Below the pieces are notes generated by a model. It made no database searches and was not told where the DNA came from. It worked only from the letters and a program-made list of their open reading frames with translations. Below are positions 1 through 64,000 of a stretch of 64,000 nucleotides of DNA, piece after piece. This stretch comes from Cerasicoccus sp. TK19100 (GTDB lineage: Bacteria > Verrucomicrobiota > Verrucomicrobiia > Opitutales > Cerasicoccaceae), in assembly GCF_027257155.1 (NCBI RefSeq), contig NZ_JAPWDU010000003.1:310001-374000 (forward strand), in the 5' to 3' direction. Position numbers and translations under genes: made by a program. The number at the start of each line of letters is the position of its first letter. Within the stretch, counting starts at the first letter, position 1.

Positions 1-122
1 CGCCCGAGCTGGAAGACGGCGCGGACTACATCGTCACCATCCGCACCCGCTCCCTCGGCACCAACGACGTCCGCACCGGCACGCTCGACACCGTCCTCTC
101 CACCGAGGCCCTCGCCGCCTAA
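1..122 (+). CDS. C-terminal end of an unidentified protein (partial)
   Basis: The reading frame is open from the first bases and ends at TAA 120-122, leaving about 39 residues that finish in STEALAA. The visible tail, with TIRTRS followed by DVRTGTL, resembles the end of Ig-like DUF4469-type domains, but this is too short to rely on. A strong intrinsic terminator starts 59 bases after the stop, which supports a real gene end. The start lies outside the window and no function can be given. Confidence 0.6.
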   Translation, partial: PELEDGADYIVTIRTRSLGTNDVRTGTLDTVLSTEALAA

Positions 123-180
123 CGCGCAACACCGCTCTCCCAATCCGGTAAACGCCGCGCGCAAATCAGTCGGCTCACCG

Positions 181-216
181 ACGCCCCCGCCCTCACCGGC
201 GGGGGCGTTTTTTTTG
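181..216 (+). terminator. Rho-independent terminator
   Basis: A perfect 11-bp GC-rich stem (181-191 pairs with 198-208) with a 6-base loop is followed directly by a run of eight or nine T. It ends transcription of the partial gene at the left edge. Confidence 0.9.
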
Positions 217-297
217 CGCTGTCCAGCTAAGCTCTGCGCGACTACTAGATAAATTGAATCGTCAACGTCCTCACTTTTCTTTGGGGCAACGTATCTC

Positions 298-413
298 TTA
301 ACCACGAAGGGCACGAAGAACACGAAGCCGACACACTGCTCGTGCCCCAATTGTTAATCACGATTCGTTAACTCAAATAATTACTTGGTGCACTTTGTGT
401 CCTTCGTGGTTAA
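298..413. repeat. Inverted repeat, ACCACGAAGG family
   Basis: The left arm (298-319) begins TTAACCACGAAGGGCACGAAG. The right arm (393-413) is its reverse complement with about two mismatches. Similar ACCACGAAGG...CACGAAG sequences are widely scattered in intergenic DNA of Verrucomicrobia and Planctomycetes, from memory. Role unknown; it may form a cruciform or be a non-autonomous repeat. Confidence 0.65.
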
Positions 414-440
414 AAATCCCCGGCCACCTATCGGCGCCTC

Positions 441-627
441 CAAAAAGACTACCCGGCCTTTTTGGAAAAGCCTAATGCGGTTTTTTCAAAAAGCCCTATG
501 CTTCTTTTTCGAAAAGCCTACTGCTGTGTTTCGAAAAAGCCACTACTGTTGTCTCCCCAACACAGCCACTGTTGTTGCCTTAACATAGCTACTGTTGTTG
601 ACCCAACATAGCAGGCGGTGTTTTTGA
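441..627. repeat. Degenerate tandem array, about eight units of 22-26 bp
   Basis: Units begin at about 441, 464, 487, 511, 533, 559, 582 and 605. Each starts with an A-rich stretch, then AGC or AGCC, then a CTACTGTTGT-like core and a pyrimidine tail. Units at the left keep the A-run and T-run ends; those at the right share AACATAGC and ACTGTTGTTG. There are no unique spacers, so this is not a CRISPR. It ends about 115 bases before the hsdM start, so it could be regulatory or a decayed minisatellite. Confidence 0.65.
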
Positions 628-741
628 AAGCGAAGGTCGTGATTTCTGCCGCCTCCCCAGCGAACTCAAAAAACCAGTCTCTTGATGCCACATTTCGGGA
701 TTCACATTTGCCCATTGCCCCACGATAGTCGGCGTCGCCCT

Positions 742-2193
742 ATGTTTGAACAGACCTTTAAGAACATCGACGACGTGCTGTGGAAAGAGGCCGGTTGCGC
801 CTCCGAACTCGACTACGCCGAGCAAACCTCCTGGCTGCTCTTCCTGAAATACCTGGAAGACCTCGAGCCCGCCCGCGAGATGGAGGCCCAGCTCGAAGGC
901 GCGCGTTACCAGCCGCTCTTGGAGGACAAATTCCGCTGGACTCACTGGGCAGCGCCGAAGAACGCCGAGGGCGCGTTCGACCACGACAACGCCCTGACCG
1001 GCGACGACCTCGTGGACTTCGTCAACCGCGAGCTGTTCCCCTACCTCCAGCGCTTCAAGCAGCCGGACGCCGACCCCAACACGATCGAATACAAGATTGG
1101 CGAAATCTTTTCCGAAATCCGCCCCAAGTTCAACAGCGGCTACCTGCTCCGCGACGCGCTGGAGCTGGTCGATGCGCTGGAGTTCAAGAGCCAGCAGCAA
1201 AAGCACGAGCTGAGCGACCTCTACGAGACGCGCATTAAAAACATGGGCAACGCCGGGCGCAACGGCGGCGAGTATTACACGCCCCGCGCCCTCATCCGCG
1301 CCATGGTGAAAGTGACCAACCCCGAGATCGGCGAAACCATCTACGACGGCGCCTGTGGCTCGGCGGGCTTCCTTTGCGAGGCCTACGACTACCTGCGCCC
1401 GCAAGTGCAGTCGCCCAAGCAGCTCGACTTCCTTCAGCGACGCACCTTTACCGGGCGCGAAAAGAAGTCCCTGGCCTACATCCTCGGCGTCATGAACATG
1501 ATCCTCCACGGCATCGAGGCGCCCAACATCATCCACACCAACACGCTGGCGATCAACGTCGACGACATCCAGCCCAAGGACCAGCACGACATCGTCCTGG
1601 CCAATCCGCCCTTCGGCGGCAAGGAGCGCAAGGAGGTCCAGCAAAACTTCCCCATCAAAACCGGCGAGACCGCCTTCCTCTTCCTCCAGCACTTCATCAA
1701 GTCGCTCAAGCCGGGCGGGCGTGCGGCGGTCGTCATCAAAAACACCTTCCTGTCCAACAGCGACAACGCCAGCCGCAGCCTCCGCCGTCGCCTGCTGGAG
1801 GACTGCCAGCTGACCGCGATCCTCGACTGCCCGGCCAAGACCTTCCTCGGCGCGGGCGTCAAAACAGTCGTCCTCTTCTTCGAGAAAGGCGCGCCCTCAA
1901 AGAACATTTGGTACTACCAGCTCGACCCTGGCCGCAGCCTCGGCAAGACCAACCCGCTCAACGACGACGACCTTGCCGAGTTCATCGCGCTGGAGAAAAC
2001 CAAAGCCGACAGCGAGCGCTCGTGGACAATCCGCGCCGCCGACCTCGACCCCGAAACCTGCGACCTCTCGGTCAAGAACCCCAATGCCCCCGAGGCCGAC
2101 CCCATCCGTGACCCCGCCGACATCCTCGACGAAATCGCCGCGCTGGAACGCGAAACCGCCGAGGCCCTAACCGAAATCCGCGCCCTGCTATGA
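742..2193 (+). CDS. hsdM: Type I restriction-modification DNA methyltransferase subunit HsdM
   Basis: This is the modification subunit of a type I R-M complex, which transfers methyl from S-adenosylmethionine to adenine N6 at the site chosen by HsdS. The 483-residue protein has the usual HsdM N-terminal helical domain (it begins MFEQTFKNIDDVLWKEAG), an AdoMet motif I variant DGACGSAGF near residues 202-210, and the catalytic NPPF at 288-291. The ATG at 742 was chosen because family members begin exactly there; an in-frame ATG at 682 would add 20 unrelated residues. No Shine-Dalgarno is visible. It overlaps hsdS by four bases, indicating translational coupling. Product family is very secure; the recognition sequence cannot be told. 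Confidence 0.95.
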   Translation: MFEQTFKNIDDVLWKEAGCASELDYAEQTSWLLFLKYLEDLEPAREMEAQLEGARYQPLLEDKFRWTHWAAPKNAEGAFDHDNALTGDDLVDFVNRELFPYLQRFKQPDADPNTIEYKIGEIFSEIRPKFNSGYLLRDALELVDALEFKSQQQKHELSDLYETRIKNMGNAGRNGGEYYTPRALIRAMVKVTNPEIGETIYDGACGSAGFLCEAYDYLRPQVQSPKQLDFLQRRTFTGREKKSLAYILGVMNMILHGIEAPNIIHTNTLAINVDDIQPKDQHDIVLANPPFGGKERKEVQQNFPIKTGETAFLFLQHFIKSLKPGGRAAVVIKNTFLSNSDNASRSLRRRLLEDCQLTAILDCPAKTFLGAGVKTVVLFFEKGAPSKNIWYYQLDPGRSLGKTNPLNDDDLAEFIALEKTKADSERSWTIRAADLDPETCDLSVKNPNAPEADPIRDPADILDEIAALERETAEALTEIRALL

Positions 2194-3449
2194 AGAACTG
2201 GAAGACAGTGAAGCTGGGAGAAGTGTGCAAAACAGCCTCTGGAGGAACGCCGTCTAGATCAAAGAAAGAGTATTATGAAGGCGGCACCATACCGTGGCTA
2301 ATGAGTGGCGAAGTCAATAAAGGTGAAATTTGCGAAGTAGATAATTTCATAACTGAATTAGGATTTAAGAACTCCTCAGCCAAATTATTTCCCGAAGATA
2401 CTGTTCTCGTAGCGATGTATGGCGCTACTGCTGGAAAAGTTGGTATTCTGAGGTTACCGGCAACCAGTAATCAGGCTGTATGCGGAGTCTTTCCAAACAA
2501 GCTCTATGATCCTAGCTTTATATATTACCTTCTTCGATCAAGGGAAGCTGAGCTGGTAGGACAGGCAGTCGGAAATGCACAGCCAAACATATCTCAACAG
2601 AAAATTAAGAACCTCGAAATCCCCCTCCCGCCGCTGGAGGAGCAGCAGCGCATCGTGGCGATCCTCGACACCGCCTTCGCCGCCATCAACACCGCCACCG
2701 CCAACACCCAACAAGTCCTCGCCAATGCGCGGGAGGTGTTTGAGCGAGGAGCCAAGAAGACTTTCGACTCAATCATTCCATCCGATTGCGAAACTAAGAC
2801 TGTTGCTGAACTTGCAGAGAACAAAAAAGGTTCGATGAGAACCGGTCCTTTCGGCAGCCAGTTACTTCACAAGGAATTTGTTTCTGAGGGAATTGCTGTC
2901 CTCGGAATTGATAATGCAGTGAACAATCAATTCGCATGGGGAGAACGTAGATTTATAACACCAGAGAAGTATGAATCTCTCAAGCGATACAAGGTATATC
3001 CAGGCGATGTCGTCATTACCATCATGGGCACTTGTGGACGGAGCGCTATTATCCCGGCTGACATTGGTGATGCGATAAACTCCAAGCATCTTTGCTGCAT
3101 TAGTCTTAATCGGGAGCTCTGTTTACCCGAGTATTTGCATGCTTATTTCTTGCACCATGATCGATCCATCCAGCATCAGCTAGAACACGGCAAAGGCTCT
3201 ATCATGAATGGACTGAACATGGGCATTATCAAAGAGCTTCCCGTTCTGACGCCCAACATCTTCCAACAACACCGCATCGTCGAGCAGTTGGACGCGCTCT
3301 CGGAAAGGACCAGCCACCTCGCCACCCTCGCGCAAACCAAGCTGGACCGCCTGGACGAGCTGAAACAATCCCTGCTGCACCAGGCCTTCACCGGTCAGTT
3401 GACGCAACACGCACGCCAAGCCGAAGCGCAAGTGGAGGCGGCGGTGTAA
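2190..3449 (+). CDS. hsdS: Type I restriction-modification specificity subunit HsdS
   Basis: HsdS provides DNA recognition for both modification and restriction. The 419-residue protein has two half-repeats: a target recognition domain from about residues 5-140 followed by a conserved helix with IPLPPLEEQQRIVAILD, and a second domain from about 195-350 followed by a second helix with FQQHRIVEQLD. The two target domains differ, so a bipartite asymmetric site is expected. The conserved helices are GC-rich like hsdM, whereas the target domains (about 2230-2600 and 2750-3240) are clearly AT-rich. This fits the known recombinational swapping of these domains. The start overlaps the hsdM stop. Confidence 0.95.
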   Translation: MKNWKTVKLGEVCKTASGGTPSRSKKEYYEGGTIPWLMSGEVNKGEICEVDNFITELGFKNSSAKLFPEDTVLVAMYGATAGKVGILRLPATSNQAVCGVFPNKLYDPSFIYYLLRSREAELVGQAVGNAQPNISQQKIKNLEIPLPPLEEQQRIVAILDTAFAAINTATANTQQVLANAREVFERGAKKTFDSIIPSDCETKTVAELAENKKGSMRTGPFGSQLLHKEFVSEGIAVLGIDNAVNNQFAWGERRFITPEKYESLKRYKVYPGDVVITIMGTCGRSAIIPADIGDAINSKHLCCISLNRELCLPEYLHAYFLHHDRSIQHQLEHGKGSIMNGLNMGIIKELPVLTPNIFQQHRIVEQLDALSERTSHLATLAQTKLDRLDELKQSLLHQAFTGQLTQHARQAEAQVEAAV

Positions 3450-3509
3450 GGTAGGGCCATTTAAGTGATTGTGAGTGCCGCAATGATCGTTTACGACCTT
3501 TAGCCATTC

Positions 3510-5009
3510 ATGCAGGAAAAGGTGCAGCAGTTGATCGCCGCGGGCGAATCTCGAGGCGTTGAGTTCAAGAAGGCCGCCAACAAGATTCCGTCCAGTGTCT
3601 ACGAAACGGTCTGCGCTTTCCTGAACCGCGATGGCGGCTACCTGCTGCTTGGCGTATTGGACGACGGCGCCGTCGCGGGCGTGGACCCGGCCAGCATTGG
3701 CCAGATGCGCAAAGACTTCGCCACCTGCATCAACGACCCGGGCAAGATCAACCCGCCGTGCTACCTGAGCGTGGACCAGGTAGAGATCGACGGCAAGCTG
3801 CTGCTCGTGATCTACGTGCCGCCGAGCTCGCAGGTGCACCGTTGCGTCGGGCGCATCTACGACCGCAATGAAGACGGCGACCTGGACATCACCGAGCAGC
3901 AGGACGCCGTCGCCGCGCTCTACCTGCGCAAGCAAAGCCACTACAGCGAAAACAAAATCTACCCGCACGCAGGCTTGGCCGATCTGCGGATTGACCTGAT
4001 CGAGCGGGCGCAGAAACTCGCCGCCCGGCGTAACCCTGAGCACCCCTGGAAGGGCTTAACCCCGGAGGAGTTGCTGCGCAGCGCTAAAGTCTGGCGGAAG
4101 GATTTCCAAACCGGTGCCGAAGGGCTGACGCTCGCGGCCATCTTGCTCTTCGGCAAAGATGACACGATCTTGTCCGTGTTGTCGCATCACCGGACCGACG
4201 CGCTCCTGCGCCGGGACAACGTGGACCGCTACGACGACCGCGACGACATCCGGACGAACCTGCTCGAAAGCCGGGACCGCCTGATGGCCTTTGGCGAAAA
4301 GCATTTGCCCGACCCGTTTTACCTGGAGGGCGACCAAAGCATCAGCCTGCGCTCCATCATTTTGCGCGAAGTGGTGGGCAATATCCTGATCCACCGCGAG
4401 TTTACCAACGCTACGCCGGCCAAGTTCGTGATCGAGCGCGGGCGCCTGTGGACTGAAAACAGCAATGTGCCCCATGGCCATGGCTTGATCGATCCACGGC
4501 TGTTCTCGCCCTACCCGAAGAACCCTCTTATCGCACGCGTGTTCAAGGAAATTGGCTGGGCGGACGAGCTGGGCTCCGGCGTCCGCAACCTCTTCCGCTA
4601 CGCCCAGCATTTCGGCGGCGAGGCGCCCCAGCTGCTGGAAAACGACATCTTCCGCTTCACGCTGCAAGTGCCGGAGGAAGAGGAGGAAGGTGGTGCAATA
4701 TATGGTACAGAAACAGAAAATGGCGGTGCAGAAATCGGAGCAAAAAGTGGTGCAAAAACAGGAGTAAAAACAGGAGTAAAAACAGGAGTAAAAACAGGAG
4801 TAAAAACAACAAAAGAAAGTCTGAATAGAACATCAGTAAGAATACTAGAGATTCTAGCTAAAAAACCACACACAACGGTCAAGCAACTTAGTCAGGCAAT
4901 TGGCGTAGCTGAAAGTGCTATTAATACTAACATTAAGACACTGAAAGACCTCGGCTACTTAAAGCGCAAAGGATCGCGTCGCGCTGGCCACTGGGAGGTC
5001 AAACAATGA
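3510..5009 (+). CDS. AlbA_2 (Schlafen-like) ATP-binding protein inside the type I R-M operon
   Basis: The 499-residue protein begins with an AlbA_2/divergent AAA-4 domain (residues about 8-135, with SRGVEFKKA and a GGYLLLGVLDDG segment). It continues with the C-terminal ATP-binding domain typical of these predicted regulators (about 270-390, with HREFTNATPAKFVIERG and ADELGSGVRNLFRY). It ends in a winged-helix segment (about 445-495). Between the last two lies a low-complexity TGVK repeat coded by a 12-bp tandem repeat. The 3' part from about 4680 is AT-rich compared with the rest, which suggests a different origin or slippage. Its stop overlaps the hsdR start (ATGA), so it is made together with the restriction subunit. 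Similar genes occur inside other type I loci; the role there is not settled. Confidence 0.85.
   Translation: MQEKVQQLIAAGESRGVEFKKAANKIPSSVYETVCAFLNRDGGYLLLGVLDDGAVAGVDPASIGQMRKDFATCINDPGKINPPCYLSVDQVEIDGKLLLVIYVPPSSQVHRCVGRIYDRNEDGDLDITEQQDAVAALYLRKQSHYSENKIYPHAGLADLRIDLIERAQKLAARRNPEHPWKGLTPEELLRSAKVWRKDFQTGAEGLTLAAILLFGKDDTILSVLSHHRTDALLRRDNVDRYDDRDDIRTNLLESRDRLMAFGEKHLPDPFYLEGDQSISLRSIILREVVGNILIHREFTNATPAKFVIERGRLWTENSNVPHGHGLIDPRLFSPYPKNPLIARVFKEIGWADELGSGVRNLFRYAQHFGGEAPQLLENDIFRFTLQVPEEEEEGGAIYGTETENGGAEIGAKSGAKTGVKTGVKTGVKTGVKTTKESLNRTSVRILEILAKKPHTTVKQLSQAIGVAESAINTNIKTLKDLGYLKRKGSRRAGHWEVKQ
4752..4810 (+). repeat. In-frame 12-bp tandem repeat coding TGVK
   Basis: The unit GTAAAAACAGGA occurs at 4764, 4776 and 4788. 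A near-identical unit precedes it (4752) and a truncated one follows (4800). Because the unit is a multiple of three, copy-number change would lengthen or shorten a linker before the winged-helix domain without breaking the frame. Confidence 0.9.
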
Positions 5010-7369
5010 CCGAGGCTGATACCCGCGCCGAGTTGATCGACCCCGCCATTGCAGCGGCTGGTTGGGTGTCGGGTGACGCGATCCGCATCGCGCGGGAGTA
5101 TACGATTTCCATTGGACGCTTGCAGGGCGCGGGGCGGCGGACCCGGAAGCAGGCGGCTGACTATGTCCTCTTTTACCGCGATCAGGCGCTGGCGGTCATC
5201 GAAGCGAAGAAGCGTGATCTGGACGCCGCCGAAGGCGTGGCGCAAGCCAAAGACTATGCGAACAAGCTCGGCGCACCGTTTGCCTTCGCCACAAATGGGG
5301 ACGAGCTTTACCGCATCGATATGCGGCGGGGCGTGGAGGGCGTCATCGAGGCCTACCCGACACCCGAGGAGCTTTGGCTGGATGTCTTTGGCCAGCGCGA
5401 AGCCCGCGAGCAGAGTTGGCGCGAGCGTTTTGCCGCCGTGCCCTTTGAGGACAAGAGCGGCCAATGGCAGCCGCGCTACTACCAGCATGCCGCGATCACC
5501 AAGGCGCTGGGCGCCATTGCCGAAGGAAGCGAGCGCATTCTGCTCACCTTGGCCACGGGCACCGGCAAAACCGCGATTGCCTTTCAGATTGCCTGGAAGC
5601 TGTTCCACAGCCGCTGGAACCGGCGCGAGTTTGCGGAGCTGCCCGCTGGCGAAGAGCCGACGCGCCGCCCGCGCATCCTGTTTCTCGCCGACCGCAACGT
5701 ATTGGCTAATCAGGCCTTCAACAGCTTTTCAGCCTTTGCTGATGATGCGCTGGTGCGCATTGATCCGGCCGAGATTCGTAAGCGTGGACGCGCCCCGAAG
5801 AACGGCTCCATCTTCTTCACGATCTTCCAGACTTTCATGACCAGTGGCGCGGATGCAGACGCTGCTGCGCTTTGCTACGAAGAATACCCGCCCGACTTCT
5901 TCGACCTGATCATCATCGACGAATGTCACCGCGGCGGCGCGAATGATGAGTCTTCGTGGCAGGACATTCTGAAGCACTTCGGGCCTGCGGTGCAACTCGG
6001 CCTCACCGCGACACCCAAGCGCAGAGATAACGTCGACACCTACGCCTACTTCGGCGAGCCTGTTTATGTGTATTCCCTCAAGGACGGCATCAACGACGGC
6101 TTCCTGACGCCGTTCAAGGTAAAGCAGATCCAGACCACACTTGATGACTACATCTACACCCCGGATGACGACGTGCTGGAAGGCGAAGTCGAGCAAGGCC
6201 GTCGCTACGAAGAGCGCGACTTTAATCGCATCATCGAGATCAAGGAGCGCGAAGCCGCGCGCGTGAAGCTGTTCCTGTCGCTGATCAACCAACGAGAGAA
6301 GACCATCGTCTTTTGCGCCAACCAAGCGCACGCCGCTGCGGTGCGCGACCTGATCAACCAGCACGCCGAAAGCAGCGACCCGTTCTACTGCTGTCGCGTA
6401 ACGGCGCACGATGGCAAGTTCGGCGAAGAGAAGCTGCGTGACTTTCAAGACAACGAACGCACGATTCCGACAATTCTCACGACCTCGCAAAAGCTGTCTA
6501 CTGGCGTCGATGCGCGTAACGTGCGCAACATTGTGCTGATGCGTCCGGTGAACAGTATGATCGAGTTCAAGCAGATCATCGGTCGTGGCACTCGCCTTTA
6601 CGACGGGAAGGACTTCTCCACGATCTACGACTTCGTCAAAGCCTACCATCACTTTTCCGATCCGGAATGGGACGGCGAGCCCATCGACCCAGAGACGCCT
6701 GAACCGAAGCCAGGCCCAAAGTTGCCCCAACCGGAGCCACCGGAACCTGGTGGCGTCACCGAACCGACCAAGCGCAAGCCCAAGGTGAAAATCAAACTGG
6801 CAGACGGCAAGGAGCGCACCGTCCAGCACATGATGATGACGAGTTACTGGAGCCCGGACGGAACGCCTGTTTCCGCGCAGCAGTTTATCGAGCAACTCTT
6901 CGGAGCATTGCCGCAATTTTTCCAAGACGAGCAGCAGCTACGCGACATCTGGGGCCGGCCAGATACGCGCGAACAGCTCTTGGAGCAATTGGAAACCGCA
7001 GGCTATGGCCGCGAGCAACTCAGCGAACTGGCAGACTTAATTGAGGCCCGACACTCCGACCTGTTCGATGTGTTGGCTTATGTCGCATACACGACACAAC
7101 CAGAGACCCGCGAGGAACGTGTCGACAGCCACCGAACGGCCATCTTTGAGGGCTACTCTAGCCCACAGCAGGAGTTCATTGATTTCGTGCTGAACCAATA
7201 TGTCCAAAACGGCGTAGAGACGCTGGCTTACAGTGAGTTGAAGCGATTGTTAACGCTAAAGTATCACTCCCCCATGGATGCGCCGCAATATCTCGGGCCC
7301 GTATCTGAGATTCGCGAGCTCTTCAGCGGTTTCCAACACCATCTTTATCAGAAGGGTACTGTAGCTTAA
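5006..7369 (+). CDS. hsdR: Type I restriction enzyme subunit HsdR (EcoEI-like)
   Basis: This is the ATP-driven translocase and endonuclease subunit of the R-M complex. The N-terminal nuclease domain shows the PD-(D/E)xK residues D52 and E66-A-K68. The superfamily 2 helicase motor follows, with Walker A ATGTGKT at 183-189, DECH at 305-308, the GLTATPKR motif shortly after, and motif VI IGRGTRLYDGK near residue 520. The C-terminal third (about 600-787) is the HsdM/HsdS-binding region of EcoEI-type R subunits. Length (787 residues) is normal for this type. A good ribosome site (GGGAGG) precedes the ATG, which overlaps the previous stop. No frameshift or missing motif is seen, so the system looks functional. 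Confidence 0.95.
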   Translation: MTEADTRAELIDPAIAAAGWVSGDAIRIAREYTISIGRLQGAGRRTRKQAADYVLFYRDQALAVIEAKKRDLDAAEGVAQAKDYANKLGAPFAFATNGDELYRIDMRRGVEGVIEAYPTPEELWLDVFGQREAREQSWRERFAAVPFEDKSGQWQPRYYQHAAITKALGAIAEGSERILLTLATGTGKTAIAFQIAWKLFHSRWNRREFAELPAGEEPTRRPRILFLADRNVLANQAFNSFSAFADDALVRIDPAEIRKRGRAPKNGSIFFTIFQTFMTSGADADAAALCYEEYPPDFFDLIIIDECHRGGANDESSWQDILKHFGPAVQLGLTATPKRRDNVDTYAYFGEPVYVYSLKDGINDGFLTPFKVKQIQTTLDDYIYTPDDDVLEGEVEQGRRYEERDFNRIIEIKEREAARVKLFLSLINQREKTIVFCANQAHAAAVRDLINQHAESSDPFYCCRVTAHDGKFGEEKLRDFQDNERTIPTILTTSQKLSTGVDARNVRNIVLMRPVNSMIEFKQIIGRGTRLYDGKDFSTIYDFVKAYHHFSDPEWDGEPIDPETPEPKPGPKLPQPEPPEPGGVTEPTKRKPKVKIKLADGKERTVQHMMMTSYWSPDGTPVSAQQFIEQLFGALPQFFQDEQQLRDIWGRPDTREQLLEQLETAGYGREQLSELADLIEARHSDLFDVLAYVAYTTQPETREERVDSHRTAIFEGYSSPQQEFIDFVLNQYVQNGVETLAYSELKRLLTLKYHSPMDAPQYLGPVSEIRELFSGFQHHLYQKGTVA

Positions 7370-7476
7370 CATTCGAATGCCAATCAACACCCCCGCAAAG
7401 GCCCAATCCTTAAGGGGTTGGCTGGTGGGGATTGGGTAATGGGCAGGGACTAAGTTTCGTGGGGCGCAGCCAAAGG

Positions 7477-7785
7477 GCTAACGGACATTCATTTTGTATC
7501 TTGATTGCTGCAAATACTGCCCCAACGGGGCTACGCAACCATAGCCCAGGGTTAAATCAAACCGCTTGCGGGAAGCGCTACCCTGGGAAACCAGATGCTC
7601 GGTTATCTCCCAGCCCCAACGGGGCTGCGCAAGATGTCGTTTTGCGCAATCCCGTTGGGATAGGCAATTTACGTATTCGCATTCCCAGGGTAGGCGTTCA
7701 GCCGCTCTGCGGCCTCAAGCCAACCCTGGGCTGTGGTTGCGTAGCCCCGTTGGGGCAAATTTACTGAGAGTTGAATGTCCGTTGG
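7477..7785. repeat. Large nested palindrome, MITE-like
   Basis: The outer ends GCTAACGGACATTCA (7477-7491) and TTGAATGTCCGTTGG (7771-7785) are inverted copies. Inside, a 35-base arm at 7519-7553, beginning GCCCCAACGGGGCTACGCAA, matches the reverse complement of 7722-7756 at 34 of 35 positions. Further in, GCGCTACCCTGGGAA (about 7574-7588) mirrors TTCCCAGGGTAGGCG (about 7682-7696), and CCCCAACGGGGCTGCGCAA faces TTGCGCAATCCCGTTGGG. The whole can fold into one long interrupted hairpin. It has no coding capacity, so a non-autonomous element or repeat island is likely. Confidence 0.8.
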
Positions 7786-7983
7786 CCCTAGGTTTCAGGC
7801 AGCGCTCACCTTCTCAAACCCTGAAGGGGTGGCCCAAAAAACGCCGATGAAGCCGTGCTTTCAGCACTCCAATATAAGAGGCCTACAATTATTCCTAGGG
7901 CTGCCCTTCGTCGCTTCGCTCCTTGCTGACCCTAGGCTAGGATGATCTTGCGCCGTTGGCGCTCTAAATGAATGTCCGTTGGT
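7772..7983. repeat. Second repeat segment sharing the GAATGTCCGTTGG end
   Basis: The end sequence TGAATGTCCGTTGG recurs at 7969-7982 in the same orientation as at 7772-7785. Between them are CCCTAGG motifs facing each other (about 7787, 7895 and 7930) and an AACCCTGAAGGGGT palindrome (about 7817-7830). This looks like a second, different repeat unit joined to the first palindrome by a shared boundary motif. Confidence 0.55.
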
Positions 7984-8160
7984 CTGCCTGCTAACCCTTG
8001 CGGCACTCAATCAAAAAGACACTTTAAGTAAGGACGCACATCGACACGGTTGAATTCGTCGCACCTCCGGGGCGTCCCGCATCAACGGTTGGCGAACTAG
8101 CTGAAACGCGGACGTACCAACCATTTAATGGTATTCAATATATGCGCACAACACCGCGCC

Positions 8161-9612
8161 TCACCACACGTCCTTGTGCAGCTTGTCTTCGAGCTCGGGG
8201 AGGTTGCTGCGTTTGAACTCCGGCATGCCCTTGCCGCCGAGTTGGGACTCGTAGTCGCGCAAGAGCTTCATCGCCACGCCGCCGAGCAGCAGGATCGCGA
8301 CGAGGTTGATAATCGCCATGATGCCCTGGCTCATATCGGCCATGTTCCAGACGAGCGGGGCCTTGCCCACCGCGCCAAAGTAAACCATGCCCAGCACGAT
8401 CAGCTTGAACACAAAGATCGCCCGCGGGCTGCGATGGATGAACTCCACGTTGCCCTCCGCATAAGCGTAGTTACCCAGGATCGACGAGTAGCCAAAGAAG
8501 AATATCGCCACCGCGAGGAAGTGTTTGCCGAAGGCGCCGATCTCATCCGTGAGCGCCAGTTGGGTGAGCTCGGGGCCCACAGTGCTCACGGCTGGATCAT
8601 AAGCGCCGGAAAGGAGAATCATGAACGCCGTCGCTGAGCAGACCACAATCGTGTCGATAAACGCGCCGAGCATTTGCAGCAGCGCCTGGCCCACCGGGTG
8701 GTTCGCTGTGGCCGTCGCCGCGGCGTTTGGCGCGGAGCCCATGCCGGCCTCGTTCGAAAACAGGCCGCGCTTGATGCCCATTGTCATCGCCTGGGAAACG
8801 GCAAACCCGGTCAAGCCTCCCGCGGCTTCCTGCAGGCCAAAGGCGCTTTTCACGATCAGCATAAACACGCCGGGCACGTCCGCAATATGGCGGATGACGG
8901 AGTAGCCCGCCATCGCGAGATACACGACCGCCATGACCGGCACGAGCACCCCGGCAATCACGGCGACGCTACGCACGCCGCCAAAGATCGCTGGTGCCGC
9001 CAGCAGCGTGACGCCCAGGCCCACGGTCCACGCCGGGAAGCCGTAAGCCTCCTGTAGCACGACGCGGATTGAGTTGGTCTGCACGGCATTGAACACCAGC
9101 CCGAAGCACAGCACCAGGGCGAGCGCAAAGGCGATGCCCATCGGCCGGCTGCCAATGCCTTGTTGAATATAATAGGCTGGGCCACCGCGGAAGGTGTTGT
9201 CGTCGTCGCCATGCTTCACCTTGTAAAGCTGAGCCAGCGAGCACTCCACGACGGAGCTCGCCATGCCGACGAGCGCCGTCATCCACATCCAGAAAATCGC
9301 ACCCGGCCCGCCCAGCGAAATCGCCACGGCTACACCGGCGATGTTCCCCGTGCCCACGCGGCTGGCCAGGCCCGTCGCAAACGCCTGAAAGGGCGAGATG
9401 CCGCCATCGACGCCCTTCACCCCGCCAAACATTTCGCGGAACGACTGCACGAACAGCCGCACCTGCACAAACCGGCTGCGCACCGTGAAGTAGAACCCCA
9501 CGCCAAGCAGCAAATATATCAAGAGGTAACCCCAGAGAATGCCGTTAATTCCTTTTATCGCTTCATTGAGCCACTGCATAAAATCTATCAGTTTAGTCCA
9601 GGTAGAGGGCAC
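8161..9612 (-). CDS. Sodium:alanine/glycine symporter (AGCS family)
   Basis: This inner-membrane secondary transporter takes up small amino acids such as alanine or glycine with sodium. The 483-residue protein has about eleven hydrophobic segments and the AGCS signature RVGTGNIAGVA followed by GGPGAIFWMW (about residues 84-110), then FRGGPAYYIQQG and the conserved SNEAGMGSAPNAAATA. Length is typical. It is a single-gene unit divergent from the hybrid kinase at 9868 with about 255 bases between them. The substrate cannot be fixed from sequence. Sodium coupling suits a marine organism. Confidence 0.93.
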   Translation of the reverse strand: MPSTWTKLIDFMQWLNEAIKGINGILWGYLLIYLLLGVGFYFTVRSRFVQVRLFVQSFREMFGGVKGVDGGISPFQAFATGLASRVGTGNIAGVAVAISLGGPGAIFWMWMTALVGMASSVVECSLAQLYKVKHGDDDNTFRGGPAYYIQQGIGSRPMGIAFALALVLCFGLVFNAVQTNSIRVVLQEAYGFPAWTVGLGVTLLAAPAIFGGVRSVAVIAGVLVPVMAVVYLAMAGYSVIRHIADVPGVFMLIVKSAFGLQEAAGGLTGFAVSQAMTMGIKRGLFSNEAGMGSAPNAAATATANHPVGQALLQMLGAFIDTIVVCSATAFMILLSGAYDPAVSTVGPELTQLALTDEIGAFGKHFLAVAIFFFGYSSILGNYAYAEGNVEFIHRSPRAIFVFKLIVLGMVYFGAVGKAPLVWNMADMSQGIMAIINLVAILLLGGVAMKLLRDYESQLGGKGMPEFKRSNLPELEDKLHKDVW

Positions 9613-9867
9613 TTAAGCCGGTGTTGTACCGGATTCTTCGATTTAGGCGAATGAGCAATATTACTCAATCCCGCCACACATCAGTCGGCCATAGTGATGC
9701 GCAGAATCCTGATTCAGCGGCAAAGAAAGGTCAACCGACCAAATGGCCCGACCTCAATCCAAAGATCAGAAAGCGTGATCAGTATTGATTGATTGACTAA
9801 TCAGCCGGTAGCAAGGACATTACCGGAGCTACAGCCAATCTAGCCGAAAGGCAGGAACCACCCCAAC

Positions 9868-11721
9868 ATGAGTTTAAGCACCGAGAGCGAATCCAGCGCC
9901 GAGCTACTGCAGCATTGGGAAACCGATACAAATCGGACCATTCTCAAGGACCAGCCGCGCAACCTGATCAGCTCATGGGTCCTGGCCACTTCGTTCGCGT
10001 TGGTCGTCAGTTTCGAGTTCACCTGGTTGCCCGTGTTTCTGTGGCTTGGGCTGATGGCGATTACCTCGGCCATACGGGTGCTCATTTGGCGCTCTATCCG
10101 CCGCAGGCTGGAGCATGGTGGCGGCAATGAAGGCTCAAGCCGGCTGCTGAACATCAATGCTTTTGTCGGCGGCATCCCCTGGGGCGTGATGGGCTTCTAC
10201 TTCTGGCCGCTGCAAGATGCAGAGATCTCGGCCTTTTGCATTTTCATCCTGGGAGGCGTCACGGCTGGTGCCATGCCGGGGATGGCGGCCTCCCGCCGGA
10301 TGTATCCCATATTCATCATCACTTGCCTCGCGCCGATCGTCATCCGGTTTTGCCTCGCGCCGTCGTTTTCGCCCAAGGTGATGGCGCTGGTGATGGTCTT
10401 CTACTCAATCTTCATGATCCGCCAGGCCACACGCCAACGGAACATGCTCTGGGAGCGCTTCAAGCTTACCTCGGAAAAAGACTCACTCATTGAAGACCTT
10501 GGCCGCGAGATCGACGACCACCAGGAAACCGAGGACAAACTGCGCCACGAAAAACAACGCGCCGAAAAGGCCAGCCGCGCCAAGACCGACTTCGTTGCCA
10601 CGATGTCTCACGAGATTCGCACACCGCTCAATTGCCTCGTGGGCGGCGTGAATTTGATCCGCAGTAAATCCGTCAGCCCCGATATGCAGGAAACCATTGA
10701 GCTGCTCGATCTGAGTTCGCAAAGCCTGCTCGCCATCGTCAACGACATCCTCGACTTCTCCAAGATCGAAGAGGGCAAGCTCGAGCTCGACCGTGCACCC
10801 TTTTCTCCCGCCAAAACCTTGCAGCAGGTGCGCAAGCTTTACAAAGCCGAGGCCGCCAACCGCGGGCTGAAGCTCGAGCTGACCATCTCCACCAAGCTGC
10901 CCGCCTACCTGATGGGCGACGCCAACCGCGTGCGCCAGATCGTGACCAACCTCGTGGGCAACGCACTGAAGTTTACCGAAGAAGGCGAGGTATCCGTCGC
11001 CGCGCACTACCAGGAGTCGGCCAAGACCTGGCAGGTCATTTGCAGTGATACGGGCACAGGTATTTCGCCGGAATACCGCCACCTGATCTTCAAGCCGTTC
11101 ACCCAGGCCGATAGCTCCATGGCGCGCAAATACGGCGGCAGCGGCTTGGGCCTGACGATCTGCAACAGCCTCGCCCAAGCCATGGGCGGCAGCATCACAG
11201 TCGATACCGAATACGGCAAAGGCTCGCGCTTCACGCTGACGCTGCCCGCCGAGATTGCCGACGCGCCACCGCAACCCGAGCCCGAAAGCACTCCAGCCGA
11301 TCCCAAGCCCAAGCACTACTCCGGCCGCGTCATGCTCTTTGAGGACGACCCCGTGAGCAGCCGCGTGATGAACATGATTTTAAAGAAAGAAGGTGTGGCC
11401 ATCCTGCACGCCAAGACCGGCCCCTCCGGCCTGGAGATCCTGCAAAACGAGAAGGCAGACCTGGTCCTGATGGACTTGCAAATGCCGGGCATGGACGGCT
11501 TTGAGACCACACGCTCCATTCGCCAATTACCCGACTCTTCGGCAACGCCAGCCAACGTAACGGTGGTCGCCCTAACGGCTAACACCACCGCCGACATCCG
11601 CCAAAAATGCCTCGACGCTGGCATGAACCAATTCCTGACCAAGCCCATGCAGATCGACCAGCTTCGGGCTCTGCTGGCCAGCCACTTCGCCGACACCACC
11701 ACGAGCGCCGAAGTCGGCTAA
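9868..11721 (+). CDS. Hybrid sensor histidine kinase with receiver domain
   Basis: This is a membrane-bound two-component sensor. The N-terminal part (about residues 30-190) has five or six hydrophobic helices and no large periplasmic domain, so it may sense a membrane signal. A coiled linker (about 195-240) leads to the HisKA domain with FVATMSHEIRTP, in which H248 is the phosphorylated histidine. The HATPase domain follows (NLVGNALKFTEEGEV, then YGGSGLGLTICNSLAQAMGG). A C-terminal receiver domain has phospho-acceptor D536 in LVLMDLQMPGMDG, the T/A switch (ALTAN) and the conserved KP lysine. There is no DNA-binding output, so it must pass the phosphate to an unlinked partner. No neighbour points to its signal. 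Confidence 0.93.
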   Translation: MSLSTESESSAELLQHWETDTNRTILKDQPRNLISSWVLATSFALVVSFEFTWLPVFLWLGLMAITSAIRVLIWRSIRRRLEHGGGNEGSSRLLNINAFVGGIPWGVMGFYFWPLQDAEISAFCIFILGGVTAGAMPGMAASRRMYPIFIITCLAPIVIRFCLAPSFSPKVMALVMVFYSIFMIRQATRQRNMLWERFKLTSEKDSLIEDLGREIDDHQETEDKLRHEKQRAEKASRAKTDFVATMSHEIRTPLNCLVGGVNLIRSKSVSPDMQETIELLDLSSQSLLAIVNDILDFSKIEEGKLELDRAPFSPAKTLQQVRKLYKAEAANRGLKLELTISTKLPAYLMGDANRVRQIVTNLVGNALKFTEEGEVSVAAHYQESAKTWQVICSDTGTGISPEYRHLIFKPFTQADSSMARKYGGSGLGLTICNSLAQAMGGSITVDTEYGKGSRFTLTLPAEIADAPPQPEPESTPADPKPKHYSGRVMLFEDDPVSSRVMNMILKKEGVAILHAKTGPSGLEILQNEKADLVLMDLQMPGMDGFETTRSIRQLPDSSATPANVTVVALTANTTADIRQKCLDAGMNQFLTKPMQIDQLRALLASHFADTTTSAEVG

Positions 11722-11736
11722 GCGCATCGGCGCGAC

Positions 11737-12891
11737 TTATCCCTTAACCGTTGTCGCGGCCACGAGGCGCTCAATGCGCGCGGGAGATTGCTCAAAGACA
11801 GCGCCGTCAACCAAGTCCTGCGCCGGGTGTGCCTGGCCATTGATCTCGCACTTCATGAGGTCGATGTAGCGGAAGCGGATCGTGGGCTTGCTGAACGCGA
11901 GGTCTTGCGATTCGTCCCGGGTGAAGTCGCTCACCACAAAATTACGCATGCGCTCCTGGATATCGATCAGGGCCTTATGATTGTCGGCCACTTTGTGCAC
12001 AACAACGTCGGCGATATCGATGTTTTCCAGCAGGCCCACGCCGTCGGTGTAGGGCGGGTTGGCTTCATCGAAAACCGGCACCCGGCAGCCCCGCGCGCCA
12101 TCGCCATTGATGGCCGCCACCTGACAACCGCCGCGCAACTTGCGTATCCGCACATTGCGAATAGGCGAGGTGATGCTGAGCAAGCGGACAAAGGTGTGGC
12201 AGCTGTGCGCGGTGATATCCTCGATCACGATGTTTTCGATGGGACCATTTTTCATGCCGCGTACTTCGGTGCGGTTTTCTGCGTCGTCGGCGTTCAGCGC
12301 GACCATGTCGTCACCGCAGACGCCGGGTGTCGTCGCGCGCAGGCGACGGATAACGGCATTGTAGCAAGACCCGCCCAGATGGATGCCATCGTTGTTCTTG
12401 CGGACGAGGTCGGAGTCGAAAAAGATGTCTTCCACCTCAATGCCGTCCACCCGGGTAAACCGCGCGTAGTAGGCCTCGGCATTGCGCAGCGTGGCGTTGG
12501 CCAGCCGGATGCCTTTGACGTTTTCAAAGTGAAACATCGCGCCGGTGTAGCCATCGTCAAAGAGGCCCTCCGGCCGCGGATTGCCGCGCTGATTGCCGTC
12601 CCAAATGCCGCCCTCGATCAGGATGTCCGTATTGCCCGCAGCATGGTCGGCATTGGTCAGCAGGTAGTCATCGCGCGTCTGCATCGCACCATCGGCCAAA
12701 CGAAAAATTGCCTGCGCATCGGCTTTTAGCTGAACGCCACTGGGCAGGCGAAGCCCCGCGCTCAAGTGATACTCGCCAGTTGGGAAATGCAGGCTGCGGC
12801 AACCTTGGTCGAGCAGTTGTTGAATCGCGGCGGAGCAGTCTTCGCCCGGTGCTTTCGGAGAAAAGGTCGAGATGGTTTCGGAATGGGCCAT
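11737..12891 (-). CDS. GH28-like right-handed beta-helix protein, probable polygalacturonase-type hydrolase
   Basis: The 384-residue protein starts with a pectate-lyase-superfamily opening (residues about 17-50, binding up CSAAIQQLLDQG and LHFPTGEYHL). It continues as parallel beta-helix coils rich in the pattern GIRLANATLRNAEAY. The GH28-type acidic residues appear as NNDGIHLGG and GDDMVALNADD, which correspond to the NTD and DD motifs of the family. There is no signal peptide, so it should act in the cytoplasm on imported oligosaccharide, unlike secreted pectinases. It stands alone, convergent with the hybrid kinase. Exact substrate is unknown; a GH28-related family specialised for other sugars is equally possible. 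Confidence 0.75.
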   Translation of the reverse strand: MAHSETISTFSPKAPGEDCSAAIQQLLDQGCRSLHFPTGEYHLSAGLRLPSGVQLKADAQAIFRLADGAMQTRDDYLLTNADHAAGNTDILIEGGIWDGNQRGNPRPEGLFDDGYTGAMFHFENVKGIRLANATLRNAEAYYARFTRVDGIEVEDIFFDSDLVRKNNDGIHLGGSCYNAVIRRLRATTPGVCGDDMVALNADDAENRTEVRGMKNGPIENIVIEDITAHSCHTFVRLLSITSPIRNVRIRKLRGGCQVAAINGDGARGCRVPVFDEANPPYTDGVGLLENIDIADVVVHKVADNHKALIDIQERMRNFVVSDFTRDESQDLAFSKPTIRFRYIDLMKCEINGQAHPAQDLVDGAVFEQSPARIERLVAATTVKG

Positions 12892-13132
12892 GGGTAATAT
12901 CTTCGCCCACCATCACGGGGCCAGCACCAGCCGTCAAAGCAAAGTGCGCATCTGATTTACGTAATCTGTTACATGCCGCCGCTCCAGCGCGGGTCGACTC
13001 ACCTGACACGAACAGAAATTAACTGCCGCCTAAGCCACTCGCTGAAAATGCGGTCAATGGATTTTTAACGATGCGATCGCCCGGGAACTTTCCGCTTGAA
13101 AGCAGGTCATTCCATCACATCCTAATCATTTC

Positions 13133-13546
13133 GTGAAGCAGCGCTTAACAGCATGGGTTTACTCGCTCTTGGCCGCCGTCGTATGTTTGTCGGCGGCAGA
13201 AGGGTCGGTGCTGCTTTGCTGGCACGCAACCGGCGTGTTGCACACCGATAGCGCGCCTGCGTTTGAGCAAGCCGAAGTCGAGGTTGACTGTGGTGAATCC
13301 CACTGCTGCGAGGGCGAATCGCATGATGCATGCGTGGACTTGCAGATCGACGGGCTTTCGCTGGACTTCAGCATCGATCAAGCCAAGACCATTGCCCCGG
13401 CACTGGTCGACCTTGGCGGTTTGCATTGGAGTGAGTTGATCGCTGCACCGACTGCGGAGAGCATCGCGCAGACACCTGCCCGTGGGCCGCCCATCGTGGG
13501 GCCACGTGTGCATGTATCCGTCCCGTCGACGGTGCTGCGACTATAA
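13133..13546 (+). CDS. Small exported cysteine-rich protein heading the metal efflux operon
   Basis: This 137-residue protein begins at GTG, the only in-frame start near the hydrophobic leader (residues about 5-22). After the leader it has GSVLLCWHATGVLH and then DCGESHCCEGESHDACVDL, a cluster of Cys and His residues. Small proteins with a leader, a VLC...GH segment and an HC...CxD segment are often found directly before CusCBA-type efflux genes, from memory. Its place 88 bases before the CusC-like gene fits a periplasmic metal-binding role. No experimentally defined family is recognised. Confidence 0.7.
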   Translation: MKQRLTAWVYSLLAAVVCLSAAEGSVLLCWHATGVLHTDSAPAFEQAEVEVDCGESHCCEGESHDACVDLQIDGLSLDFSIDQAKTIAPALVDLGGLHWSELIAAPTAESIAQTPARGPPIVGPRVHVSVPSTVLRL

Positions 13547-13634
13547 TTTTGCCTGATTGGTTTCGCCGCCGGGATTGTCCGGAGGCTGTTTTGTGCGCTC
13601 GCATGCGGGCGCGTCACCCAAACCTTTCAGGCTC

Positions 13635-14963
13635 ATGTTTAAAATCACTTTTGTTCTCATTACCGCTGCGTGTGCGGCCGTCTTACACGCCCAGGAATCT
13701 CCCCCGCCCACTATCACTGTGGACCGCGCCAGCGCCATCCACCGCGCACTCTATGGTAACCGCGACCTGCTCGCGGCACGCTACACCGTGCAACAAGCCC
13801 AAGGCCGGACCATCGACGCCGGCTCATGGCAAAACCCAAATCTCAACCTCACCGGTGCGTCGGATTTTGCCTTCGCCAACGAGGGCGAATACGCGTGGTC
13901 CGTCGGGCTGGAGCAACGCTTTCCCGTTACCGATCGTCTACGCCGGCTGCGGAACATCGCCTCGCTGGAAGTCCAGCTGGCCGAGCTGGAGATACGCGAT
14001 GCCGAGCGTCGGCTGGCCTACGGTGTGGAGCAAATCTTCGACACGCTCGAGCTGATCGACGCCGAGCTGGCACTCCACCGTGAGCAAATCGCGCTCAACC
14101 AAACCTTCGCCGATTTCCTGCAAAAGAAGATTGAGCGCGCCGAAGCCTCATCGCTTGACCTTGGCCAAACCAAAGTAGCCCAGGCCGCGCTGAAGCAAAA
14201 GATTCTCCGCCTGCAACGCGAGCGCACTGGACAACTCGTTCACCTGCGCGAGCTGCTCGGGCTGGAGCTGCACCAGGGCATCGAGATCGACGCCACCCCC
14301 GACGCCACGCCACCGCATGCCTTGCCGGAGTTTAACCGCAGCGACCTGCCCGACCACCCGGCCTACCAACTCCGCCTGCAACTGGTGGAGATCGCCACCG
14401 AGCAAACCGCGCTTGCCCAGGCCGAGCGCTGGCAGGACATCGCCGTGGAAATCTTCTACGAGCAGGGGCTATCCAATAATGCGCTGGAAGACCCTTCGAC
14501 GAACAACCTCTACCTCGGCGGGGAAAAGGAGCAGTTTATCGGCGTCGGCCTGAGCATCCCCCTGCCCCTGCACAACCAGAATCGCGGCGAGGTGATCAGC
14601 CGCCGCGCCAAGGAGCGCCAGCTCGAAGCCGAGGTTGGCGCGCTCGGCTTTCGCCTGCAAAACGAAGCCGCCGAGCTACGCGAGGAATACGCCGAGGTCG
14701 AAGAGCAAATACACGACTATGAGCAAGCCGTGCTCAACCAAGCCACCGACAACCTTCGCCAACTGGAGGACGCCTACGCAGTCGGCCAAGTCGACCTGAC
14801 CTCCGTCTTCCGCGCACAAGAGCGCGTGCTCGATCTGCGGGTGGACTTCGCGATGCTCCAGGCTGAGCGCCGCGAAATTCTATCCCAATGGCGCTTCGAG
14901 ACCGCCGCCAACCTCCCCGAAAGCGCAATCGAAGTAAAGGAGGCCGACCATGAAACTTTGTAA
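13635..14963 (+). CDS. Outer-membrane efflux channel, CusC/CzcC (TolC) family
   Basis: This is the outer-membrane exit duct of a tripartite heavy-metal RND pump. The 442-residue protein starts with a signal peptide (MFKITFVLITAACAAVLHAQ). It has two outer-membrane-efflux-protein repeats with long alpha-helical hairpins, e.g. around residues 105-190 and 310-400, and the conserved GLEQRFPVTDRLRRL and GVGLSIPLPLHNQNRGE strands. The ATG at 13635 was preferred over an upstream GTG at 13557 because it begins the signal peptide exactly. It overlaps the next gene by 14 bases. The metal cannot be decided from this subunit. Confidence 0.9.
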   Translation: MFKITFVLITAACAAVLHAQESPPPTITVDRASAIHRALYGNRDLLAARYTVQQAQGRTIDAGSWQNPNLNLTGASDFAFANEGEYAWSVGLEQRFPVTDRLRRLRNIASLEVQLAELEIRDAERRLAYGVEQIFDTLELIDAELALHREQIALNQTFADFLQKKIERAEASSLDLGQTKVAQAALKQKILRLQRERTGQLVHLRELLGLELHQGIEIDATPDATPPHALPEFNRSDLPDHPAYQLRLQLVEIATEQTALAQAERWQDIAVEIFYEQGLSNNALEDPSTNNLYLGGEKEQFIGVGLSIPLPLHNQNRGEVISRRAKERQLEAEVGALGFRLQNEAAELREEYAEVEEQIHDYEQAVLNQATDNLRQLEDAYAVGQVDLTSVFRAQERVLDLRVDFAMLQAERREILSQWRFETAANLPESAIEVKEADHETL

Positions 14964-16158
14964 TGCAAAGCTAAATACAGCATACACTAAAATGACTTTC
15001 AATAAGCTCGCTCTCTGCACCCTCTTAGTCGCGCAAGTTACGCTAACGCCGTCAATCTACGCCCAGGACCGCGCAGCGAACACCATCATTCTGGATGAGG
15101 CTGGGGCGCGCAATCTGCGCATCGAAACCGTGGTCGCCGATGAGGGAACTTTTGAATCAACGCTGTTCGCCATCGGCCGCATCGAAGAAATTCCCGAGAA
15201 CCGTTCCGTCGTGTCGTCGCGGATTGCCGGGCGCGTAGTCGAGCTGAATGCCTTCGAGGGCGACCGTGTCGAGCAGGGCCAACTGATCGCCGTCGTTGAG
15301 AGTCGGCAGCTCGGCGACCCACCGCCCACGGTGAAGCTGTTTGCGCCGCAGACGGGGTTAGTCGTTTCCTCGCACGTGCGCCTCGGTGAGCCCGTGGAGC
15401 CATCTCAGGAGCTAATGGACATCGCGGACCAGTCGCAGTTCTGGGCCGTCGCACAGATCCCCGAGCAGGAAGCCGCGCAAGTGAAGCTTGGCGATATGGC
15501 GCGCATTCATGTGCCCGCGCTGGGCGACCAGTGGATCGAGGCCGAGCTAGTGCGCTTCGGTGTGAATGCCGACCGGCAAGCCGGCACGGTGGAAGGCATC
15601 TTCGTGATCGATAACACCGAGGGCCGTTTGCGCCCGGGTTTGCGGGCGGAGTTTTCCATCGTCACCGATCAGCGCGAGCTGGTTCTGTCCGTGCCGCTCA
15701 ATGCAGTGCAGGGCGACCCGAGCAACCGCTATGTCTTTGTCAAAGACTTCGATTTGGAGAATGCGTTTGTTCGCGCACCCGTCGTATTGGGCGAAGAAAA
15801 CGAACAGCGCGTAGAAGTCATTAGCGGCCTTTTTCCAGGTGATGAAGTCGTGACCACCGGCTCGTATGGGCTGAGCTTTGCGGGTGCCGGTTCCGGCATG
15901 TCGCTCAAGGAAGCGCTGGACGCCGCGCACGGCCACGAGCACAACGAAGACGGCTCAGAAATAACGCCTGAGCAACGTGCCGCAAAGAAAAGTGGCGCGG
16001 ATGGGCATGGCCATGACCATGGTGAAGGAGGTCACAACGACAGTGAACTTTCTCTGGTGCTGATGGGTTATGCTGGCGTCGTAACGCTGCTTGCGCTCGT
16101 GCTCGCGCAGTTACTTTGGAATGCAAAGCGAACGAAGGCGGAGGCCAGTAATGCTTGA
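14950..16158 (+). CDS. Efflux RND periplasmic adaptor, CusB/CzcB type, with His-rich tail and C-terminal membrane helix
   Basis: The membrane-fusion protein links the CusA-like pump to the CusC-like channel. It has an exported N-terminus, a lipoyl/hairpin region (about residues 75-150, with SSRIAGRVVELNAFEGD), a beta-barrel domain and a membrane-proximal domain ending near residue 315. Unusually, residues about 326-362 are very rich in His (AHGHEHNEDG, GHGHDHGEGGH). They are followed by a hydrophobic helix at about 367-390, so the C-terminus is predicted to be anchored. A strong AAAGGAGG site places the start at 14950; an in-frame ATG at 14992 would give a shorter leader. It overlaps both neighbours. 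Confidence 0.9.
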   Translation: MKLCNAKLNTAYTKMTFNKLALCTLLVAQVTLTPSIYAQDRAANTIILDEAGARNLRIETVVADEGTFESTLFAIGRIEEIPENRSVVSSRIAGRVVELNAFEGDRVEQGQLIAVVESRQLGDPPPTVKLFAPQTGLVVSSHVRLGEPVEPSQELMDIADQSQFWAVAQIPEQEAAQVKLGDMARIHVPALGDQWIEAELVRFGVNADRQAGTVEGIFVIDNTEGRLRPGLRAEFSIVTDQRELVLSVPLNAVQGDPSNRYVFVKDFDLENAFVRAPVVLGEENEQRVEVISGLFPGDEVVTTGSYGLSFAGAGSGMSLKEALDAAHGHEHNEDGSEITPEQRAAKKSGADGHGHDHGEGGHNDSELSLVLMGYAGVVTLLALVLAQLLWNAKRTKAEASNA

Positions 16159-19100
16159 TTGGCTGATTCGTTTTTCCCTCGGCCAGCGAGTGTTTATCCT
16201 CGTGGCCGCGATCGTGGTGCTTGTCTTTGCCTGGCGCACCACGCAAGAACTACCGGTGGAAGTCTTGCCCGACTTGACGAAGCCGACAGTGACCATTCTG
16301 ACGGAAGCGCCCGGCTACTCCCCTGAGGAGGTCGAGACGCTGATCACCATACCCCTCGAAAACGCGCTCATGGGCGTGAACCAGGTAACGCGTTTGCGGA
16401 CCGTAAACGACATCGGTCTGTCGCTGACCTTTGTCGAATTCGAGTGGGGCACGGACATCTACCAGGCACGGCAGTTTGTGCAGGAGCGGCTGGCCAGCGT
16501 GCAAGAAGTGCTGCCCGACGGCGTGTCGCCCTACATGACACCGGTCGCCTCACTGATGGGTAACATCATGCTGCTCGGCGTGGTCGACACCAGCGGGGAA
16601 ATGGCACCGCGGGAGCTGCGTACCCTGGCCGACTGGACCGTGGCGCGCCGCCTGCAGGCGATTCCCGGCGTGGCTGAAGTGCTCGCGATGGGCGGCGGCG
16701 TGGCGCAGATCCAAGTGCAGCCCGACCCGGACCGCATGCTCGCCATGGGCGTGAGCTATGAGCAGATACGCCATGCAGCGGCCAACGCGGTGAGCAACAC
16801 CACGGGCGGCTTTCTAACCGAGCGTCCGGAGGAGATCATGGTGCGCAATCTCGCCATGACCACCGACCTCGACGACATTGCCGACACGGTCGTGCTCCAC
16901 GAGAACGACCGGCCAATTTGCCTCCGAGACGTGGCGACCGTCGTGTGGGATGTGCAGCCGATGCGCGGCGACGCCGGGCTGGCGAGCCGCGAAATCGAAG
17001 ACGGCGAACTGAGTCGGCGCGGCGTGATTTTAAGTGTCACCAAGGCACCCAACTTCAGCACGCTCAACCTGACCGACCAACTCGAAGACGCTATTGCCCA
17101 AATGCAGGAAACGCTGCCCGATGGCGTGAAGCTAGTGACGGTTTATCGACAGTCGGACTTCATCAACCTCTCGATTCATAATTTGGAGGAAGCACTGCGC
17201 GACGGTGCGATCATGGTGGCGCTCGTGCTGCTGTTGTTCTTGCTCAACTTGCGCATCACGCTGATTACACTGACCGCGATTCCTCTATCACTCGGCATCA
17301 CGGTGCTGGTGTTTGACTGGATGAACCTCTCCGTCAATTCGATGACGCTGGGTGGACTCGCGGTAGCAATCGGCATGGTGGTGGACGACGCCATTGTCGA
17401 CGTGGAAAACGTGTTCCGCCGCCTGCGGGAAAACGCGGGCAAGACCTCGCCGCTGCCCAAGCTGGAAGTCATCGCACGCGCCTCGGCAGAAATTCGTTCG
17501 TCGATCTTTTACGCGACGGTGCTGATCATTCTCGTATTCCTGCCGCTGATGGCGCTCTCGGGATTGGAGGGGCGTTTGTTCCAACCAATTGCGGTCGCGA
17601 CCATCGTCAGCATGGCGGCATCGTTCCTGGTTTCACTTACGGTAATTCCGGTGCTATGCTCGTTCTTACTGAACCCGAAGCCCGGCGGCCGGGCCCACGA
17701 AGGCACGGTCATCGAGCGAGCGGCCAAGAGCGTTTTCCGGGCGACCGCGTTGCGCATTGCGCTCGCTCAGCCGCTGCTCGTGATCGCCGGAACGCTGGTG
17801 CTCTTTGCCGTCGCGGTGGGAGCCCTCAGCCAGATGAGTGGCAACTTCCTGCCCGCGTTTCGCGAGCCGACAACCCTGATCGCGACCACGATGGCACCGG
17901 GCACCTCGCTCAAGCAAACGACTGAAGTGGCCGACGTCGCCACCGAGCTGCTCATGGAAATTCCGGAGATTAAAACCGTGGGCTATCGCGTCGGTCGCGC
18001 TGAAAATGGCGACCACGTGGTGCCGGTTTCCACGGTGGAATTCGACATCGAGTTCATCGAAGAATTCGAGCGCCCACGTGAGAAAGTGATGGAGGAAATG
18101 CGTGCGACCATGCGCAGCATCCCCGGCACGTTTAGCGCAATGAGTACGCCGCTGGCCGACCGCATTGGCCACATGCTCAGCGGTGTTTCCGCAAAGATCG
18201 CGATTAAGATCTACGGGCCCGACCTTGATGAACTTCGCGCCCTAGGCACCGAAGTCGCCGAGATCGCACGTGGCATTCCCGGGCTCGAAGAAGCGCGCAT
18301 CGAACAGCAGGCACCGATTCCGCAACTACGCATCGAAGTGGACCGGCAACGCGCGCTGGCCTACGGCGTGACTCCAGGCGCACTGAATGCACAACTCTCC
18401 GCGATGATCGGCGGCGAGGAAGTTGCTGAGGTTTACTCCGGGCAACAGGTGTTCGACCTGGTGGTGCGTTTGCCCGTCGAATGGCGAGAATCCCCCGAGC
18501 GTTTGGAGCGCATGTATATCGATACGCAGAGTGGACAACGCATACCGCTTAGCTACGTGGCGAACCTGCGCTACGCGACCGGGCCAAACACCATTCTCCG
18601 CGAAAACACACTGCGCCGATTCGTGGTATCGATCAACCCAACGAGCAACGACCTCAATGCGCTCGTGGAAACTTTGCAGCGCAAAGTAAGCGAAGAAATC
18701 ACCTTGCCCAGTGGCTATACGCTAAGCTTTGAGGGTGAGTATCAGGCACAGGCCGAGGCCAAGCGAACGATCCTGTTTTCCTCGCTGCTGGTCGTGCTGG
18801 TGATCGGCGTGTTGCTCTATAGTTACTTCCGCAGTTTCGCGTTTGTGCTGCTGGTGTTTAGCATCGTGCCGGTCTCACTGGTAGGCGGCGTGCTGCTGAC
18901 CTCGTTTACGCTGAACAACATCAGCATTGCGACGCTGGTTGGCTTCATCGCGGTCAGTGGTATTGCCGCGAGAAACAACATCATGCTGCTCGCGCATTAC
19001 CTGCACCTGATGCGGCAGGAGGGCATGACATTTTCCCGGGAGCTCGCCATGCGCGGCGCTGAAGAGCGGTTGTTGCCGATCCTGATGACCGCCATTTCCG

Positions 19101-19300
19101 CCGGTCTCGCACTGCTGCCACTCGTGCTTGCGGCGGATGATCCCGGCAAAGAAATCCTCAACCCGATCGCCATCGTGATCCTCGGCGGCCTGGCGACATC
19201 GACCGCGCTGGGGCTGATCATCACCCCGTCGATCTTCTACGCCTTCTATCGGAAGGCGGCGCAAAAATCCATTGAGCGCGAATCCCGCGCCAGCGAATAA
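16151..19300 (+). CDS. Heavy-metal efflux RND pump, CusA/CzcA family
   Basis: This is the proton-driven inner-membrane pump. At 1049 residues it has the normal HME-RND length, with one transmembrane helix near the N-terminus, a large periplasmic domain, a helix bundle (about 350-540), a second periplasmic domain and a second bundle (about 870-1040). The family motif in TM4 is present as D412-D413, D417 and E419 in GMVVDDAIVDVEN. The ATG at 16151 follows a CGGAGG site and overlaps the adaptor stop by eight bases; an earlier ATG at 16091 lies inside the adaptor gene. Whether it prefers Cu/Ag or Zn/Co/Cd is not decidable by eye. Confidence 0.95.
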   Translation: MLDWLIRFSLGQRVFILVAAIVVLVFAWRTTQELPVEVLPDLTKPTVTILTEAPGYSPEEVETLITIPLENALMGVNQVTRLRTVNDIGLSLTFVEFEWGTDIYQARQFVQERLASVQEVLPDGVSPYMTPVASLMGNIMLLGVVDTSGEMAPRELRTLADWTVARRLQAIPGVAEVLAMGGGVAQIQVQPDPDRMLAMGVSYEQIRHAAANAVSNTTGGFLTERPEEIMVRNLAMTTDLDDIADTVVLHENDRPICLRDVATVVWDVQPMRGDAGLASREIEDGELSRRGVILSVTKAPNFSTLNLTDQLEDAIAQMQETLPDGVKLVTVYRQSDFINLSIHNLEEALRDGAIMVALVLLLFLLNLRITLITLTAIPLSLGITVLVFDWMNLSVNSMTLGGLAVAIGMVVDDAIVDVENVFRRLRENAGKTSPLPKLEVIARASAEIRSSIFYATVLIILVFLPLMALSGLEGRLFQPIAVATIVSMAASFLVSLTVIPVLCSFLLNPKPGGRAHEGTVIERAAKSVFRATALRIALAQPLLVIAGTLVLFAVAVGALSQMSGNFLPAFREPTTLIATTMAPGTSLKQTTEVADVATELLMEIPEIKTVGYRVGRAENGDHVVPVSTVEFDIEFIEEFERPREKVMEEMRATMRSIPGTFSAMSTPLADRIGHMLSGVSAKIAIKIYGPDLDELRALGTEVAEIARGIPGLEEARIEQQAPIPQLRIEVDRQRALAYGVTPGALNAQLSAMIGGEEVAEVYSGQQVFDLVVRLPVEWRESPERLERMYIDTQSGQRIPLSYVANLRYATGPNTILRENTLRRFVVSINPTSNDLNALVETLQRKVSEEITLPSGYTLSFEGEYQAQAEAKRTILFSSLLVVLVIGVLLYSYFRSFAFVLLVFSIVPVSLVGGVLLTSFTLNNISIATLVGFIAVSGIAARNNIMLLAHYLHLMRQEGMTFSRELAMRGAEERLLPILMTAISAGLALLPLVLAADDPGKEILNPIAIVILGGLATSTALGLIITPSIFYAFYRKAAQKSIERESRASE

Positions 19301-19331
19301 CCTTAAACCAACAACGATTATACAACACATA

Positions 19332-19826
19332 ATGAAAACCAAACTCCTCCTCCTTGCCCTGGCCCTGGGCGGCGCACTCAACCTCTACGCGCAGCATGAC
19401 CACGATCATGATCACGACCATAGTCACGATCACGGCAAGCATAGCCACGCGGGTGAGGCCCCCGCAGCCGGCCCGAATGGCGGCAAGCTGTTTAAATCCA
19501 CCGAGCCGCATTTCGAGCTGTTCATGCAAGACGACCGCAAGGTGCGCGTAACCTTCGTTGACGACGACGGCAAGCCTGCGGACCACGCCGGTGCCAGCGT
19601 CTCCGGCATCGGTGGCGAGCGCACCAAGCCAACCCGCCTCAGCTTTGAAGCAGTGGACAGCGCGTATGTCTCGACGGAGCCCTTGCCCGAGGGGAACATC
19701 GTGCCGCTCATCGTTCGCGTAAAGCCCGATGCCAGCAGCAAAACCGTGACCGAGCGCATCAATATCAACTTGGCCCAATGCGGCTCCTGCGATTATCGCG
19801 AATACGCCTGCATCTGCGGCCATTGA
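19332..19826 (+). CDS. Small exported histidine-rich protein of the metal efflux operon
   Basis: The 164-residue protein has a signal peptide (MKTKLLLLALALGGALNLYAQ) immediately followed by a His/Asp-rich stretch (HDHDHDHDHSHDHGKHSH, about residues 22-39). A compact domain follows with NGGKLFKSTEPHFELFMQDD. It ends with a Cys-rich motif CGSCDYREYACICGH. The position 31 bases after the CusA-like gene and before the operon terminator indicates a periplasmic metal-binding accessory. The start at 19332 was chosen because it begins the leader. Similar domain patterns occur in other efflux operons; no named family is claimed. Confidence 0.8.
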   Translation: MKTKLLLLALALGGALNLYAQHDHDHDHDHSHDHGKHSHAGEAPAAGPNGGKLFKSTEPHFELFMQDDRKVRVTFVDDDGKPADHAGASVSGIGGERTKPTRLSFEAVDSAYVSTEPLPEGNIVPLIVRVKPDASSKTVTERININLAQCGSCDYREYACICGH

Positions 19827-19849
19827 GCCAGACAGCCCCGTATCCATTC

Positions 19850-19888
19850 AAACTCCCTGGCCGCTCATTGCAGCCTGGGAGTTTTTTT
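19850..19888 (+). terminator. Terminator of the metal efflux operon
   Basis: The arms AAACTCCC (19850-19857) and GGGAGTTT (19876-19883) with an extra GG/CC pair are followed by a run of seven T. It lies 24 bases after the last operon stop codon. Confidence 0.85.
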
Positions 19889-20052
19889 ATCCTCAAGCTT
19901 AGCGACCAGAGACTGGCAGCAAATGCCGCATTTCACCTTTAGGAAATGGGCGATTCACCCGTTAATGCACCAGTAGGTGTCGGCAATTAACAACAAAGCT
20001 GCCTGCAACCGACTTGTCCGTAGGCAGACAATCTGGTATCATGGTGCAACCA

Positions 20053-20077
20053 TGACCGGTTAGCGTAAATCCGGTCA
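20053..20077. promoter_or_regulatory. Operator-like inverted repeat TGACCGG-N11-CCGGTCA
   Basis: Perfect 7-bp arms at 20053-20059 and 20071-20077 lie about 125 bases before the prepilin-like gene. A short second copy of CCGGTT follows at about 20090. It could be a repressor site or only an RNA hairpin. Confidence 0.3.
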
Positions 20078-20201
20078 GTCAAAAACAACCCGGTTCACGT
20101 CGCAGTATCGAAAAAGAGTCACCACAATTGCTGAATCCCCGCCATTGCCTCGCGAGCCAATTTCGAGTATCCCTAGTCCGTTGAAACCCCTTACCCCACG
20201 T

Positions 20202-23200
20202 ATGAAGACGCCGAATCTCCGGCGACGCATGCAAGCCGGATTCGCGCTGGTGCTGAGTCTCGTGCTGATGGGCTTTTTGGTGATTCTGCTCCTTTCGCTG
20301 ACGACGATGGTCTCAATCGACGTCCAAAACGCCAGCCATTCCCAGAAACTTTCCGAGGCGCGTCAAAACGCCTTGCTCGCGCTGAGTGTCGCCATCGGCG
20401 AGCTGCAGCGCGCCACCGGTCCCGACCAGCGCACCACCGCCCTGGCCGAGCTGCAATACGACGGCGCGCCCAACGCAAAATGGGTCGGTGCCTACGCCCA
20501 CGCGATGACGCCCGACTACGAACTCGGCCCGGAGGCTATCGCCACCGAATGGACCGACACGGAACTTGTCGACGATCAGGGCTCCGCGGCCAAGCTGCTC
20601 ACCTGGCTCGTCAGCGGCAATTCCTCGGCGACCGACTGGCCGGACTTTCGATCAACGGGCGAACTCAGCGACCCCAGCGCCAGCCCCGAGCAATCGTTTT
20701 TGCCCAATGCCGCCATTTCCAATTTAACGGCAACATCCGAGCCGAGCGCGCGGGATATTAAAATCCAGGACGCCACTGGTGCCGCCCAACCCGCCCGCAT
20801 TCTGGTTGGCTCCGGTTCCGTTGAGTCGGTGGAAGACTTTGTCGTCGCGCCGCTGGTTGAGCTGGAGGGCGAGAGCGGCGGCTTCAAGGGCGGTTTCGCC
20901 TGGTGGGTGGGAGATGAAAACACGAAGGCCCGCGCCAACCTCGGCATCGAGCAAGACCCTGACCACGCGATCGATTCCTTTGCCAACGCCAGTCGCAGCG
21001 CGATTGAGCTCATGGCCCGCAACGACACCCCCGCCGACCTCGACACGCCGACCATTGATAATCTTTACAACCGCGACCTGGGCGAGCGCGCCCTGAGCAA
21101 AGACGACCTGATCATCCTTTCGCCAAACCGCCTCGACTACGCCACGGTGCAAAAGCGCCGCTTCCACGACATTTCCCTGCACTCGACTACGCTCCTCACC
21201 GACAGCTTTGCCGGCGGCCTCAAGCGCGACCTGTCGAAACTTCTCGACCCCAGCCATGTCGAGTCGGCCAACGACCCCACGAACAACGCCAACCGCATGT
21301 GGACTCCCCATGCCAATGACATCACCGGCTACGGCATCCCCACTTGGCGGCACCTGCGCTCATTCCTGAACACCCGCGCGGATAACAGCGGCTCGGTTGA
21401 GGCCACGCTACCAATCTTTGACGACGACACCCAGACTGACCATGTCGGCGTAACGCCGGTGCTCACCTATTTCTCAATGGGCTTCGGCTTCTCCGCAGAG
21501 GGCCCATTGAGCGGATCAAAAATTAATCTAAACCTGTATCCGTTGGTCGTCTTGTGGAATCCCTACAACGTCACCTTGAAGGCACCGCCTACGGATAGCC
21601 GGGGGGCCAACTTTGAAGTTGGCATGCTTCTGGGCGGCGACTCGCGAATTTCCGTGGATGTGTTCGACCCCGGCAAGCACTCTTATCAAAACGCCCAAGG
21701 TGAAACCATAGAACAAGACTACCTCTGGCGCACGTTGGGCACCGTCGACCTGCAGCGCAGCATCGAGCAAATCGTTGTTGGCTCGAATAACCAGGACACC
21801 GAATTTATTCGATTTGGGCTAAACTGCCCGGACATCCCCCCGGGACAGAGCCTGATCTTCTCCTTGCCGTATTCGCACCGTGGCGATGACTACGACCAGT
21901 ATCCCGTGCTGGAAAACATCGAGCCCGAGCCGGATTCCTACATGTCGGTAACCGCTGCAATTCTCGATAAAGACTTTGAGCCACTCACGCTGTTTCGCGC
22001 CGGTCCGCGCTATAGCTTGAGCTACTTGGGCGACCCCATCACCAACCTCAGCAAAACCCTGCTCAAGGGTGGCGATGGCGGCCTCTTCACCTACTTGGGC
22101 AAACCGACCAACGGTGCCGTAGTCATAGAGATTGACGGAAGCTCCAAGGAGCTCGATCCAGCCAACCCCGAACACGATTGGTACCAAACCATTCAGAGCA
22201 TCACTTGGGATAATGCCAAAGTGCAAACCATGCCCAATGACACCGTGCTCTCCCCCGTAACTAAGGGCGGCCAGTCTGACGTGCATGTTTTTGGAGGCAA
22301 TAACAGCGAAGACATTTCCGCCATCCAGGCACCCATGTCACTCAATGCAGACCCCACGATTTCCTACGTAATCATGGCGCACGCGCTTTTCTCCGGGGAT
22401 GGCAATAATGCGCAGTTTAATCAGGATCAGTTCATGTTCCCGACCCGTTGGATTGCCCAGGGCAACATGCGGGCACCTCGCTCCGGCAGAACACGCCGGG
22501 ATAACAATTTCCTGCCGCTCTACATCGCAACGGCCGGCAGCTTGGGCGACAGCAGCGCGTGGCAGAAATTCGCCAACGACCAAGGCTCAAACAGTAACCG
22601 CACCTCGGCCGGCTCCGGTCATGACTGGTCGTCGTCCGGGCCAGTCGATGCCGTGTTGTTTGAGTTCTTCCCCGAGGGCCAGCCATTGCTTTCCATTGGC
22701 CAACTGCAGCACGCCAATCTGTCACTCATTGGCGCGTATCCCTCCTACCCCATTGGCAACAGCCTCGCGGACTACCGCCTGCATGAAAAGTCAAACACCG
22801 GCCAAACGCTGGCCCCATCGGAATACGCTCTGGCGCGCACGGATTCAGTTAACAGCAACAAACACCTGAAGGCCGACCAGCAGGCGTATTACGACATCTC
22901 TTATCTGCTAAACCGCACGCTGTGGGATGCCTACTTCGTCTCCAGCGTTCCGCAAACCGGCAACCTCCCCGCCCGCCTGCCCAACCCACGCATGCAGCAC
23001 ACCGGCAACGAACAACGCCTGCGCGACGCCGATACCGCAGCCGCCGAGATGATTCTGCAAGGCGGGTTCAACATCAACAGCACCTCCGAGCAAGCCTGGC
23101 GTGCAGTGCTTGGCGGCGTAAACGGCTTAAAATATAATCCGGAAACGGGCGCATTCGGCATTCAGCCCAGTGATAACACGCCGATGCCGCGCTTCACCCA

Positions 23201-23945
23201 CCCAACTTCCGGCGACGACGTAGACGACCCCTGGCAAGGCTACCGCAGCCTGACCAATGAGGAGATTGCCCAACTGGCGCACAATATCGTGATCGAGATT
23301 AAGAACCGCGGACCATTCGTTTCGTTGGCGGAGTTTGTCAACCGCCGCTTGGTCGATAACCCCGATACTGATGACAGCGAAGTCCTCGACGCCCCTTACG
23401 AATACGAAGATCTGCGCGGCGTCATTCAGGCCGCCATTGATCGCACTTGGAGCAGTAGCGATCCAGACAGCGCCGGCGACACCAATGCCGTCTTCCCAAT
23501 CAATGACGCCGATGACGATTTCTGGATGAGCGACGAGCTAACGGGCCACCCCAACTACACCACAAGCAGTCAGTTCAAAGGCGGCGGTAAATATGCCTAC
23601 GACCTCCGCCGCATTAGCGGCGGAGACAAAGAGCGCAAGCCCTACAGCAACCGCTCCGCCTTCTCGCCAAAATATCTGACCCAAGCCGACGTGCTCTCCA
23701 CCATCGGTGCCAGCCTGACGGCGCGCTCCGACACCTTTACCATTCGCGCCTATGGCGAAGTCGCTTCCGAACTCGACCCCAGTGATGTCGTCGGCGTCTG
23801 GTGCGAAGCCGTCGTGCAGCGCACCATCGACTACATGGACGAGACCGACAACCCCGAGGACGCGCCCTCGACCAGCGTCAATCAGCAGTTCGGACGACGC
23901 TACAAACTCATCAGTTTCCAATGGCTCAAGGACGACGAAATCTAA
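20202..23945 (+). CDS. Giant prepilin-like surface protein (Verru_Chthon cassette protein A-like)
   Basis: The 1247-residue protein has a short basic N-terminus (MKTPNLRRRMQAGFALVLSL) followed by one long hydrophobic helix (about residues 12-38) and then SEARQNALLALSVAIGELQRATGPDQR. This is the hallmark N-terminus of very large type IV-pilin/PilX-like proteins abundant in Verrucomicrobia, including those named Verru_Chthon cassette protein A. The rest is a large secreted region without a recognisable enzyme. The class is normally accompanied by small pseudopilin genes B, C and D; none is next to it here, only the exported protein that follows. ATG 20202 was chosen because it directly precedes the leader. 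Function is unknown; type II secretion or surface display is likely. Confidence 0.75.
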   Translation: MKTPNLRRRMQAGFALVLSLVLMGFLVILLLSLTTMVSIDVQNASHSQKLSEARQNALLALSVAIGELQRATGPDQRTTALAELQYDGAPNAKWVGAYAHAMTPDYELGPEAIATEWTDTELVDDQGSAAKLLTWLVSGNSSATDWPDFRSTGELSDPSASPEQSFLPNAAISNLTATSEPSARDIKIQDATGAAQPARILVGSGSVESVEDFVVAPLVELEGESGGFKGGFAWWVGDENTKARANLGIEQDPDHAIDSFANASRSAIELMARNDTPADLDTPTIDNLYNRDLGERALSKDDLIILSPNRLDYATVQKRRFHDISLHSTTLLTDSFAGGLKRDLSKLLDPSHVESANDPTNNANRMWTPHANDITGYGIPTWRHLRSFLNTRADNSGSVEATLPIFDDDTQTDHVGVTPVLTYFSMGFGFSAEGPLSGSKINLNLYPLVVLWNPYNVTLKAPPTDSRGANFEVGMLLGGDSRISVDVFDPGKHSYQNAQGETIEQDYLWRTLGTVDLQRSIEQIVVGSNNQDTEFIRFGLNCPDIPPGQSLIFSLPYSHRGDDYDQYPVLENIEPEPDSYMSVTAAILDKDFEPLTLFRAGPRYSLSYLGDPITNLSKTLLKGGDGGLFTYLGKPTNGAVVIEIDGSSKELDPANPEHDWYQTIQSITWDNAKVQTMPNDTVLSPVTKGGQSDVHVFGGNNSEDISAIQAPMSLNADPTISYVIMAHALFSGDGNNAQFNQDQFMFPTRWIAQGNMRAPRSGRTRRDNNFLPLYIATAGSLGDSSAWQKFANDQGSNSNRTSAGSGHDWSSSGPVDAVLFEFFPEGQPLLSIGQLQHANLSLIGAYPSYPIGNSLADYRLHEKSNTGQTLAPSEYALARTDSVNSNKHLKADQQAYYDISYLLNRTLWDAYFVSSVPQTGNLPARLPNPRMQHTGNEQRLRDADTAAAEMILQGGFNINSTSEQAWRAVLGGVNGLKYNPETGAFGIQPSDNTPMPRFTHPTSGDDVDDPWQGYRSLTNEEIAQLAHNIVIEIKNRGPFVSLAEFVNRRLVDNPDTDDSEVLDAPYEYEDLRGVIQAAIDRTWSSSDPDSAGDTNAVFPINDADDDFWMSDELTGHPNYTTSSQFKGGGKYAYDLRRISGGDKERKPYSNRSAFSPKYLTQADVLSTIGASLTARSDTFTIRAYGEVASELDPSDVVGVWCEAVVQRTIDYMDETDNPEDAPSTSVNQQFGRRYKLISFQWLKDDEI

Positions 23946-24637
23946 TCCTTCTCGCATGCGCTTTGCTCTGCGGCCAGCTCTTTGCAGCCGACGCCGAGCC
24001 CATCAAGTTCCGCCTGCTATCGACCTCCAACTCGATTAGCGTGCTCTACGATGAAGACGGCGAGACGCGACGGATTTACACCAGCCCGGGTTATTTTTCC
24101 GACTGGCTCATTGCGCCCCCCAGTCGCGAAGTAACACTCTACCAAGAGGTCCCCTCCCCCGACGGACAAGGTGCCAAGCTGAAGAAGATTCTCGCCCAGA
24201 CCAAGCTGCCCAACGGGCCTGGCCCGTTCCTAATCATGGTCCACCAACAACCGGGAACCGGCAAGCTGCTCACCTCTACGCTCAACCATTCGCTGGATAC
24301 GTTTCCCAAGGGACAATACCGGCTGGTTAATTTATCCAAGCGCCGCATGGCGGTCAATCTGGCCGACAAAAACATGCTGCTGGAGCCGGGTAAAACCGAA
24401 ATGGCCTCCTATCCCAATGGCCGCAAAACGTGGCTGAAAGTCGCCGTGAATGACAAAGACTCCGGCTGGATAAAAGTCGTCAGTAAGCCTCGCCCGGTTC
24501 AGGATACCACGCGCACCTCAATCGTTATTATGGACATTCCGCCCTCGGACGCCGACCCGGACCCCATCGGCATTATTGTCCGCGAGGCACGCGAGCAAAT
24601 CTACGAAACGCCTGAGGGCGTGGCCACGATTCAGTAG
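23921..24637 (+). CDS. Exported protein of unknown function, partner of the prepilin-like gene
   Basis: The 238-residue protein begins at an ATG lying 25 bases inside the end of the prepilin-like gene, in another frame, so the two are tightly coupled. It has a basic N-terminus and hydrophobic leader (MAQGRRNLILLACALLCGQLFA) ending near residue 22. The remainder looks like a beta-rich domain (QYRLVNLSKRRMAVNLADKN, residues about 130-150), followed by a Ser/Pro/Asp-rich tail. Small exported partners of this kind are often found after giant prepilin-like genes in the same phylum, from memory. No catalytic motif is visible. Confidence 0.65.
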   Translation: MAQGRRNLILLACALLCGQLFAADAEPIKFRLLSTSNSISVLYDEDGETRRIYTSPGYFSDWLIAPPSREVTLYQEVPSPDGQGAKLKKILAQTKLPNGPGPFLIMVHQQPGTGKLLTSTLNHSLDTFPKGQYRLVNLSKRRMAVNLADKNMLLEPGKTEMASYPNGRKTWLKVAVNDKDSGWIKVVSKPRPVQDTTRTSIVIMDIPPSDADPDPIGIIVREAREQIYETPEGVATIQ

Positions 24638-24739
24638 TGACGCAGGGTAATTTCGCGGGCCGACTTTCGACAAGCCGATGTCATTTTCTGTCTTTCCATG
24701 TGCGCGGGGCGTCGTTATTCATTGAATTCCTACAACCCC

Positions 24740-26515
24740 ATGAGCGGCGCAGATACCAAATTCCCCGACGGCTTTACCTGGGGTGCCTCGACCTCGGCAT
24801 ACCAGATCGAAGGTGCCTGGAACGAAGACGGCAAAGGCCCATCCGTGTGGGACCTTTTTGTCCAAGAAGAGGACAAGATGTGGCGCGGCCAAACGGGTAA
24901 GATCGCCTGCGATCATTACCACCGGTTTAAGGAGGACGTCGCACTCATGGCGCAGATCGGCATCAAGGCGTATCGGTTTTCCCTATCGTGGTCGCGTATT
25001 TTGCCCAAGGGAACCGGCAAAGTAAACAAGGCCGGCATCCGCTTTTATAATGCACTGATCGACGAGCTGCTGAAGAACGGCATCGAGCCGTGGATAACGC
25101 TCTTTCACTGGGACTACCCATACGAGCTCTACTTGCAGGGCGGCTGGCTAAACCCCAAGAGCCCCGAGTGGTTCGAGGAATACACGCGCGTGGCGGTGGA
25201 GCACTTTTCCGACCGCGTGCGCTACTGGGTCACGATCAATGAGCCGCAGGGCTTCCTCGGCCTCGGCCACAGTGAGGGCTACCACGCGCCGGGCCTCAAG
25301 CTCTGCCTCCGTGAGTGCCTGCTGGCCGGGCACAACACCTTGCTCGCGCACGGCCGCTCGGTGCGCGTCATCCGCGACAATGCCAAGCTGGAGCCGACGA
25401 TTGGCTGGTCACCAGCCTCGTCCGCCTATCGCCCAAGCACCAACAGCCTCAACGACATCAACGCCGCGCGCGAGGCGACCTACGCCATCTACCCCGGCGG
25501 ACTGTGGAACACCTGCTGGTGGACGGACCCCGTCTTCCTCGGTGCCTACCCCGACGAGGGCCTGAAAATTTACGGCAAAGACAGCCCGCAGGCGACCAAG
25601 GCGGACATGAAGCTCATCAACCAGCCCATCGATTTTTGCGGCTGCAATCTCTTCCAGGTCGTGCCGGTTAAGATGGGGGCCAACGGCGCACCCGTTGCCG
25701 TGGAGCTACAGCCCGAGGAGCCGATCTCCACCTACGAATGGTCGCTCAACACCGAGGGACTTTACTGGGGGCCGACGTTTATTCACGAGCGCTACCAAAC
25801 TCCGCTCGTCATCATGGAAAACGGCTGCTCGCTGCTCGACCGCGTGGGCCTCGACGGTGCCGTGCATGACAGCGGCCGCAAAGACTTCATTATCGGCTGC
25901 CTGCTTTCGCTGCACCGCGCGATCGAAGACGGCGTCGACGTGCGCGGCTATTTCCACTGGTCGCTGATGGATAACTTCGAGTGGCAGCAAGGCTACAAGC
26001 ACCGTTTCGGCCTCGTGTATGTGGACTTCGAGAGCCAGGACCGCATTTTAAAAGAGTCGGCATTTACCTACCAGGAGATCATAGCCACGCACGGCGAGTC
26101 GCTGCGCAAATACACGCACAACCAGGAAGAGCCTGTCCCCTACGTGGTCAAGGAGGCGCAGCGCTACATCGAGAACAACATCTCCGAGCCGTTTAACGTA
26201 AAGACCATCGCCGCGCATTTAAACTGCCACCCGGACTCGCTCAGCCGCCGCTTCAAGCAATACACAGGCACAAGCCTTAGCACACACATCCGCCGTGTTC
26301 GCCTGGAGTGCGCGCGCAACATGCTCCGCGATCCCAACATGCTGATCGGCGTCGTGTCGGACTACTGCGGCTTCAGTGACCGCATCCACTTCACCAAAGT
26401 ATTCCGCAAAGAAATGGGCATGACTCCGGGGCAGTTCCAGCGCCAATTCCGCGCCCGCGAAGACGCCGAGGAAAAGGCCGCCGTCGAGATATCAAAAAAC
26501 CCGCGCGTCAAATAA
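24740..26515 (+). CDS. GH1 beta-glycosidase fused to an AraC-type DNA-binding domain
   Basis: Residues 1-450 form a complete GH1 enzyme. It begins with FPDGFTWGASTSAYQIEGAW, has the acid/base E168 in TINEPQ and the nucleophile E360 in IMENG, and ends with the substrate-site segment SLMDNFEWQQGYKHRFGL. Residues about 467-572 form a full AraC/XylS double helix-turn-helix (YIENNISEPFNVKTIAAHL, SRRFKQYTG, then DYCGFSDRIHFTKVFRKEMG and MTPGQFQ). The joint is continuous with no frameshift signs. No leader is present, so the protein is cytoplasmic. It could be a sugar-sensing regulator using a glycosidase fold, or a hydrolase that also controls genes. It sits next to the GH16 cluster, its plausible target. 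The ATG at 24740 is chosen because the GH1 fold starts there. Confidence 0.92.
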   Translation: MSGADTKFPDGFTWGASTSAYQIEGAWNEDGKGPSVWDLFVQEEDKMWRGQTGKIACDHYHRFKEDVALMAQIGIKAYRFSLSWSRILPKGTGKVNKAGIRFYNALIDELLKNGIEPWITLFHWDYPYELYLQGGWLNPKSPEWFEEYTRVAVEHFSDRVRYWVTINEPQGFLGLGHSEGYHAPGLKLCLRECLLAGHNTLLAHGRSVRVIRDNAKLEPTIGWSPASSAYRPSTNSLNDINAAREATYAIYPGGLWNTCWWTDPVFLGAYPDEGLKIYGKDSPQATKADMKLINQPIDFCGCNLFQVVPVKMGANGAPVAVELQPEEPISTYEWSLNTEGLYWGPTFIHERYQTPLVIMENGCSLLDRVGLDGAVHDSGRKDFIIGCLLSLHRAIEDGVDVRGYFHWSLMDNFEWQQGYKHRFGLVYVDFESQDRILKESAFTYQEIIATHGESLRKYTHNQEEPVPYVVKEAQRYIENNISEPFNVKTIAAHLNCHPDSLSRRFKQYTGTSLSTHIRRVRLECARNMLRDPNMLIGVVSDYCGFSDRIHFTKVFRKEMGMTPGQFQRQFRAREDAEEKAAVEISKNPRVK

Positions 26516-26523
26516 CGCGCGGG
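26494..26523 (-). terminator. Terminator of the first GH16 gene, overlapping the GH1-AraC stop
   Basis: A perfect 9-bp stem, CCCGCGCGT (26500-26508) with ACGCGCGGG (26515-26523), is followed on the minus strand by a run of six T (26494-26499). The loop contains the TAA stop of the plus-strand GH1-AraC gene. One hairpin thus serves the convergent end of both genes. Confidence 0.8.
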
Positions 26524-26548
26524 CTTTGCAATGCAAAGTTCGTAGCGA

Positions 26549-28405
26549 CTAGCCATCATTGCTGGCGTAGCCATCGGCCTCGGTGGCGAGGTCGGCACGC
26601 TGCCAGACGCGGACGTAATCAATGTAGAAATTGTCCGGGAGTTGTGAGTCGTCGATGGGCTCATTGTCCCAACCACCACCGACAAACGTAAAGATGATGT
26701 TCGACGGCACGTCGGAGATGCGTTCCGATTCCCAGCGGGCGACTTCCTTGCCGTTGTTGTAAACCACGGCCAGCCCCGGCAGCCAAAGCAGGCCGGTGGT
26801 GATGTAGCCATCTTCGTCGACGCCGGTGTGGACACCTGAGCCGGTTGCTTTGTGCTCCTTACCATAGCCGTCGTAGTGGAAGGCCGTGGTGAAGCGGTAC
26901 GGGCCCCAGCCGGAGAGGAACTCCATGATGTCAAATTCCATGCCGCCGTTCTTGGTATCCTGGCGGATCCACTGGTTGCCGGCAGCTTCGCCACGGTCGG
27001 GCATCAGCCAGAAGGCGGGCCAGAGACCGGGCGCGTTCGGCAGCTTCATCCGCGCTTCAAAATAGCCGTAGCGCTGAACCCACTTGCCATAACTGTCGAG
27101 GTAGCCGGTGGTGTAGTCGTTGTGGCGCGGGTAATCGGGATCGTCATTATGGTAACCGGATTTCTTCTCAAAAGTTAGCACGGCATTGCCGTCGACGACG
27201 TTCGCGTTCTCCTTACTGAAGCGGCTAATCTTATCCCAGTAATTCACGGCATAGTAGCGCCACGTATCCATATCAAAAGAGTCGCCCTCAAACTCTTCGC
27301 TAAAGGTCAGCTTCCAATCACCCTCGACCGGCGGACGCTTGCCCACCCAGTCCGGCAGCTTGATCGGAGGTGCCGTCAAGCGAACGGCGGTTACCTCAAA
27401 TTCCTGTGCGCCATCTTCGTTCGCCAAAATGACGACGGACTTTGCCTTGTTGTTTTCGAAGAACGGGTTGTCACGCCCCTTGCTGACATCCATCGAGGCC
27501 TCGCGAATAAAATCAATAACGAGCGTGCCCTGCTGCCCGGGCGCAATCGCCGCGTCGAGTTGAGCCACGTCGGTATCGCCGCGGCCGCTGGTTACCTTGC
27601 CGGCAAGGTTGATCGGCGTGCGTCCAGTATTCTTCAAATCAACTTCCATCAGGTAGCCCTGACGCAGATCGAAGGCCGGGCTCTCCTTGGGAGAGATTAC
27701 TGCGGCCTGCGTTTTGCCGTCAAAGGCCACCTTGAGCGGGCCATCCTGGCCACCGCTTACCTTGGCACCATTTTGGCCGGCAAATTTCAATAATGCGGCA
27801 TCCGCGCCACCGCCAAACACGTAGCCATCCACGGGTTGGATGTTCGGGCGGAACGGTGACGGTGTCTTACCGAGCTTGATCGAGTCGACCTTGATCTCCT
27901 GCCCCGCCGAAGCTTTGCCGGTAAAGATCTGAATCGCCGAAACATTTTCCGTATCGAGCGGGTGCCCCGGCTTGCGCGCACTGTAGCCAAAGAACACGCG
28001 GATCAACTTGGTGTCGCCCTGAGCCAGGCGCGCGGCCTCGTTATTCCACGGCTTGTCGCGCCAGTGGCCGGGGTTGTCGACACGCACGGTGGCGTAGATC
28101 GGCTTGGGGCCTTCGTTCGTCAGCGTGACGTCGAGGCAGGTGAATTCCGAGAAGTTCCAGGTCTCGCCTTCGGGCGGAAGCAGGCGCACGCCCGGGTAGC
28201 TGCCGCCTCCTTCTTGAAACTTCAAGACCATGCCCTGTAGTGCTTCGGGCTTGCCTTCGATCACGGTCACCGAGTTGTCAGTCGGCCGCAGCGTTACGTC
28301 AAAATCCTGCAGACTGGTATCCCAGTCGCGCGCATGTGCACTCGTCGCAACCAACAACCCGGCAAGCAGGGCCAGGGTGCGGGTGAAAAGGCGTGGCTTC
28401 GTCAT
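26549..28405 (-). CDS. Secreted GH16 hydrolase with two N-terminal carbohydrate-binding-like domains
   Basis: This exported enzyme should cleave beta-linked glucans or galactans (laminarin-, agar- or porphyran-like). The 618-residue protein has a signal peptide (MTKPRLFTRTLALLAGLLVATSAHA), two beta-sandwich domains (about 30-190 and 195-350), a linker ending in PDWVGKRPPVEGDW, and a GH16 domain (about 365-600). The catalytic ExDxxE motif is intact as E490-F-D492-I-M-E495, and the WPAFWLMPDRGE strand is present. ATG 28405 is chosen at the leader; longer frames upstream lack one. It has its own terminator. The fine substrate cannot be assigned by eye. Confidence 0.9.
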   Translation of the reverse strand: MTKPRLFTRTLALLAGLLVATSAHARDWDTSLQDFDVTLRPTDNSVTVIEGKPEALQGMVLKFQEGGGSYPGVRLLPPEGETWNFSEFTCLDVTLTNEGPKPIYATVRVDNPGHWRDKPWNNEAARLAQGDTKLIRVFFGYSARKPGHPLDTENVSAIQIFTGKASAGQEIKVDSIKLGKTPSPFRPNIQPVDGYVFGGGADAALLKFAGQNGAKVSGGQDGPLKVAFDGKTQAAVISPKESPAFDLRQGYLMEVDLKNTGRTPINLAGKVTSGRGDTDVAQLDAAIAPGQQGTLVIDFIREASMDVSKGRDNPFFENNKAKSVVILANEDGAQEFEVTAVRLTAPPIKLPDWVGKRPPVEGDWKLTFSEEFEGDSFDMDTWRYYAVNYWDKISRFSKENANVVDGNAVLTFEKKSGYHNDDPDYPRHNDYTTGYLDSYGKWVQRYGYFEARMKLPNAPGLWPAFWLMPDRGEAAGNQWIRQDTKNGGMEFDIMEFLSGWGPYRFTTAFHYDGYGKEHKATGSGVHTGVDEDGYITTGLLWLPGLAVVYNNGKEVARWESERISDVPSNIIFTFVGGGWDNEPIDDSQLPDNFYIDYVRVWQRADLATEADGYASNDG

Positions 28406-28513
28406 AGGGGAATCAAGCATTTCTAAATCATATCGCATTAAGATGACAACGACAAGTCCTGCGCCGACAAGGTGTATGTTAAATACTGACACCCGCATTC
28501 GTGCTTTGTCGCA

Positions 28514-28543
28514 CAAAAAAGCCGACGCACTCGGCGTCGGCTT
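28514..28543 (-). terminator. Terminator of the second GH16 gene
   Basis: The stem GCCGACGC (28521-28528) with GCGTCGGC (28534-28541), extended by AA/TT, is followed on the minus strand by a run of seven T (28514-28520). Confidence 0.85.
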
Positions 28544-28566
28544 GTAGGGCTAAACAGTGCGGCGCA

Positions 28567-31278
28567 TCACCACGGCGTGAAGCTTGTGCCGGTGACGCCA
28601 AACTCGCCATCGGGCGAATCGTTAAACCCACCCCAGACATCCACCTGGTAGCTCAGATCACCCGAGGCATAGCCGAGCGGGATGCCCTGGTAGCTACTGT
28701 TCGTGCCTTCGAGCGAGCTGACCGTGTCATTGGTAAAATCGATGCTCGCAAGCAAGACGTCGCCCGTCTGTGGCGTGAACTCGATCTGCCCGTAGTTGCG
28801 GTCAGCATACCACTTGGCTTGAGCCACGTTGTAGTAAACCGCGATCACGTGGTCGGCATTACCGGCGAAGGCGTTGAAGCGCGTTGTGGTGTCCGTCGCG
28901 GTATACATCAAGTAGCCCGTGCCGGTGCGCCAGTCCGTGCCTGCCACGCCGTCGTTGAGATTTCCGATGCTGACGCCGCTGCCATTGAGCGTAAACGACG
29001 TGCCCGTGACGGTGAATTCGCCGTCATTCGCGGCGCCGTTCCACCAATCAGCAATGTAGCCGAGGTCGCCACTGTAGTAGCCATACTCAATGCCATACTC
29101 CGTGCCCGCCTGGCCTTCGAGCGAAGTCACCGTGTCATTGGTGAAGTCGACCGTCGCCACGAGCACATCGGTAGCCACCGGTGTGAACGCCGTCTGGCCG
29201 AAGTTGGTGTCGGCATACCACTGGCCACTGTTATACATAACCGCAATGAAGTGGTCGGCGTTGCCGGTATAGGCACCGAAGCGGGTCACGACATTCGTCG
29301 CGCTATACATGAGGTAACCCGTGCCGGTGCGATTGTCCAGAGCAGCAACACCGTTGTTCAAGGCACCCGCGCTGATCGAGCTGCCCGAACCACCACCAGT
29401 GCTGGCGTCCTCATAGATGCTGATGTTGGAGAAGCGCGCGTAGTTCTCACCGCTCACATCGTTGTCCGCGCTGAACGCCAGGTGGGTCATCGCGCCAGTG
29501 TAGTATGCGCCAATGTTAATGGCGTAAGTCAACGGACCCGTTGCGACGGGATAGTCGTTGGCGTCCTGATAGCTGTCCGCCCAAGTCTGGCTACCGGCCA
29601 GCTGGAAAAGGCGCTTCACGTCGTTAATCGTGTCGTTGTCCTCCAGGCCGACGGCGAGGATTTCGCCCGCCTCGGAGGAGTCGACCGTGAACTCCAACCA
29701 GGTATCCGCCGTGACGGTGTAGCTGAGCGGAAACTTCTCCCAGCCGTTCTGACCAATGGCCATGTAGCTGCCGTCGTCGGCGATGGTTACCTTACCATTC
29801 GCGTTGCCCGAACCGCCATAGACTGCGTTGTCGCTACCGATGGTAACCACGCCGCTCCCATCAATCGAGGTGCTCGTGGGAACGCTGCCAGACTTCGTGC
29901 CCGACCAGGCGCGCACCCAGTCAACATCCATGCCCTTGCCATTGATTGCGGCGCTCGGCGTATTGCCATCCCAGCCGCCGGTTTGCAGCGAGAGGATCAA
30001 GTAGGCCGGCACATCGGGCACGCGGCTGTCTTCGTAAGTGGCCGTCTTCACTTCGTCCACGTAGAACTCGATCAGGCCGGGCTCCCAGTAAACGCCGTAG
30101 GTGTGCCACTGCGCGGTGTCGTCCACTGGCGGGCGGCCCCAGCCGGTGCTGGCGTTACTAATGCCGCCCGAGTAGCCGTCCCAATGCAGGACATGACCGG
30201 CGACCTTGTCACCCCACTTGCCGAGGACTTCGAGGATATCAATTTCCATCCCCTGCCCGATGCTGTCCGTGCCCGTGCTGTTGTTTCCGCTGACGTAGGT
30301 TTCCCAAATGCTCAGCGTATTCAGCGTGCCGTAGTTATTGTTAGCCGCCGTGCCGCCAATCACTTTCGCATCGGCAGTGGCTTGATAACTCGTGCCATTA
30401 ATGATTAAAACCGGGCGGTCGGCAGTGTTGGTCGCCTCCCGGCTGTGGAACTCGATTTGGTTCCATTGACGCAGGGTGTCGGTCAGGCAAATCGAAAACA
30501 CCTGGTCGCTGTCATCGGCTTGCTCGATAATGAAATCAGTGACGTCCAGATCAATCGTCGCACCCACAGTGCGGTTGTCATAGGACTGGTCGAGCCAGAG
30601 CGGATCGGGCGTCGGCATGTTGTTCCACTTGATGCCGGTCTCCGTCCAAGAATCATCCTGCACGGCCAGCGCGACGGTGTTGGTCTTGCCGTCATTCGTG
30701 CCCGGATTGGGCTGTTGGATGTCGGCAATTTTCAGCCGTAGAACGGCGCTGGTGATCGTGCCGGGCAGCGTCTCGCTGCTCAGGTCGAACTTAATGAACG
30801 AGCGATTGAAGTAGTTTTGATAACCATACTCGCCACGATCCGGCATGGTCCAAAATGCAGGCCAGAGCCCCTGCACACTGTCCCAGCGCATGCGGGCCTC
30901 GAAGTAACCGTAGGTCTGCTTAAAGCCTTGGTCGCCCGAGCTCGGTGTGAACATGCGAAATGTGCTGATCTCGCCGGAGGAATAGTTCATCACGAGATTG
31001 CTCTGCGTGGCGATTTCCTGCTGGGCGGTCATGGTCAGCATGCCATCGGCGACCACGATGTTTTCGCGCTTAATTGCGGCACCAGTGCCACTGTCGCGGT
31101 AGCCGGCCACACTGCCATCGTGGCTGCCCTGACGCCAGACACTGCCATCTAAGGTGTCGCCGTTAAATTCATCTTCAAAGGTCAGGGTAAAGCTCCCTGG
31201 GGGCGGCGCCGCGCTAAGCATTAGGCACGAGAACGCAACAAACGCCGAAACCGAGTTCGACACGATTCTATGGATCAT
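28567..31278 (-). CDS. Large multidomain secreted GH16 protein with a module inserted in the catalytic domain
   Basis: The 903-residue protein has a signal peptide (residues 1-24), then a GH16 domain in two pieces: about 29-153, with YGYFEARMRW and LWPAFWTMPDRGE, and about 337-458, with the catalytic E345-I-D347-I-L-E350. Between them, residues about 154-332 are a DNRLRE/CBM96-type module in permuted order: NRSFIKFDLSS ... REATNTADRPVLIING comes first, and the normal domain start YQATADAKVIGGTAANNNYG comes last. Residues about 470-624 resemble the C-terminal beta-sandwich of agarases. Two tandem copies of a 125-130-residue domain end the protein (about 638-763 and 773-903, sharing RTGTGYLMY and GNADH). 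The start at 31278 is set by the leader. Confidence 0.88.
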   Translation of the reverse strand: MIHRIVSNSVSAFVAFSCLMLSAAPPPGSFTLTFEDEFNGDTLDGSVWRQGSHDGSVAGYRDSGTGAAIKRENIVVADGMLTMTAQQEIATQSNLVMNYSSGEISTFRMFTPSSGDQGFKQTYGYFEARMRWDSVQGLWPAFWTMPDRGEYGYQNYFNRSFIKFDLSSETLPGTITSAVLRLKIADIQQPNPGTNDGKTNTVALAVQDDSWTETGIKWNNMPTPDPLWLDQSYDNRTVGATIDLDVTDFIIEQADDSDQVFSICLTDTLRQWNQIEFHSREATNTADRPVLIINGTSYQATADAKVIGGTAANNNYGTLNTLSIWETYVSGNNSTGTDSIGQGMEIDILEVLGKWGDKVAGHVLHWDGYSGGISNASTGWGRPPVDDTAQWHTYGVYWEPGLIEFYVDEVKTATYEDSRVPDVPAYLILSLQTGGWDGNTPSAAINGKGMDVDWVRAWSGTKSGSVPTSTSIDGSGVVTIGSDNAVYGGSGNANGKVTIADDGSYMAIGQNGWEKFPLSYTVTADTWLEFTVDSSEAGEILAVGLEDNDTINDVKRLFQLAGSQTWADSYQDANDYPVATGPLTYAINIGAYYTGAMTHLAFSADNDVSGENYARFSNISIYEDASTGGGSGSSISAGALNNGVAALDNRTGTGYLMYSATNVVTRFGAYTGNADHFIAVMYNSGQWYADTNFGQTAFTPVATDVLVATVDFTNDTVTSLEGQAGTEYGIEYGYYSGDLGYIADWWNGAANDGEFTVTGTSFTLNGSGVSIGNLNDGVAGTDWRTGTGYLMYTATDTTTRFNAFAGNADHVIAVYYNVAQAKWYADRNYGQIEFTPQTGDVLLASIDFTNDTVSSLEGTNSSYQGIPLGYASGDLSYQVDVWGGFNDSPDGEFGVTGTSFTPW

Positions 31279-31306
31279 ACAACGAGGGGTTGGGGTTGGG
31301 TCACAA

Positions 31307-31326
31307 CCAGCGTTTTCGCTTGCTGG
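31307..31326. promoter_or_regulatory. Palindromic motif upstream of the large GH16 gene
   Basis: CCAGC and GCTGG arms flank GTTTTCGCTT, with AGCGTTTTCGCT as a near-palindromic centre. It lies about 30-50 bases before the minus-strand start at 31278. It might be a LacI-like operator; the evidence is weak. Confidence 0.25.
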
Positions 31327-31437
31327 CTGACACAGGTAAAGCGGCCTGCGATGCCCAAAGCTTAGCAAAGATTCCAGTGCAGGCGTTAGTCACCTACCGC
31401 CAAACAATGTGCGATCTGCTGACCCATCCGCGTGCGG

Positions 31438-32799
31438 CTACTGCTGCTGCCAGACGCGAATGTAATCGATCTCCCAGGCATCGGGCAACGATTCGGTGTC
31501 GACCTGCTTTGAGCCGTGGCGGCCCATCGGCATCGTCACCGAGAGGTAGCACGGCACATCGGCAATCGCATCGCTTTGCCATTCACCGGTCTTCTTGCCG
31601 TCGATAAACCACACCAGCCGATCGGCCTCCCAGAGCATCCCGTAAACGTGCCAACCATCTTCCGTCGCGCCGTGGTAAACATAGCTGTCGCCCCAATGCT
31701 TTTGAATGTGCGTGCCCGCCGGGCCACCCCAACGTGTGCTGTAGGCAACGCGGCCGGGACCCCATTCCGCCAGCTGACGGACGACATCCATCTCCATGCC
31801 TTTGCCGTTGAAGTCGTGCGAGGTGCGACGCTCGTGCATGCTTAAATTACCCTCGGCACCGCGATCCGGAATCAGCCCGAACACGACCGCCGCGCCCTTG
31901 GCCGTGGGCACCTTGGCCCGAATTTCAAAATAGCCATAGCGCTGCGTCCATTTGTCATAAGACGAGAGCATGCCCGCCGCATAGTCGCGCTTCGGCAGCT
32001 CGGGGTCGTCGTATTGATGCCCCGGGGAGTGCTCGACTTTGAGCGATGCAACGCCGTCGGCGATTGCCACATTTTCGTCGCGGTAGCGTTGCGACTCCTC
32101 GCGCGCAGGACCAACAAATGCCAAGCGCGTGGCCCAAACCGACGTATCCAACGTCTCGCCGTTAAACGACTCATCGAGCGTCAACTCCCAGTCACCCGCG
32201 ACCGGTGGCTTCTCCCCCAACCATGCGGGCGGCATAACCTTCGTGTCGCGATCTGCGGGCTTGCTGAAGCGCGGGCTCCGCTGCGCATCACTGGCTTCAC
32301 CATACGCCATCGGGGCGCTGAGTTTGACCTTCACCGCGTCCTTCGGATTGGCTAAAAAGAATTGGTAAGCGGTTATTTCCGACGCGTCCAACGGGTATGC
32401 CGGGCGACCATTATTCTGCCCAAAAACCGACTGGATGGTAACGGCCTCACCCGGCTTGAGCAGCGCGGTTTCCATATTCCAAAATTGATCGGAAGCATCG
32501 CCCGCATTGTCCACTCTCAGACCACCCCGGATCGGCGTATCACCCATGTTTGTCGCGATGATTTCGATACCGCGATACGCAGAGAGATCCAGCCCTTCCG
32601 CTGGGCACGGGAAATCAACACGCGGATACCCGCCGGCCTCAAAGTTAACGAGCAGTTCAGCCGGGCTTGCCTCAATGATAGTCGCGCGGTTGCCGACGGC
32701 GTCGCCACCTTGCTGAAGTAAATTCAACGGAGTGGACGCATTGAGCAGCGGAACAATCAGCAGCGCGGCGGCCACTGGATAGAGCACAGAAAAAGTCAT
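31438..32799 (-). CDS. GH16-like secreted protein lacking the catalytic acid/base
   Basis: The 453-residue protein has a leader (residues 1-20), one N-terminal beta-sandwich (about 25-175), a linker PPAWLGEKPPVAGDW that closely matches the first GH16 protein, and a GH16 domain (about 205-453). The catalytic motif reads E336-M-D338-V-V-R341: the second glutamate, the acid/base, is arginine, and LWPAFWLMPDRGE is changed to AVVFGLIPDRGAEG. The fold seems complete up to WEIDYIRVWQQQ at the end. It is therefore probably a non-hydrolytic sugar-binding relative or has altered chemistry, though its nucleophile is kept. It is transcribed in the same direction as the two active GH16 genes. Confidence 0.88.
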   Translation of the reverse strand: MTFSVLYPVAAALLIVPLLNASTPLNLLQQGGDAVGNRATIIEASPAELLVNFEAGGYPRVDFPCPAEGLDLSAYRGIEIIATNMGDTPIRGGLRVDNAGDASDQFWNMETALLKPGEAVTIQSVFGQNNGRPAYPLDASEITAYQFFLANPKDAVKVKLSAPMAYGEASDAQRSPRFSKPADRDTKVMPPAWLGEKPPVAGDWELTLDESFNGETLDTSVWATRLAFVGPAREESQRYRDENVAIADGVASLKVEHSPGHQYDDPELPKRDYAAGMLSSYDKWTQRYGYFEIRAKVPTAKGAAVVFGLIPDRGAEGNLSMHERRTSHDFNGKGMEMDVVRQLAEWGPGRVAYSTRWGGPAGTHIQKHWGDSYVYHGATEDGWHVYGMLWEADRLVWFIDGKKTGEWQSDAIADVPCYLSVTMPMGRHGSKQVDTESLPDAWEIDYIRVWQQQ

Positions 32800-32813
32800 G
32801 GGATTCGGGGGTT

Positions 32814-32846
32814 AAAAAAGCCCGCTATCCATTACGAATAGCGGGC
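32814..32846 (-). terminator. Terminator of the PEP-CTERM gene
   Basis: The 9-bp stem GCCCGCTAT (32820-32828) with ATAGCGGGC (32838-32846) is followed on the minus strand by a run of six T (32814-32819). It ends the upstream PEP-CTERM gene before the GH16-like gene begins. Confidence 0.88.
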
Positions 32847-32876
32847 CAACATATCAGCTGTAACGAGATAAAAATC

Positions 32877-33674
32877 TTAGGCGCGGCGACGGCGAACCGC
32901 CACCAGAGCGAGAATCGCCAAACCCGCAATGCCTGCGTAAGTCGACGGCTCTGGGATCACGGCTGCCACTTGCATACCGCTCAGGAAACCGCGGTCAAAG
33001 GAAGGCAGCTTGGTGCCATCGATCGCGAAGTAAAGGGACTCGCCTGCGGCGATGGTGATCGTTGCCTTCGAATAGCTCACGCCGTCAGTCCAGCTTGCGT
33101 TGCTGGCGTTCGTCAGCGTGGAGCTGGGCAGGCCGGTGAAGTCGTAGGTGCCAGCCGCAGAGTCGGACAACACGTAAACGGCTTGCTCGATATCGCCAAG
33201 GTTGGCGTTGCCATTGTTGCCCCAGATGAGCACTTCGTATTGCCCCGCCGCAAGACCGGTGATTTGACCCGCGACCCAGTTGTCATCGACGCCCGAGTTG
33301 CCCGACCAAATCGTGCTGCGCATGGTGATCAGCGAGTAGATGCCACCGTCGTCAGCCAAGGTATTAGAAGAAACCGGATTCGTCGAGAAGTCGACCGTGG
33401 GACCAGAGTCCAGCGGATTACTGCGGCCCAGATCGAGAGCAATGCCCGTTGCTGAAGAGTTGTCCGCGTAGACAAGCGAGCTGCTGTCGGAGTTACCGAG
33501 CTGGTTCCAAGTTGACTGCGTGAAGCTCGGGTTCTCCGTGTGATAAGGGCTGTTGGTTGCCTCACCACCGGGAACGGCGGTGCTGCCAAAGTTGAACATC
33601 AGAACTTGAGCGCTCAATTGAGCGGCACCAAGAAATAGAAACACTGAGGACGTAATTAAGGTAGATTTCTTCAT
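32877..33674 (-). CDS. PEP-CTERM sorted exported protein of unknown function
   Basis: The 265-residue protein has a signal peptide (MKKSTLITSSVFLFLGAAQLSAQ). It ends with a classic PEP-CTERM signal: PEPSTYA, a hydrophobic helix (GIAGLAILALVAV) and RRRRA. Such proteins are processed by an exosortase, not seen in this window, and are linked to exopolysaccharide-producing bacteria. The mature part is Ser/Thr/Asn-rich and beta-strand-like (GLAAGQYEVLIWGNNGNANLG), without a named domain. The start at 33674 is set by the leader. It is divergent from the GH39 gene across an intergenic region with a 14-bp inverted repeat. Confidence 0.85.
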   Translation of the reverse strand: MKKSTLITSSVFLFLGAAQLSAQVLMFNFGSTAVPGGEATNSPYHTENPSFTQSTWNQLGNSDSSSLVYADNSSATGIALDLGRSNPLDSGPTVDFSTNPVSSNTLADDGGIYSLITMRSTIWSGNSGVDDNWVAGQITGLAAGQYEVLIWGNNGNANLGDIEQAVYVLSDSAAGTYDFTGLPSSTLTNASNASWTDGVSYSKATITIAAGESLYFAIDGTKLPSFDRGFLSGMQVAAVIPEPSTYAGIAGLAILALVAVRRRRA

Positions 33675-34013
33675 GTGGTGAGGGGTGGAGGTTGTTTCGG
33701 TCGCGGATGACTGAATTTGTGCCAGGAGTTTAGCACAGAATTCCCCAAGCCTGTAGTCTTTCACCGGCGCACTGTATGTCTTTTGCCGACAGCTGGAGTA
33801 ACGCTTAAAAACGCCATCCCCCGATCAAAGCGCCCACTAGAAGGCAGGCGTACGCCGTATCAGAATATCCGCTGTCGGCAAAAGCCAACAACCGGATCGC
33901 ATTACGACTAACGGTGATACGATCGATTGCGCTAGGATGGTGCATTCACGCAAACGCCCGCGCAAACAACCCGAGCGCCGGCGCGCATTTTAACCGCACA
34001 ACCGATTCGCCGA
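33675..34013. other. Divergent promoter region between the PEP-CTERM and GH39 genes
   Basis: No gene is present. The only clear structure is a perfect 14-bp inverted repeat (33780-33793 and 33871-33884), listed separately. Promoters for both divergent genes must lie here. Confidence 0.5.
33780..33884. promoter_or_regulatory. Paired 14-bp inverted sites between divergent genes
   Basis: CTTTTGCCGACAGC at 33780-33793 is repeated exactly in inverse orientation at 33871-33884, with 77 bases between. Two well-separated, oppositely oriented copies between divergent genes suit a pair of sites for a DNA-binding regulator such as an AraC-type protein. A stem-loop origin cannot be excluded. Confidence 0.4.
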
Positions 34014-35582
34014 ATGTCCGAGACGGCCTTGAGTCCCATCACCCAACACACTGAATCCGCCGCCCCGCAGACCAAGGCGTCGCTCCGGAAAGAGAACGCG
34101 AAAGCTCCAGTCGCCCTGACCATCGACACCCAGGGGCCGACCAAGGTGCGCAGCCAGATGTTTCGCGAATGTGTGGGCTCGTGTCATGCCTACGTGACGC
34201 TGCGCAAGGACTGGTATGAGCAATCGGCGCTCGTGCAGGAATCCGTTGGCTTTAAGCAATGCCGCTTTCACGGAATTTTCAATGAGCTGATGGGCTGCTG
34301 CAAGCGCGGCGAAGATGGCGTGGTCACCACGAACTTTATCAACGTCGACAAAGTTTATCAGGGCATTCTCGACCTCGGCATGAAGCCCTTTGTCGAGATC
34401 GGGTTTATGCCCGAGCCTTTGGCCAGTGGCGACCAAACCTGCTTTCACTACAAGGCCAACGTCACCCCGCCACGCGACTACGAGGAGTGGAGCCAATTCA
34501 TCCGAGACTTCGTGCTGCACCTCATGGAACGCTTTGGCCGGGAAGAAGTGCTGAGCTGGCGCTTCGAAGTGTGGAACGAGCCCGACCTGAGCTACTTTTG
34601 GAAAGACGCCGACCGCGATGAATACTTTAAACTCTACTCGGTGACGGCGCGCACGATCAAAGACATCGATCCGGCGATTCGCGTCGGTGGCCCCGCCACT
34701 TCCAAGAACGCCTGGGTGCGCGAGATGCTGGAGTTTTGCGAGGAAGCCGATGCGCCATTGGACTTCATCAGCACGCATCACTACTGCTCCGACAGCGCAC
34801 TGGAGCTCGGTATGCCGTCCGATGAGATCGTTTACTTCGGCCAAAAGAAAATGCTGAGTGACGTCTCCAAGGTCCGCGAACTGATCGACCAGTCGGCCTT
34901 CCCCGATGCCGAGCTGCACTACACGGAGTGGAACATATCACCCGCGCACAACGACCGTTTCGGCAAGGACAGCGAATTCACGATGACCTTTATTCTGCAA
35001 ACGCTGAAGGACCTGGGCGACATTCCGGACAGCTATGCATTCTGGACCATTAATGACATCTTCGAAGAAAGCGGCCCCGGCGAAAGTCCCTTCAGTGGCA
35101 AGTATGGCCTGGTTAACATTCATGGCATTAAGAAGCCCGCGTTTCATGCCTATGCGTATCTGGGCCGGCTGTTCGACCAGGAATTTGCGACGGAATGCGA
35201 TTCGCTCATCGCCACGACCGACGGCCAAGCCTACCGCCTGCTGGGCTGGAACCATTGCGAGCCGTCGGCCTACGACTTCGGCGGCAACGACTGGGATATC
35301 ATTGCCGAAGATGCTACGACCAACATCCAACTAGAAGGTCTCACGGGCAAATTCCGCGTCCGCGCCTGGCAAGTCGATCAACAACACGGTAACAGCTACC
35401 GCGCCTGGAAGGCTATGGGAGCGCCCTATTATCTGAGCCCAAAACAGGAAGCCAAACTCAAAGCCGCCGCCGAGCCAAAGCGCATACTGGATGCCGAGCA
35501 TTGCGCGAATGGATTCCTGAAGCTGAGTTTCACCCTTCAGGCGAATGCTCTAATCTTCTACGAAATCGATCCCATCAGCTGA
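34014..35582 (+). CDS. GH39-family glycosidase, beta-xylosidase-like, cytoplasmic
   Basis: The 522-residue protein is a TIM-barrel glycosidase of the GH39 type. It has the acid/base E189 in FEVWNEPD and the nucleophile E305 in LHYTEWN, and the GH39-like early strand RECVGSCHAYVTLRKDW. After the barrel (about 45-400) comes the usual small beta-sandwich (about 415-520). There is no leader, so the substrate is a short imported oligosaccharide; xylosidase or another beta-glycosidase activity is possible. It is followed 20 bases later by a strong terminator and forms a single-gene unit, divergent from the PEP-CTERM gene. Confidence 0.85.
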   Translation: MSETALSPITQHTESAAPQTKASLRKENAKAPVALTIDTQGPTKVRSQMFRECVGSCHAYVTLRKDWYEQSALVQESVGFKQCRFHGIFNELMGCCKRGEDGVVTTNFINVDKVYQGILDLGMKPFVEIGFMPEPLASGDQTCFHYKANVTPPRDYEEWSQFIRDFVLHLMERFGREEVLSWRFEVWNEPDLSYFWKDADRDEYFKLYSVTARTIKDIDPAIRVGGPATSKNAWVREMLEFCEEADAPLDFISTHHYCSDSALELGMPSDEIVYFGQKKMLSDVSKVRELIDQSAFPDAELHYTEWNISPAHNDRFGKDSEFTMTFILQTLKDLGDIPDSYAFWTINDIFEESGPGESPFSGKYGLVNIHGIKKPAFHAYAYLGRLFDQEFATECDSLIATTDGQAYRLLGWNHCEPSAYDFGGNDWDIIAEDATTNIQLEGLTGKFRVRAWQVDQQHGNSYRAWKAMGAPYYLSPKQEAKLKAAAEPKRILDAEHCANGFLKLSFTLQANALIFYEIDPIS

Positions 35583-35602
35583 TTCGTAGCTGACAAATAT
35601 TC

Positions 35603-35628
35603 AATCCACCTTCGCGGGTGGATTTTTT
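35603..35628 (+). terminator. Terminator of the GH39 gene
   Basis: The 8-bp stem AATCCACC (35603-35610) with GGTGGATT (35617-35624) and a TTCGCG loop is followed by a T-run through 35628. Confidence 0.92.
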
Positions 35629-35642
35629 ATGCCCGTTTTCTT

Positions 35643-35661
35643 AATGCAAATAATTTGCATT
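35643..35661 (+). promoter_or_regulatory. Fur/Zur-like 19-bp palindrome in the promoter of the choice-anchored gene
   Basis: AATGCAAATAATTTGCATT is a perfect 19-bp palindrome with the Fur-family 7-1-7 layout (TGCAAAT-A-ATTTGCA). It matches the classical proteobacterial Fur box AATGAGAATGATTCTCATT at all but the two inner positions of each arm. It is followed at once by TATATT (35663-35668), a good -10 box. A bound Fur-family repressor (Fur or Zur) would therefore block the promoter. The gene starts 40 bases downstream of the palindrome. The metal is not determined. Confidence 0.65.
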
Positions 35662-35701
35662 ATATATTGACGCCATACTTTCCGTGCCTTGGGTTTGAGG
35701 G

Positions 35702-36436
35702 ATGACCAAAAGCATACTGACATTCTCACTTTCCATCATAAGCGCATCGGCCCTGTCGGGCGCAGTTTACACGTTTGGCCATGGCGACATCGGCATTGCC
35801 TACGAAGACGAGGGCAGCGGACCGGAGTTCTTCTTCCACTACCACCTGGGTGAGAATTCCAATATCGGCGAAGGCGAGTACGAGGCATCCGACATCATCA
35901 CCCAAGTTCCCGCCAGTCGCGAAGGAGTTGCCGCCAACAACGCGACCTTCAACACGATGACCGGTACGACCGCAGGCTCGCCAATCTGGACCTTGCCTCA
36001 GGGTAACGTGGCCGGCGTGCCGTTCCTGGGCATTGCCACCGAAGAACTACTGGCCAGTGAGTTCCCAGGAAACATCATCTTCTCCTTTGACAGCGTAACG
36101 TCTCCCTCCGGCAGCGGCAATTTTTCGGTTTGGCAATCCGACGGCCTAGGCGGCTTCGATTTCTTTTTCTCCTCGGCTAATGAAGCTGGCACGGTCAACG
36201 GCAACAACACGATCTCCATGCCCGCCGGTCAACACGACCACTTCAACTACGGCTTCACTGAAACGGGTCTGTGGGAAGTCGTGCTCACGGTCTCCGGCAC
36301 GCACGTGACCGACGGCTTTATGAGCTCGACCGAAACGTTTGCCTTTCAAGTCGTGCCCGAGCCCTCCACCTACGCCATTGGTCTCGGCATTGGCGCACTC
36401 GGCATCTGCCTGCTTCGCCGCCGCGCACGCAAGTAA
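35702..36436 (+). CDS. Choice-anchored M-type surface protein with PEP-CTERM signal
   Basis: The 244-residue protein has a leader (MTKSILTFSLSIISASALSGA) and one domain of the type called choice-anchored protein M / actinobacterial surface-anchored domain. The marks are an early HGDIGIAYED, FFFHYHLGE, an internal AGSPIWTLPQGN and GVPFLGIATEEL, FSVWQSDGLGGF, and HDHFNYGFTETGLWEV. It ends with PEPSTYAIGLGIGALGICLL and RRRARK, a PEP-CTERM sorting tail. In Actinobacteria the same domain occurs in proteins coded beside metal-type ABC transporters. Several histidines could bind metal. The upstream Fur/Zur-like box supports metal-dependent expression. Confidence 0.82.
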   Translation: MTKSILTFSLSIISASALSGAVYTFGHGDIGIAYEDEGSGPEFFFHYHLGENSNIGEGEYEASDIITQVPASREGVAANNATFNTMTGTTAGSPIWTLPQGNVAGVPFLGIATEELLASEFPGNIIFSFDSVTSPSGSGNFSVWQSDGLGGFDFFFSSANEAGTVNGNNTISMPAGQHDHFNYGFTETGLWEVVLTVSGTHVTDGFMSSTETFAFQVVPEPSTYAIGLGIGALGICLLRRRARK

Positions 36437-36461
36437 AACGGCGGAGAATTATTTCCCAAGC

Positions 36462-36496
36462 AAAAGGGCGACCCGGGCTTCCCGAGTCGCCCTTTT
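36462..36496. terminator. Bidirectional terminator between convergent genes
   Basis: A 16-bp stem with one mismatch (36462-36477 with 36480-36495, core AAAGGGCGAC/GTCGCCCTTT) has a T-run on each strand. It serves both the choice-anchored PEP-CTERM gene and the MerC-like gene, which converge here. Confidence 0.85.
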
Positions 36497-36516
36497 TAAT
36501 TTCAAAGAAGCAAAGT

Positions 36517-37002
36517 TTAATCGTGCTCGCACTTCACCTTGCGGCAAAGGCGATAGTTTCGCACATGCGCACTGGCCAGGAACAGACCACCCATGACATT
36601 CAGCAGCGTCACTCCAGTTAACCACTCATCGGCACCCGCCTCGACACAGTGCTCACAGTGCACATGCGCGGCGGACGCACTATCGGCGTGGCTGACGGAC
36701 TCATAAATCGCAGTCGCCATCAAAGCGCTCAGCCCGATAATGCTCAGCGCGAGGATCAGGCGATCTTTATGTTTGCGGCAGCCCAAAAACATCGCGAGTG
36801 CAGAGGTGGGCAGCACAAAGAGCAGCATCCACAAATGGAAGTCTTCGTGCACCCAAAACGTCGTCGCCAGAATCGGCAGAAAAACGATCAGCACCGGCGT
36901 CACCAAACAATGAATCGCACAGACGATCGACATGCCAATCGCCAATGAGTCCAACCAACCATTGGGCCGACACGAAGTTTTCAACGCAGTCGTCATAGAC
37001 AT
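36517..37002 (-). CDS. MerC-domain integral membrane protein
   Basis: The 161-residue protein has four hydrophobic helices and the MerC signature with IVCAIHCLVTPVLI (about residues 25-38). In MerC this Cys-containing segment is implicated in metal movement across the inner membrane. Between helices 3 and 4 it has a Cys/His cluster (HVHCEHC), and the C-terminus ends CRKVKCEHD. No other mer gene is nearby, so a mercury role is not implied; in many bacteria MerC-domain proteins are of unknown function. It is the last gene of a minus-strand unit with the choice-anchored-like and pseudopilin genes, which has a Fur/Zur-like site upstream. Confidence 0.85.
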   Translation of the reverse strand: MSMTTALKTSCRPNGWLDSLAIGMSIVCAIHCLVTPVLIVFLPILATTFWVHEDFHLWMLLFVLPTSALAMFLGCRKHKDRLILALSIIGLSALMATAIYESVSHADSASAAHVHCEHCVEAGADEWLTGVTLLNVMGGLFLASAHVRNYRLCRKVKCEHD

Positions 37003-37036
37003 AAAATTGCCGCTCTATTAGTTCCGGGGTTTCAGC

Positions 37037-38167
37037 TTACTCTGCTTGGGTAACCACCACCCGGCCGAATCGCTGGCCGTCGCCAGTCGACGTATCCACA
37101 ACGGTAACACGCTCCCAATCCGCATCGATGGAAACAACGGTTTCGCCAGTCGCCGTCTGCCAATCTCCGGCATCGAGACTTGAGGTAAACTGCGCCTCGT
37201 AAACAATGCCCGGCAATGTCGATTGCTTCCGACGCACGTACTCGATTTCCAGTTGGCCAGTGCCCGATATTGAGGCCGCCGGAAGGCCGGACTCACCAAC
37301 GCCCGGCTCCAGCAGCTGGCAATCCGGAACCACCGGGTCCATGTTAAATGCATACTCCAGCAAAAGCGGCGCGCCATCGGAATCTCCGTCCGAAGCTTCA
37401 CCCGTTGCCGCTGTACTGAACAAGTCATTGCCCGAGAAATAATTCGCCTTCCAGATCGCAAAGGTGCCGACGGCAAAGATCGCGCCTTCCACATTGCTTT
37501 GTGTGAGGTTCGTTTGGCCAGGGCCGGCGTAACCACTCGCCTGCAGACCAAGGCGATAAAGCCCCCTCTCGGCAAAGCCCCAATTCAAGTGGCTATGCCC
37601 GTTGGCTGGCTGGTAGAAAACATCACTGGCATCGAGCCCGTCCGAGGTAGCCGCCCAGACGACCGGATTATTAAATTCGTCAGGTGTCCACATCGAGACA
37701 TGTGGATTCTCTCCAACGCCGATGTAGTCCACACTCACCAACCGAATCGTGATCCACGCTTGTGGAATCTCACCGTTTTTGCGTGGATCACTTAACGAAT
37801 AGATCGCCAAATCCCCTGTATCCTGAGAATTACTAAAGCCAGGCCAAGTATAGAGACTGTTGGCTTGCGGAGCGATCCAAACGTCATCCCCCGGCGGTGC
37901 CCCAAGAAAGTCGAAGCCCTCGGAAGGGATGACATAGCGCTCCCCTCCCGAGTTGACACTTAAGTCTCTGAGCGGCAAGGCGACTTTGTCGAAGGGGATA
38001 CCAGCCTCCTGGCCGCTATATACCCCTGACTTGATTACCGCCTGCCAGCGGGATGTCGCTGGCAGATACTTAAAGCTCAAGTCGACGTGCGAATCAATGA
38101 TCAGGGAACCCTCGCCATAGGCAACGGATGCCCCAAGGAGGCACAGAGTCAAAGTGCGTTCTAGCAT
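37037..38167 (-). CDS. Exported choice-anchored M-like protein without sorting signal
   Basis: The 376-residue protein has a leader (residues 1-18) and a choice-anchored M-like domain (about 22-230). Its marks parallel those of the 35702 protein: SHVDLSFKY, EGFDFLGAPPGDDVWIAPQAN, HVSMWTPDEF and NGHSHLNWGFAERGLYRL. The second part has DGDSDGAPLLLEYAFNMDP, the acidic LLEYAxxxDP segment common in secreted Verrucomicrobial proteins, and a terminal domain with GIVYEAQFTSSLDAGDW. It lacks a PEP-CTERM tail. It sits 5 bases after the pseudopilin gene and 34 before the MerC-like gene. Confidence 0.75.
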   Translation of the reverse strand: MLERTLTLCLLGASVAYGEGSLIIDSHVDLSFKYLPATSRWQAVIKSGVYSGQEAGIPFDKVALPLRDLSVNSGGERYVIPSEGFDFLGAPPGDDVWIAPQANSLYTWPGFSNSQDTGDLAIYSLSDPRKNGEIPQAWITIRLVSVDYIGVGENPHVSMWTPDEFNNPVVWAATSDGLDASDVFYQPANGHSHLNWGFAERGLYRLGLQASGYAGPGQTNLTQSNVEGAIFAVGTFAIWKANYFSGNDLFSTAATGEASDGDSDGAPLLLEYAFNMDPVVPDCQLLEPGVGESGLPAASISGTGQLEIEYVRRKQSTLPGIVYEAQFTSSLDAGDWQTATGETVVSIDADWERVTVVDTSTGDGQRFGRVVVTQAE

Positions 38168-38172
38168 ATGCT

Positions 38173-38865
38173 TTATTTCACTGCGGCGATATTCTCGCCC
38201 TTATCTACTTTCGCCTTCACGTCGGCCGCGAGAATGCTTTCCACATGCCCATCGGCAAACAGGTAGTTTGCCGAGCCTGAGGTGGAGTCGCCGTCACTAC
38301 CCCCATGACGGTTCGGTTGTATGTCACTCAACATGGCACCCCAGCTAATCCACGCACTGGAATGAGTGTGATCACTTTGCGTCCCAGTCTCCATTCGATC
38401 AGAGATGTTGAAGGCGAGCATCGTTTGCGATGGATTCGGGATCAGCGAAGGCCGGTCATAGACTTTACCGATTTTGTTGCCAAACGGATCACGCTCCTGA
38501 ACAAACAAAAAACTGTTTAGAATGTAGCTAGACCCATTCTGCTCCAGACGCTCTTCCCCAAGTGGATCGGCCGGGCAAATGCGCACTTCATCAACATCAT
38601 CCAAGTAATCGGCGATAGAATAAATCCATGACTGGCTCAACTGCGAGGTATGTGTCGACGACGGATACTTACCATGATCGCTGGCATACATTTGCAGCCC
38701 CATGCCGACCTGTCGCATATTGCTCGCGCACACCGACTGGTAAGCCCGGGATCTCGCCATGCCCAAAGCCGAAATCGTTAAACCGCCCAGTATTGCGAGC
38801 ACAGCGATCACCACCAGTAGTTCCACCAGCGTGAAGGCGCTGCGCGTTTGCTGATATCGTTCCAT
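38173..38865 (-). CDS. Pseudopilin-like exported protein (DUF1559-type architecture)
   Basis: The 230-residue protein begins MERYQQTRSAFTLVELLVVI, a type IV-pilin/pseudopilin N-terminus with the glutamate at mature position 5. The rest follows the Verrucomicrobial and Planctomycetal prepilin pattern, with SVCASNMRQVGMGLQMYASD, a date/address-like CPADP segment and a late YLFADGHVES motif. Such proteins are processed by a prepilin peptidase and probably assemble in a type II secretion or surface fibre. As first gene of a unit with a choice-anchored-like protein and a MerC-like protein it may serve their surface delivery. A Fur/Zur-like site lies 32 bases upstream. Confidence 0.85.
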   Translation of the reverse strand: MERYQQTRSAFTLVELLVVIAVLAILGGLTISALGMARSRAYQSVCASNMRQVGMGLQMYASDHGKYPSSTHTSQLSQSWIYSIADYLDDVDEVRICPADPLGEERLEQNGSSYILNSFLFVQERDPFGNKIGKVYDRPSLIPNPSQTMLAFNISDRMETGTQSDHTHSSAWISWGAMLSDIQPNRHGGSDGDSTSGSANYLFADGHVESILAADVKAKVDKGENIAAVK

Positions 38866-38896
38866 TTGCGGCCACAGTAGGAACGATCACCCATAT

Positions 38897-38911
38897 TGCA
38901 AATGTTTTGCG
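38897..38911 (-). promoter_or_regulatory. Second Fur/Zur-like 7-1-7 site
   Basis: TGCAAATGTTTTGCG matches the perfect site at 35643-35661 (TGCAAAT-N-ATTTGCA) at 12 of 14 arm positions. It lies 32-46 bases before the start of the minus-strand pseudopilin/choice-anchored/MerC unit. Two such sites on the two units of one cluster suggest co-regulation. Confidence 0.5.
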
Positions 38912-39125
38912 TTTAAGTTTTCGCGGAAAAGTTGCCTCACAATCGGAATCCGCTTCAGCCGCCTCCGCGTGGAGCTTAGATAAAAATTCGAGGGGCACTT
39001 TTCACCACACAACACGACCGCATGGCCAATAAAAGTCGCCTACGCGGTTGGAAATATTGTGTTTATTGATTTGGCTATCGGTGAATAATCAGACTGAATA
39101 AACCGAACACCTGCTTTCACTACGG

Positions 39126-40736
39126 ATGGGTAATTTGCTGACTCCAAACAGCGCTGGCCTCAACAATTGCTTGGACATTCTTCTCGTCGAAGATAATTCG
39201 GCAGTGCTCGAGCTATCCCGCCGACAGCTGCAGCGCCAATTTGGCAAAGAGACCAACTTATGCATTGCTCGGAACCTGCAGGAAACCCTTGGGTTCATCG
39301 ACAAGCAGCGGTTCGACGTCATCGTGCTCGACCTGGACCTCCCCGACAGCACCGGCCTGAACACCGTCGAGCAGGTATGCGCCGCAGCGCCCAACGTCGC
39401 TGTCGTCGTGCTGACTGCCTCCACCCAAAAGGACATCGGGGTGCGGTCAATCGAACAAGGCGCACAGGACTTTTTGGAGAAAGGCAGCTACGATGCCCCC
39501 ACTCTGGGCAAGGCAATCCGGTTTGCCATCCAGCGCAGCCGGATGACGGCCATGCTCACGCAGCTGGCGGTGCAGGATCCACTCTGTGGCGGGTTCAATC
39601 GACGCGGCTTCCAGCAATCGGCCGACGCCATGCTCGACGACGCAGACCCTAGCCAGGAGTGCTTCCTGATCTGTCTCGACCTCAACGGATTTAAGCAACT
39701 GAACGATGAATACGGCCACGCTGCGGGCGATGAAATGCTCATACGGTTTGCGGAGTTCATGCACACCTCCCTGATGGGCGAAATGATCTGTGGTCGCCGC
39801 GGAGGTGACGAGTTTGCCGCGCTTGGCATCGGCGGCGGTGAGGAAGCAGCGATCGTCTTTTTAAAGCGCTTGGGCAACCTCGTGGATCTCGTTGCCGACA
39901 ACCAAATGCTGCCAGCTCCAATTCGTTTTTGCGCAGGCTACTTCATCTTTCGTCGAGCCGACTGGCAGCGTAAATCCCTCGATGCCATTCTGGACCTCGC
40001 CGACCAGCACCTTTACACGGCAAAGTTTGCTTACAAGGAACAGGAAGCGCAAACGCACTATTCCTGGCACGGCGGCGATCTGGACGTGAACAGCAAAGGC
40101 GCGGCCCGCACCACGCAGACCCACTCATCCGGAGCGGGCCTGGATTGGCCCATGGGCCGGGTAATGCTTAAGCTATGCCGCTGGGTCGACCCCGCACTAT
40201 GGGAGCACCAAAAATCCGTGGGCCTCATTGCAGAAATGATCGGCAAGCGCATGGGCTGGAGCCGCAACGACCTAGTGCGCCTGCGATGGGCGGGCGAGCT
40301 GCATGACATTGGCAAACTTGGCATCGATAAAGACTTGCTCTGCCTGCCCCGCAAGCTGACTGAAGCAGAATTTTCCGACGTGTCGAAACACACTGAGCTC
40401 GGTGCCGAGCTCATCCGAAGCCTGGAATCTCCTAAAAACGAGCTCCAGGCGCTGGCCGCGCTACATCATCATGAGCGCTGGGATGGCAAAGGCTATCCTC
40501 ACGGCCTGTCCGGCGAGGCAATTCCCGCAGCCGCACGCATCGTCGCCGTGGCCGACGTATTCCATGCGATGATCAGCGCCCGCCCCTACAAGGACCCCAT
40601 GTCCATCGAGTCATCGGTCAACGAAATCAAGCGCATGTCCGGCACGCACCTGGACCCGCAGTCGACGGAAATCTTTATCTCACTCCACGAAAGCGGCGCG
40701 TTAAAATCCATATTAAAGGAATACTATGAGCATTAA
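39126..40736 (+). CDS. Response regulator with GGDEF and HD-GYP domains (cyclic di-GMP turnover)
   Basis: The 536-residue protein has a receiver domain (about 15-130, phospho-acceptor in VIVLDLDLPDSTG), a GGDEF diguanylate cyclase domain with an intact RRGGDEF signature (about 225) and an HD-GYP phosphodiesterase domain with ELHDIGK and HHERWDGKGYP (about 345-530). Both enzymatic signatures look complete, so it may make and degrade cyclic di-GMP according to phosphorylation. Its stop overlaps the following epimerase gene by 11 bases and so ties it to the pel operon, whose PelD is a cyclic di-GMP receptor. No cognate kinase is beside it. Confidence 0.93.
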   Translation: MGNLLTPNSAGLNNCLDILLVEDNSAVLELSRRQLQRQFGKETNLCIARNLQETLGFIDKQRFDVIVLDLDLPDSTGLNTVEQVCAAAPNVAVVVLTASTQKDIGVRSIEQGAQDFLEKGSYDAPTLGKAIRFAIQRSRMTAMLTQLAVQDPLCGGFNRRGFQQSADAMLDDADPSQECFLICLDLNGFKQLNDEYGHAAGDEMLIRFAEFMHTSLMGEMICGRRGGDEFAALGIGGGEEAAIVFLKRLGNLVDLVADNQMLPAPIRFCAGYFIFRRADWQRKSLDAILDLADQHLYTAKFAYKEQEAQTHYSWHGGDLDVNSKGAARTTQTHSSGAGLDWPMGRVMLKLCRWVDPALWEHQKSVGLIAEMIGKRMGWSRNDLVRLRWAGELHDIGKLGIDKDLLCLPRKLTEAEFSDVSKHTELGAELIRSLESPKNELQALAALHHHERWDGKGYPHGLSGEAIPAAARIVAVADVFHAMISARPYKDPMSIESSVNEIKRMSGTHLDPQSTEIFISLHESGALKSILKEYYEH

Positions 40737-41694
40737 AAACATTGCGGGCAAACGAGTCGTCGTCACCGGTGGAGCAGGCTTTATCGGCTCACATACCTGC
40801 GAACTCTTACTGGAGCAAGGGGCTGAAGTGCTCGCGTTAGACAACCTTGCCACCGGCCACTTGGCAAATCTGGATCATTTAAAGTCCGTTGTCAGCCTCC
40901 GCTTTGAGGAGCTGGATGTCGCCACGGGCAACGCACTCGCGAACGCCGTGGAATCTTTTAAACCGGAAGCCATCATCCACCTGGCGGCGCTGGTTAGCGT
41001 GCAGGAAAGCATCGTGAACCCGGAGCTGAATTTCGAGCGCAACGTGACGGCAACACAGCGCGTCATCGAAGCCGCGCGCACGAACAATGTTAGCCGCCTG
41101 GTCTTCGCTTCCTCGGCGGCGATCTTCGGCGACAACACTGAGCTACCGCTCAACGAAAGCAGCGACAAGCGCCCGCTCTCGCCCTACGGCGCGGCCAAGC
41201 TTGCCAGCGAATACCTCCTGATGGGGGCCGCCTATTCCTACAATCTCACGGTCACCGCCAACCGCTACTTCAATGTCTATGGCCCGAGGCAGGACCCGAA
41301 GTCGCCCTACTCTGGCGTCATGTCCATCTTCCTCGATCGTTTTCGCGCGGGCAAGGGCGTTACTGTATATGGCGACGGTCAGCAGACCCGTGACTTCATT
41401 TTTGTCAAAGACGTTGCCCGCATGAACGTGCTCGGTGCCGCATCCGCGCAAGCCGGCTTTCAGCCGTTCAATGTTTGCACGGGCCGCTCAACCAGTCTGT
41501 TGGATTTGATAGCCGAGTTCCGCAAATACTTCCCAGACGCGCCTGAAACCGCCTTTGCCGAATCCCGCAAGGGCGACATCATTCACTCGCTTGGCGACCC
41601 ATCCGCCGCGCGCAACGCCATGGGCTTTGACGCCACCACGACGCTCAGCGAAGGCCTTAAGCAATACCTCGATGGAGAAGGGGTCGCCGTTTGA
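40726..41694 (+). CDS. galE: UDP-hexose 4-epimerase (GalE-like) of the pel operon
   Basis: This NAD-dependent short-chain epimerase probably interconverts UDP-GlcNAc/UDP-GalNAc or UDP-Glc/UDP-Gal. The 322-residue protein has the nucleotide-binding GGAGFIGSHTCELL at the N-terminus, SSAAIFGD, and the catalytic pair in YGAAKLASE, then RYFNVYGPRQ. It has a good ribosome site (AAAGGA) and overlaps the preceding regulator and the pelA start. Pel is a GalNAc/GalN-rich polymer in Pseudomonas, and epimerase genes are common companions of pel loci, so supply of the GalNAc donor is the likely job. The precise sugar is inferred. Confidence 0.85.
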   Translation: MSIKNIAGKRVVVTGGAGFIGSHTCELLLEQGAEVLALDNLATGHLANLDHLKSVVSLRFEELDVATGNALANAVESFKPEAIIHLAALVSVQESIVNPELNFERNVTATQRVIEAARTNNVSRLVFASSAAIFGDNTELPLNESSDKRPLSPYGAAKLASEYLLMGAAYSYNLTVTANRYFNVYGPRQDPKSPYSGVMSIFLDRFRAGKGVTVYGDGQQTRDFIFVKDVARMNVLGAASAQAGFQPFNVCTGRSTSLLDLIAEFRKYFPDAPETAFAESRKGDIIHSLGDPSAARNAMGFDATTTLSEGLKQYLDGEGVAV

Positions 41695-44522
41695 AGTCTC
41701 GGTGGATCACCATCTGCGCCGTAATATTGCTCAATACGCTCACCGCGTTAGGCGGGTCGCCCGACCGCTACCTTGTTGATTACCGCTCGTCGATCAGCGC
41801 GGACTACCTGCAGGCTTGGCCGATCAGCATCATCCATTCCGAGGCCGAGGTCGACCTGACCGCCGTTAAACAATCGGGTGCCAAGGTGCTCGCCTACGTG
41901 AGCGTCGTCGAAGTCGCCGCCGACGCCACCTATGCTAATGTCGTCAAAGAAACCGGCCTCCAACCGGCAACTCGCAATGCCACCTGGAACTCCAGCGTGA
42001 TGGACCTACGTGATCCGGCGTGGCGCAAATTTGTAGCTGAACAATTGGTGAAAACACGGGTCGAGCAAGGCTTCGATGGCTTCTTTCTCGATACCATAGA
42101 CTCGGCAGAATTCTTGATCGCAACGGATCGTGCTAACGAAGCGGAGGTTCGCGAAGCCACCGTCCAACTACTGCGCGAGATACGCGCCGCGGCACCCGAT
42201 GCCTACCTGCTGATGAACCGCGCGCTGCCCATCACCGATCAAGCCAGCAAGATCGTGGACGGCGTCATGGTGGAGTCGCTCTACCAGGGCTATAACTTTG
42301 CATCGCAAAGTTACCAAGCGACCAAGCCTGAGGAAACGCAGCATCTCGAAACCGTACTGCAAAAAGCGCAGCACCTGGGCATGGATGTTTACGTGCTAGA
42401 TTATGTTGACCCCGCCAAAGCCGGGCTCGCTTTCGAAACAGCTGCACGTATCGAAGCCAAAGGCTACCATGCGCTAATATCCGAGCCTAGATTAATGGGT
42501 GCTAGCTTCGCGCCACTGCGTCCGGTCGCGCGAGATATCTTGGTCTTCTACGGTAACCTGCCGTCGAGCGAAGGCTTGGAGTTTCCCTCCGAGACGACCA
42601 CGTATCTCGCGTGGCAGCCATCACTCGAATGGCTCGGGTTTGAGCTACGCTACCACAGCCTGCTGAACGAAGGCCTGCCTGCGCTGCCCGATCCCGTGGA
42701 CTGCCGCGCCATCATCATCGATGGCGACATGACCGTGCCCACCGAGCTGCAAACAAAATTTTGGCGCTACCTCGGCGCAGCAACTGAGCGCGGCATCAAA
42801 GTTTTTTTCATCAGCGAGCTGCCAGAGATCACCGAAAACCAGTTGGACTACGTGCGCAAAACCTTTGGCCTAAGCGGCTCCTTTGAGTCCATTCGCCTGC
42901 TGAACTCGCCCAAGATCGAGCAAGTGAAAGCCGACCTGTTTGGCTTCGAGGCCCCGCCAATGGCACCGCCGAGCAACTTCATCGATTTGCAAGCCCCCAC
43001 CAGCGCCGACATCTGGCTGGAAACCAGCGCGACCGTCGATGGAGAGCATTACACCATGGATCCCGTCTTTGTGGCGACGTGGGGTGGCGCTATTTTGCGC
43101 CCATTCGATGGCATGGTGGACCCGCTGAAGTTTTTCCAACAATTCTTCGATCCACTCATCCTCGGCGAGGCCGTGCTTGGCCCGGTGGACTACCCCGTGC
43201 CGGATGTCACCACGGCCTTTGGCCGGCGCATTTACTTTAGCCATATCGATGGCGACGGCTTTTACTCAAAGAGCGCCGTGGATGTCGGGAAATATTCAGG
43301 CGAGGTCATCATGGAGCAAATCATCGAGAAGTATCCGCTCCCCGTGACCGCGTCGATCATCACCGGAGAGGCGCAGGGACGCGTGGCGATTCTCAAGGAA
43401 CCTGAGCCCGGCAAATTCGCGGAGCTCGCGCGCGAACTATTTGCCCTGCCCAACGTCGAGGTGTCCTCGCATACCTTCTCCCATCCGTTTTTCTGGAGCA
43501 CTGAAGATCACGAGATCGGCGTCTATAAAACGCAAAGTCTTGAAATCGAAGACAGCTACAGCACTGGCGAGATCAACTATAATCAGGAGATCGTTGGCTC
43601 GACAAATTTCATCAATGAAGAACTCGCGCCGGAAGGCAAAACCTCGGAGCTGGTGCTTTGGTCGGGCAATTGTCGTCCGCCACCCGAGGCGTTAGCCGTC
43701 GCGCGCGAGGCCGGTGTGCTGAACATGAACGGCGGCCAAACGGTCATCAGCCGCGTCACGCCGTTTCGTAGTTTGATCGGCCCAAAGGCACTTGAGTGGC
43801 GCGGCGAAGTGCAAATACATGCGCCCAACCAGAATGAGAATGTTTACAACAACGCTTTTGGCGACGGATTGTTTAACGGCTTCTCCAAAGTCATCGATAC
43901 ATTCGAGCTAACGGAATCACCCGTCCGCTTTAAGCCGGTGGACGTTTACTACCACTTCTACAGCGCAGACCGCCCCGACGCCTTTCAGGCGCTCGACACC
44001 GTGATGGAATGGGTGATGACCCAAGAGCTGTTCCCCATGACGGCGACCAACTACGTTCGCTTAGTGCAAGACTCGCGCAGCGCTCGCATCTACCGCACCG
44101 CAAATGGTTTCTTGCTGCAGTCCCAGGGCCAGCTTCGCACTTGGCGCATGCCGGAAGCCTTGGGCTACCCGGACATGCAGCGAAGCGTGGGCCTGCTCGG
44201 CTACACGGATTTCCAAGGGCAGCGATACCTCGCCACCGATGGCCGCGAATTTGTCCAGCTAGTGCTAAGCTCAAGCCCGCCAACCACGCCATTTCTCGAA
44301 GGTGCCACCATCCCGTTTAAGGTTACGCGCAACGGCGACCAGTTCACACTCCAAGCCGATGGCTGGGGCCCGGGCTACGTGACATTCGCCAATGCCAAAG
44401 ACCTGAAATGGGCGGACGGCATTGAGCCAACCCCAACCGATGCCGGCGTCCGTATCGATTTAAAACCCGGCGAGACGATCGCACTCCCAGCCGCGCTAGG
44501 AAGGATTTTCAATGGCCAGTAA
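41691..44522 (+). CDS. pelA: Pel polysaccharide hydrolase/deacetylase PelA
   Basis: PelA trims and deacetylates Pel in the periplasm. The 943-residue protein (about 948 in Pseudomonas) has a leader, an N-terminal GH166-type barrel (about 25-270, with FDGFFLDTIDSAEF and probable catalytic E195 in MVESLY), a middle region, and a carbohydrate-esterase domain. The deacetylase metal residues keep the spacing known from P. aeruginosa: D520 and D522 in HIDGDGF, and H594 and H598 in SHTFSHPFF. It starts at TTG 41691, overlapping the galE stop; a GGAG sequence lies upstream. It overlaps the next gene by 11 bases. Confidence 0.92.
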   Translation: MKSRWITICAVILLNTLTALGGSPDRYLVDYRSSISADYLQAWPISIIHSEAEVDLTAVKQSGAKVLAYVSVVEVAADATYANVVKETGLQPATRNATWNSSVMDLRDPAWRKFVAEQLVKTRVEQGFDGFFLDTIDSAEFLIATDRANEAEVREATVQLLREIRAAAPDAYLLMNRALPITDQASKIVDGVMVESLYQGYNFASQSYQATKPEETQHLETVLQKAQHLGMDVYVLDYVDPAKAGLAFETAARIEAKGYHALISEPRLMGASFAPLRPVARDILVFYGNLPSSEGLEFPSETTTYLAWQPSLEWLGFELRYHSLLNEGLPALPDPVDCRAIIIDGDMTVPTELQTKFWRYLGAATERGIKVFFISELPEITENQLDYVRKTFGLSGSFESIRLLNSPKIEQVKADLFGFEAPPMAPPSNFIDLQAPTSADIWLETSATVDGEHYTMDPVFVATWGGAILRPFDGMVDPLKFFQQFFDPLILGEAVLGPVDYPVPDVTTAFGRRIYFSHIDGDGFYSKSAVDVGKYSGEVIMEQIIEKYPLPVTASIITGEAQGRVAILKEPEPGKFAELARELFALPNVEVSSHTFSHPFFWSTEDHEIGVYKTQSLEIEDSYSTGEINYNQEIVGSTNFINEELAPEGKTSELVLWSGNCRPPPEALAVAREAGVLNMNGGQTVISRVTPFRSLIGPKALEWRGEVQIHAPNQNENVYNNAFGDGLFNGFSKVIDTFELTESPVRFKPVDVYYHFYSADRPDAFQALDTVMEWVMTQELFPMTATNYVRLVQDSRSARIYRTANGFLLQSQGQLRTWRMPEALGYPDMQRSVGLLGYTDFQGQRYLATDGREFVQLVLSSSPPTTPFLEGATIPFKVTRNGDQFTLQADGWGPGYVTFANAKDLKWADGIEPTPTDAGVRIDLKPGETIALPAALGRIFNGQ

Positions 44523-46764
44523 AGGCAAGGCACCGTTGCCGTGGGTGGGGCTCGCGTTGGTTTTGACCGTGGCGATCGGAACCGCGATTTTTCTGATCCC
44601 GTCCAAATCGGAAACGTTCTCCAACCTGATCAAGGACCGCGAGTTCGACAAAGCCCGCGAGCAGATTGATCAGATGGCGATGAATGCCACCACGCCGGAA
44701 GCACGCGCGGAGGTCGAGCGCGCCCGCATCGAAGTGGCCATTGCGGAAGCTCGCAGTGAGGGTGAACAAATCGATGCCCCCACAACCGAGGCCATCATCC
44801 GCCAGGTGCTCAGCGCCAGTGCCCACGATGCGACGACGGCCGACTATTTGGAGGCACTCGCCTTAACGCAGGAAATCCCCGCGCCCGCGAAGTTCACCCC
44901 ACTGGAGCCCTTCGCGCTCGCGCCAGCGCTACGCGACGCACTGAGGAAAACGCTCACGCAGCAAGCGGGGTTTCGCGGGCAGCCTGCAGTTGCGGCTCAG
45001 TGGCATGAAGCGCTGCTCACCTCGCCCGCCTCAGCTGAAGACTTGAAAACGGGCGTCGCGCTCTGGCGCTCCACGGGCGACCCGGCCCGCGCATTCGAAT
45101 TTTGGCAAAAGTATTCGGCAGGCTCCAACGACTTCAGCCCCGTGCATCTAGCTCTACTCTTGGAGCTGAACCGCGCGCCAGAAGCCTTTGCGCTAGCGCA
45201 AAATTATCTCACCGAAAATCCGGAGAAGCTCGGCAAAGAAATTTCGATCGATGAGTATATTTCTTTGGCGACAATGTCCGACCAGTTCGCGCAAGCCGTG
45301 CCGCTGATCGTCACCTACTCGGAAGCGCACCCGGAAGATTCCCTGGCGCACGAAAAATTGATCGAATACTATATTGGCAATGGCCGACTGAACGAAGCAC
45401 TTCGCCTGCTCGAATATGAGCTCTCGCAAACCAACTCCTCCGCAACGCAAGCGAAACTCGCCCAAGTGCGCGAGTGGGCGGGCGATCCCGGCAAGGCTTT
45501 CGACTTGTATTTACGCATGGCTGCGGATGGCGATCCACACGCCGTTAACCGACTGCTTGAACTCAACCCCGGACTCTACCGTTCTCGCGAAGTCATCAAA
45601 GCACTCAAGGCTTACAACCCGGAAAAGCTGACGCCCGATCAGCAATCAGCGCTCTTCGATCTGGAGGTGCAAGTGGGTGCCTATCGTGAAGCAATCACGA
45701 TCAGCGATCTGTTACTGGCGGAATCACCCGACCGCCCCGAACTCTGGAAAAAGCGCGGCGACCTGATGCGTGCCGACCACCGTCTAACCGAGGCAGTCGC
45801 CAGCTACACCAAGGCGCTGGAATACGCACCCGACAGCATTGCGATTCGTCGCGAGCTTGCGCGCACGCTGCTGTTTGCCCGCGACTACACCCGCGCCAAA
45901 GAAGAATACGCTAAAGTTTACGCACAAAGCGGTGCCGCGCCAGACCTGCAAAAGCTGCTCGAGCTGAACCGAATGACCGGCGACTGGAACGCCTATTATT
46001 CCGTGCTCAACGAACAGTTCACCAACAATCACTTGACCGAGCCTGCACTCTACAGCGACCTGGCAAATCACTACATAGCACAGAAGAAATCTCAGGTGGC
46101 AGAGTCGGTTTTACGCAATGGCATTGAACGTTTCCCCGACAACGACAACCTGAAAATAGCGCTGCTATACCACCTTTCTAATTTGGAGAAAAATGCCGAG
46201 GCCCTGGCTTTGATCGAGCGCTATCCCGCGTTGCAAAACGACCAACAGCTGCGCTCGGTCCGCCTCTACCTCCTCACCCGCGTCAATCGCAACGAGGATG
46301 CCTTGGCGCTTCTGGAAACCTTGCCCAAAGACGAGTGGCAAAACTCAGCCGACATGCTGGAGATGGCCGCGATGCTTTACCAGGAAACCAGCGATTCCAA
46401 AACCGCAGAGGCACTTTACGAACGCGCCTACCAGCTCTTTCCCGACAAACCGGAGAACGTCCTGCGCTGGGCTTCGATCCTGGCCGCACGTGGCGATTAC
46501 CAGGCGTTTCGCGCGCTGGTGGATCCGCTGCTGGAAAACCCGACGCCCGAGGTGCTGCGCCTTACTGCGCAAACCCTGGCCGACGTTGGCCAGTATCAGG
46601 AGGCCGAGAAAATGATGATCCGCTACGTTCGCCTGGTGCCGGTCCCCACCCCCGCGGACTGGGGCATGCTGGGCGACATCCGTCTTTCGCGTGGAGACAA
46701 CCGCGGTGCCAAGCAAGCCTACCGCCTTGCGGCCAACGAACTCATTCGCTCTTCTAAGGGATAA
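44512..46764 (+). CDS. pelB: PelB N-terminal part: membrane-anchored TPR protein
   Basis: The 750-residue protein has one membrane helix near the N-terminus (WVGLALVLTVAIGTAIFLI) and then a long superhelix of tetratricopeptide repeats (about 40-745). It corresponds to the inner-membrane and TPR portion of Pseudomonas PelB, which guides the polymer and PelA through the periplasm. Unlike that single 1193-residue protein, it ends before the outer-membrane barrel, which is a separate gene just downstream. A good AGGAAGGA site precedes the ATG. Repeats look regular, so this is not a broken gene. Confidence 0.82.
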   Translation: MASKGKAPLPWVGLALVLTVAIGTAIFLIPSKSETFSNLIKDREFDKAREQIDQMAMNATTPEARAEVERARIEVAIAEARSEGEQIDAPTTEAIIRQVLSASAHDATTADYLEALALTQEIPAPAKFTPLEPFALAPALRDALRKTLTQQAGFRGQPAVAAQWHEALLTSPASAEDLKTGVALWRSTGDPARAFEFWQKYSAGSNDFSPVHLALLLELNRAPEAFALAQNYLTENPEKLGKEISIDEYISLATMSDQFAQAVPLIVTYSEAHPEDSLAHEKLIEYYIGNGRLNEALRLLEYELSQTNSSATQAKLAQVREWAGDPGKAFDLYLRMAADGDPHAVNRLLELNPGLYRSREVIKALKAYNPEKLTPDQQSALFDLEVQVGAYREAITISDLLLAESPDRPELWKKRGDLMRADHRLTEAVASYTKALEYAPDSIAIRRELARTLLFARDYTRAKEEYAKVYAQSGAAPDLQKLLELNRMTGDWNAYYSVLNEQFTNNHLTEPALYSDLANHYIAQKKSQVAESVLRNGIERFPDNDNLKIALLYHLSNLEKNAEALALIERYPALQNDQQLRSVRLYLLTRVNRNEDALALLETLPKDEWQNSADMLEMAAMLYQETSDSKTAEALYERAYQLFPDKPENVLRWASILAARGDYQAFRALVDPLLENPTPEVLRLTAQTLADVGQYQEAEKMMIRYVRLVPVPTPADWGMLGDIRLSRGDNRGAKQAYRLAANELIRSSKG

Positions 46765-46808
46765 TTTTCACCACTGTGTCAGCCCACCCCAAACAACATC
46801 TCAAGCCT

Positions 46809-48362
46809 ATGCTGCGCCACTTGACGGCGGCCATGCTGCTGCTTGGCCCGGGTGTGCTGTGCGCGGAAGTATTGCCGCAAACCGAGACCGTGCAGGAGTT
46901 GAGTGTGCTCTCCTACAACGATGCAGAAGTGCTGGCGATGGCCCAAACACTCGACGCCAAAGAAGTTAAATATCTGTGCTACCTCATGGCCCGGCTCAAC
47001 CGGATGGGTGCCGCGGAAGACCTTGCTGAATTGGTTCTCGCAGAAACGCCGGAAGATAAAAACACCCTGCTGGCCATGGCCTCCATGTATATCGAGCTGC
47101 AGGAAAAAGAGAAGGCCCTGCGCACTTCCGAGCGCCTGCTAAAGAGTTATCCCAACGACGACCAGGCGCTCTATTTTACCGCTGCCGCTTATTATCAGGC
47201 GGGCATGTATCAAGCCGCGAACGATCTCTTTGCCGAAATCAAAACCCGCTTCTACGATGACGAACTCTACCCCTACGAGATCGATCTCGCTGCGTCCGCC
47301 GACCGCGCCGGTGATTGGTATCGCTCGATGCAGTCCTACCAGACGCTCCTCCGTGAGCACAACCTGAACGACCAACTCCGCCAGCCCGTGCGCGATGCGC
47401 TCGACAATATTTACCGCGAGCGCATGGACCGGCTGGAACTCACACCCGAGTTCGCCTTTCAAGATAACGGTTGGACGCTTGTGGCTGGTGCCGATGTGTC
47501 ACGGCAGATCACCGACCGCGTGCGCCTGGGCATGTATGGCGAAGGCCAGACCACGCACCTCGACGCCCGCGATGGCATTCGCGCCGGTAATGCGCAGCGC
47601 GGCGAAGCAGGTGCATGGACGGAGTTCGACATGACCAAGCAATGGAGCTGGCAGGCCGAGCTGGGTGGCTCCACCGGCGAGGGCACACACGTGCTCGCGG
47701 GTGCCTCTACGCGCTACTATTTTGACCCGCTACTATCAGTGGAAGTGGGCGTCGATTTCGGTGAGGCCGCGCGCGACACCCTGGCGCTGGAATTTATCGA
47801 CGGTCGGCAGGACCGCGTGTTCATCCGCGTGGAAGACACATGGGACGACACCTGGCCGGTTTCGCTGGGATTTTCCGCCCGCCAAGTTCGCGTCAATGAC
47901 GACATAGATCTGGGCAACGGCCTCAATGCGATCTGGTCCTTCGGCAAACGCCTGCGCCTGGCGGACCCGGAAATCATCGTGCGCTACGTTGGCTATTGGC
48001 AGGGATTTTCGCGCGACACCTTTAACCCGCAGGGAGTCGCTCCGCTGGTCTCACCGATTACCCCACTGGCCGATCAGGCCGCGATTTGGGACAACCTCGT
48101 TTCGACCAATATCAACAACCAGGGGCTGAACGTGCAGGTGACCGATCGCTTTTGGCGAGCCTGGCGCTACGAGCTGAACGCAGCCGTGTTTTACTCGTTT
48201 TCGCGCGAGGCGATGGAGTTTGCTGGGGGCGGTCGCCTCGTTTACTATCCACGAAAGAGCATCGAAGTTTTCACCGGGCTTACTTATTACTCATCAACCT
48301 TAACCAATAATTCCGGCAACTACCGCATCGAGCTGAACAGCGGCCTGCGTTGCTGGTTTTAG
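46809..48362 (+). CDS. PelB C-terminal part: exported TPR plus outer-membrane beta-barrel
   Basis: The 517-residue protein has a leader (MLRHLTAAMLLLGPGVLCA), TPR repeats (about 35-200) and an outer-membrane beta-barrel (about 210-517), ending in the aromatic WF typical of barrel proteins. Together with the preceding gene it covers the whole architecture of PelB, and the barrel is expected to be the export pore for the polymer. ATG 46809 gives a perfect leader; a GTG at 46776 would add 11 residues and is possible. It is 44 bases from the preceding stop and 18 from pelC. Confidence 0.82.
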   Translation: MLRHLTAAMLLLGPGVLCAEVLPQTETVQELSVLSYNDAEVLAMAQTLDAKEVKYLCYLMARLNRMGAAEDLAELVLAETPEDKNTLLAMASMYIELQEKEKALRTSERLLKSYPNDDQALYFTAAAYYQAGMYQAANDLFAEIKTRFYDDELYPYEIDLAASADRAGDWYRSMQSYQTLLREHNLNDQLRQPVRDALDNIYRERMDRLELTPEFAFQDNGWTLVAGADVSRQITDRVRLGMYGEGQTTHLDARDGIRAGNAQRGEAGAWTEFDMTKQWSWQAELGGSTGEGTHVLAGASTRYYFDPLLSVEVGVDFGEAARDTLALEFIDGRQDRVFIRVEDTWDDTWPVSLGFSARQVRVNDDIDLGNGLNAIWSFGKRLRLADPEIIVRYVGYWQGFSRDTFNPQGVAPLVSPITPLADQAAIWDNLVSTNINNQGLNVQVTDRFWRAWRYELNAAVFYSFSREAMEFAGGGRLVYYPRKSIEVFTGLTYYSSTLTNNSGNYRIELNSGLRCWF

Positions 48363-48380
48363 CGACTACTCGAAAGCATT

Positions 48381-48917
48381 ATGAAATCACACATCACTGT
48401 TCTCTGCGCGCTCCTGGCGGGGCTCATGCTTGCCGGCTGCGGAACCCTCACCTACGACGGCGGCTCCGTGGCACATCTCGACAAAAACAAAACGACGATC
48501 CTGCTACCCCCTTTTGACAACGCCACCAATGACGAGTTCGCCGGCGTCGCGTTAACGGAGATCACCGCTTCGGCGCTCATGGCGAAAGACGTGCAGCTCT
48601 ACCAAACCGAAGATGTGCGCAACCGCCTGGGCCTGCCGGAAAACGCGGGCGACGGCTCCTACTCAATGCTGGCCAAGGAGGTCGGCGCGCAATACGTGCT
48701 GCTGGGCACCGTGCATGAATACCGCTACAAGACCGACCTCGACGGCGACCCCGCCGTGGGCGTGACCATGCGCCTGGTCGACGTGCAGGACGGCCGTACC
48801 GTCTGGCAAGGCACGGCGTCCGACGTGGGCTTCATCAACGCATCGGTGACCTCTGCCGCGCAAGTGGCCGCCAAGGACCTCGTCAACCGCATGCCACTGA
48901 ACAGCCACCTTAAGTAA
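48381..48917 (+). CDS. pelC: PelC-like outer-membrane lipoprotein
   Basis: The 178-residue protein has a lipoprotein leader with lipobox LAGC (Cys about residue 20). Its fold-like sequence, with TTILLPPFDNATNDEFAGVA and EVGAQYVLLGTVHEYRYK, is characteristic of PelC/CsgG-related lipoproteins. In Pseudomonas, PelC forms a ring that funnels polymer to the PelB barrel. Its place directly after the barrel gene and before pelD matches the canonical operon order. Length is close to the 172 residues of the Pseudomonas protein. Confidence 0.88.
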   Translation: MKSHITVLCALLAGLMLAGCGTLTYDGGSVAHLDKNKTTILLPPFDNATNDEFAGVALTEITASALMAKDVQLYQTEDVRNRLGLPENAGDGSYSMLAKEVGAQYVLLGTVHEYRYKTDLDGDPAVGVTMRLVDVQDGRTVWQGTASDVGFINASVTSAAQVAAKDLVNRMPLNSHLK

Positions 48918-48921
48918 GCGC

Positions 48922-50262
48922 ATGAGCGAAACGACTCCACCCGCCAACGCAAACCGGCGCCAGCGAAGCGCCTGGTTCGATGGCGCAGTCGTATTGGCTT
49001 TGCTGGCGGCCGTTAATTTCATCGCCGCACGGGGAGACGTCGGCATGCTATCGCTGAACCCTACTCCGGCGATCCTCGCGCCACTCGTCGTCGGGCTGTG
49101 GTATGGCGCGATGCCCGGCACCATCATCGGAGCCGTCACCGCCGGGCTGATCATTCTCCTGCGTAGCGTGGGCGGGCAAGACGTTGGCGCGGTTGTTGCC
49201 GAGCATCCGTTCGCGCTGATCTCGTTGCCCGTTCTCGGCGCATTGGTGGGTGAGCTGTTCAACGCCCTACGCAAAGATCAGGAGCGCGCGCAAGCCCAGC
49301 TACAGCACAACAGCGAACGCCTCGCGCAGCTCGGTGCAGACGTGGAGCACATGCGCCAAGTCCGTGATCAGCTCGAGCGCATCCTGCTAAAGCGCGATGC
49401 GTTAACCCTTTCCTTCGACAACGAAATCCGCGCACTCCAGGAAACACCCGCAGAGAGTTTTCCCTCGGCGCTGCTGCAAATGCTCAGCCGCACCGAGCGC
49501 GTTTACGACGCGGCGCTGTATTGGCATAAGGACAAAAAACTGCAGCGCGCGGCGCTGCTTGGGGACGAACGTTTGCTCCCGCCCGAGCTAAGCGACGACG
49601 ACCCCATGATTGCCACGGTTCTTGAAAACGCAGAACTTGCCGCGCTGCCTGCATTCCTCCGAAACGGCAATAATGAAGACCCGGGCACACCATTTCTCGC
49701 AGCATTTCCCCTGCTTGATTCCGATCGCAGAGTGCTGGCTGTCCTCGTAGTAGCGGGCTTGCCGTTTATCAGTTTTGAACGCACGACGCTGAGGCGCATT
49801 GATGCGTTTTGCCGATGGGCCGCGCAAATCGTCGAGCACCGCGAAACGGTGAAGTCGCTCGCCGCGAGGCAGCTCAGCAAGTATGGTAACCGCTACGTCG
49901 TCCCGGAAAATATCTTTAACTCACGCCTTCAGTTGGCGCAGCAGACTTACCGCGAGCTACAGGCACCATTCATCCTGGTGCTGATTGCGGACACGACCAA
50001 AAGCCTGCAACAAGAAGCGCTCGAAAACGCAATGGGCGGCGTATTCCGCGCAGGCGATACGATAACCGTTTTGCCCGGGCCACGGGCCAACCTCGTGTTG
50101 CTCGCCCCCTTTGCCGGAGAGCGCGCCCGCGATGCCATCGACCAGCGGCTCAAGGGAGTCGTCCGCCGCAATAATGGCATGGACTGCGAAATCATTTATT
50201 GGGAAAACACCATGCGCGACCACGCGGAGATCCTTCGCGAGGCCAAGCAAAAAGTGCAATGA
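48922..50262 (+). CDS. pelD: PelD-like cyclic di-GMP receptor of the Pel synthase complex
   Basis: PelD couples cyclic di-GMP to Pel synthesis. The 446-residue protein has about four N-terminal membrane helices (about 20-115), a coiled segment (about 120-160), a GAF domain (about 165-310) and a degenerate GGDEF-like domain (about 325-446) with no GGDEF active site. It keeps an RxxD inhibitory-type site, R376-A-G-D379, close to the position of the ligand-binding RxxD (R367/D370) in P. aeruginosa PelD. The gene starts 4 bases after pelC and its stop overlaps pelE (ATGA). Confidence 0.88.
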   Translation: MSETTPPANANRRQRSAWFDGAVVLALLAAVNFIAARGDVGMLSLNPTPAILAPLVVGLWYGAMPGTIIGAVTAGLIILLRSVGGQDVGAVVAEHPFALISLPVLGALVGELFNALRKDQERAQAQLQHNSERLAQLGADVEHMRQVRDQLERILLKRDALTLSFDNEIRALQETPAESFPSALLQMLSRTERVYDAALYWHKDKKLQRAALLGDERLLPPELSDDDPMIATVLENAELAALPAFLRNGNNEDPGTPFLAAFPLLDSDRRVLAVLVVAGLPFISFERTTLRRIDAFCRWAAQIVEHRETVKSLAARQLSKYGNRYVVPENIFNSRLQLAQQTYRELQAPFILVLIADTTKSLQQEALENAMGGVFRAGDTITVLPGPRANLVLLAPFAGERARDAIDQRLKGVVRRNNGMDCEIIYWENTMRDHAEILREAKQKVQ

Positions 50263-51257
50263 AGCAAACTGCCGCCAAGTTAATCGTCATGCTCGCGCTG
50301 GCCTTGGAGTGCGGGGCCATCGCCGCGTTTGTCAAAGGCGCGGGCGCACTCAGCGGCGGTCTTCACTTGCTGGCGATTGCGGGCTGCATCTACGGCATCG
50401 TGCAGTTGGGATTTCAACGCCATGAGCGCACCGCGAAGTTCAATCTCACTCTTTGGCTGCTCCTGTTGGTCTGCGCCGTGCCCGGCTTGGGCCCGTGGAT
50501 GATTGGTGTGCCCGCGCTTATCTGGACGCGTCCATCGCGCACGGCGCGTCGGGTGCAATTCCTCGGGCCGGAAGACGTTTATCATGGCGACGAGCAACGC
50601 AGCGCCGACCCCGACTACGAAGCCTCGGACATGCTCGCGATCATACGCAGCGATTCAGACGACGAGCGCCGACGCGCAATCCTTGGCCTGCGTACCTACG
50701 ATCCCTCTGCTGCCATTCCCGTGCTCAAGCGATGCCTGCAAGACAGCGATGAGCTCGTCCGCATTTACGCGCAGGGCATCTTACAAAACCTGCAGGAGAA
50801 TCTCGAGAAACGCTCACGCGCGCTGCAAGCCGAGCTCACCGATGAAACCGATACCGACGCCCGTATCAACCTGGAGCTTCGCCTGGCGGAAACCCAGCAT
50901 GAGTATGTGTTCCTAGGATTGGCCGATGAGGAGGTCGCGCGGCGATCCATTATGGAAAATGCGTTGGCCTCGGTGAAGCGTGCGGTCGAGCTGGCCCCCG
51001 AGCGCAACGATTTGCAACTCGTTCAACTGCGCTACGAGATCGAGCTACGCGCCACGGTGGCAGCGGAAGCCACGATGGAAAAACTGCGCACAAACGGCTT
51101 TGACCGCTTTCTCCTGCAACCCTGGGCTTGCGAACTGGCTTACCTCAAACGCGACTGGGCGGCGCTACGTCGACTGGCCGCCGAGGCCGAAGAATCACGC
51201 ATGGCCTACGGCCGCATGCTCAGCGCGTGTGCATTTTGGCGGGAGGGCATGGCATGA
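50259..51257 (+). CDS. pelE: PelE-like inner-membrane TPR protein
   Basis: PelE is an inner-membrane part of the Pel synthase complex with PelD and PelG. The 332-residue protein (about 329 in Pseudomonas) has two or three membrane helices (about 5-95), then a cytoplasmic helical, repeat-like region (about 130-332, with DDERRRAILGLRTYDPSAAI and later paired helices). The start at 50259 overlaps the pelD stop; a longer frame from 50199 would extend into pelD and is rejected. Its stop overlaps pelF. Assignment rests on architecture and operon position, as this family diverges quickly. Confidence 0.82.
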   Translation: MKQTAAKLIVMLALALECGAIAAFVKGAGALSGGLHLLAIAGCIYGIVQLGFQRHERTAKFNLTLWLLLLVCAVPGLGPWMIGVPALIWTRPSRTARRVQFLGPEDVYHGDEQRSADPDYEASDMLAIIRSDSDDERRRAILGLRTYDPSAAIPVLKRCLQDSDELVRIYAQGILQNLQENLEKRSRALQAELTDETDTDARINLELRLAETQHEYVFLGLADEEVARRSIMENALASVKRAVELAPERNDLQLVQLRYEIELRATVAAEATMEKLRTNGFDRFLLQPWACELAYLKRDWAALRRLAAEAEESRMAYGRMLSACAFWREGMA

Positions 51258-52786
51258 GTGAGGAGACGCTGGACCTTTGCCTCATTGCCGAGGGCACTTA
51301 CCCATACGTCGCTGGCGGCGTGTCGGGCGTCGTTGCGCAAATGATCAACGGCATGCCCGATAAAAAGATCGGCATTTTCTATATCGGCAGCTCGGCCGAG
51401 CTTGCGCAAAAGGCCGTGTATCCCGTGCCTGACCACGTAACACATATCCAAAAAGTATTTCTGTTCGAAGGTCTGGGCCCCAATGAAAAACACCGCCACT
51501 GGAAAGCGAATGCCGCCCGTAGCGAGTTTTATCAACGGCTCGGCAACTTTCTGCAGCAAACCCAAAACGAGCAACGGGACGCCGCCTTCGCCCAACTGCT
51601 TGACCACTTTTCCGCATTGGGCGATGCGCTGACCTTCGAGGATTTCTGCGAGGACGATGAGGCATGGGAAGTCATTTGCGATGCATTCAAGCGCTACCTG
51701 CCCAACGTATCGTTCATCGATTATTTTTACACGACGCGGTTTATGATGCTGCCGTTGTGGATTCTGTTTCGCAGCCTGGAGCGCACGCCCAAGGCCCACA
51801 TCTACCACTCCCTGTGCACCGGCTATGCGGGCGTCGTGGCCGTCGAGGCTGCGCGTCGCAACAACGCCCGGTCAATAATCACTGAGCACGGCATCTACGT
51901 CAAAGAGCGCATCTCCGAGATCAGCCTGGCCACCTGGATTCACGAGGCTCGCGAGGCCTACGTAACGGTGGACTCCGACCTCGGTGCCTTGAAAAGACTT
52001 TGGATTGCAAAGTTTCGCTACCTCGCAGAATACTCTTACCGACGATGCGACGCATTGACCACCCTCTACGGCGGTAACCGGCGCATGCAGGAAGAGCTCG
52101 GCGCGCCCCTGAACAAAAGCAGAATCATCCCAAACGGCATCGACCTCGGGGCCTTCGAGCCCGCGTATCACCGCCGCCGCGAACGCCTCGCCAACGCCAA
52201 GCCCAATGTAATCGGATTCGTCGGCCGCGTGGTGCAAATCAAAGATGTCAAAACGCTCCTGCGCGCGATGGCAGATGTCTCCGCGCGTTTGCCCGACGCG
52301 CGACTGGTCTTGATGGGGCCCACCGGCGAAGAGCCGGAATACTTTGAAGAGTGCCAAAAAATGGCCGAGCAGTTAAAGATAACGTCCGTGATTCATTTTG
52401 CCGGAAAACAAAACCTGCGCGAAGCACTGGCCGACATCGACGTAATGGTGCTGACGAGTATCAGCGAAGGCCAGCCCCTCGTGATCCTGGAGGGCTTCGC
52501 GGTGGGTATCCCCTGCGTATCGGCGGATGTCGGCAGCTGCCGCTCGTTGATCCTTGGTGACTCGGATGAAGACCGCGCACTCGGCCCGGCAGGTGACCTG
52601 ACGAAAGTCGCCTCGCCAAGGCAGACTGCAAACGCGTTGGTCAACCTGCTCAGCTCGCCGGAGAAAGTGCAAAAATACGGTGAGAACGGCCGCCAGCGTG
52701 TCACGCGGTTTTATCAACAAGCGGACATTCTCGGTGCCTACCACTCGCTCTACCAGGAATTCATGCCCACGGGCGCAAGCGGCTAA
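51254..52786 (+). CDS. pelF: Pel glycosyltransferase PelF
   Basis: PelF is the cytoplasmic GT4-type polymerase using UDP-sugars. The 510-residue protein (507 in Pseudomonas) has the family N-terminus LIAEGTYPYVAGGVSGVVAQMI, the SIITEHGIYVKER segment, NGIDLGAFEPA and VGFVGRVVQIKDVKTLLRA at the start of the second Rossmann domain, and the nucleotide-sugar motif SISEGQPLVILEGFAVGIPC with the conserved EGxP/E. The ATG at 51254 overlaps the pelE stop. No abnormal residue is seen. Confidence 0.95.
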   Translation: MSEETLDLCLIAEGTYPYVAGGVSGVVAQMINGMPDKKIGIFYIGSSAELAQKAVYPVPDHVTHIQKVFLFEGLGPNEKHRHWKANAARSEFYQRLGNFLQQTQNEQRDAAFAQLLDHFSALGDALTFEDFCEDDEAWEVICDAFKRYLPNVSFIDYFYTTRFMMLPLWILFRSLERTPKAHIYHSLCTGYAGVVAVEAARRNNARSIITEHGIYVKERISEISLATWIHEAREAYVTVDSDLGALKRLWIAKFRYLAEYSYRRCDALTTLYGGNRRMQEELGAPLNKSRIIPNGIDLGAFEPAYHRRRERLANAKPNVIGFVGRVVQIKDVKTLLRAMADVSARLPDARLVLMGPTGEEPEYFEECQKMAEQLKITSVIHFAGKQNLREALADIDVMVLTSISEGQPLVILEGFAVGIPCVSADVGSCRSLILGDSDEDRALGPAGDLTKVASPRQTANALVNLLSSPEKVQKYGENGRQRVTRFYQQADILGAYHSLYQEFMPTGASG

Positions 52787-52791
52787 CGAAC

Positions 52792-54171
52792 ATGGCAGGA
52801 ATCGGATTCGCAATTCGCAAAATGCTCGCCCGCGGGACCGTCCGCGATTCCGTGGCGGCCTACGGCTTTGCCGCATTGATGGGCAGTGGCCCGTGGGTCA
52901 TCTCGATCCTCTCGCTCGCACTGCTCGGCATCGCGGCAGGTGGCTACGATGGCGACCAGGATTTCGAGGTATTTTTCGTTTCGGTAACCTACGCCTTCAG
53001 TTTCAGTTTGATCGCCACTGGCGGCATCCAGCTGCTGCTTTCCCGATGCGCTTCGGACGTGTTGTTCATCGGCGATCAAAAACGGATCGGCGAGCTGCTG
53101 CTCGGTGGCTGCCTGCTATCCATGGCGGTCTCGCTCGCAATCGGGCTGCTGCTGTTTGGCTTTACTTACCCGGGTAACGCCGTTGCCCAATGGTCGTCTA
53201 TTGCGCTGTTTCCGATCCTTGGCGCGGTTTGGACTACCGTGCTCTTTGCCTCGGCACAGAAGGATTACCTCGTTGTCGCCGGCTCGTTTGCCGTTGGCTA
53301 CGGTCTCAGCTTTGCCTTGGCGCTCGGGGCACAAATAATGTTTGGCTCGGCCTACATGATGCCCGGCTTTGTCCTTGGCCAATTGTTGCTGTTCTTCCTG
53401 TTGCTGTATTGGCTGCATCGTGATTTCGGTATCGACCGCACGATCGACATCGGCTTCATCGCCGACGCAAAGCGCTACCCGGCACTCTTTGTTTGCGGCT
53501 TTGCTTACAACCTCGGTATTTGGTCAGACAAGCTGATCTACTGGTATTTCTCCCCGTTTCAAGTTCACCTCGGCGGCGTGCTCTACGCCTGCCCAGTTTA
53601 CGATGTGGCCGTTTATTTAAGCTTCCTGTCGATCGTTCCCGGTATGGCGGTTTTTCTACTGACCATCGAGTCTTCGTTCGCTATCGAGATGGCCGAATAC
53701 ATTGAGGCAATCGAAGCAAAGGCCAACCTTGCGACACTCGAAGAGCGAACACAGCGCATCATCGAGAGCGTGCAGAACGGCTTCTTCACCATGATCAAAG
53801 TGCAGGGCTTGGTGACGATTCTCTTGATCGCGGGCGCGGAGTCCGTGGTATCCAGCTTGGGCATCGGTGCACTGCAGCTATCCATCTTTCGCGTGACTTT
53901 GGTGGCCGCGTTTTTATGCGTGATATTGTTCTCGTTGCTCACGGTGCTCTTCTACCTGGACTGCCTGAAAGAAGCCGCCATCTGCGCCTGCGTGCTCGCG
54001 GTGAGTAACATCGCCTTCACCCTGCTGAGCCTGCGCGTTGGCATCGAGGCCTACGGCGTAGGGCTAATCATGTCCGTCGCGCTGTCGATTGCCGTGGCGT
54101 TTACCTACACCAACCGCAATCTGCATGGCCTGCTGATGCGCACCTTCACCCGAGTCCCGCTCGGCATTTGA
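52792..54171 (+). CDS. pelG: Pel membrane transporter PelG
   Basis: PelG is a polytopic membrane protein of the synthase complex, related to flippases. The 459-residue protein (456 in Pseudomonas) has about twelve hydrophobic helices and the family N-terminus MAGIGFAIRKML, then YAFSFSLIATGGIQLLLSR and GFAYNLGIWSDKLIYW. The N-terminal amphipathic start and the GIWSDK segment are typical. It lies 5 bases after pelF and is the last gene of the pel series; the next gene starts 116 bases on. Confidence 0.95.
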   Translation: MAGIGFAIRKMLARGTVRDSVAAYGFAALMGSGPWVISILSLALLGIAAGGYDGDQDFEVFFVSVTYAFSFSLIATGGIQLLLSRCASDVLFIGDQKRIGELLLGGCLLSMAVSLAIGLLLFGFTYPGNAVAQWSSIALFPILGAVWTTVLFASAQKDYLVVAGSFAVGYGLSFALALGAQIMFGSAYMMPGFVLGQLLLFFLLLYWLHRDFGIDRTIDIGFIADAKRYPALFVCGFAYNLGIWSDKLIYWYFSPFQVHLGGVLYACPVYDVAVYLSFLSIVPGMAVFLLTIESSFAIEMAEYIEAIEAKANLATLEERTQRIIESVQNGFFTMIKVQGLVTILLIAGAESVVSSLGIGALQLSIFRVTLVAAFLCVILFSLLTVLFYLDCLKEAAICACVLAVSNIAFTLLSLRVGIEAYGVGLIMSVALSIAVAFTYTNRNLHGLLMRTFTRVPLGI

Positions 54172-54287
54172 GCAACTACAGCTTGATCCGCGCATCGTTT
54201 CCAGCCGACGCGGCTGCGGGCGTGCTCCGCGTTATCAGGTTGATTTCAGCGCGGTCTTAGACTAAACCATTCAGCCCTTACCAGCTA

Positions 54288-54851
54288 ATGTCTGCAACGA
54301 GCGAAGAACCCTTAACCCCACTGCCACAAGGACTTCAGGTCTTACACGACCGCGACTCCTTCATCATTCGTCGGCGGTGGTTTTCGCCACTGGCCATCTT
54401 TTTGGTGTTTTTCACCATCTTCTGGAACGGCTTCATGGTCGTCTGGATGAGCATTGCCCTCGGCAGCGGGGCTTGGCACATGGCCGCCTTTGGCTCACTG
54501 CATGCCCTGGTGGGCATTGGCATGGCCTACTTCTGCGTAGCGAGCTTTGTTAACAAGACGGACGTCTCCGTCGACCCCAACTACCTGAGCGTACGGCATT
54601 ACCCACTCCCCTGGCCAGGGTCAAAGCGACTGCGCGTGCATTCGATCAAACAGCTCTACACCAAGCAGCACATCAGCCGCAGCAAGAACGGTGTCAACAT
54701 CAGCTACCAGCTGTTCGTGATCACGGACGACAACCGCGAGCAAAAGTTACTCAGCGGCTTGGCGGATTCCACGCAGGCCAAATACATCGAGCGCGAAATG
54801 GAAGACGTGATCGGCATTCGCAATGTGCCGGTCAGCGGTGAATACCAATAA
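54288..54851 (+). CDS. Membrane protein of unknown function with PH-like segment
   Basis: The 187-residue protein has an N-terminal cytoplasmic piece, two hydrophobic helices (about 33-90, with PLAIFLVFFTIFWNGFMVVW), and a basic beta-rich C-terminal part (about 95-187, with LSVRHYPLPWPGSKRLRVHSIKQLY) like a bacterial PH domain. It is the first of a run of six same-strand genes that ends with two large caspase-like proteins; the gaps are 3-22 bases or overlaps, except for the 116-base gap before this gene. No enzyme motif is seen. Confidence 0.7.
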   Translation: MSATSEEPLTPLPQGLQVLHDRDSFIIRRRWFSPLAIFLVFFTIFWNGFMVVWMSIALGSGAWHMAAFGSLHALVGIGMAYFCVASFVNKTDVSVDPNYLSVRHYPLPWPGSKRLRVHSIKQLYTKQHISRSKNGVNISYQLFVITDDNREQKLLSGLADSTQAKYIEREMEDVIGIRNVPVSGEYQ

Positions 54852-54855
54852 GGCC

Positions 54856-55326
54856 ATGCCCGAACACCCACCTGTCGAAAGCCGGGCGTGGCTTCTGCTC
54901 GGCCCCGTAAAAAGCCTCCCCGGCGCGTTGCTCTGGGACGGCCAGCGCGTGACCTTTGTTGCGTGCGGCACCGGTAGCTTTAGCGAGTCCGACCTGCGCG
55001 AGATTGCCGAAGCTAATGCATTACCAGCGGAAGCCTGTGAATCCATTTTTGCCGAGAAGCCCACGCCGCTGATCGTCGCTACACCGGCGGAGATTAGCGG
55101 GGTGAAGATGCCCTGGTATTATTTCAAAGGCGGCATCCAGATCACAGTGCGCAACCACGGCTACAAGTTTTCCTTCATCCGTCCGCAGAACACCGTCGAG
55201 CCGACCTACTACCTCGAAGACCAGTTTCGCTGGACGGGTGGCGCCGGCCAGGAAGATGTGGACATCGCCGGGGGCAAGACCGCCGGTGCCAAATGGAAGC
55301 AACTGCTAACCGCCCTTACCCAATAA
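54856..55326 (+). CDS. Small protein of unknown function
   Basis: The 156-residue protein begins with PEHPPVESRAWLLLGPVKSLPGALLW, has no leader or membrane helix, and is beta-rich with EKPTPLIVATPAEISGV, then WYYFKGGIQITVRNHGYKFSF and ALTQ at the end. The start at 54856, 4 bases after the previous stop and preceded by AAGG, is better than an upstream in-frame ATG at 54823. Its place between the PH-like membrane protein and the papain-like protease suggests a shared cytoplasmic role. No family is recognised. Confidence 0.65.
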   Translation: MPEHPPVESRAWLLLGPVKSLPGALLWDGQRVTFVACGTGSFSESDLREIAEANALPAEACESIFAEKPTPLIVATPAEISGVKMPWYYFKGGIQITVRNHGYKFSFIRPQNTVEPTYYLEDQFRWTGGAGQEDVDIAGGKTAGAKWKQLLTALTQ

Positions 55327-55329
55327 CGT

Positions 55330-56835
55330 ATGACGAAACACCTTCGCCCGTTGACTCTCGCGCTGCGCTGCCTGGCATTGGCCACAGTTGCCAGTTGCTC
55401 ACTGCTCTTGGCCCAGGACGCCGACCCCGAAGAAGCCTTTGGGACCGGGCTGGTGTTCGATGTCGAGGCCTACCGCAGCGTGCCTTACAAAGCGCCCGTC
55501 ACGGCCGAGACCTACGCCGACTTGCCCAAATCAGTGTCTCTGGAAAAATACTGTCCCACGCCCGGCGACCAGGGGCCCCACTCCACCTGCACGGGTTTTG
55601 CCGCGGCTTACCACCTGCGCACAATTCTCTACGCCATCGAGAACCAGATGACCAACCGGCGACAGATCGACGACGCCATTTTTTCGCCGACCTTTGTCTA
55701 TGAAAAAATCCGTGATCCCGAGGGCGACCCCAATTGCAAAAAAGGCACCAGCCCCGTCGCCGCGTTGGAGCTGATGCGCAGCGTGGGCGTCGCCCCGCTG
55801 GACGCCGTGCCCTATCTTTGCGGTGCGGGCATAGACTCGGACGACCTGCTCATTGCCACGGAATTCCCCATTGTCGACTACCAGATTCTCTATACGACGA
55901 ACCTGCCCGAGAACGATCCGATCAAAGTCCTCTCGGTTAAAAAGGCGCTCTCCGAGGGCAGCCCGGTGCTGATCTGCTTCAAGGTGCACAAGAGCTTTTA
56001 CCGCGCAAGCGAAGTCTGGCGGCAGCAGGCCACCGACGCCGGCCCCGAGGGCCAACACGGCCTGCACGCAATGGTCGCCGTCGGCTACGATGACAACCGC
56101 TACGGCGGTGCTGTGCGCGTCATTAACAGCTGGGGAACCAAAGAATGGGGCGACCGCGGTTTTGTCTGGATTCCGTATGACGACTTTGCCCGCAACTGCA
56201 TTGGCGCGCTTCAGGCCTATGGCAAGCAACCCAAGCCCAAGCCATACCAGAAGAGCGTGCCTGTCACTCCGGAGACGCCGCTCCTGCTCGCGGGCAGTGT
56301 CGAGTTCGAGGAGCGCGACGGCACCGAGATGCCCGCGATCAAAATCGTGAAGGACGGCGTCAATGCATCGGGCCAACACTTCGAAGGTTACCGCCTCGCG
56401 CGGGCCTACCCCTCCGGCACGCGTTTCCGGTTTTACGTTAACACGAACTCCCGCGCCTATCTCTACGCTTTCGCCACAGACTTGACGGGCAAGATCACGC
56501 AAATCCTGCCCTTCGAAGACGGCATGTCTCCCATGATCGGCAAGGGCAGCACCATCGCGTTTCCCTCGGAGAAAAAAGTCGTCCGCATGGACAACGTCCC
56601 CGGCACCGACTACCTGCTGATGCTTTACTCCGACGAGCCGCTCGATCCCAAGGCGCTCGCCGAAGCCATCGAGGCCAACGAGGGCACGCTCTCGGTGAAA
56701 GTTCACCAGGCCCTCGGCCCGCGCCTGATTCAGCAGGAGCACATCAAGTATGCCGACGACGGTATCGGCTTCGCGATTCAGCAGCAAACGCGCGGACACG
56801 TCGTCCCGCTGATGGTCGAGATCGTGCACGACTAG
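55330..56835 (+). CDS. Exported papain-like (C1A) protease with DUF4384-like C-terminal domain
   Basis: The 501-residue protein has a leader ending near residue 28, a papain-fold domain (about 65-300) and a C-terminal domain like DUF4384 (about 315-500, with YPSGTRFRFYVNTNSRAYLY and LPFEDGMSPMIGKGSTIAFP). The catalytic residues are present: Q81, C87 in DQGPHSTCTGFAA, H246 in GLHAMVAVGYDD and N266 in VINSWGTKEWGDRG. The TGFAAAY after the Cys replaces the usual WAF. It should act in the periplasm or outside the cell. It is 3 bases after the small protein and precedes the caspase-like genes. DUF4384-type domains are often linked to such peptidases. Confidence 0.85.
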   Translation: MTKHLRPLTLALRCLALATVASCSLLLAQDADPEEAFGTGLVFDVEAYRSVPYKAPVTAETYADLPKSVSLEKYCPTPGDQGPHSTCTGFAAAYHLRTILYAIENQMTNRRQIDDAIFSPTFVYEKIRDPEGDPNCKKGTSPVAALELMRSVGVAPLDAVPYLCGAGIDSDDLLIATEFPIVDYQILYTTNLPENDPIKVLSVKKALSEGSPVLICFKVHKSFYRASEVWRQQATDAGPEGQHGLHAMVAVGYDDNRYGGAVRVINSWGTKEWGDRGFVWIPYDDFARNCIGALQAYGKQPKPKPYQKSVPVTPETPLLLAGSVEFEERDGTEMPAIKIVKDGVNASGQHFEGYRLARAYPSGTRFRFYVNTNSRAYLYAFATDLTGKITQILPFEDGMSPMIGKGSTIAFPSEKKVVRMDNVPGTDYLLMLYSDEPLDPKALAEAIEANEGTLSVKVHQALGPRLIQQEHIKYADDGIGFAIQQQTRGHVVPLMVEIVHD

Positions 56836-56857
56836 CCCGCCCATTTCGCGCAACGAT

Positions 56858-57412
56858 ATGATCGAGTATCGCCAACGTTTACATGCCTTCAGCCCGGAGA
56901 TGCACTACCAGTTGCATGAGGGCCAACTCACCGTGAATTCGGCGAAGGGCAATACGAGGCTTTACTCACTCAAAAACGTTCAAAGCGTCCACTTGCGCTA
57001 TGCGCCGACCCGCGTTCAGCGTCAACGTTACCTGGCCACCATTCGGCTAAAAAACAGCCGTAGCCTGAGCCTCAGCAACGAGCATTATCGCGGCGTTTAC
57101 GATTTCGAGGACCGCAGCGCCGACTACCGCGCGTTCGTGCAATCGCTATGCCGCGAGCTCGCCCAACAGCCCAATTGCGGCTTCCACGGAGGCAACTCAC
57201 CCGGCACCAATCTTGCGATCTGGCTAAGCTATTTCGCGGTCATGGGCCTGCTGCTCCTGGTGATGCTTTTCCTCGCGGCGACCTTCCCGCTATTGATCAT
57301 TTTGCAGATCGCCATCATGCTTTTTTACACTCCGGCGCTGATCCGTTACGCGCGCCGCAACAAGTCCCAAACGTTCGATCCCCAACAGATCCACGACAAT
57401 CTTTTACCATGA
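56858..57412 (+). CDS. Membrane protein of unknown function with N-terminal PH-like domain
   Basis: The 184-residue protein has a beta-rich N-terminal domain (about 5-100, with HYQLHEGQLTVNSAKGNTRL and LYSLKNVQSVHLRYAPTR) resembling a PH domain. Two hydrophobic helices (about 118-165) and a basic tail follow. It is roughly the inverse of the 54288 protein, which has helices first and the PH-like domain second. Its stop overlaps the next gene (ATGA), so it is coupled to the first caspase-like protein. No enzyme motif. Confidence 0.65.
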   Translation: MIEYRQRLHAFSPEMHYQLHEGQLTVNSAKGNTRLYSLKNVQSVHLRYAPTRVQRQRYLATIRLKNSRSLSLSNEHYRGVYDFEDRSADYRAFVQSLCRELAQQPNCGFHGGNSPGTNLAIWLSYFAVMGLLLLVMLFLAATFPLLIILQIAIMLFYTPALIRYARRNKSQTFDPQQIHDNLLP

Positions 57413-60400
57413 AAAACGACCGACTCCGCTACGGCATTGCCTTGTTAAAAATCGCCTGCCTTGCGCTGCTCCTTAGCCTTAAGCTGCAAGCTAAAACCGA
57501 TGTAACCGACCACGGCTGGAACGCAATCAGCGGCTGGTCGCCGGATGGAAAACACATCGCAGTAGCCGACTCGTTTGGCATTACGATCTACAACGCTGCG
57601 ACGCTGAAGAAACGCTTCAAAGTGGACGGTGATGCGTCCGCGGTCGGCTTCTTTTCGGCCGACGGGCGCTATTATTACTCGGTCGATTCGCAGGGGCTAA
57701 ACCGGCTCAACCTCTCCAACGCCAAGTCCACTCGAGTCGCCGCGATTGAGAATATTCACCGCGTTTACACCATAGGCAACAATGGCGAGATGGTCGTCGT
57801 GAGCCGTGATAAACCTTACGACGTCAACCGCTACCAAATCCACCTGATCCGCGATGGCAAAGCTCCGCGCGCACTGGCCGAAGTCACCCCCACTGCGGGC
57901 AAGTTCGTCGACGATGTTTGTGTGTTCCCGCACAAGTCCGACGACACCGTACTCATTTATGCCACCGACCAAACACCCCCGAAAACCAATTGGGATTCGG
58001 CCACGATTGCCGGCCACCGCTTTTACTCACTCGACCTGAAAACGGGCAAGCTAGCGCCGCTCTCCACCGTCTCCGAGGAAGATGCCTACAGCTACGGCTT
58101 TAGCTCAATGCGTCCCGTAGTCGGCAAAGATGAGGTCTTCGAAATCGCCGACGGCCTCAAGGGTAACTACGACCTCTTTAACCCCTACACCGGCAAACCC
58201 GTGCGCACGCTCTCGGTGCCGGGAGTGGAGTTCGAGCTCGGCGCGCCGGGCGTCGTCATTTCCAAGCGGACAGTCACCAAGGACGGCTCGACCCAATACT
58301 TTCGCGACTACCTCCAGAGCGGCACGCTAAAAACGATTCGCAATGTCGAGCTGCCCGGCGCCGACACACTCAAGAAGCTGCATGGCTTCGCCCCCTACAA
58401 TGTCGACAAGAACACCGAGTGGCTCAGGCTCGACAACAAACTCGTCGCCCTCGATCTGGAGCAAAGCGCCATCACCTCCGAGCACCCAACCGAGTTCACT
58501 TTCTTTCGCCCCTTGGGTCAGCCAAAGGGTGAGGCCGACACCATGATCCTCCTTGCATCGGGCGACTACGGCACGGGCGACAAGCTGATCAAGTATGACC
58601 TCACGAACAACACCATCCAGTCCACCCAAGCCGCGCCGAACCCGATCAAGTATTCCCGCTTCGCCTTTCACCCAACCGAGCCGGAATTCGTCGCCATCTC
58701 TTCCGAAGGAGACGTCCACGCTTACCGCATTGGGCGCGCCGGGCTGAGCCACATTAACCGCGGCCCCGAAGCATTTTTCGCGGAGTATGCCTCCGATGGC
58801 GAAACCATCTTTGCCCTCGAAAGCTACGACTTCCCCGAGGTCGTCCAGTTCGATGCCGCGCAGTTTCCCGTAGACCCCAAAGCCATACGCTATGAGTCCT
58901 CCCCACCGGCGACAACGATGCCTAACAGCTTAACCGATTTGGTTGTCAGCAAATCCGGCAAATGGCTGATCCAAACCGATAGCTACCGCAGCTATCTCAA
59001 CCGCACCACCGATGGCAAACAGCTCGCGACCTTGGGCGAACACGGTATTCCGCGAGACAGTATTGGCACCATCGATAGCTTGCCCACGGCCTATGCCATT
59101 GCCCCGAATGATGCCAGCTTCGCGAATCTTTCCACCCAAAAAGATTGGGATCAAAACGGTGACGTGATCCACCGCACGACGCTCAACCTAACCCCCATCA
59201 GCGACGACATCTCAGATGAGACCGAGCCGACATGGAGCGTCAAGCTGCCCAACGCCGCCTATCGCCTGATCGGCTATACCGATGACTCACAGGCCGTGCG
59301 CTTGCTCAACCTGCAAAGCGGGGACATCGAAAGCTACGCCGCCAGCAATGGCGAACCAACCGGTAAACAGTCAACGCAGCTTCAGCTTGCAGCGGATTCA
59401 TTTGAAGATCCGGACCTGTTTTCTCCACACGACCTTTCACAGAGCCCAAGCGGCACGCACCTCGTCGTCAAAGACCGCCAGCGCATCGACGTGATCAACT
59501 TGAGCACCGGGACCGTAACCACGCATACGCTTTCCGATCCCATCAACGAAGTCCACTTTCCAGCGGGCGGTGAATTATTCGCTGTTCAGACAGAGTCCGG
59601 CGAGCTGCTTTTCTATCCGCTCGATGCCACTGAGTCCAATGAGCCAAAGGCGGTGCTCACGTTTTACAACGACGGCAATGACTACCTGCTCCAATCGGCC
59701 AACGGCCAGTTCGACGCCAGCCGTCTGTTGCAGGAGCGCGGTGTGTATCAACAAGGCGTCGCGCTCCTGCCGCTCAACCAAATCTTCGACCAGTCCTTCG
59801 AACCAACACTCTTCGGCAGCCTGATGAGCGGTGCCGATCTGCCCGAGACGGCCCTGGACTTCGAGCAGATCGCCCGCGCGCCCACTGCCGAGATTCGGCA
59901 TAACACAAACTACACTGATCGCGTCCAGCTAAAGCTCTCAGCCAAGAGCCCGATTGGCCAGCTGACCACCGTGCAGCTTTATCAAAACGACAAGCTCGTG
60001 AAGGAGTTCGACCCCAAGGCGCGCGATCTGTTCTACGAAGAATTCGAGCTACCGCTGCTGCCCGGTGAAAACCAACTCCAGCTCATCGCGACCAATGCCG
60101 ACGGCATTGCCTCCACACCGGCAGTAGCCACCGTCACCCCACCGCAGTCAGCCAACGAGGCCATTGAAGAACGCAGCGCCGAGCGCACCCTGCACCTGCT
60201 CGTGGTCGGCGTTAACGAATACAAAAACTCGAAGTATAACCTGAACTACGCACTGCCCGACGCCGAGGCCATGCTCGAACAAATCCGTAACGCCAGCGGA
60301 GATCTTTACGACAACATCGAGGTGTATTCCGTCTTCAATCTCGATGCGACCTCAGCCGGCATTATCGACGAGTTTGAGAAAGTCCGCGCCAACGCGCAGC

Positions 60401-60945
60401 CGCAGGATGTGTTCATCTTTTACTTCGCGGGGCATGGGGTTATGTCGACCGAGCTGGAGCAGTTTTACATCGTGCCCAGTGACGTCACCCAAATTTATGG
60501 TGCCGCCGACAGCCTCGAAGCCAACGGCATTTCCAGCCGCCAGCTCCGTGCATTGGCCGAGACCGTGCGCGCGCAGAAGCAGGTCTTTATCCTCGATGCG
60601 TGCAACTCGGGTGGCGCACTGGAGGCCTTTTCCGAGCGTGGGGCTTCACAAGAAAAAGCCATTGCCCAGCTCGCCCGCGCCACGGGCACACACTGGATCA
60701 CCGCGTCCAGCAGCTCGCAGTTTGCGACCGAGTTTGCCGAGCTTGGCCACGGTGCCTTTACCTACGTGCTTCTGCAGGGGCTCAATGGCAAGGCCGACGC
60801 CGGCGACCAGCGCGTAACGATCAACGAGCTTAAGGCTTATCTGGAAAGTGAGCTACCCCGCATCAGCAAGGAATACAAGGGCAGCCCGCAGTATCCAACC
60901 AGCTACGGTTACGGCCGGGATTTCCCCATCTCCGTGCAAAACTAA
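57409..60945 (+). CDS. Large exported caspase-fold protein with N-terminal beta-propeller (first copy)
   Basis: The 1178-residue protein has a leader (about 1-28, with IALLKIACLALLLSLKLQA), a long beta-propeller-like region (about 35-800, beginning WSPDGKHIAVADSFG and FFSADGRYYYSVDSQG), an Ig-like segment, and a C-terminal C14 caspase/metacaspase domain (about 935-1178). The dyad is present: H1009 in YFAGHG and C1065 in LDACNSGG. The start at 57409 is at the leader and overlaps the previous stop; a longer frame from 57148 lies in the membrane gene and is rejected. Such exported caspase relatives may act as Lys/Arg- or other-specific proteases or as scaffolds. Confidence 0.88.
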   Translation: MKNDRLRYGIALLKIACLALLLSLKLQAKTDVTDHGWNAISGWSPDGKHIAVADSFGITIYNAATLKKRFKVDGDASAVGFFSADGRYYYSVDSQGLNRLNLSNAKSTRVAAIENIHRVYTIGNNGEMVVVSRDKPYDVNRYQIHLIRDGKAPRALAEVTPTAGKFVDDVCVFPHKSDDTVLIYATDQTPPKTNWDSATIAGHRFYSLDLKTGKLAPLSTVSEEDAYSYGFSSMRPVVGKDEVFEIADGLKGNYDLFNPYTGKPVRTLSVPGVEFELGAPGVVISKRTVTKDGSTQYFRDYLQSGTLKTIRNVELPGADTLKKLHGFAPYNVDKNTEWLRLDNKLVALDLEQSAITSEHPTEFTFFRPLGQPKGEADTMILLASGDYGTGDKLIKYDLTNNTIQSTQAAPNPIKYSRFAFHPTEPEFVAISSEGDVHAYRIGRAGLSHINRGPEAFFAEYASDGETIFALESYDFPEVVQFDAAQFPVDPKAIRYESSPPATTMPNSLTDLVVSKSGKWLIQTDSYRSYLNRTTDGKQLATLGEHGIPRDSIGTIDSLPTAYAIAPNDASFANLSTQKDWDQNGDVIHRTTLNLTPISDDISDETEPTWSVKLPNAAYRLIGYTDDSQAVRLLNLQSGDIESYAASNGEPTGKQSTQLQLAADSFEDPDLFSPHDLSQSPSGTHLVVKDRQRIDVINLSTGTVTTHTLSDPINEVHFPAGGELFAVQTESGELLFYPLDATESNEPKAVLTFYNDGNDYLLQSANGQFDASRLLQERGVYQQGVALLPLNQIFDQSFEPTLFGSLMSGADLPETALDFEQIARAPTAEIRHNTNYTDRVQLKLSAKSPIGQLTTVQLYQNDKLVKEFDPKARDLFYEEFELPLLPGENQLQLIATNADGIASTPAVATVTPPQSANEAIEERSAERTLHLLVVGVNEYKNSKYNLNYALPDAEAMLEQIRNASGDLYDNIEVYSVFNLDATSAGIIDEFEKVRANAQPQDVFIFYFAGHGVMSTELEQFYIVPSDVTQIYGAADSLEANGISSRQLRALAETVRAQKQVFILDACNSGGALEAFSERGASQEKAIAQLARATGTHWITASSSSQFATEFAELGHGAFTYVLLQGLNGKADAGDQRVTINELKAYLESELPRISKEYKGSPQYPTSYGYGRDFPISVQN

Positions 60946-60957
60946 ACTTCCGCAACG

Positions 60958-63900
60958 ATGAAACGACTTAGCCTAATCCTCCTGTTGCAAGCCCTCATCG
61001 CCGCCACTTCCTGGGCGCAGTTTGAGGACCTTTTTCAATCCGAAGAGAGCGACCCGGAGCACATCGCCCAGAAGGAAGCCGAGGCCAAACGCGACCGTGA
61101 ACTCGGCCCGATCCGCCTGCTCTCGCCCACCACGCACACCCAGCCAGTCCTCGGGGCGCAGGCCTCGGCCAACGGCCAATACTTGCTGACCTACGACGCC
61201 GACCATTTCAAAGTGTGGGACATCGAACAGCGCATTCCCCTCGTCCAGCAGTTGGCCAGCGAACTGCCTTATCAAAGCGAAGGCTCCAAAATCCTCGGTG
61301 TGTATTTTACGAAAACCGAACGCCAAGTGTGCGTCGTTTTGGAGCGGCAGGTTCATTTTTACGATGACTTCAATTTCAGTAAACCGACTGCATTCGGGCA
61401 TCATTACAACGCGCTGGCCCACTGCTTCCACGGCCCATCGCAAAGCGTTTTTCTTCTCAGCACAAAAGAGAAAAATTATCCCCGTGAGACTGATAAGCCG
61501 GTCGCGCTCGTGGTCCGCCAGTGTAAAAACAGCGACGAGAATGCAATGGCCGTCATCGCCGAACTGGAAGTCCCCGGCAACGCCTTCGACGTCACCCGGC
61601 GCTACGCCAGCCAACGCAGCGACTGGCAACTCTCGCTCAATCCCGATGCGACCGAGATGCTCTTTTACACGGGCCCGGAAAGCCCGACACTAAGCATTAT
61701 ACCAGGCGATACACCGTCTTGGAAAAGCATCGACACCAGCAAGGCCATCGTCGGCTTCCTGCCCGATGGGCGGTTGCTTGCCGCGCAAAAAAACAGTGAT
61801 GGCTATCAGCTAAGTTTCGGCACCAGCGCGGCCGACATGCAAAACCCATGGGTCAGCCTTTCCGAGCCGCATGCCTCGCGCCAGCTCAAGATCAGCATCC
61901 CACCAACCGATGAAGGGCTCCTCTTCGCGACCACTTCAACGACGTTTGCGACTTACGATTTCACCAACACGATCGCCAGCCAGGGCATTCATTTAACCGG
62001 CCAAACCGCGGAAGCCGCAGCCCCGCTAATCGCGTCTCAAAAGCATGAGCAACTGGTCCTGTTTCGCAACGCAGAAGACGTCAGCCAGATCGAGCGCTTT
62101 AGCCCCGAGCGCAGCCTCATGCTCGGTGCCTGGACCACGCTCGCCTGGACGCCTGACAGTGTCTACCCGCTGGACAATGCTTTTCGTTTTATCGCTAAGC
62201 GCGGTCGCCAAATGCGCCTCGTCGAGCTGCTCGACAACGGCGTGAATGGACGCGATCTCAGCAGCCTCCCTGTCAATCGCCCCATTGCCGCCATCGCCGC
62301 CCCACTCGATGGTGAGCACTGGTATTACTTCTTCCATGGCGGAGAGTATGCTCGCTTCAACCCGAAGTCGGGTGAAGCGCTCGCAGTAAAATCACTCGGC
62401 CCGAATCGCTTTAAACACGCTAATGGCTACTCCTACTCGCTTGGCGGTTTCTATGGCAGCTCGGCCTCGGCAGACCAGCGATACATTGCGCTCCATTACA
62501 ACACGCAGGCCTTCGTGTTCGACACCGATCAAGGCAGCGTTGTCGACACCATGCAATTTCCCAACAACATCGCGTTTGTGCCGGGCAAGGGTTCAATGGT
62601 CGCGCTTTCGCCCAACGGCCAACTGCTCGCTTATGGCTACGGCACATCCCAAGACGGCAAGGCGATCTACCACCTTTGCCTCTATGATCGCGCCACACGC
62701 CGCGAGCGATGGCATAAAGAGATGGACCCACACCAAGGCGAATCCTTTTTGTTCAACCTAAACTTTTTCGAGCAAGGCCAACAGCTTTTCGCGACCGATA
62801 GCGGCGGGCGGCAATACGTTACCATCGATGCGCAAACCGGCGAATTCACCCGCCAACCGACCTTCGCATACCAAGGCCCGGGGCCTCTCCATTTCTCTGC
62901 GCGCGGCAACCAATACTTCACGACAAAGGAGACCAAGCTGCTGCAATATGCTTTACCCGGTGCGTCGCTCAAACAAAGCATCGACCTCGGCTCACAGCCT
63001 GATTTTTACGGCCCCATCGGCAGTGAGCGCTTTATCCTTTCCTATCGAAGCGGCGCTTCTCAGCTACAGCTCACGGACTTGTCCAAGCAAGCGGTCGTGG
63101 CCGACATCTATCTCTTCGACGACGAAAAGCAGTGGCTCATCCGCAATCCGCAGACGGGTTTATTTACCTCCAACAACGACGCGCAGGAACACCTTTTCTA
63201 CGTGCGCAGCGACCACCTCAACCCGCTGGCCGCCTACTTCGATAAATTTTACCGCCCACGCCTGATGGGATCGCTGATTCAAGGACTCAGCCCGAAGCCC
63301 ACGCTCGACGTCGAGCAACTGCGGTTCGCTCCACGCCTCACGGTCCAGATCGACGGTCCACAAAAGCGCGGGCTCACAGTGGAAGACGAGTTCGAAACCG
63401 TCGAGGTCCCCGAGGAAAGTGTCACGCTGAAAGTCACTGCCAGCTGCGAAGGCAGCCCAATCCAGGACATCCGCATTTACCAGAACGGCAAACTCGTAAC
63501 CGGCGGCACACGCGGCTTATTTGTCGAGGACGACGAACCAGAAGAAGCCGACGAGGATCAACTCTATGAGCGCGAGGAGAGCTTCACCTTCACCCTCGCC
63601 GAAGGCCGCAACCGCTTTCGGGCCATCGCAATCAACGACCAAGGCACGGAATCCATGGCCGATGAAATCATCGTCTATTCCGCAGACGCGCCCGAGCCGA
63701 CCAACCAAGGCCTCGCGCTACACCTGTTCGTGGTCGGCATCAATGAATACGCCAATCCGGACCATAACTTGAACTACGCCCAGGCAGATGCCACCGCCGT
63801 GCGCGACCTCTTGCAAAAGCAAAGCGCCAACATCTTTAGCCGCACGCAGGTTTATTCGCTGATCAACGAGGAAGCGACCCGCGAGAACATCATCGCAACG

Positions 63901-64000
63901 TTGGAGAACATCAAGGCCGAAGCTTCACCGCGCGATGCTTTCATCTTCTACTTCGCAGGCCATGGCGTGGTGTCTGACGATGCGCTGGCCGCGTTCTACC
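60958..64000 (+). CDS. Large exported caspase-fold protein with beta-propeller (second copy, 3' end outside the window)
   Basis: The frame begins at ATG 60958, 13 bases after the first copy, and stays open to the window end (about 1014 residues). It has a leader (MKRLSLILLLQALIAATSWAQ), a beta-propeller-like region (about 60-830), an Ig-like segment (about 865-920, with VTLKVTASCEGSPIQDIRIYQ) and the start of a caspase fold with LHLFVVGINEY, NLNYAQADA and the catalytic H1002 in FYFAGHG. The catalytic cysteine part lies beyond the window. The common plan with the preceding gene indicates duplication followed by strong divergence of the propeller part. Confidence 0.85.
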   Translation, partial: MKRLSLILLLQALIAATSWAQFEDLFQSEESDPEHIAQKEAEAKRDRELGPIRLLSPTTHTQPVLGAQASANGQYLLTYDADHFKVWDIEQRIPLVQQLASELPYQSEGSKILGVYFTKTERQVCVVLERQVHFYDDFNFSKPTAFGHHYNALAHCFHGPSQSVFLLSTKEKNYPRETDKPVALVVRQCKNSDENAMAVIAELEVPGNAFDVTRRYASQRSDWQLSLNPDATEMLFYTGPESPTLSIIPGDTPSWKSIDTSKAIVGFLPDGRLLAAQKNSDGYQLSFGTSAADMQNPWVSLSEPHASRQLKISIPPTDEGLLFATTSTTFATYDFTNTIASQGIHLTGQTAEAAAPLIASQKHEQLVLFRNAEDVSQIERFSPERSLMLGAWTTLAWTPDSVYPLDNAFRFIAKRGRQMRLVELLDNGVNGRDLSSLPVNRPIAAIAAPLDGEHWYYFFHGGEYARFNPKSGEALAVKSLGPNRFKHANGYSYSLGGFYGSSASADQRYIALHYNTQAFVFDTDQGSVVDTMQFPNNIAFVPGKGSMVALSPNGQLLAYGYGTSQDGKAIYHLCLYDRATRRERWHKEMDPHQGESFLFNLNFFEQGQQLFATDSGGRQYVTIDAQTGEFTRQPTFAYQGPGPLHFSARGNQYFTTKETKLLQYALPGASLKQSIDLGSQPDFYGPIGSERFILSYRSGASQLQLTDLSKQAVVADIYLFDDEKQWLIRNPQTGLFTSNNDAQEHLFYVRSDHLNPLAAYFDKFYRPRLMGSLIQGLSPKPTLDVEQLRFAPRLTVQIDGPQKRGLTVEDEFETVEVPEESVTLKVTASCEGSPIQDIRIYQNGKLVTGGTRGLFVEDDEPEEADEDQLYEREESFTFTLAEGRNRFRAIAINDQGTESMADEIIVYSADAPEPTNQGLALHLFVVGINEYANPDHNLNYAQADATAVRDLLQKQSANIFSRTQVYSLINEEATRENIIATLENIKAEASPRDAFIFYFAGHGVVSDDALAAFY

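Follow-up and report, generated by a model that had tools for sequence, protein, structure and literature searches.

What does a bacterium do with two clans of cysteine protease, both predicted to be exported, when their genes are packed into one operon with small membrane proteins? Six genes at the end of a 64,000-nucleotide stretch from Cerasicoccus sp. TK19100 (hereafter the window) raise this question. A preliminary description, made from the sequence, saw in them a papain/caspase operon with paired membrane anchors and proposed an envelope proteolytic cascade or a function in death or defence. The six genes are as follows.

P1, 54288-54851, + strand, 187 aa: PH barrel interrupted by a two-helix membrane hairpin (structural model and hydropathy)
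P2, 54856-55326, + strand, 156 aa: free-standing PH-fold protein (structural model)
P3, 55330-56835, + strand, 501 aa: predicted exported papain-like protease with C-terminal DUF4384 (Pfam)
P4, 56858-57412, + strand, 184 aa: probable N-terminal PH domain and C-terminal membrane region (sequence and hydropathy)
P5, 57409-60945, + strand, 1178 aa: predicted exported protein with a beta-propeller-like N-terminus and a C-terminal caspase domain (C14)
P6, 60958-64000 (window end), + strand, 1171 aa when whole: predicted exported beta-propeller caspase

The open reading frames are all intact and lie on the same strand, and the tight packing first described is borne out, with junctions ranging from a 4-base overlap to a 22-base gap. 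P1 and P2 are 4 bases apart (an alternative in-frame ATG at 54823 would make P2 overlap P1), P2 and P3 are separated by 3 bases and P3 and P4 by 22, the ATG of P5 and the stop of P4 overlap by 4 bases, and 12 bases lie between P5 and P6. Extension beyond position 64000, as originally proposed, completed P6, which runs on for 473 bases after the window end, to a stop at the equivalent of 64473. As the next gene, by reading an ion channel, is convergent, the operon ends at P6. In a same-genus empty-site comparison of 10 genomes, this channel gene was found only in G000 (the control) and G004. The GC content of the six genes (55.7-61.2%) is close to that of the window (58.2%), and composition gave no sign of a recent acquisition of foreign DNA. 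The operon does lie downstream of pel, but pel is an incidental neighbour: at a phmmer threshold of E 1e-5, eight pel-cluster proteins of the window had no match in 17 loci taken from the surroundings of the nine other operons, while the window itself matched as a positive control, and a link was rejected. PelG was not found in the 11 genomes searched (nine relatives, G041 and G140), a search run without a positive control genome.

A papain-like protease with a pair of caspases

Both protease clans are well supported. P3 matches Pfam Peptidase_C1 (31.1 bits; cut-off, 20.7) and DUF4384 (39.6 bits; cut-off, 27), in line with the exported papain-like protease with a DUF4384-like tail proposed earlier. 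The catalytic residues then named, C87, H246 and N266, are correct; together with Q81 they form the active site of the papain family (C1), and all four are invariant in 6/6 aligned sequences. A PDB profile search with P3 returned papain-like proteases (best match 3ois; E 1.5e-16). Peptidase_C14 (cut-off, 21.4 bits) was found in P5 and P6, at 65.2 bits for P5 and 33.5 bits for P6, which is cut at the window end, among the window proteins; in a search of the whole genome the two scores were 69.7 and 73 bits. The two predicted exported beta-propeller/caspase proteins of at least 1000 residues stand as described, as does the H1009/C1065 pair of P5; the equivalent pair in P6 is H1002, inside the window, and C1059, beyond it (codon at the equivalent of 64132). 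For P6, the propeller assignment is a profile match, in which eight aligned N-terminal parts found 1l0q (E 1e-6) and PkwA (5yzv; E 2e-5). The only NCBIfam model listed for P5 and P6, NF047832 (Caspase, EACC1-associated type), scored 93.7 and 95.7 bits, below its 140-bit cut-off.

Orthologues of P3 occur in 10 genomes of the class Opitutia, that of the window included. Cultured carriers include Coraliomargarita sp. SDUM461004 and Pelagicoccus sp. SDUM812002. Their distribution is patchy, with orthologues in 7/263 genomes of the order and neither a P3 orthologue nor a caspase in three same-genus and six other same-family genomes. Weak papain matches in nine genomes (E 1e-11 to 1e-36) were left out of this count, as were matches in G032 and G006, whose neighbourhoods were gene-listed. 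Neighbourhoods of the weak matches were taken for five of the nine genomes (G073, at two places, G088, G224, G109 and G177) and gene-listed for all but G177; caspases lay only near that of G224 and were of another kind.

In each of the 10 genomes the papain orthologue has two or more exported caspase genes beside it, which gives 29 in total. The view of two protease clans in one exported unit is thus upheld. Independent occurrence in other genomes, which the preliminary description named as refuting, was not seen for the protease core (10/10) but was seen for the PH-like membrane proteins. The 29 operon caspases were collected without regard to their active sites (23 by Pfam and 6 by phmmer), and every one has the GHG and DAC residues, and with them the His-Cys dyad of C14 peptidases. 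Signal peptides were predicted for 23 by a home-made heuristic and recognized by eye in the remaining 6. The DAC motif places an Asp two residues ahead of the catalytic Cys in 29/29; an Asp at this position has been linked to basic specificity in caspases. Orthocaspases are described as cleaving after positively charged residues (PMC6426788; this and the other papers given by PMC number are cited from excerpts). In the eight operon genomes searched whole, the operon holds 23 of 29 caspase matches.

In nine of the 10 operons there is a single caspase of the P5 type and a single one of the P6 type (clade support of 100/99 for each); the G137 operon has a caspase of neither clade. Tandem expansion has produced up to four caspases per operon. 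Replacement of the caspases by a CHAT protein was considered for G140 and rejected, as this genome has both caspases in addition to the papain, a propeller-TPR protein, the CHAT protein and P2. Identities between the window and eight other operons were 29-55% for the N-terminal parts and 57-84% for the caspase domains; between genomes, identity is mostly near 30% in the propeller halves and near 65% in the caspase domains. The low identity of the propellers may reflect relaxed constraint rather than diversifying selection.

The two caspases change together. Identity matrices of P5 and P6 correlate with an r of 0.98, and each correlates with that of P3 with an r of 0.59; the partial r between P5 and P6 is 0.970, a value reached by 0/20,000 label permutations. 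Because P5 and P6 covary so strongly, and less so with the papain, we infer that the pair has been exchanged as a block. The strongest case is a comparison of G041 with G097, which share 93% in the papain and only 37-40% in the P5/P6 caspases. AU tests rejected a grouping of G041 with G097 for P5 (p-AU 1.1e-5) and P6 (1.2e-4), and of the window with G097 for P3 (p-AU 1.1e-5), although these groups were chosen after the trees had been seen, and the G097 contig, which comes from a metagenome assembly, could be a chimera. The remnant of P4 in G097 sits where it would be expected, which runs counter to this worry. Judged by their sequences, P5 and P6 are a matched pair of long standing whose two members change together as a block. 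The recurrence of a papain core with this pair suggests a real, so far uncharacterised, protein-cutting system predicted to act outside the cytoplasm.

PH-fold proteins around the core

P1 had been described as a two-helix membrane protein with a PH-like tail. The two membrane helices (residues 34-60 and 63-88) stand, but the AlphaFold model (pLDDT, 90.2) replaces the tail with a PH barrel into which the hairpin is inserted after strand 2. The top Foldseek match to this model was human EROS (8kei_D; E 9.3e-7, probability 1.00), with the next match at E 0.14, and VIA-align superposed P1 on 8kei_D with a Z score of 11.0 over 150/164 residues. The model thus has the architecture of EROS and Ycf4, with two membrane helices between PH strands 2 and 3. 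By sequence, neither Ycf4 nor DUF4564 was among the nine Pfam families listed for 14 aligned P1 relatives (E up to 1), and a PDB profile search (E up to 10) returned one unrelated chain and no EROS. As a sequence relationship was not found in these searches, we do not file P1 as a member of the EROS/Ycf4 family; on the predicted model, its likeness to EROS is structural only.

P2, initially a small unknown, also has a PH fold in its AlphaFold model (pLDDT, 84.8): a barrel of seven strands with a C-terminal helix as its cap, which VIA-align matched with Z scores of about 10-11 (best, 11.0) to PH, PTB, FERM-F3 and related domains among the matches listed. The best Foldseek match was at E 1.5e-3. 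In sequence comparisons, a PH-type Pfam model (PH_BEACH; E 0.23) was reached by only one relative out of 19, and the hydropathy profile is without a strong hydrophobic segment. Two matches to the P2 family were excluded: that in G176, which has an internal stop and is spurious on reading, and that in L068, which was kept out of alignment A3. No relative of P2 turned up when viral contigs were scanned, and a viral origin was rejected. A PH domain is also probable, from sequence, at the N-terminus of P4.

Small PH-fold proteins usually go with the unit but are less constant than the proteases. An adjacent P2 is present in 8/10 operons (missing in G137 and G440) and an adjacent intact P1 in 4/10, while an intact P4 occurs only in the window operon, with a C-terminal remnant (aa 117-184) kept before P5 in G097. 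All three families have members elsewhere without this operon. Since two operons are without an adjacent P2 and six without an adjacent intact P1, the core does not depend on the PH proteins; P1 and P4 appear from these gene neighbourhoods to be optional, and the idea of paired membrane anchors as a constant part is not sustained. The gene lists were made with a home-made filter for the longest ORF, which makes wrong calls in GC-rich DNA. In some neighbourhoods, L046, L048, L053, L060-L065, L067 and L068 among them, a spurious frame hid the query family itself, and calls of an absent partner are weak there.

Possible functions and relation to known systems

Our preferred reading, which we hold tentatively at a probability of about 45%, is that this patchy and partly block-exchanged operon is an exported cysteine-protease module of Opitutia that cuts surface or foreign proteins. 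P3, P5 and P6 would be exported by Sec to the periplasm or cell surface, where P5 and P6 would act as Arg/Lys-directed endopeptidases that their fast-changing propellers steer to targets. The two caspases may be partners, either in one complex or acting in succession, and P3 could serve both as an activator or companion, either by maturing them or by finishing what they have cut. At the cytoplasmic face of the inner membrane the PH proteins would do their work, where P1, being built like EROS, would be a factor for assembly or stability. Surface proteins or foreign ones are the most likely targets, more so than bulk nutrients, and cutting them would serve either processing or conflict with neighbours.

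Several other readings must be weighed against this one. The predicted signal peptides would also fit a set of nutrient proteases digesting protein at the cell surface, with the caspases as Arg/Lys endopeptidases and the papain as a general protease, and extracellular protein degradation has been speculated on for some betaproteobacterial metacaspases in a Baltic Sea survey (PMC4933709). However, reading of the operons revealed no transporter gene and no additional peptidase gene inside them, and a caspase pair changing as a block, together with PH proteins, exceeds the needs of a feeding enzyme; we consider this explanation unlikely. It is about equally unlikely that P3, P5 and P6 serve in the processing or turnover of surface proteins of the cell itself, a role comparable to that of gingipains, which are exported clan CD proteases. 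The export signals and conserved catalytic parts are compatible with such envelope maturation, as are PH proteins predicted at the inner membrane and a P1 built like a membrane-protein assembly factor, whereas a patchy presence would be odd for core envelope processing and the divergence of the propellers suggests changing targets. Somewhat more doubtful is an extracytoplasmic initiator-executioner cascade in which the papain would activate a matched and interchangeable caspase pair, the propellers would pick the protein or cell to be attacked, and the EROS-like P1 with P2 would assemble or license the machinery from the cytoplasmic side. If this were true, swapping of caspase-pair cassettes would make the system modular, for recognizing surfaces or for conflict between bacteria, and in P1 there would be a bacterial counterpart to the assembly factors EROS and Ycf4.

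Most discussion of bacterial caspases treats them as enzymes of death or immunity. Killing of the carrier or attacker, triggered by a phage or rival, might account for the patchy presence, the block exchange and the tandem expansion to four caspases, and caspase-type proteases do occur in bacterial conflict systems (PMC8195603). Yet the proteases are predicted to be exported, Pfam listed for the six proteins neither a nucleotide-binding domain nor a death-fold adaptor, death-like domain or TRADD-N domain, and PADLOC, run on eight proteins, returned only a generic caspase model, for P5 and P6, and no known anti-phage system. Among 10 flanking proteins of five operons, PADLOC gave three generic helicase, ATPase or phosphatase-type matches and no system set. 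A death or defence function is decidedly improbable on these grounds. We give very little credence to an operon of convenience that has merely collected widespread single families. The P1, P2 and P4 families do occur elsewhere without the operon, and such an origin is possible for P1 and P4; it is unlikely for P3, P5 and P6, as the papain and caspases are together in 10/10 genomes and P5 and P6 travel as a pair.

No title describing this operon was found among the matches listed for open-licence PMC articles. Asplund-Samuelsson 2012 (PMC3501461) surveyed bacterial metacaspase operons and found WD40 to be the commonest partner domain. As here, the caspase genes in that survey lie in operons, some with several caspases, beside genes with proteolysis domains. 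Those operons have at most three caspases, whereas ours have up to four exported ones with a papain-DUF4384 protein; the multi-caspase operons came from four groups, Verrucomicrobia not included, and the words papain, DUF4384 and Verrucomicrobia are absent from its text. The Baltic Sea survey termed Verrucomicrobia metacaspase-deprived (PMC4933709). Cyanobacterial orthocaspases with DUF4384 or WD40 (PMC7475262) and an alphaproteobacterial pseudo-orthocaspase clade with DUF4384 (PMC6426788) share accessory domains with the present proteins. In contrast to the orthocaspases of these excerpts, DUF4384 is here carried by the papain of the same operon, and the caspases have a signal peptide, an N-terminal propeller and a C-terminal caspase domain. 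With up to four predicted-exported caspases and a papain per operon, the unit is conserved enough for testing, and the matched P5/P6 pair leads to a direct biochemical prediction, that the two caspases are partners.

A search of open-licence PMC for Ycf4 with pleckstrin and bacterial found nothing. EROS/CYBC1 and Ycf4 (PMC5379978, PMC9767466) share with P1 a PH barrel that carries two membrane helices between its second and third strands, and the structural match extends over nearly the whole length without detected sequence similarity. According to the authors of the EROS work, a PH domain with an inserted membrane hairpin had not been seen before among known structures, and PIGH is predicted to be a second example (PMC9767466). 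P1 differs from EROS/CYBC1 and Ycf4 in being bacterial and in having its gene beside those of exported proteases; if its model is correct, it is a bacterial protein with this same build.

The operon and its distribution

The operon consists of six genes on the plus strand, starting at 54288 and running past 64000, with successive junctions from P1 to P6 that are 4, 3 and 22 bases apart, overlap by 4 bases and are 12 bases apart. Extension past base 64000, as advised in the preliminary description, completed P6 as a protein of 1171 aa with its stop at the equivalent of 64473; a convergent ion-channel gene (identified by reading) follows. Pfam domains were Peptidase_C1 and DUF4384 in P3, the papain-like protease, and Peptidase_C14 in both P5 and P6, the caspases. 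The scan of operon proteins found no family for P2 and none above E 0.44 for P1, while all P4 matches were sub-cut-off. Hydropathy predicts a signal-peptide-type hydrophobic N-terminal segment in P3, P5 and P6.

Orthologues of P3 (E < 1e-180) were detected in 5 of 387 phylum genomes and 7 of 263 order genomes, G440 and G554 being added by the order search. Three more genomes were reached via P2 (L056 and L057, Pelagicoccus; L058, Puniceicoccaceae K14), giving ten genomes including that of the window. Coraliomargarita and Pelagicoccus are placed by NCBI taxonomy in class Opitutia, order Puniceicoccales.

Gene order in the ten operons (A and B, additional operon genes)
Window (G000:C3:310001-374000): P1-P2-P3-P4-P5-P6
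G041: P1-P2-P3-P5-P6
G423 (L056): P1-P2-P3-P5-P6
G424 (L057): P1-P2-P3-A-B-P5-P6, a transposase-like gene separating P5 and P6
G425 (L058): P2-P3-A-B-P5-P6
G097: P2-P3-A-B-(P4 remnant)-P5-P6
G554: (weak P1 remnant, E 9.1e-4)-P2-P3-two further caspases-transposase-like gene-P5-P6
G440: P3-P5-P6
G140: P5-P6-P3-propeller/TPR-TPR/CHAT-P2
G137: P3-beta-helix-caspase-caspase-beta-helix-caspase

At least two caspases accompany P3 in all ten operons. P2 is present in eight (it was sought and not found in G137), an adjacent intact P1 in four and an intact P4 in one. P1 relatives lie elsewhere in the genomes of G097, G425 and G440; G137 and G140 yielded none. Pel genes were seen beside the operon in the window only; PelG was not found in nine relatives (three same-genus, six same-family), G041 or G140 in a search run without a positive control. 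The pel cluster upstream (41691-54171) may be accessory too. The genes between caspase genes in G424 (L129:14910-15518) and G554 (L141:3650-4267) resemble REP-associated transposases by reading.

Caspases and exchange of the P5/P6 pair

There are 29 caspases across the ten operons: Pfam C14 identified 23, in eight genomes, and phmmer searches of G440 and G554 supplied the other 6. GHG and DAC motifs occur in 29/29, in a check that retained only frames with both motifs and whose list equals the independently found caspase set. Whole-genome searches of the eight genomes gave 29 caspase matches, 23 of them inside the operon. In a tree of the 29 caspase domains, P5-type and P6-type sequences fall into separate clades (support 100/99 each), each with one member per genome from nine genomes, G137 excepted; the 11 remaining caspases come from G097, G424, G425, G554 and G137. 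One caspase each in G097 and G554 has an N-terminal part related to a separate beta-helix protein of G137; the part ahead of the caspase domain is therefore variable. Of 54 relatives, 4 have any caspase; G000 and G041 have two each and are the same two genomes that carry a P3 orthologue, and two more genomes gave weak papain matches. Neither a caspase match nor a P3 orthologue was found in the three same-genus and six same-family genomes.

Identity matrices for the nine genomes having P3, P5 and P6 correlated at 0.98 for P5-P6 and at 0.59 for both P3-P5 and P3-P6. Given P3, the partial P5-P6 correlation (from rounded tables) was 0.970, a value that none of 20000 permutations attained. G041 and G097 (a metagenome assembly) share 93% identity in the papain protease, 37% in P5 and 40% in P6; the window and G097 share 65%, 59% and 61%, respectively, and are the only two of the ten operons with P4 or its remnant. 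Trees of P3, P5 and P6 agree with this pattern, with a long branch for the G554 P5 and an odd composition in G140. AU tests, for groups chosen after the trees were seen, reject window plus G097 for P3 (1.05e-5) and G041 plus G097 for P5 (1.12e-5), for P6 (1.15e-4) and for the caspase domains alone (2.4e-4 and 3.6e-7). Between the window and eight others, identity is 29-55% in N-terminal parts and 57-84% in caspase domains. By these sequence comparisons, P5 and P6 are a co-travelling caspase pair.

A separate papain-caspase association was seen in G224 (Verrucomicrobiota; L135:1918-18110), which has four caspase-like genes that show no evident signal peptide, together with one papain-like gene and a further two resembling, by reading, a sigma factor and an anti-sigma factor.

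The PH-like proteins and the propellers

Relatives of P1, P2 and P4 were found in 19, 7 (one spurious) and 8 of 387 phylum genomes, counts that take in the window's genome and weak matches. Ten P1-relative neighbourhoods had no caspase or papain match within the stretch examined. P2 relatives occur at 16 loci, 5 being operons of the ten; the other 11, in several phyla, had no P1, papain or caspase match within the stretch examined. These absences are weak because the ORF filter is crude in GC-rich DNA. The preliminary description asked whether the genes occur independently: constant linkage fails for P1, P2 and P4, whose families are found outside the operon, and P3 stays linked with P5/P6.

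A second P1 relative in the window's genome (G000:C4, L050:9939-10478; 33% identity) lies outside the operon, and two others (L047:9748-10482, L049:9898-10599) have a four-cysteine zinc-ribbon-like N-terminus ahead of a split PH domain. In two phyla, represented by Saprospiraceae and Pseudonocardia (L059:9020-9856, L060:7887-8786), a P2 relative has a MOSC-like gene (identified by reading) as its neighbour. In G085 (L020:5274-11825), one lies between a DacZ-type cyclase-PTS EIIA fusion (Pfam) and a 1565-aa exported-looking protein with no Pfam hits; in G012 (L022:9875-12564), one is preceded on its own strand by two genes, one resembling a DNA cytosine methyltransferase (by reading) and one unknown.

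The P2 model (19-sequence alignment; pLDDT 84.8) has seven main strands and a C-terminal helix. VIA-align listed PH, PTB, FERM-F3 and related domains at Z up to 11.0; Foldseek gave nothing at E < 0.001 (best 1.5e-3), its top chains being PH-containing. The P1 model (14 sequences; pLDDT 90.2) has strands at 16-21 and 24-30, helices at 34-60 and 63-88, with six more strands and another helix after them. Human EROS (8kei_D) was its sole Foldseek match at E < 0.001 (E 9.3e-7, probability 1.00; next 0.14), and VIA-align gave EROS Z 11.0, rmsd 4.0 over 150/164 residues, followed by a helix-hairpin protein whose match is confined to the membrane helices (Z 9.6, 9.3) and by PH domains from Z 8.5 downward. 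In EROS, according to an excerpt of PMC9767466, a pair of membrane helices is inserted between strands 2 and 3 of a PH domain, which is also the build of P1; an excerpt of PMC5379978 calls Ycf4 the plant orthologue of EROS. A sequence relationship of P1 to EROS/Ycf4 was sought and not found; we therefore claim common architecture and not membership. P4 seems to consist of a PH domain and, after it, a membrane region. A profile of eight P6 N-terminal parts hits propellers of solved structure (1l0q, E 1e-6; 5yzv, E 2e-5), and support for P5 is weaker, with Pfam propeller models below cut-offs and a best PDB match at E 0.027.

Comparison with known caspase operons

The operon is conserved, with export signals, intact active sites and PH folds. 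The location, cleavage specificity, order of action and partners of its products, and the role of the PH proteins, are what we infer. No title describing this papain-caspase unit appeared among the literature matches listed. Verrucomicrobia are a group in which, according to an excerpt of PMC4933709, metacaspases were not found or are under-represented. The multi-caspase operons in an excerpt of PMC3501461 have up to three caspases and occur in four groups, none of which is Verrucomicrobia. We rate the operon as belonging with bacterial caspase operons, its exported, paired layout being unusual.
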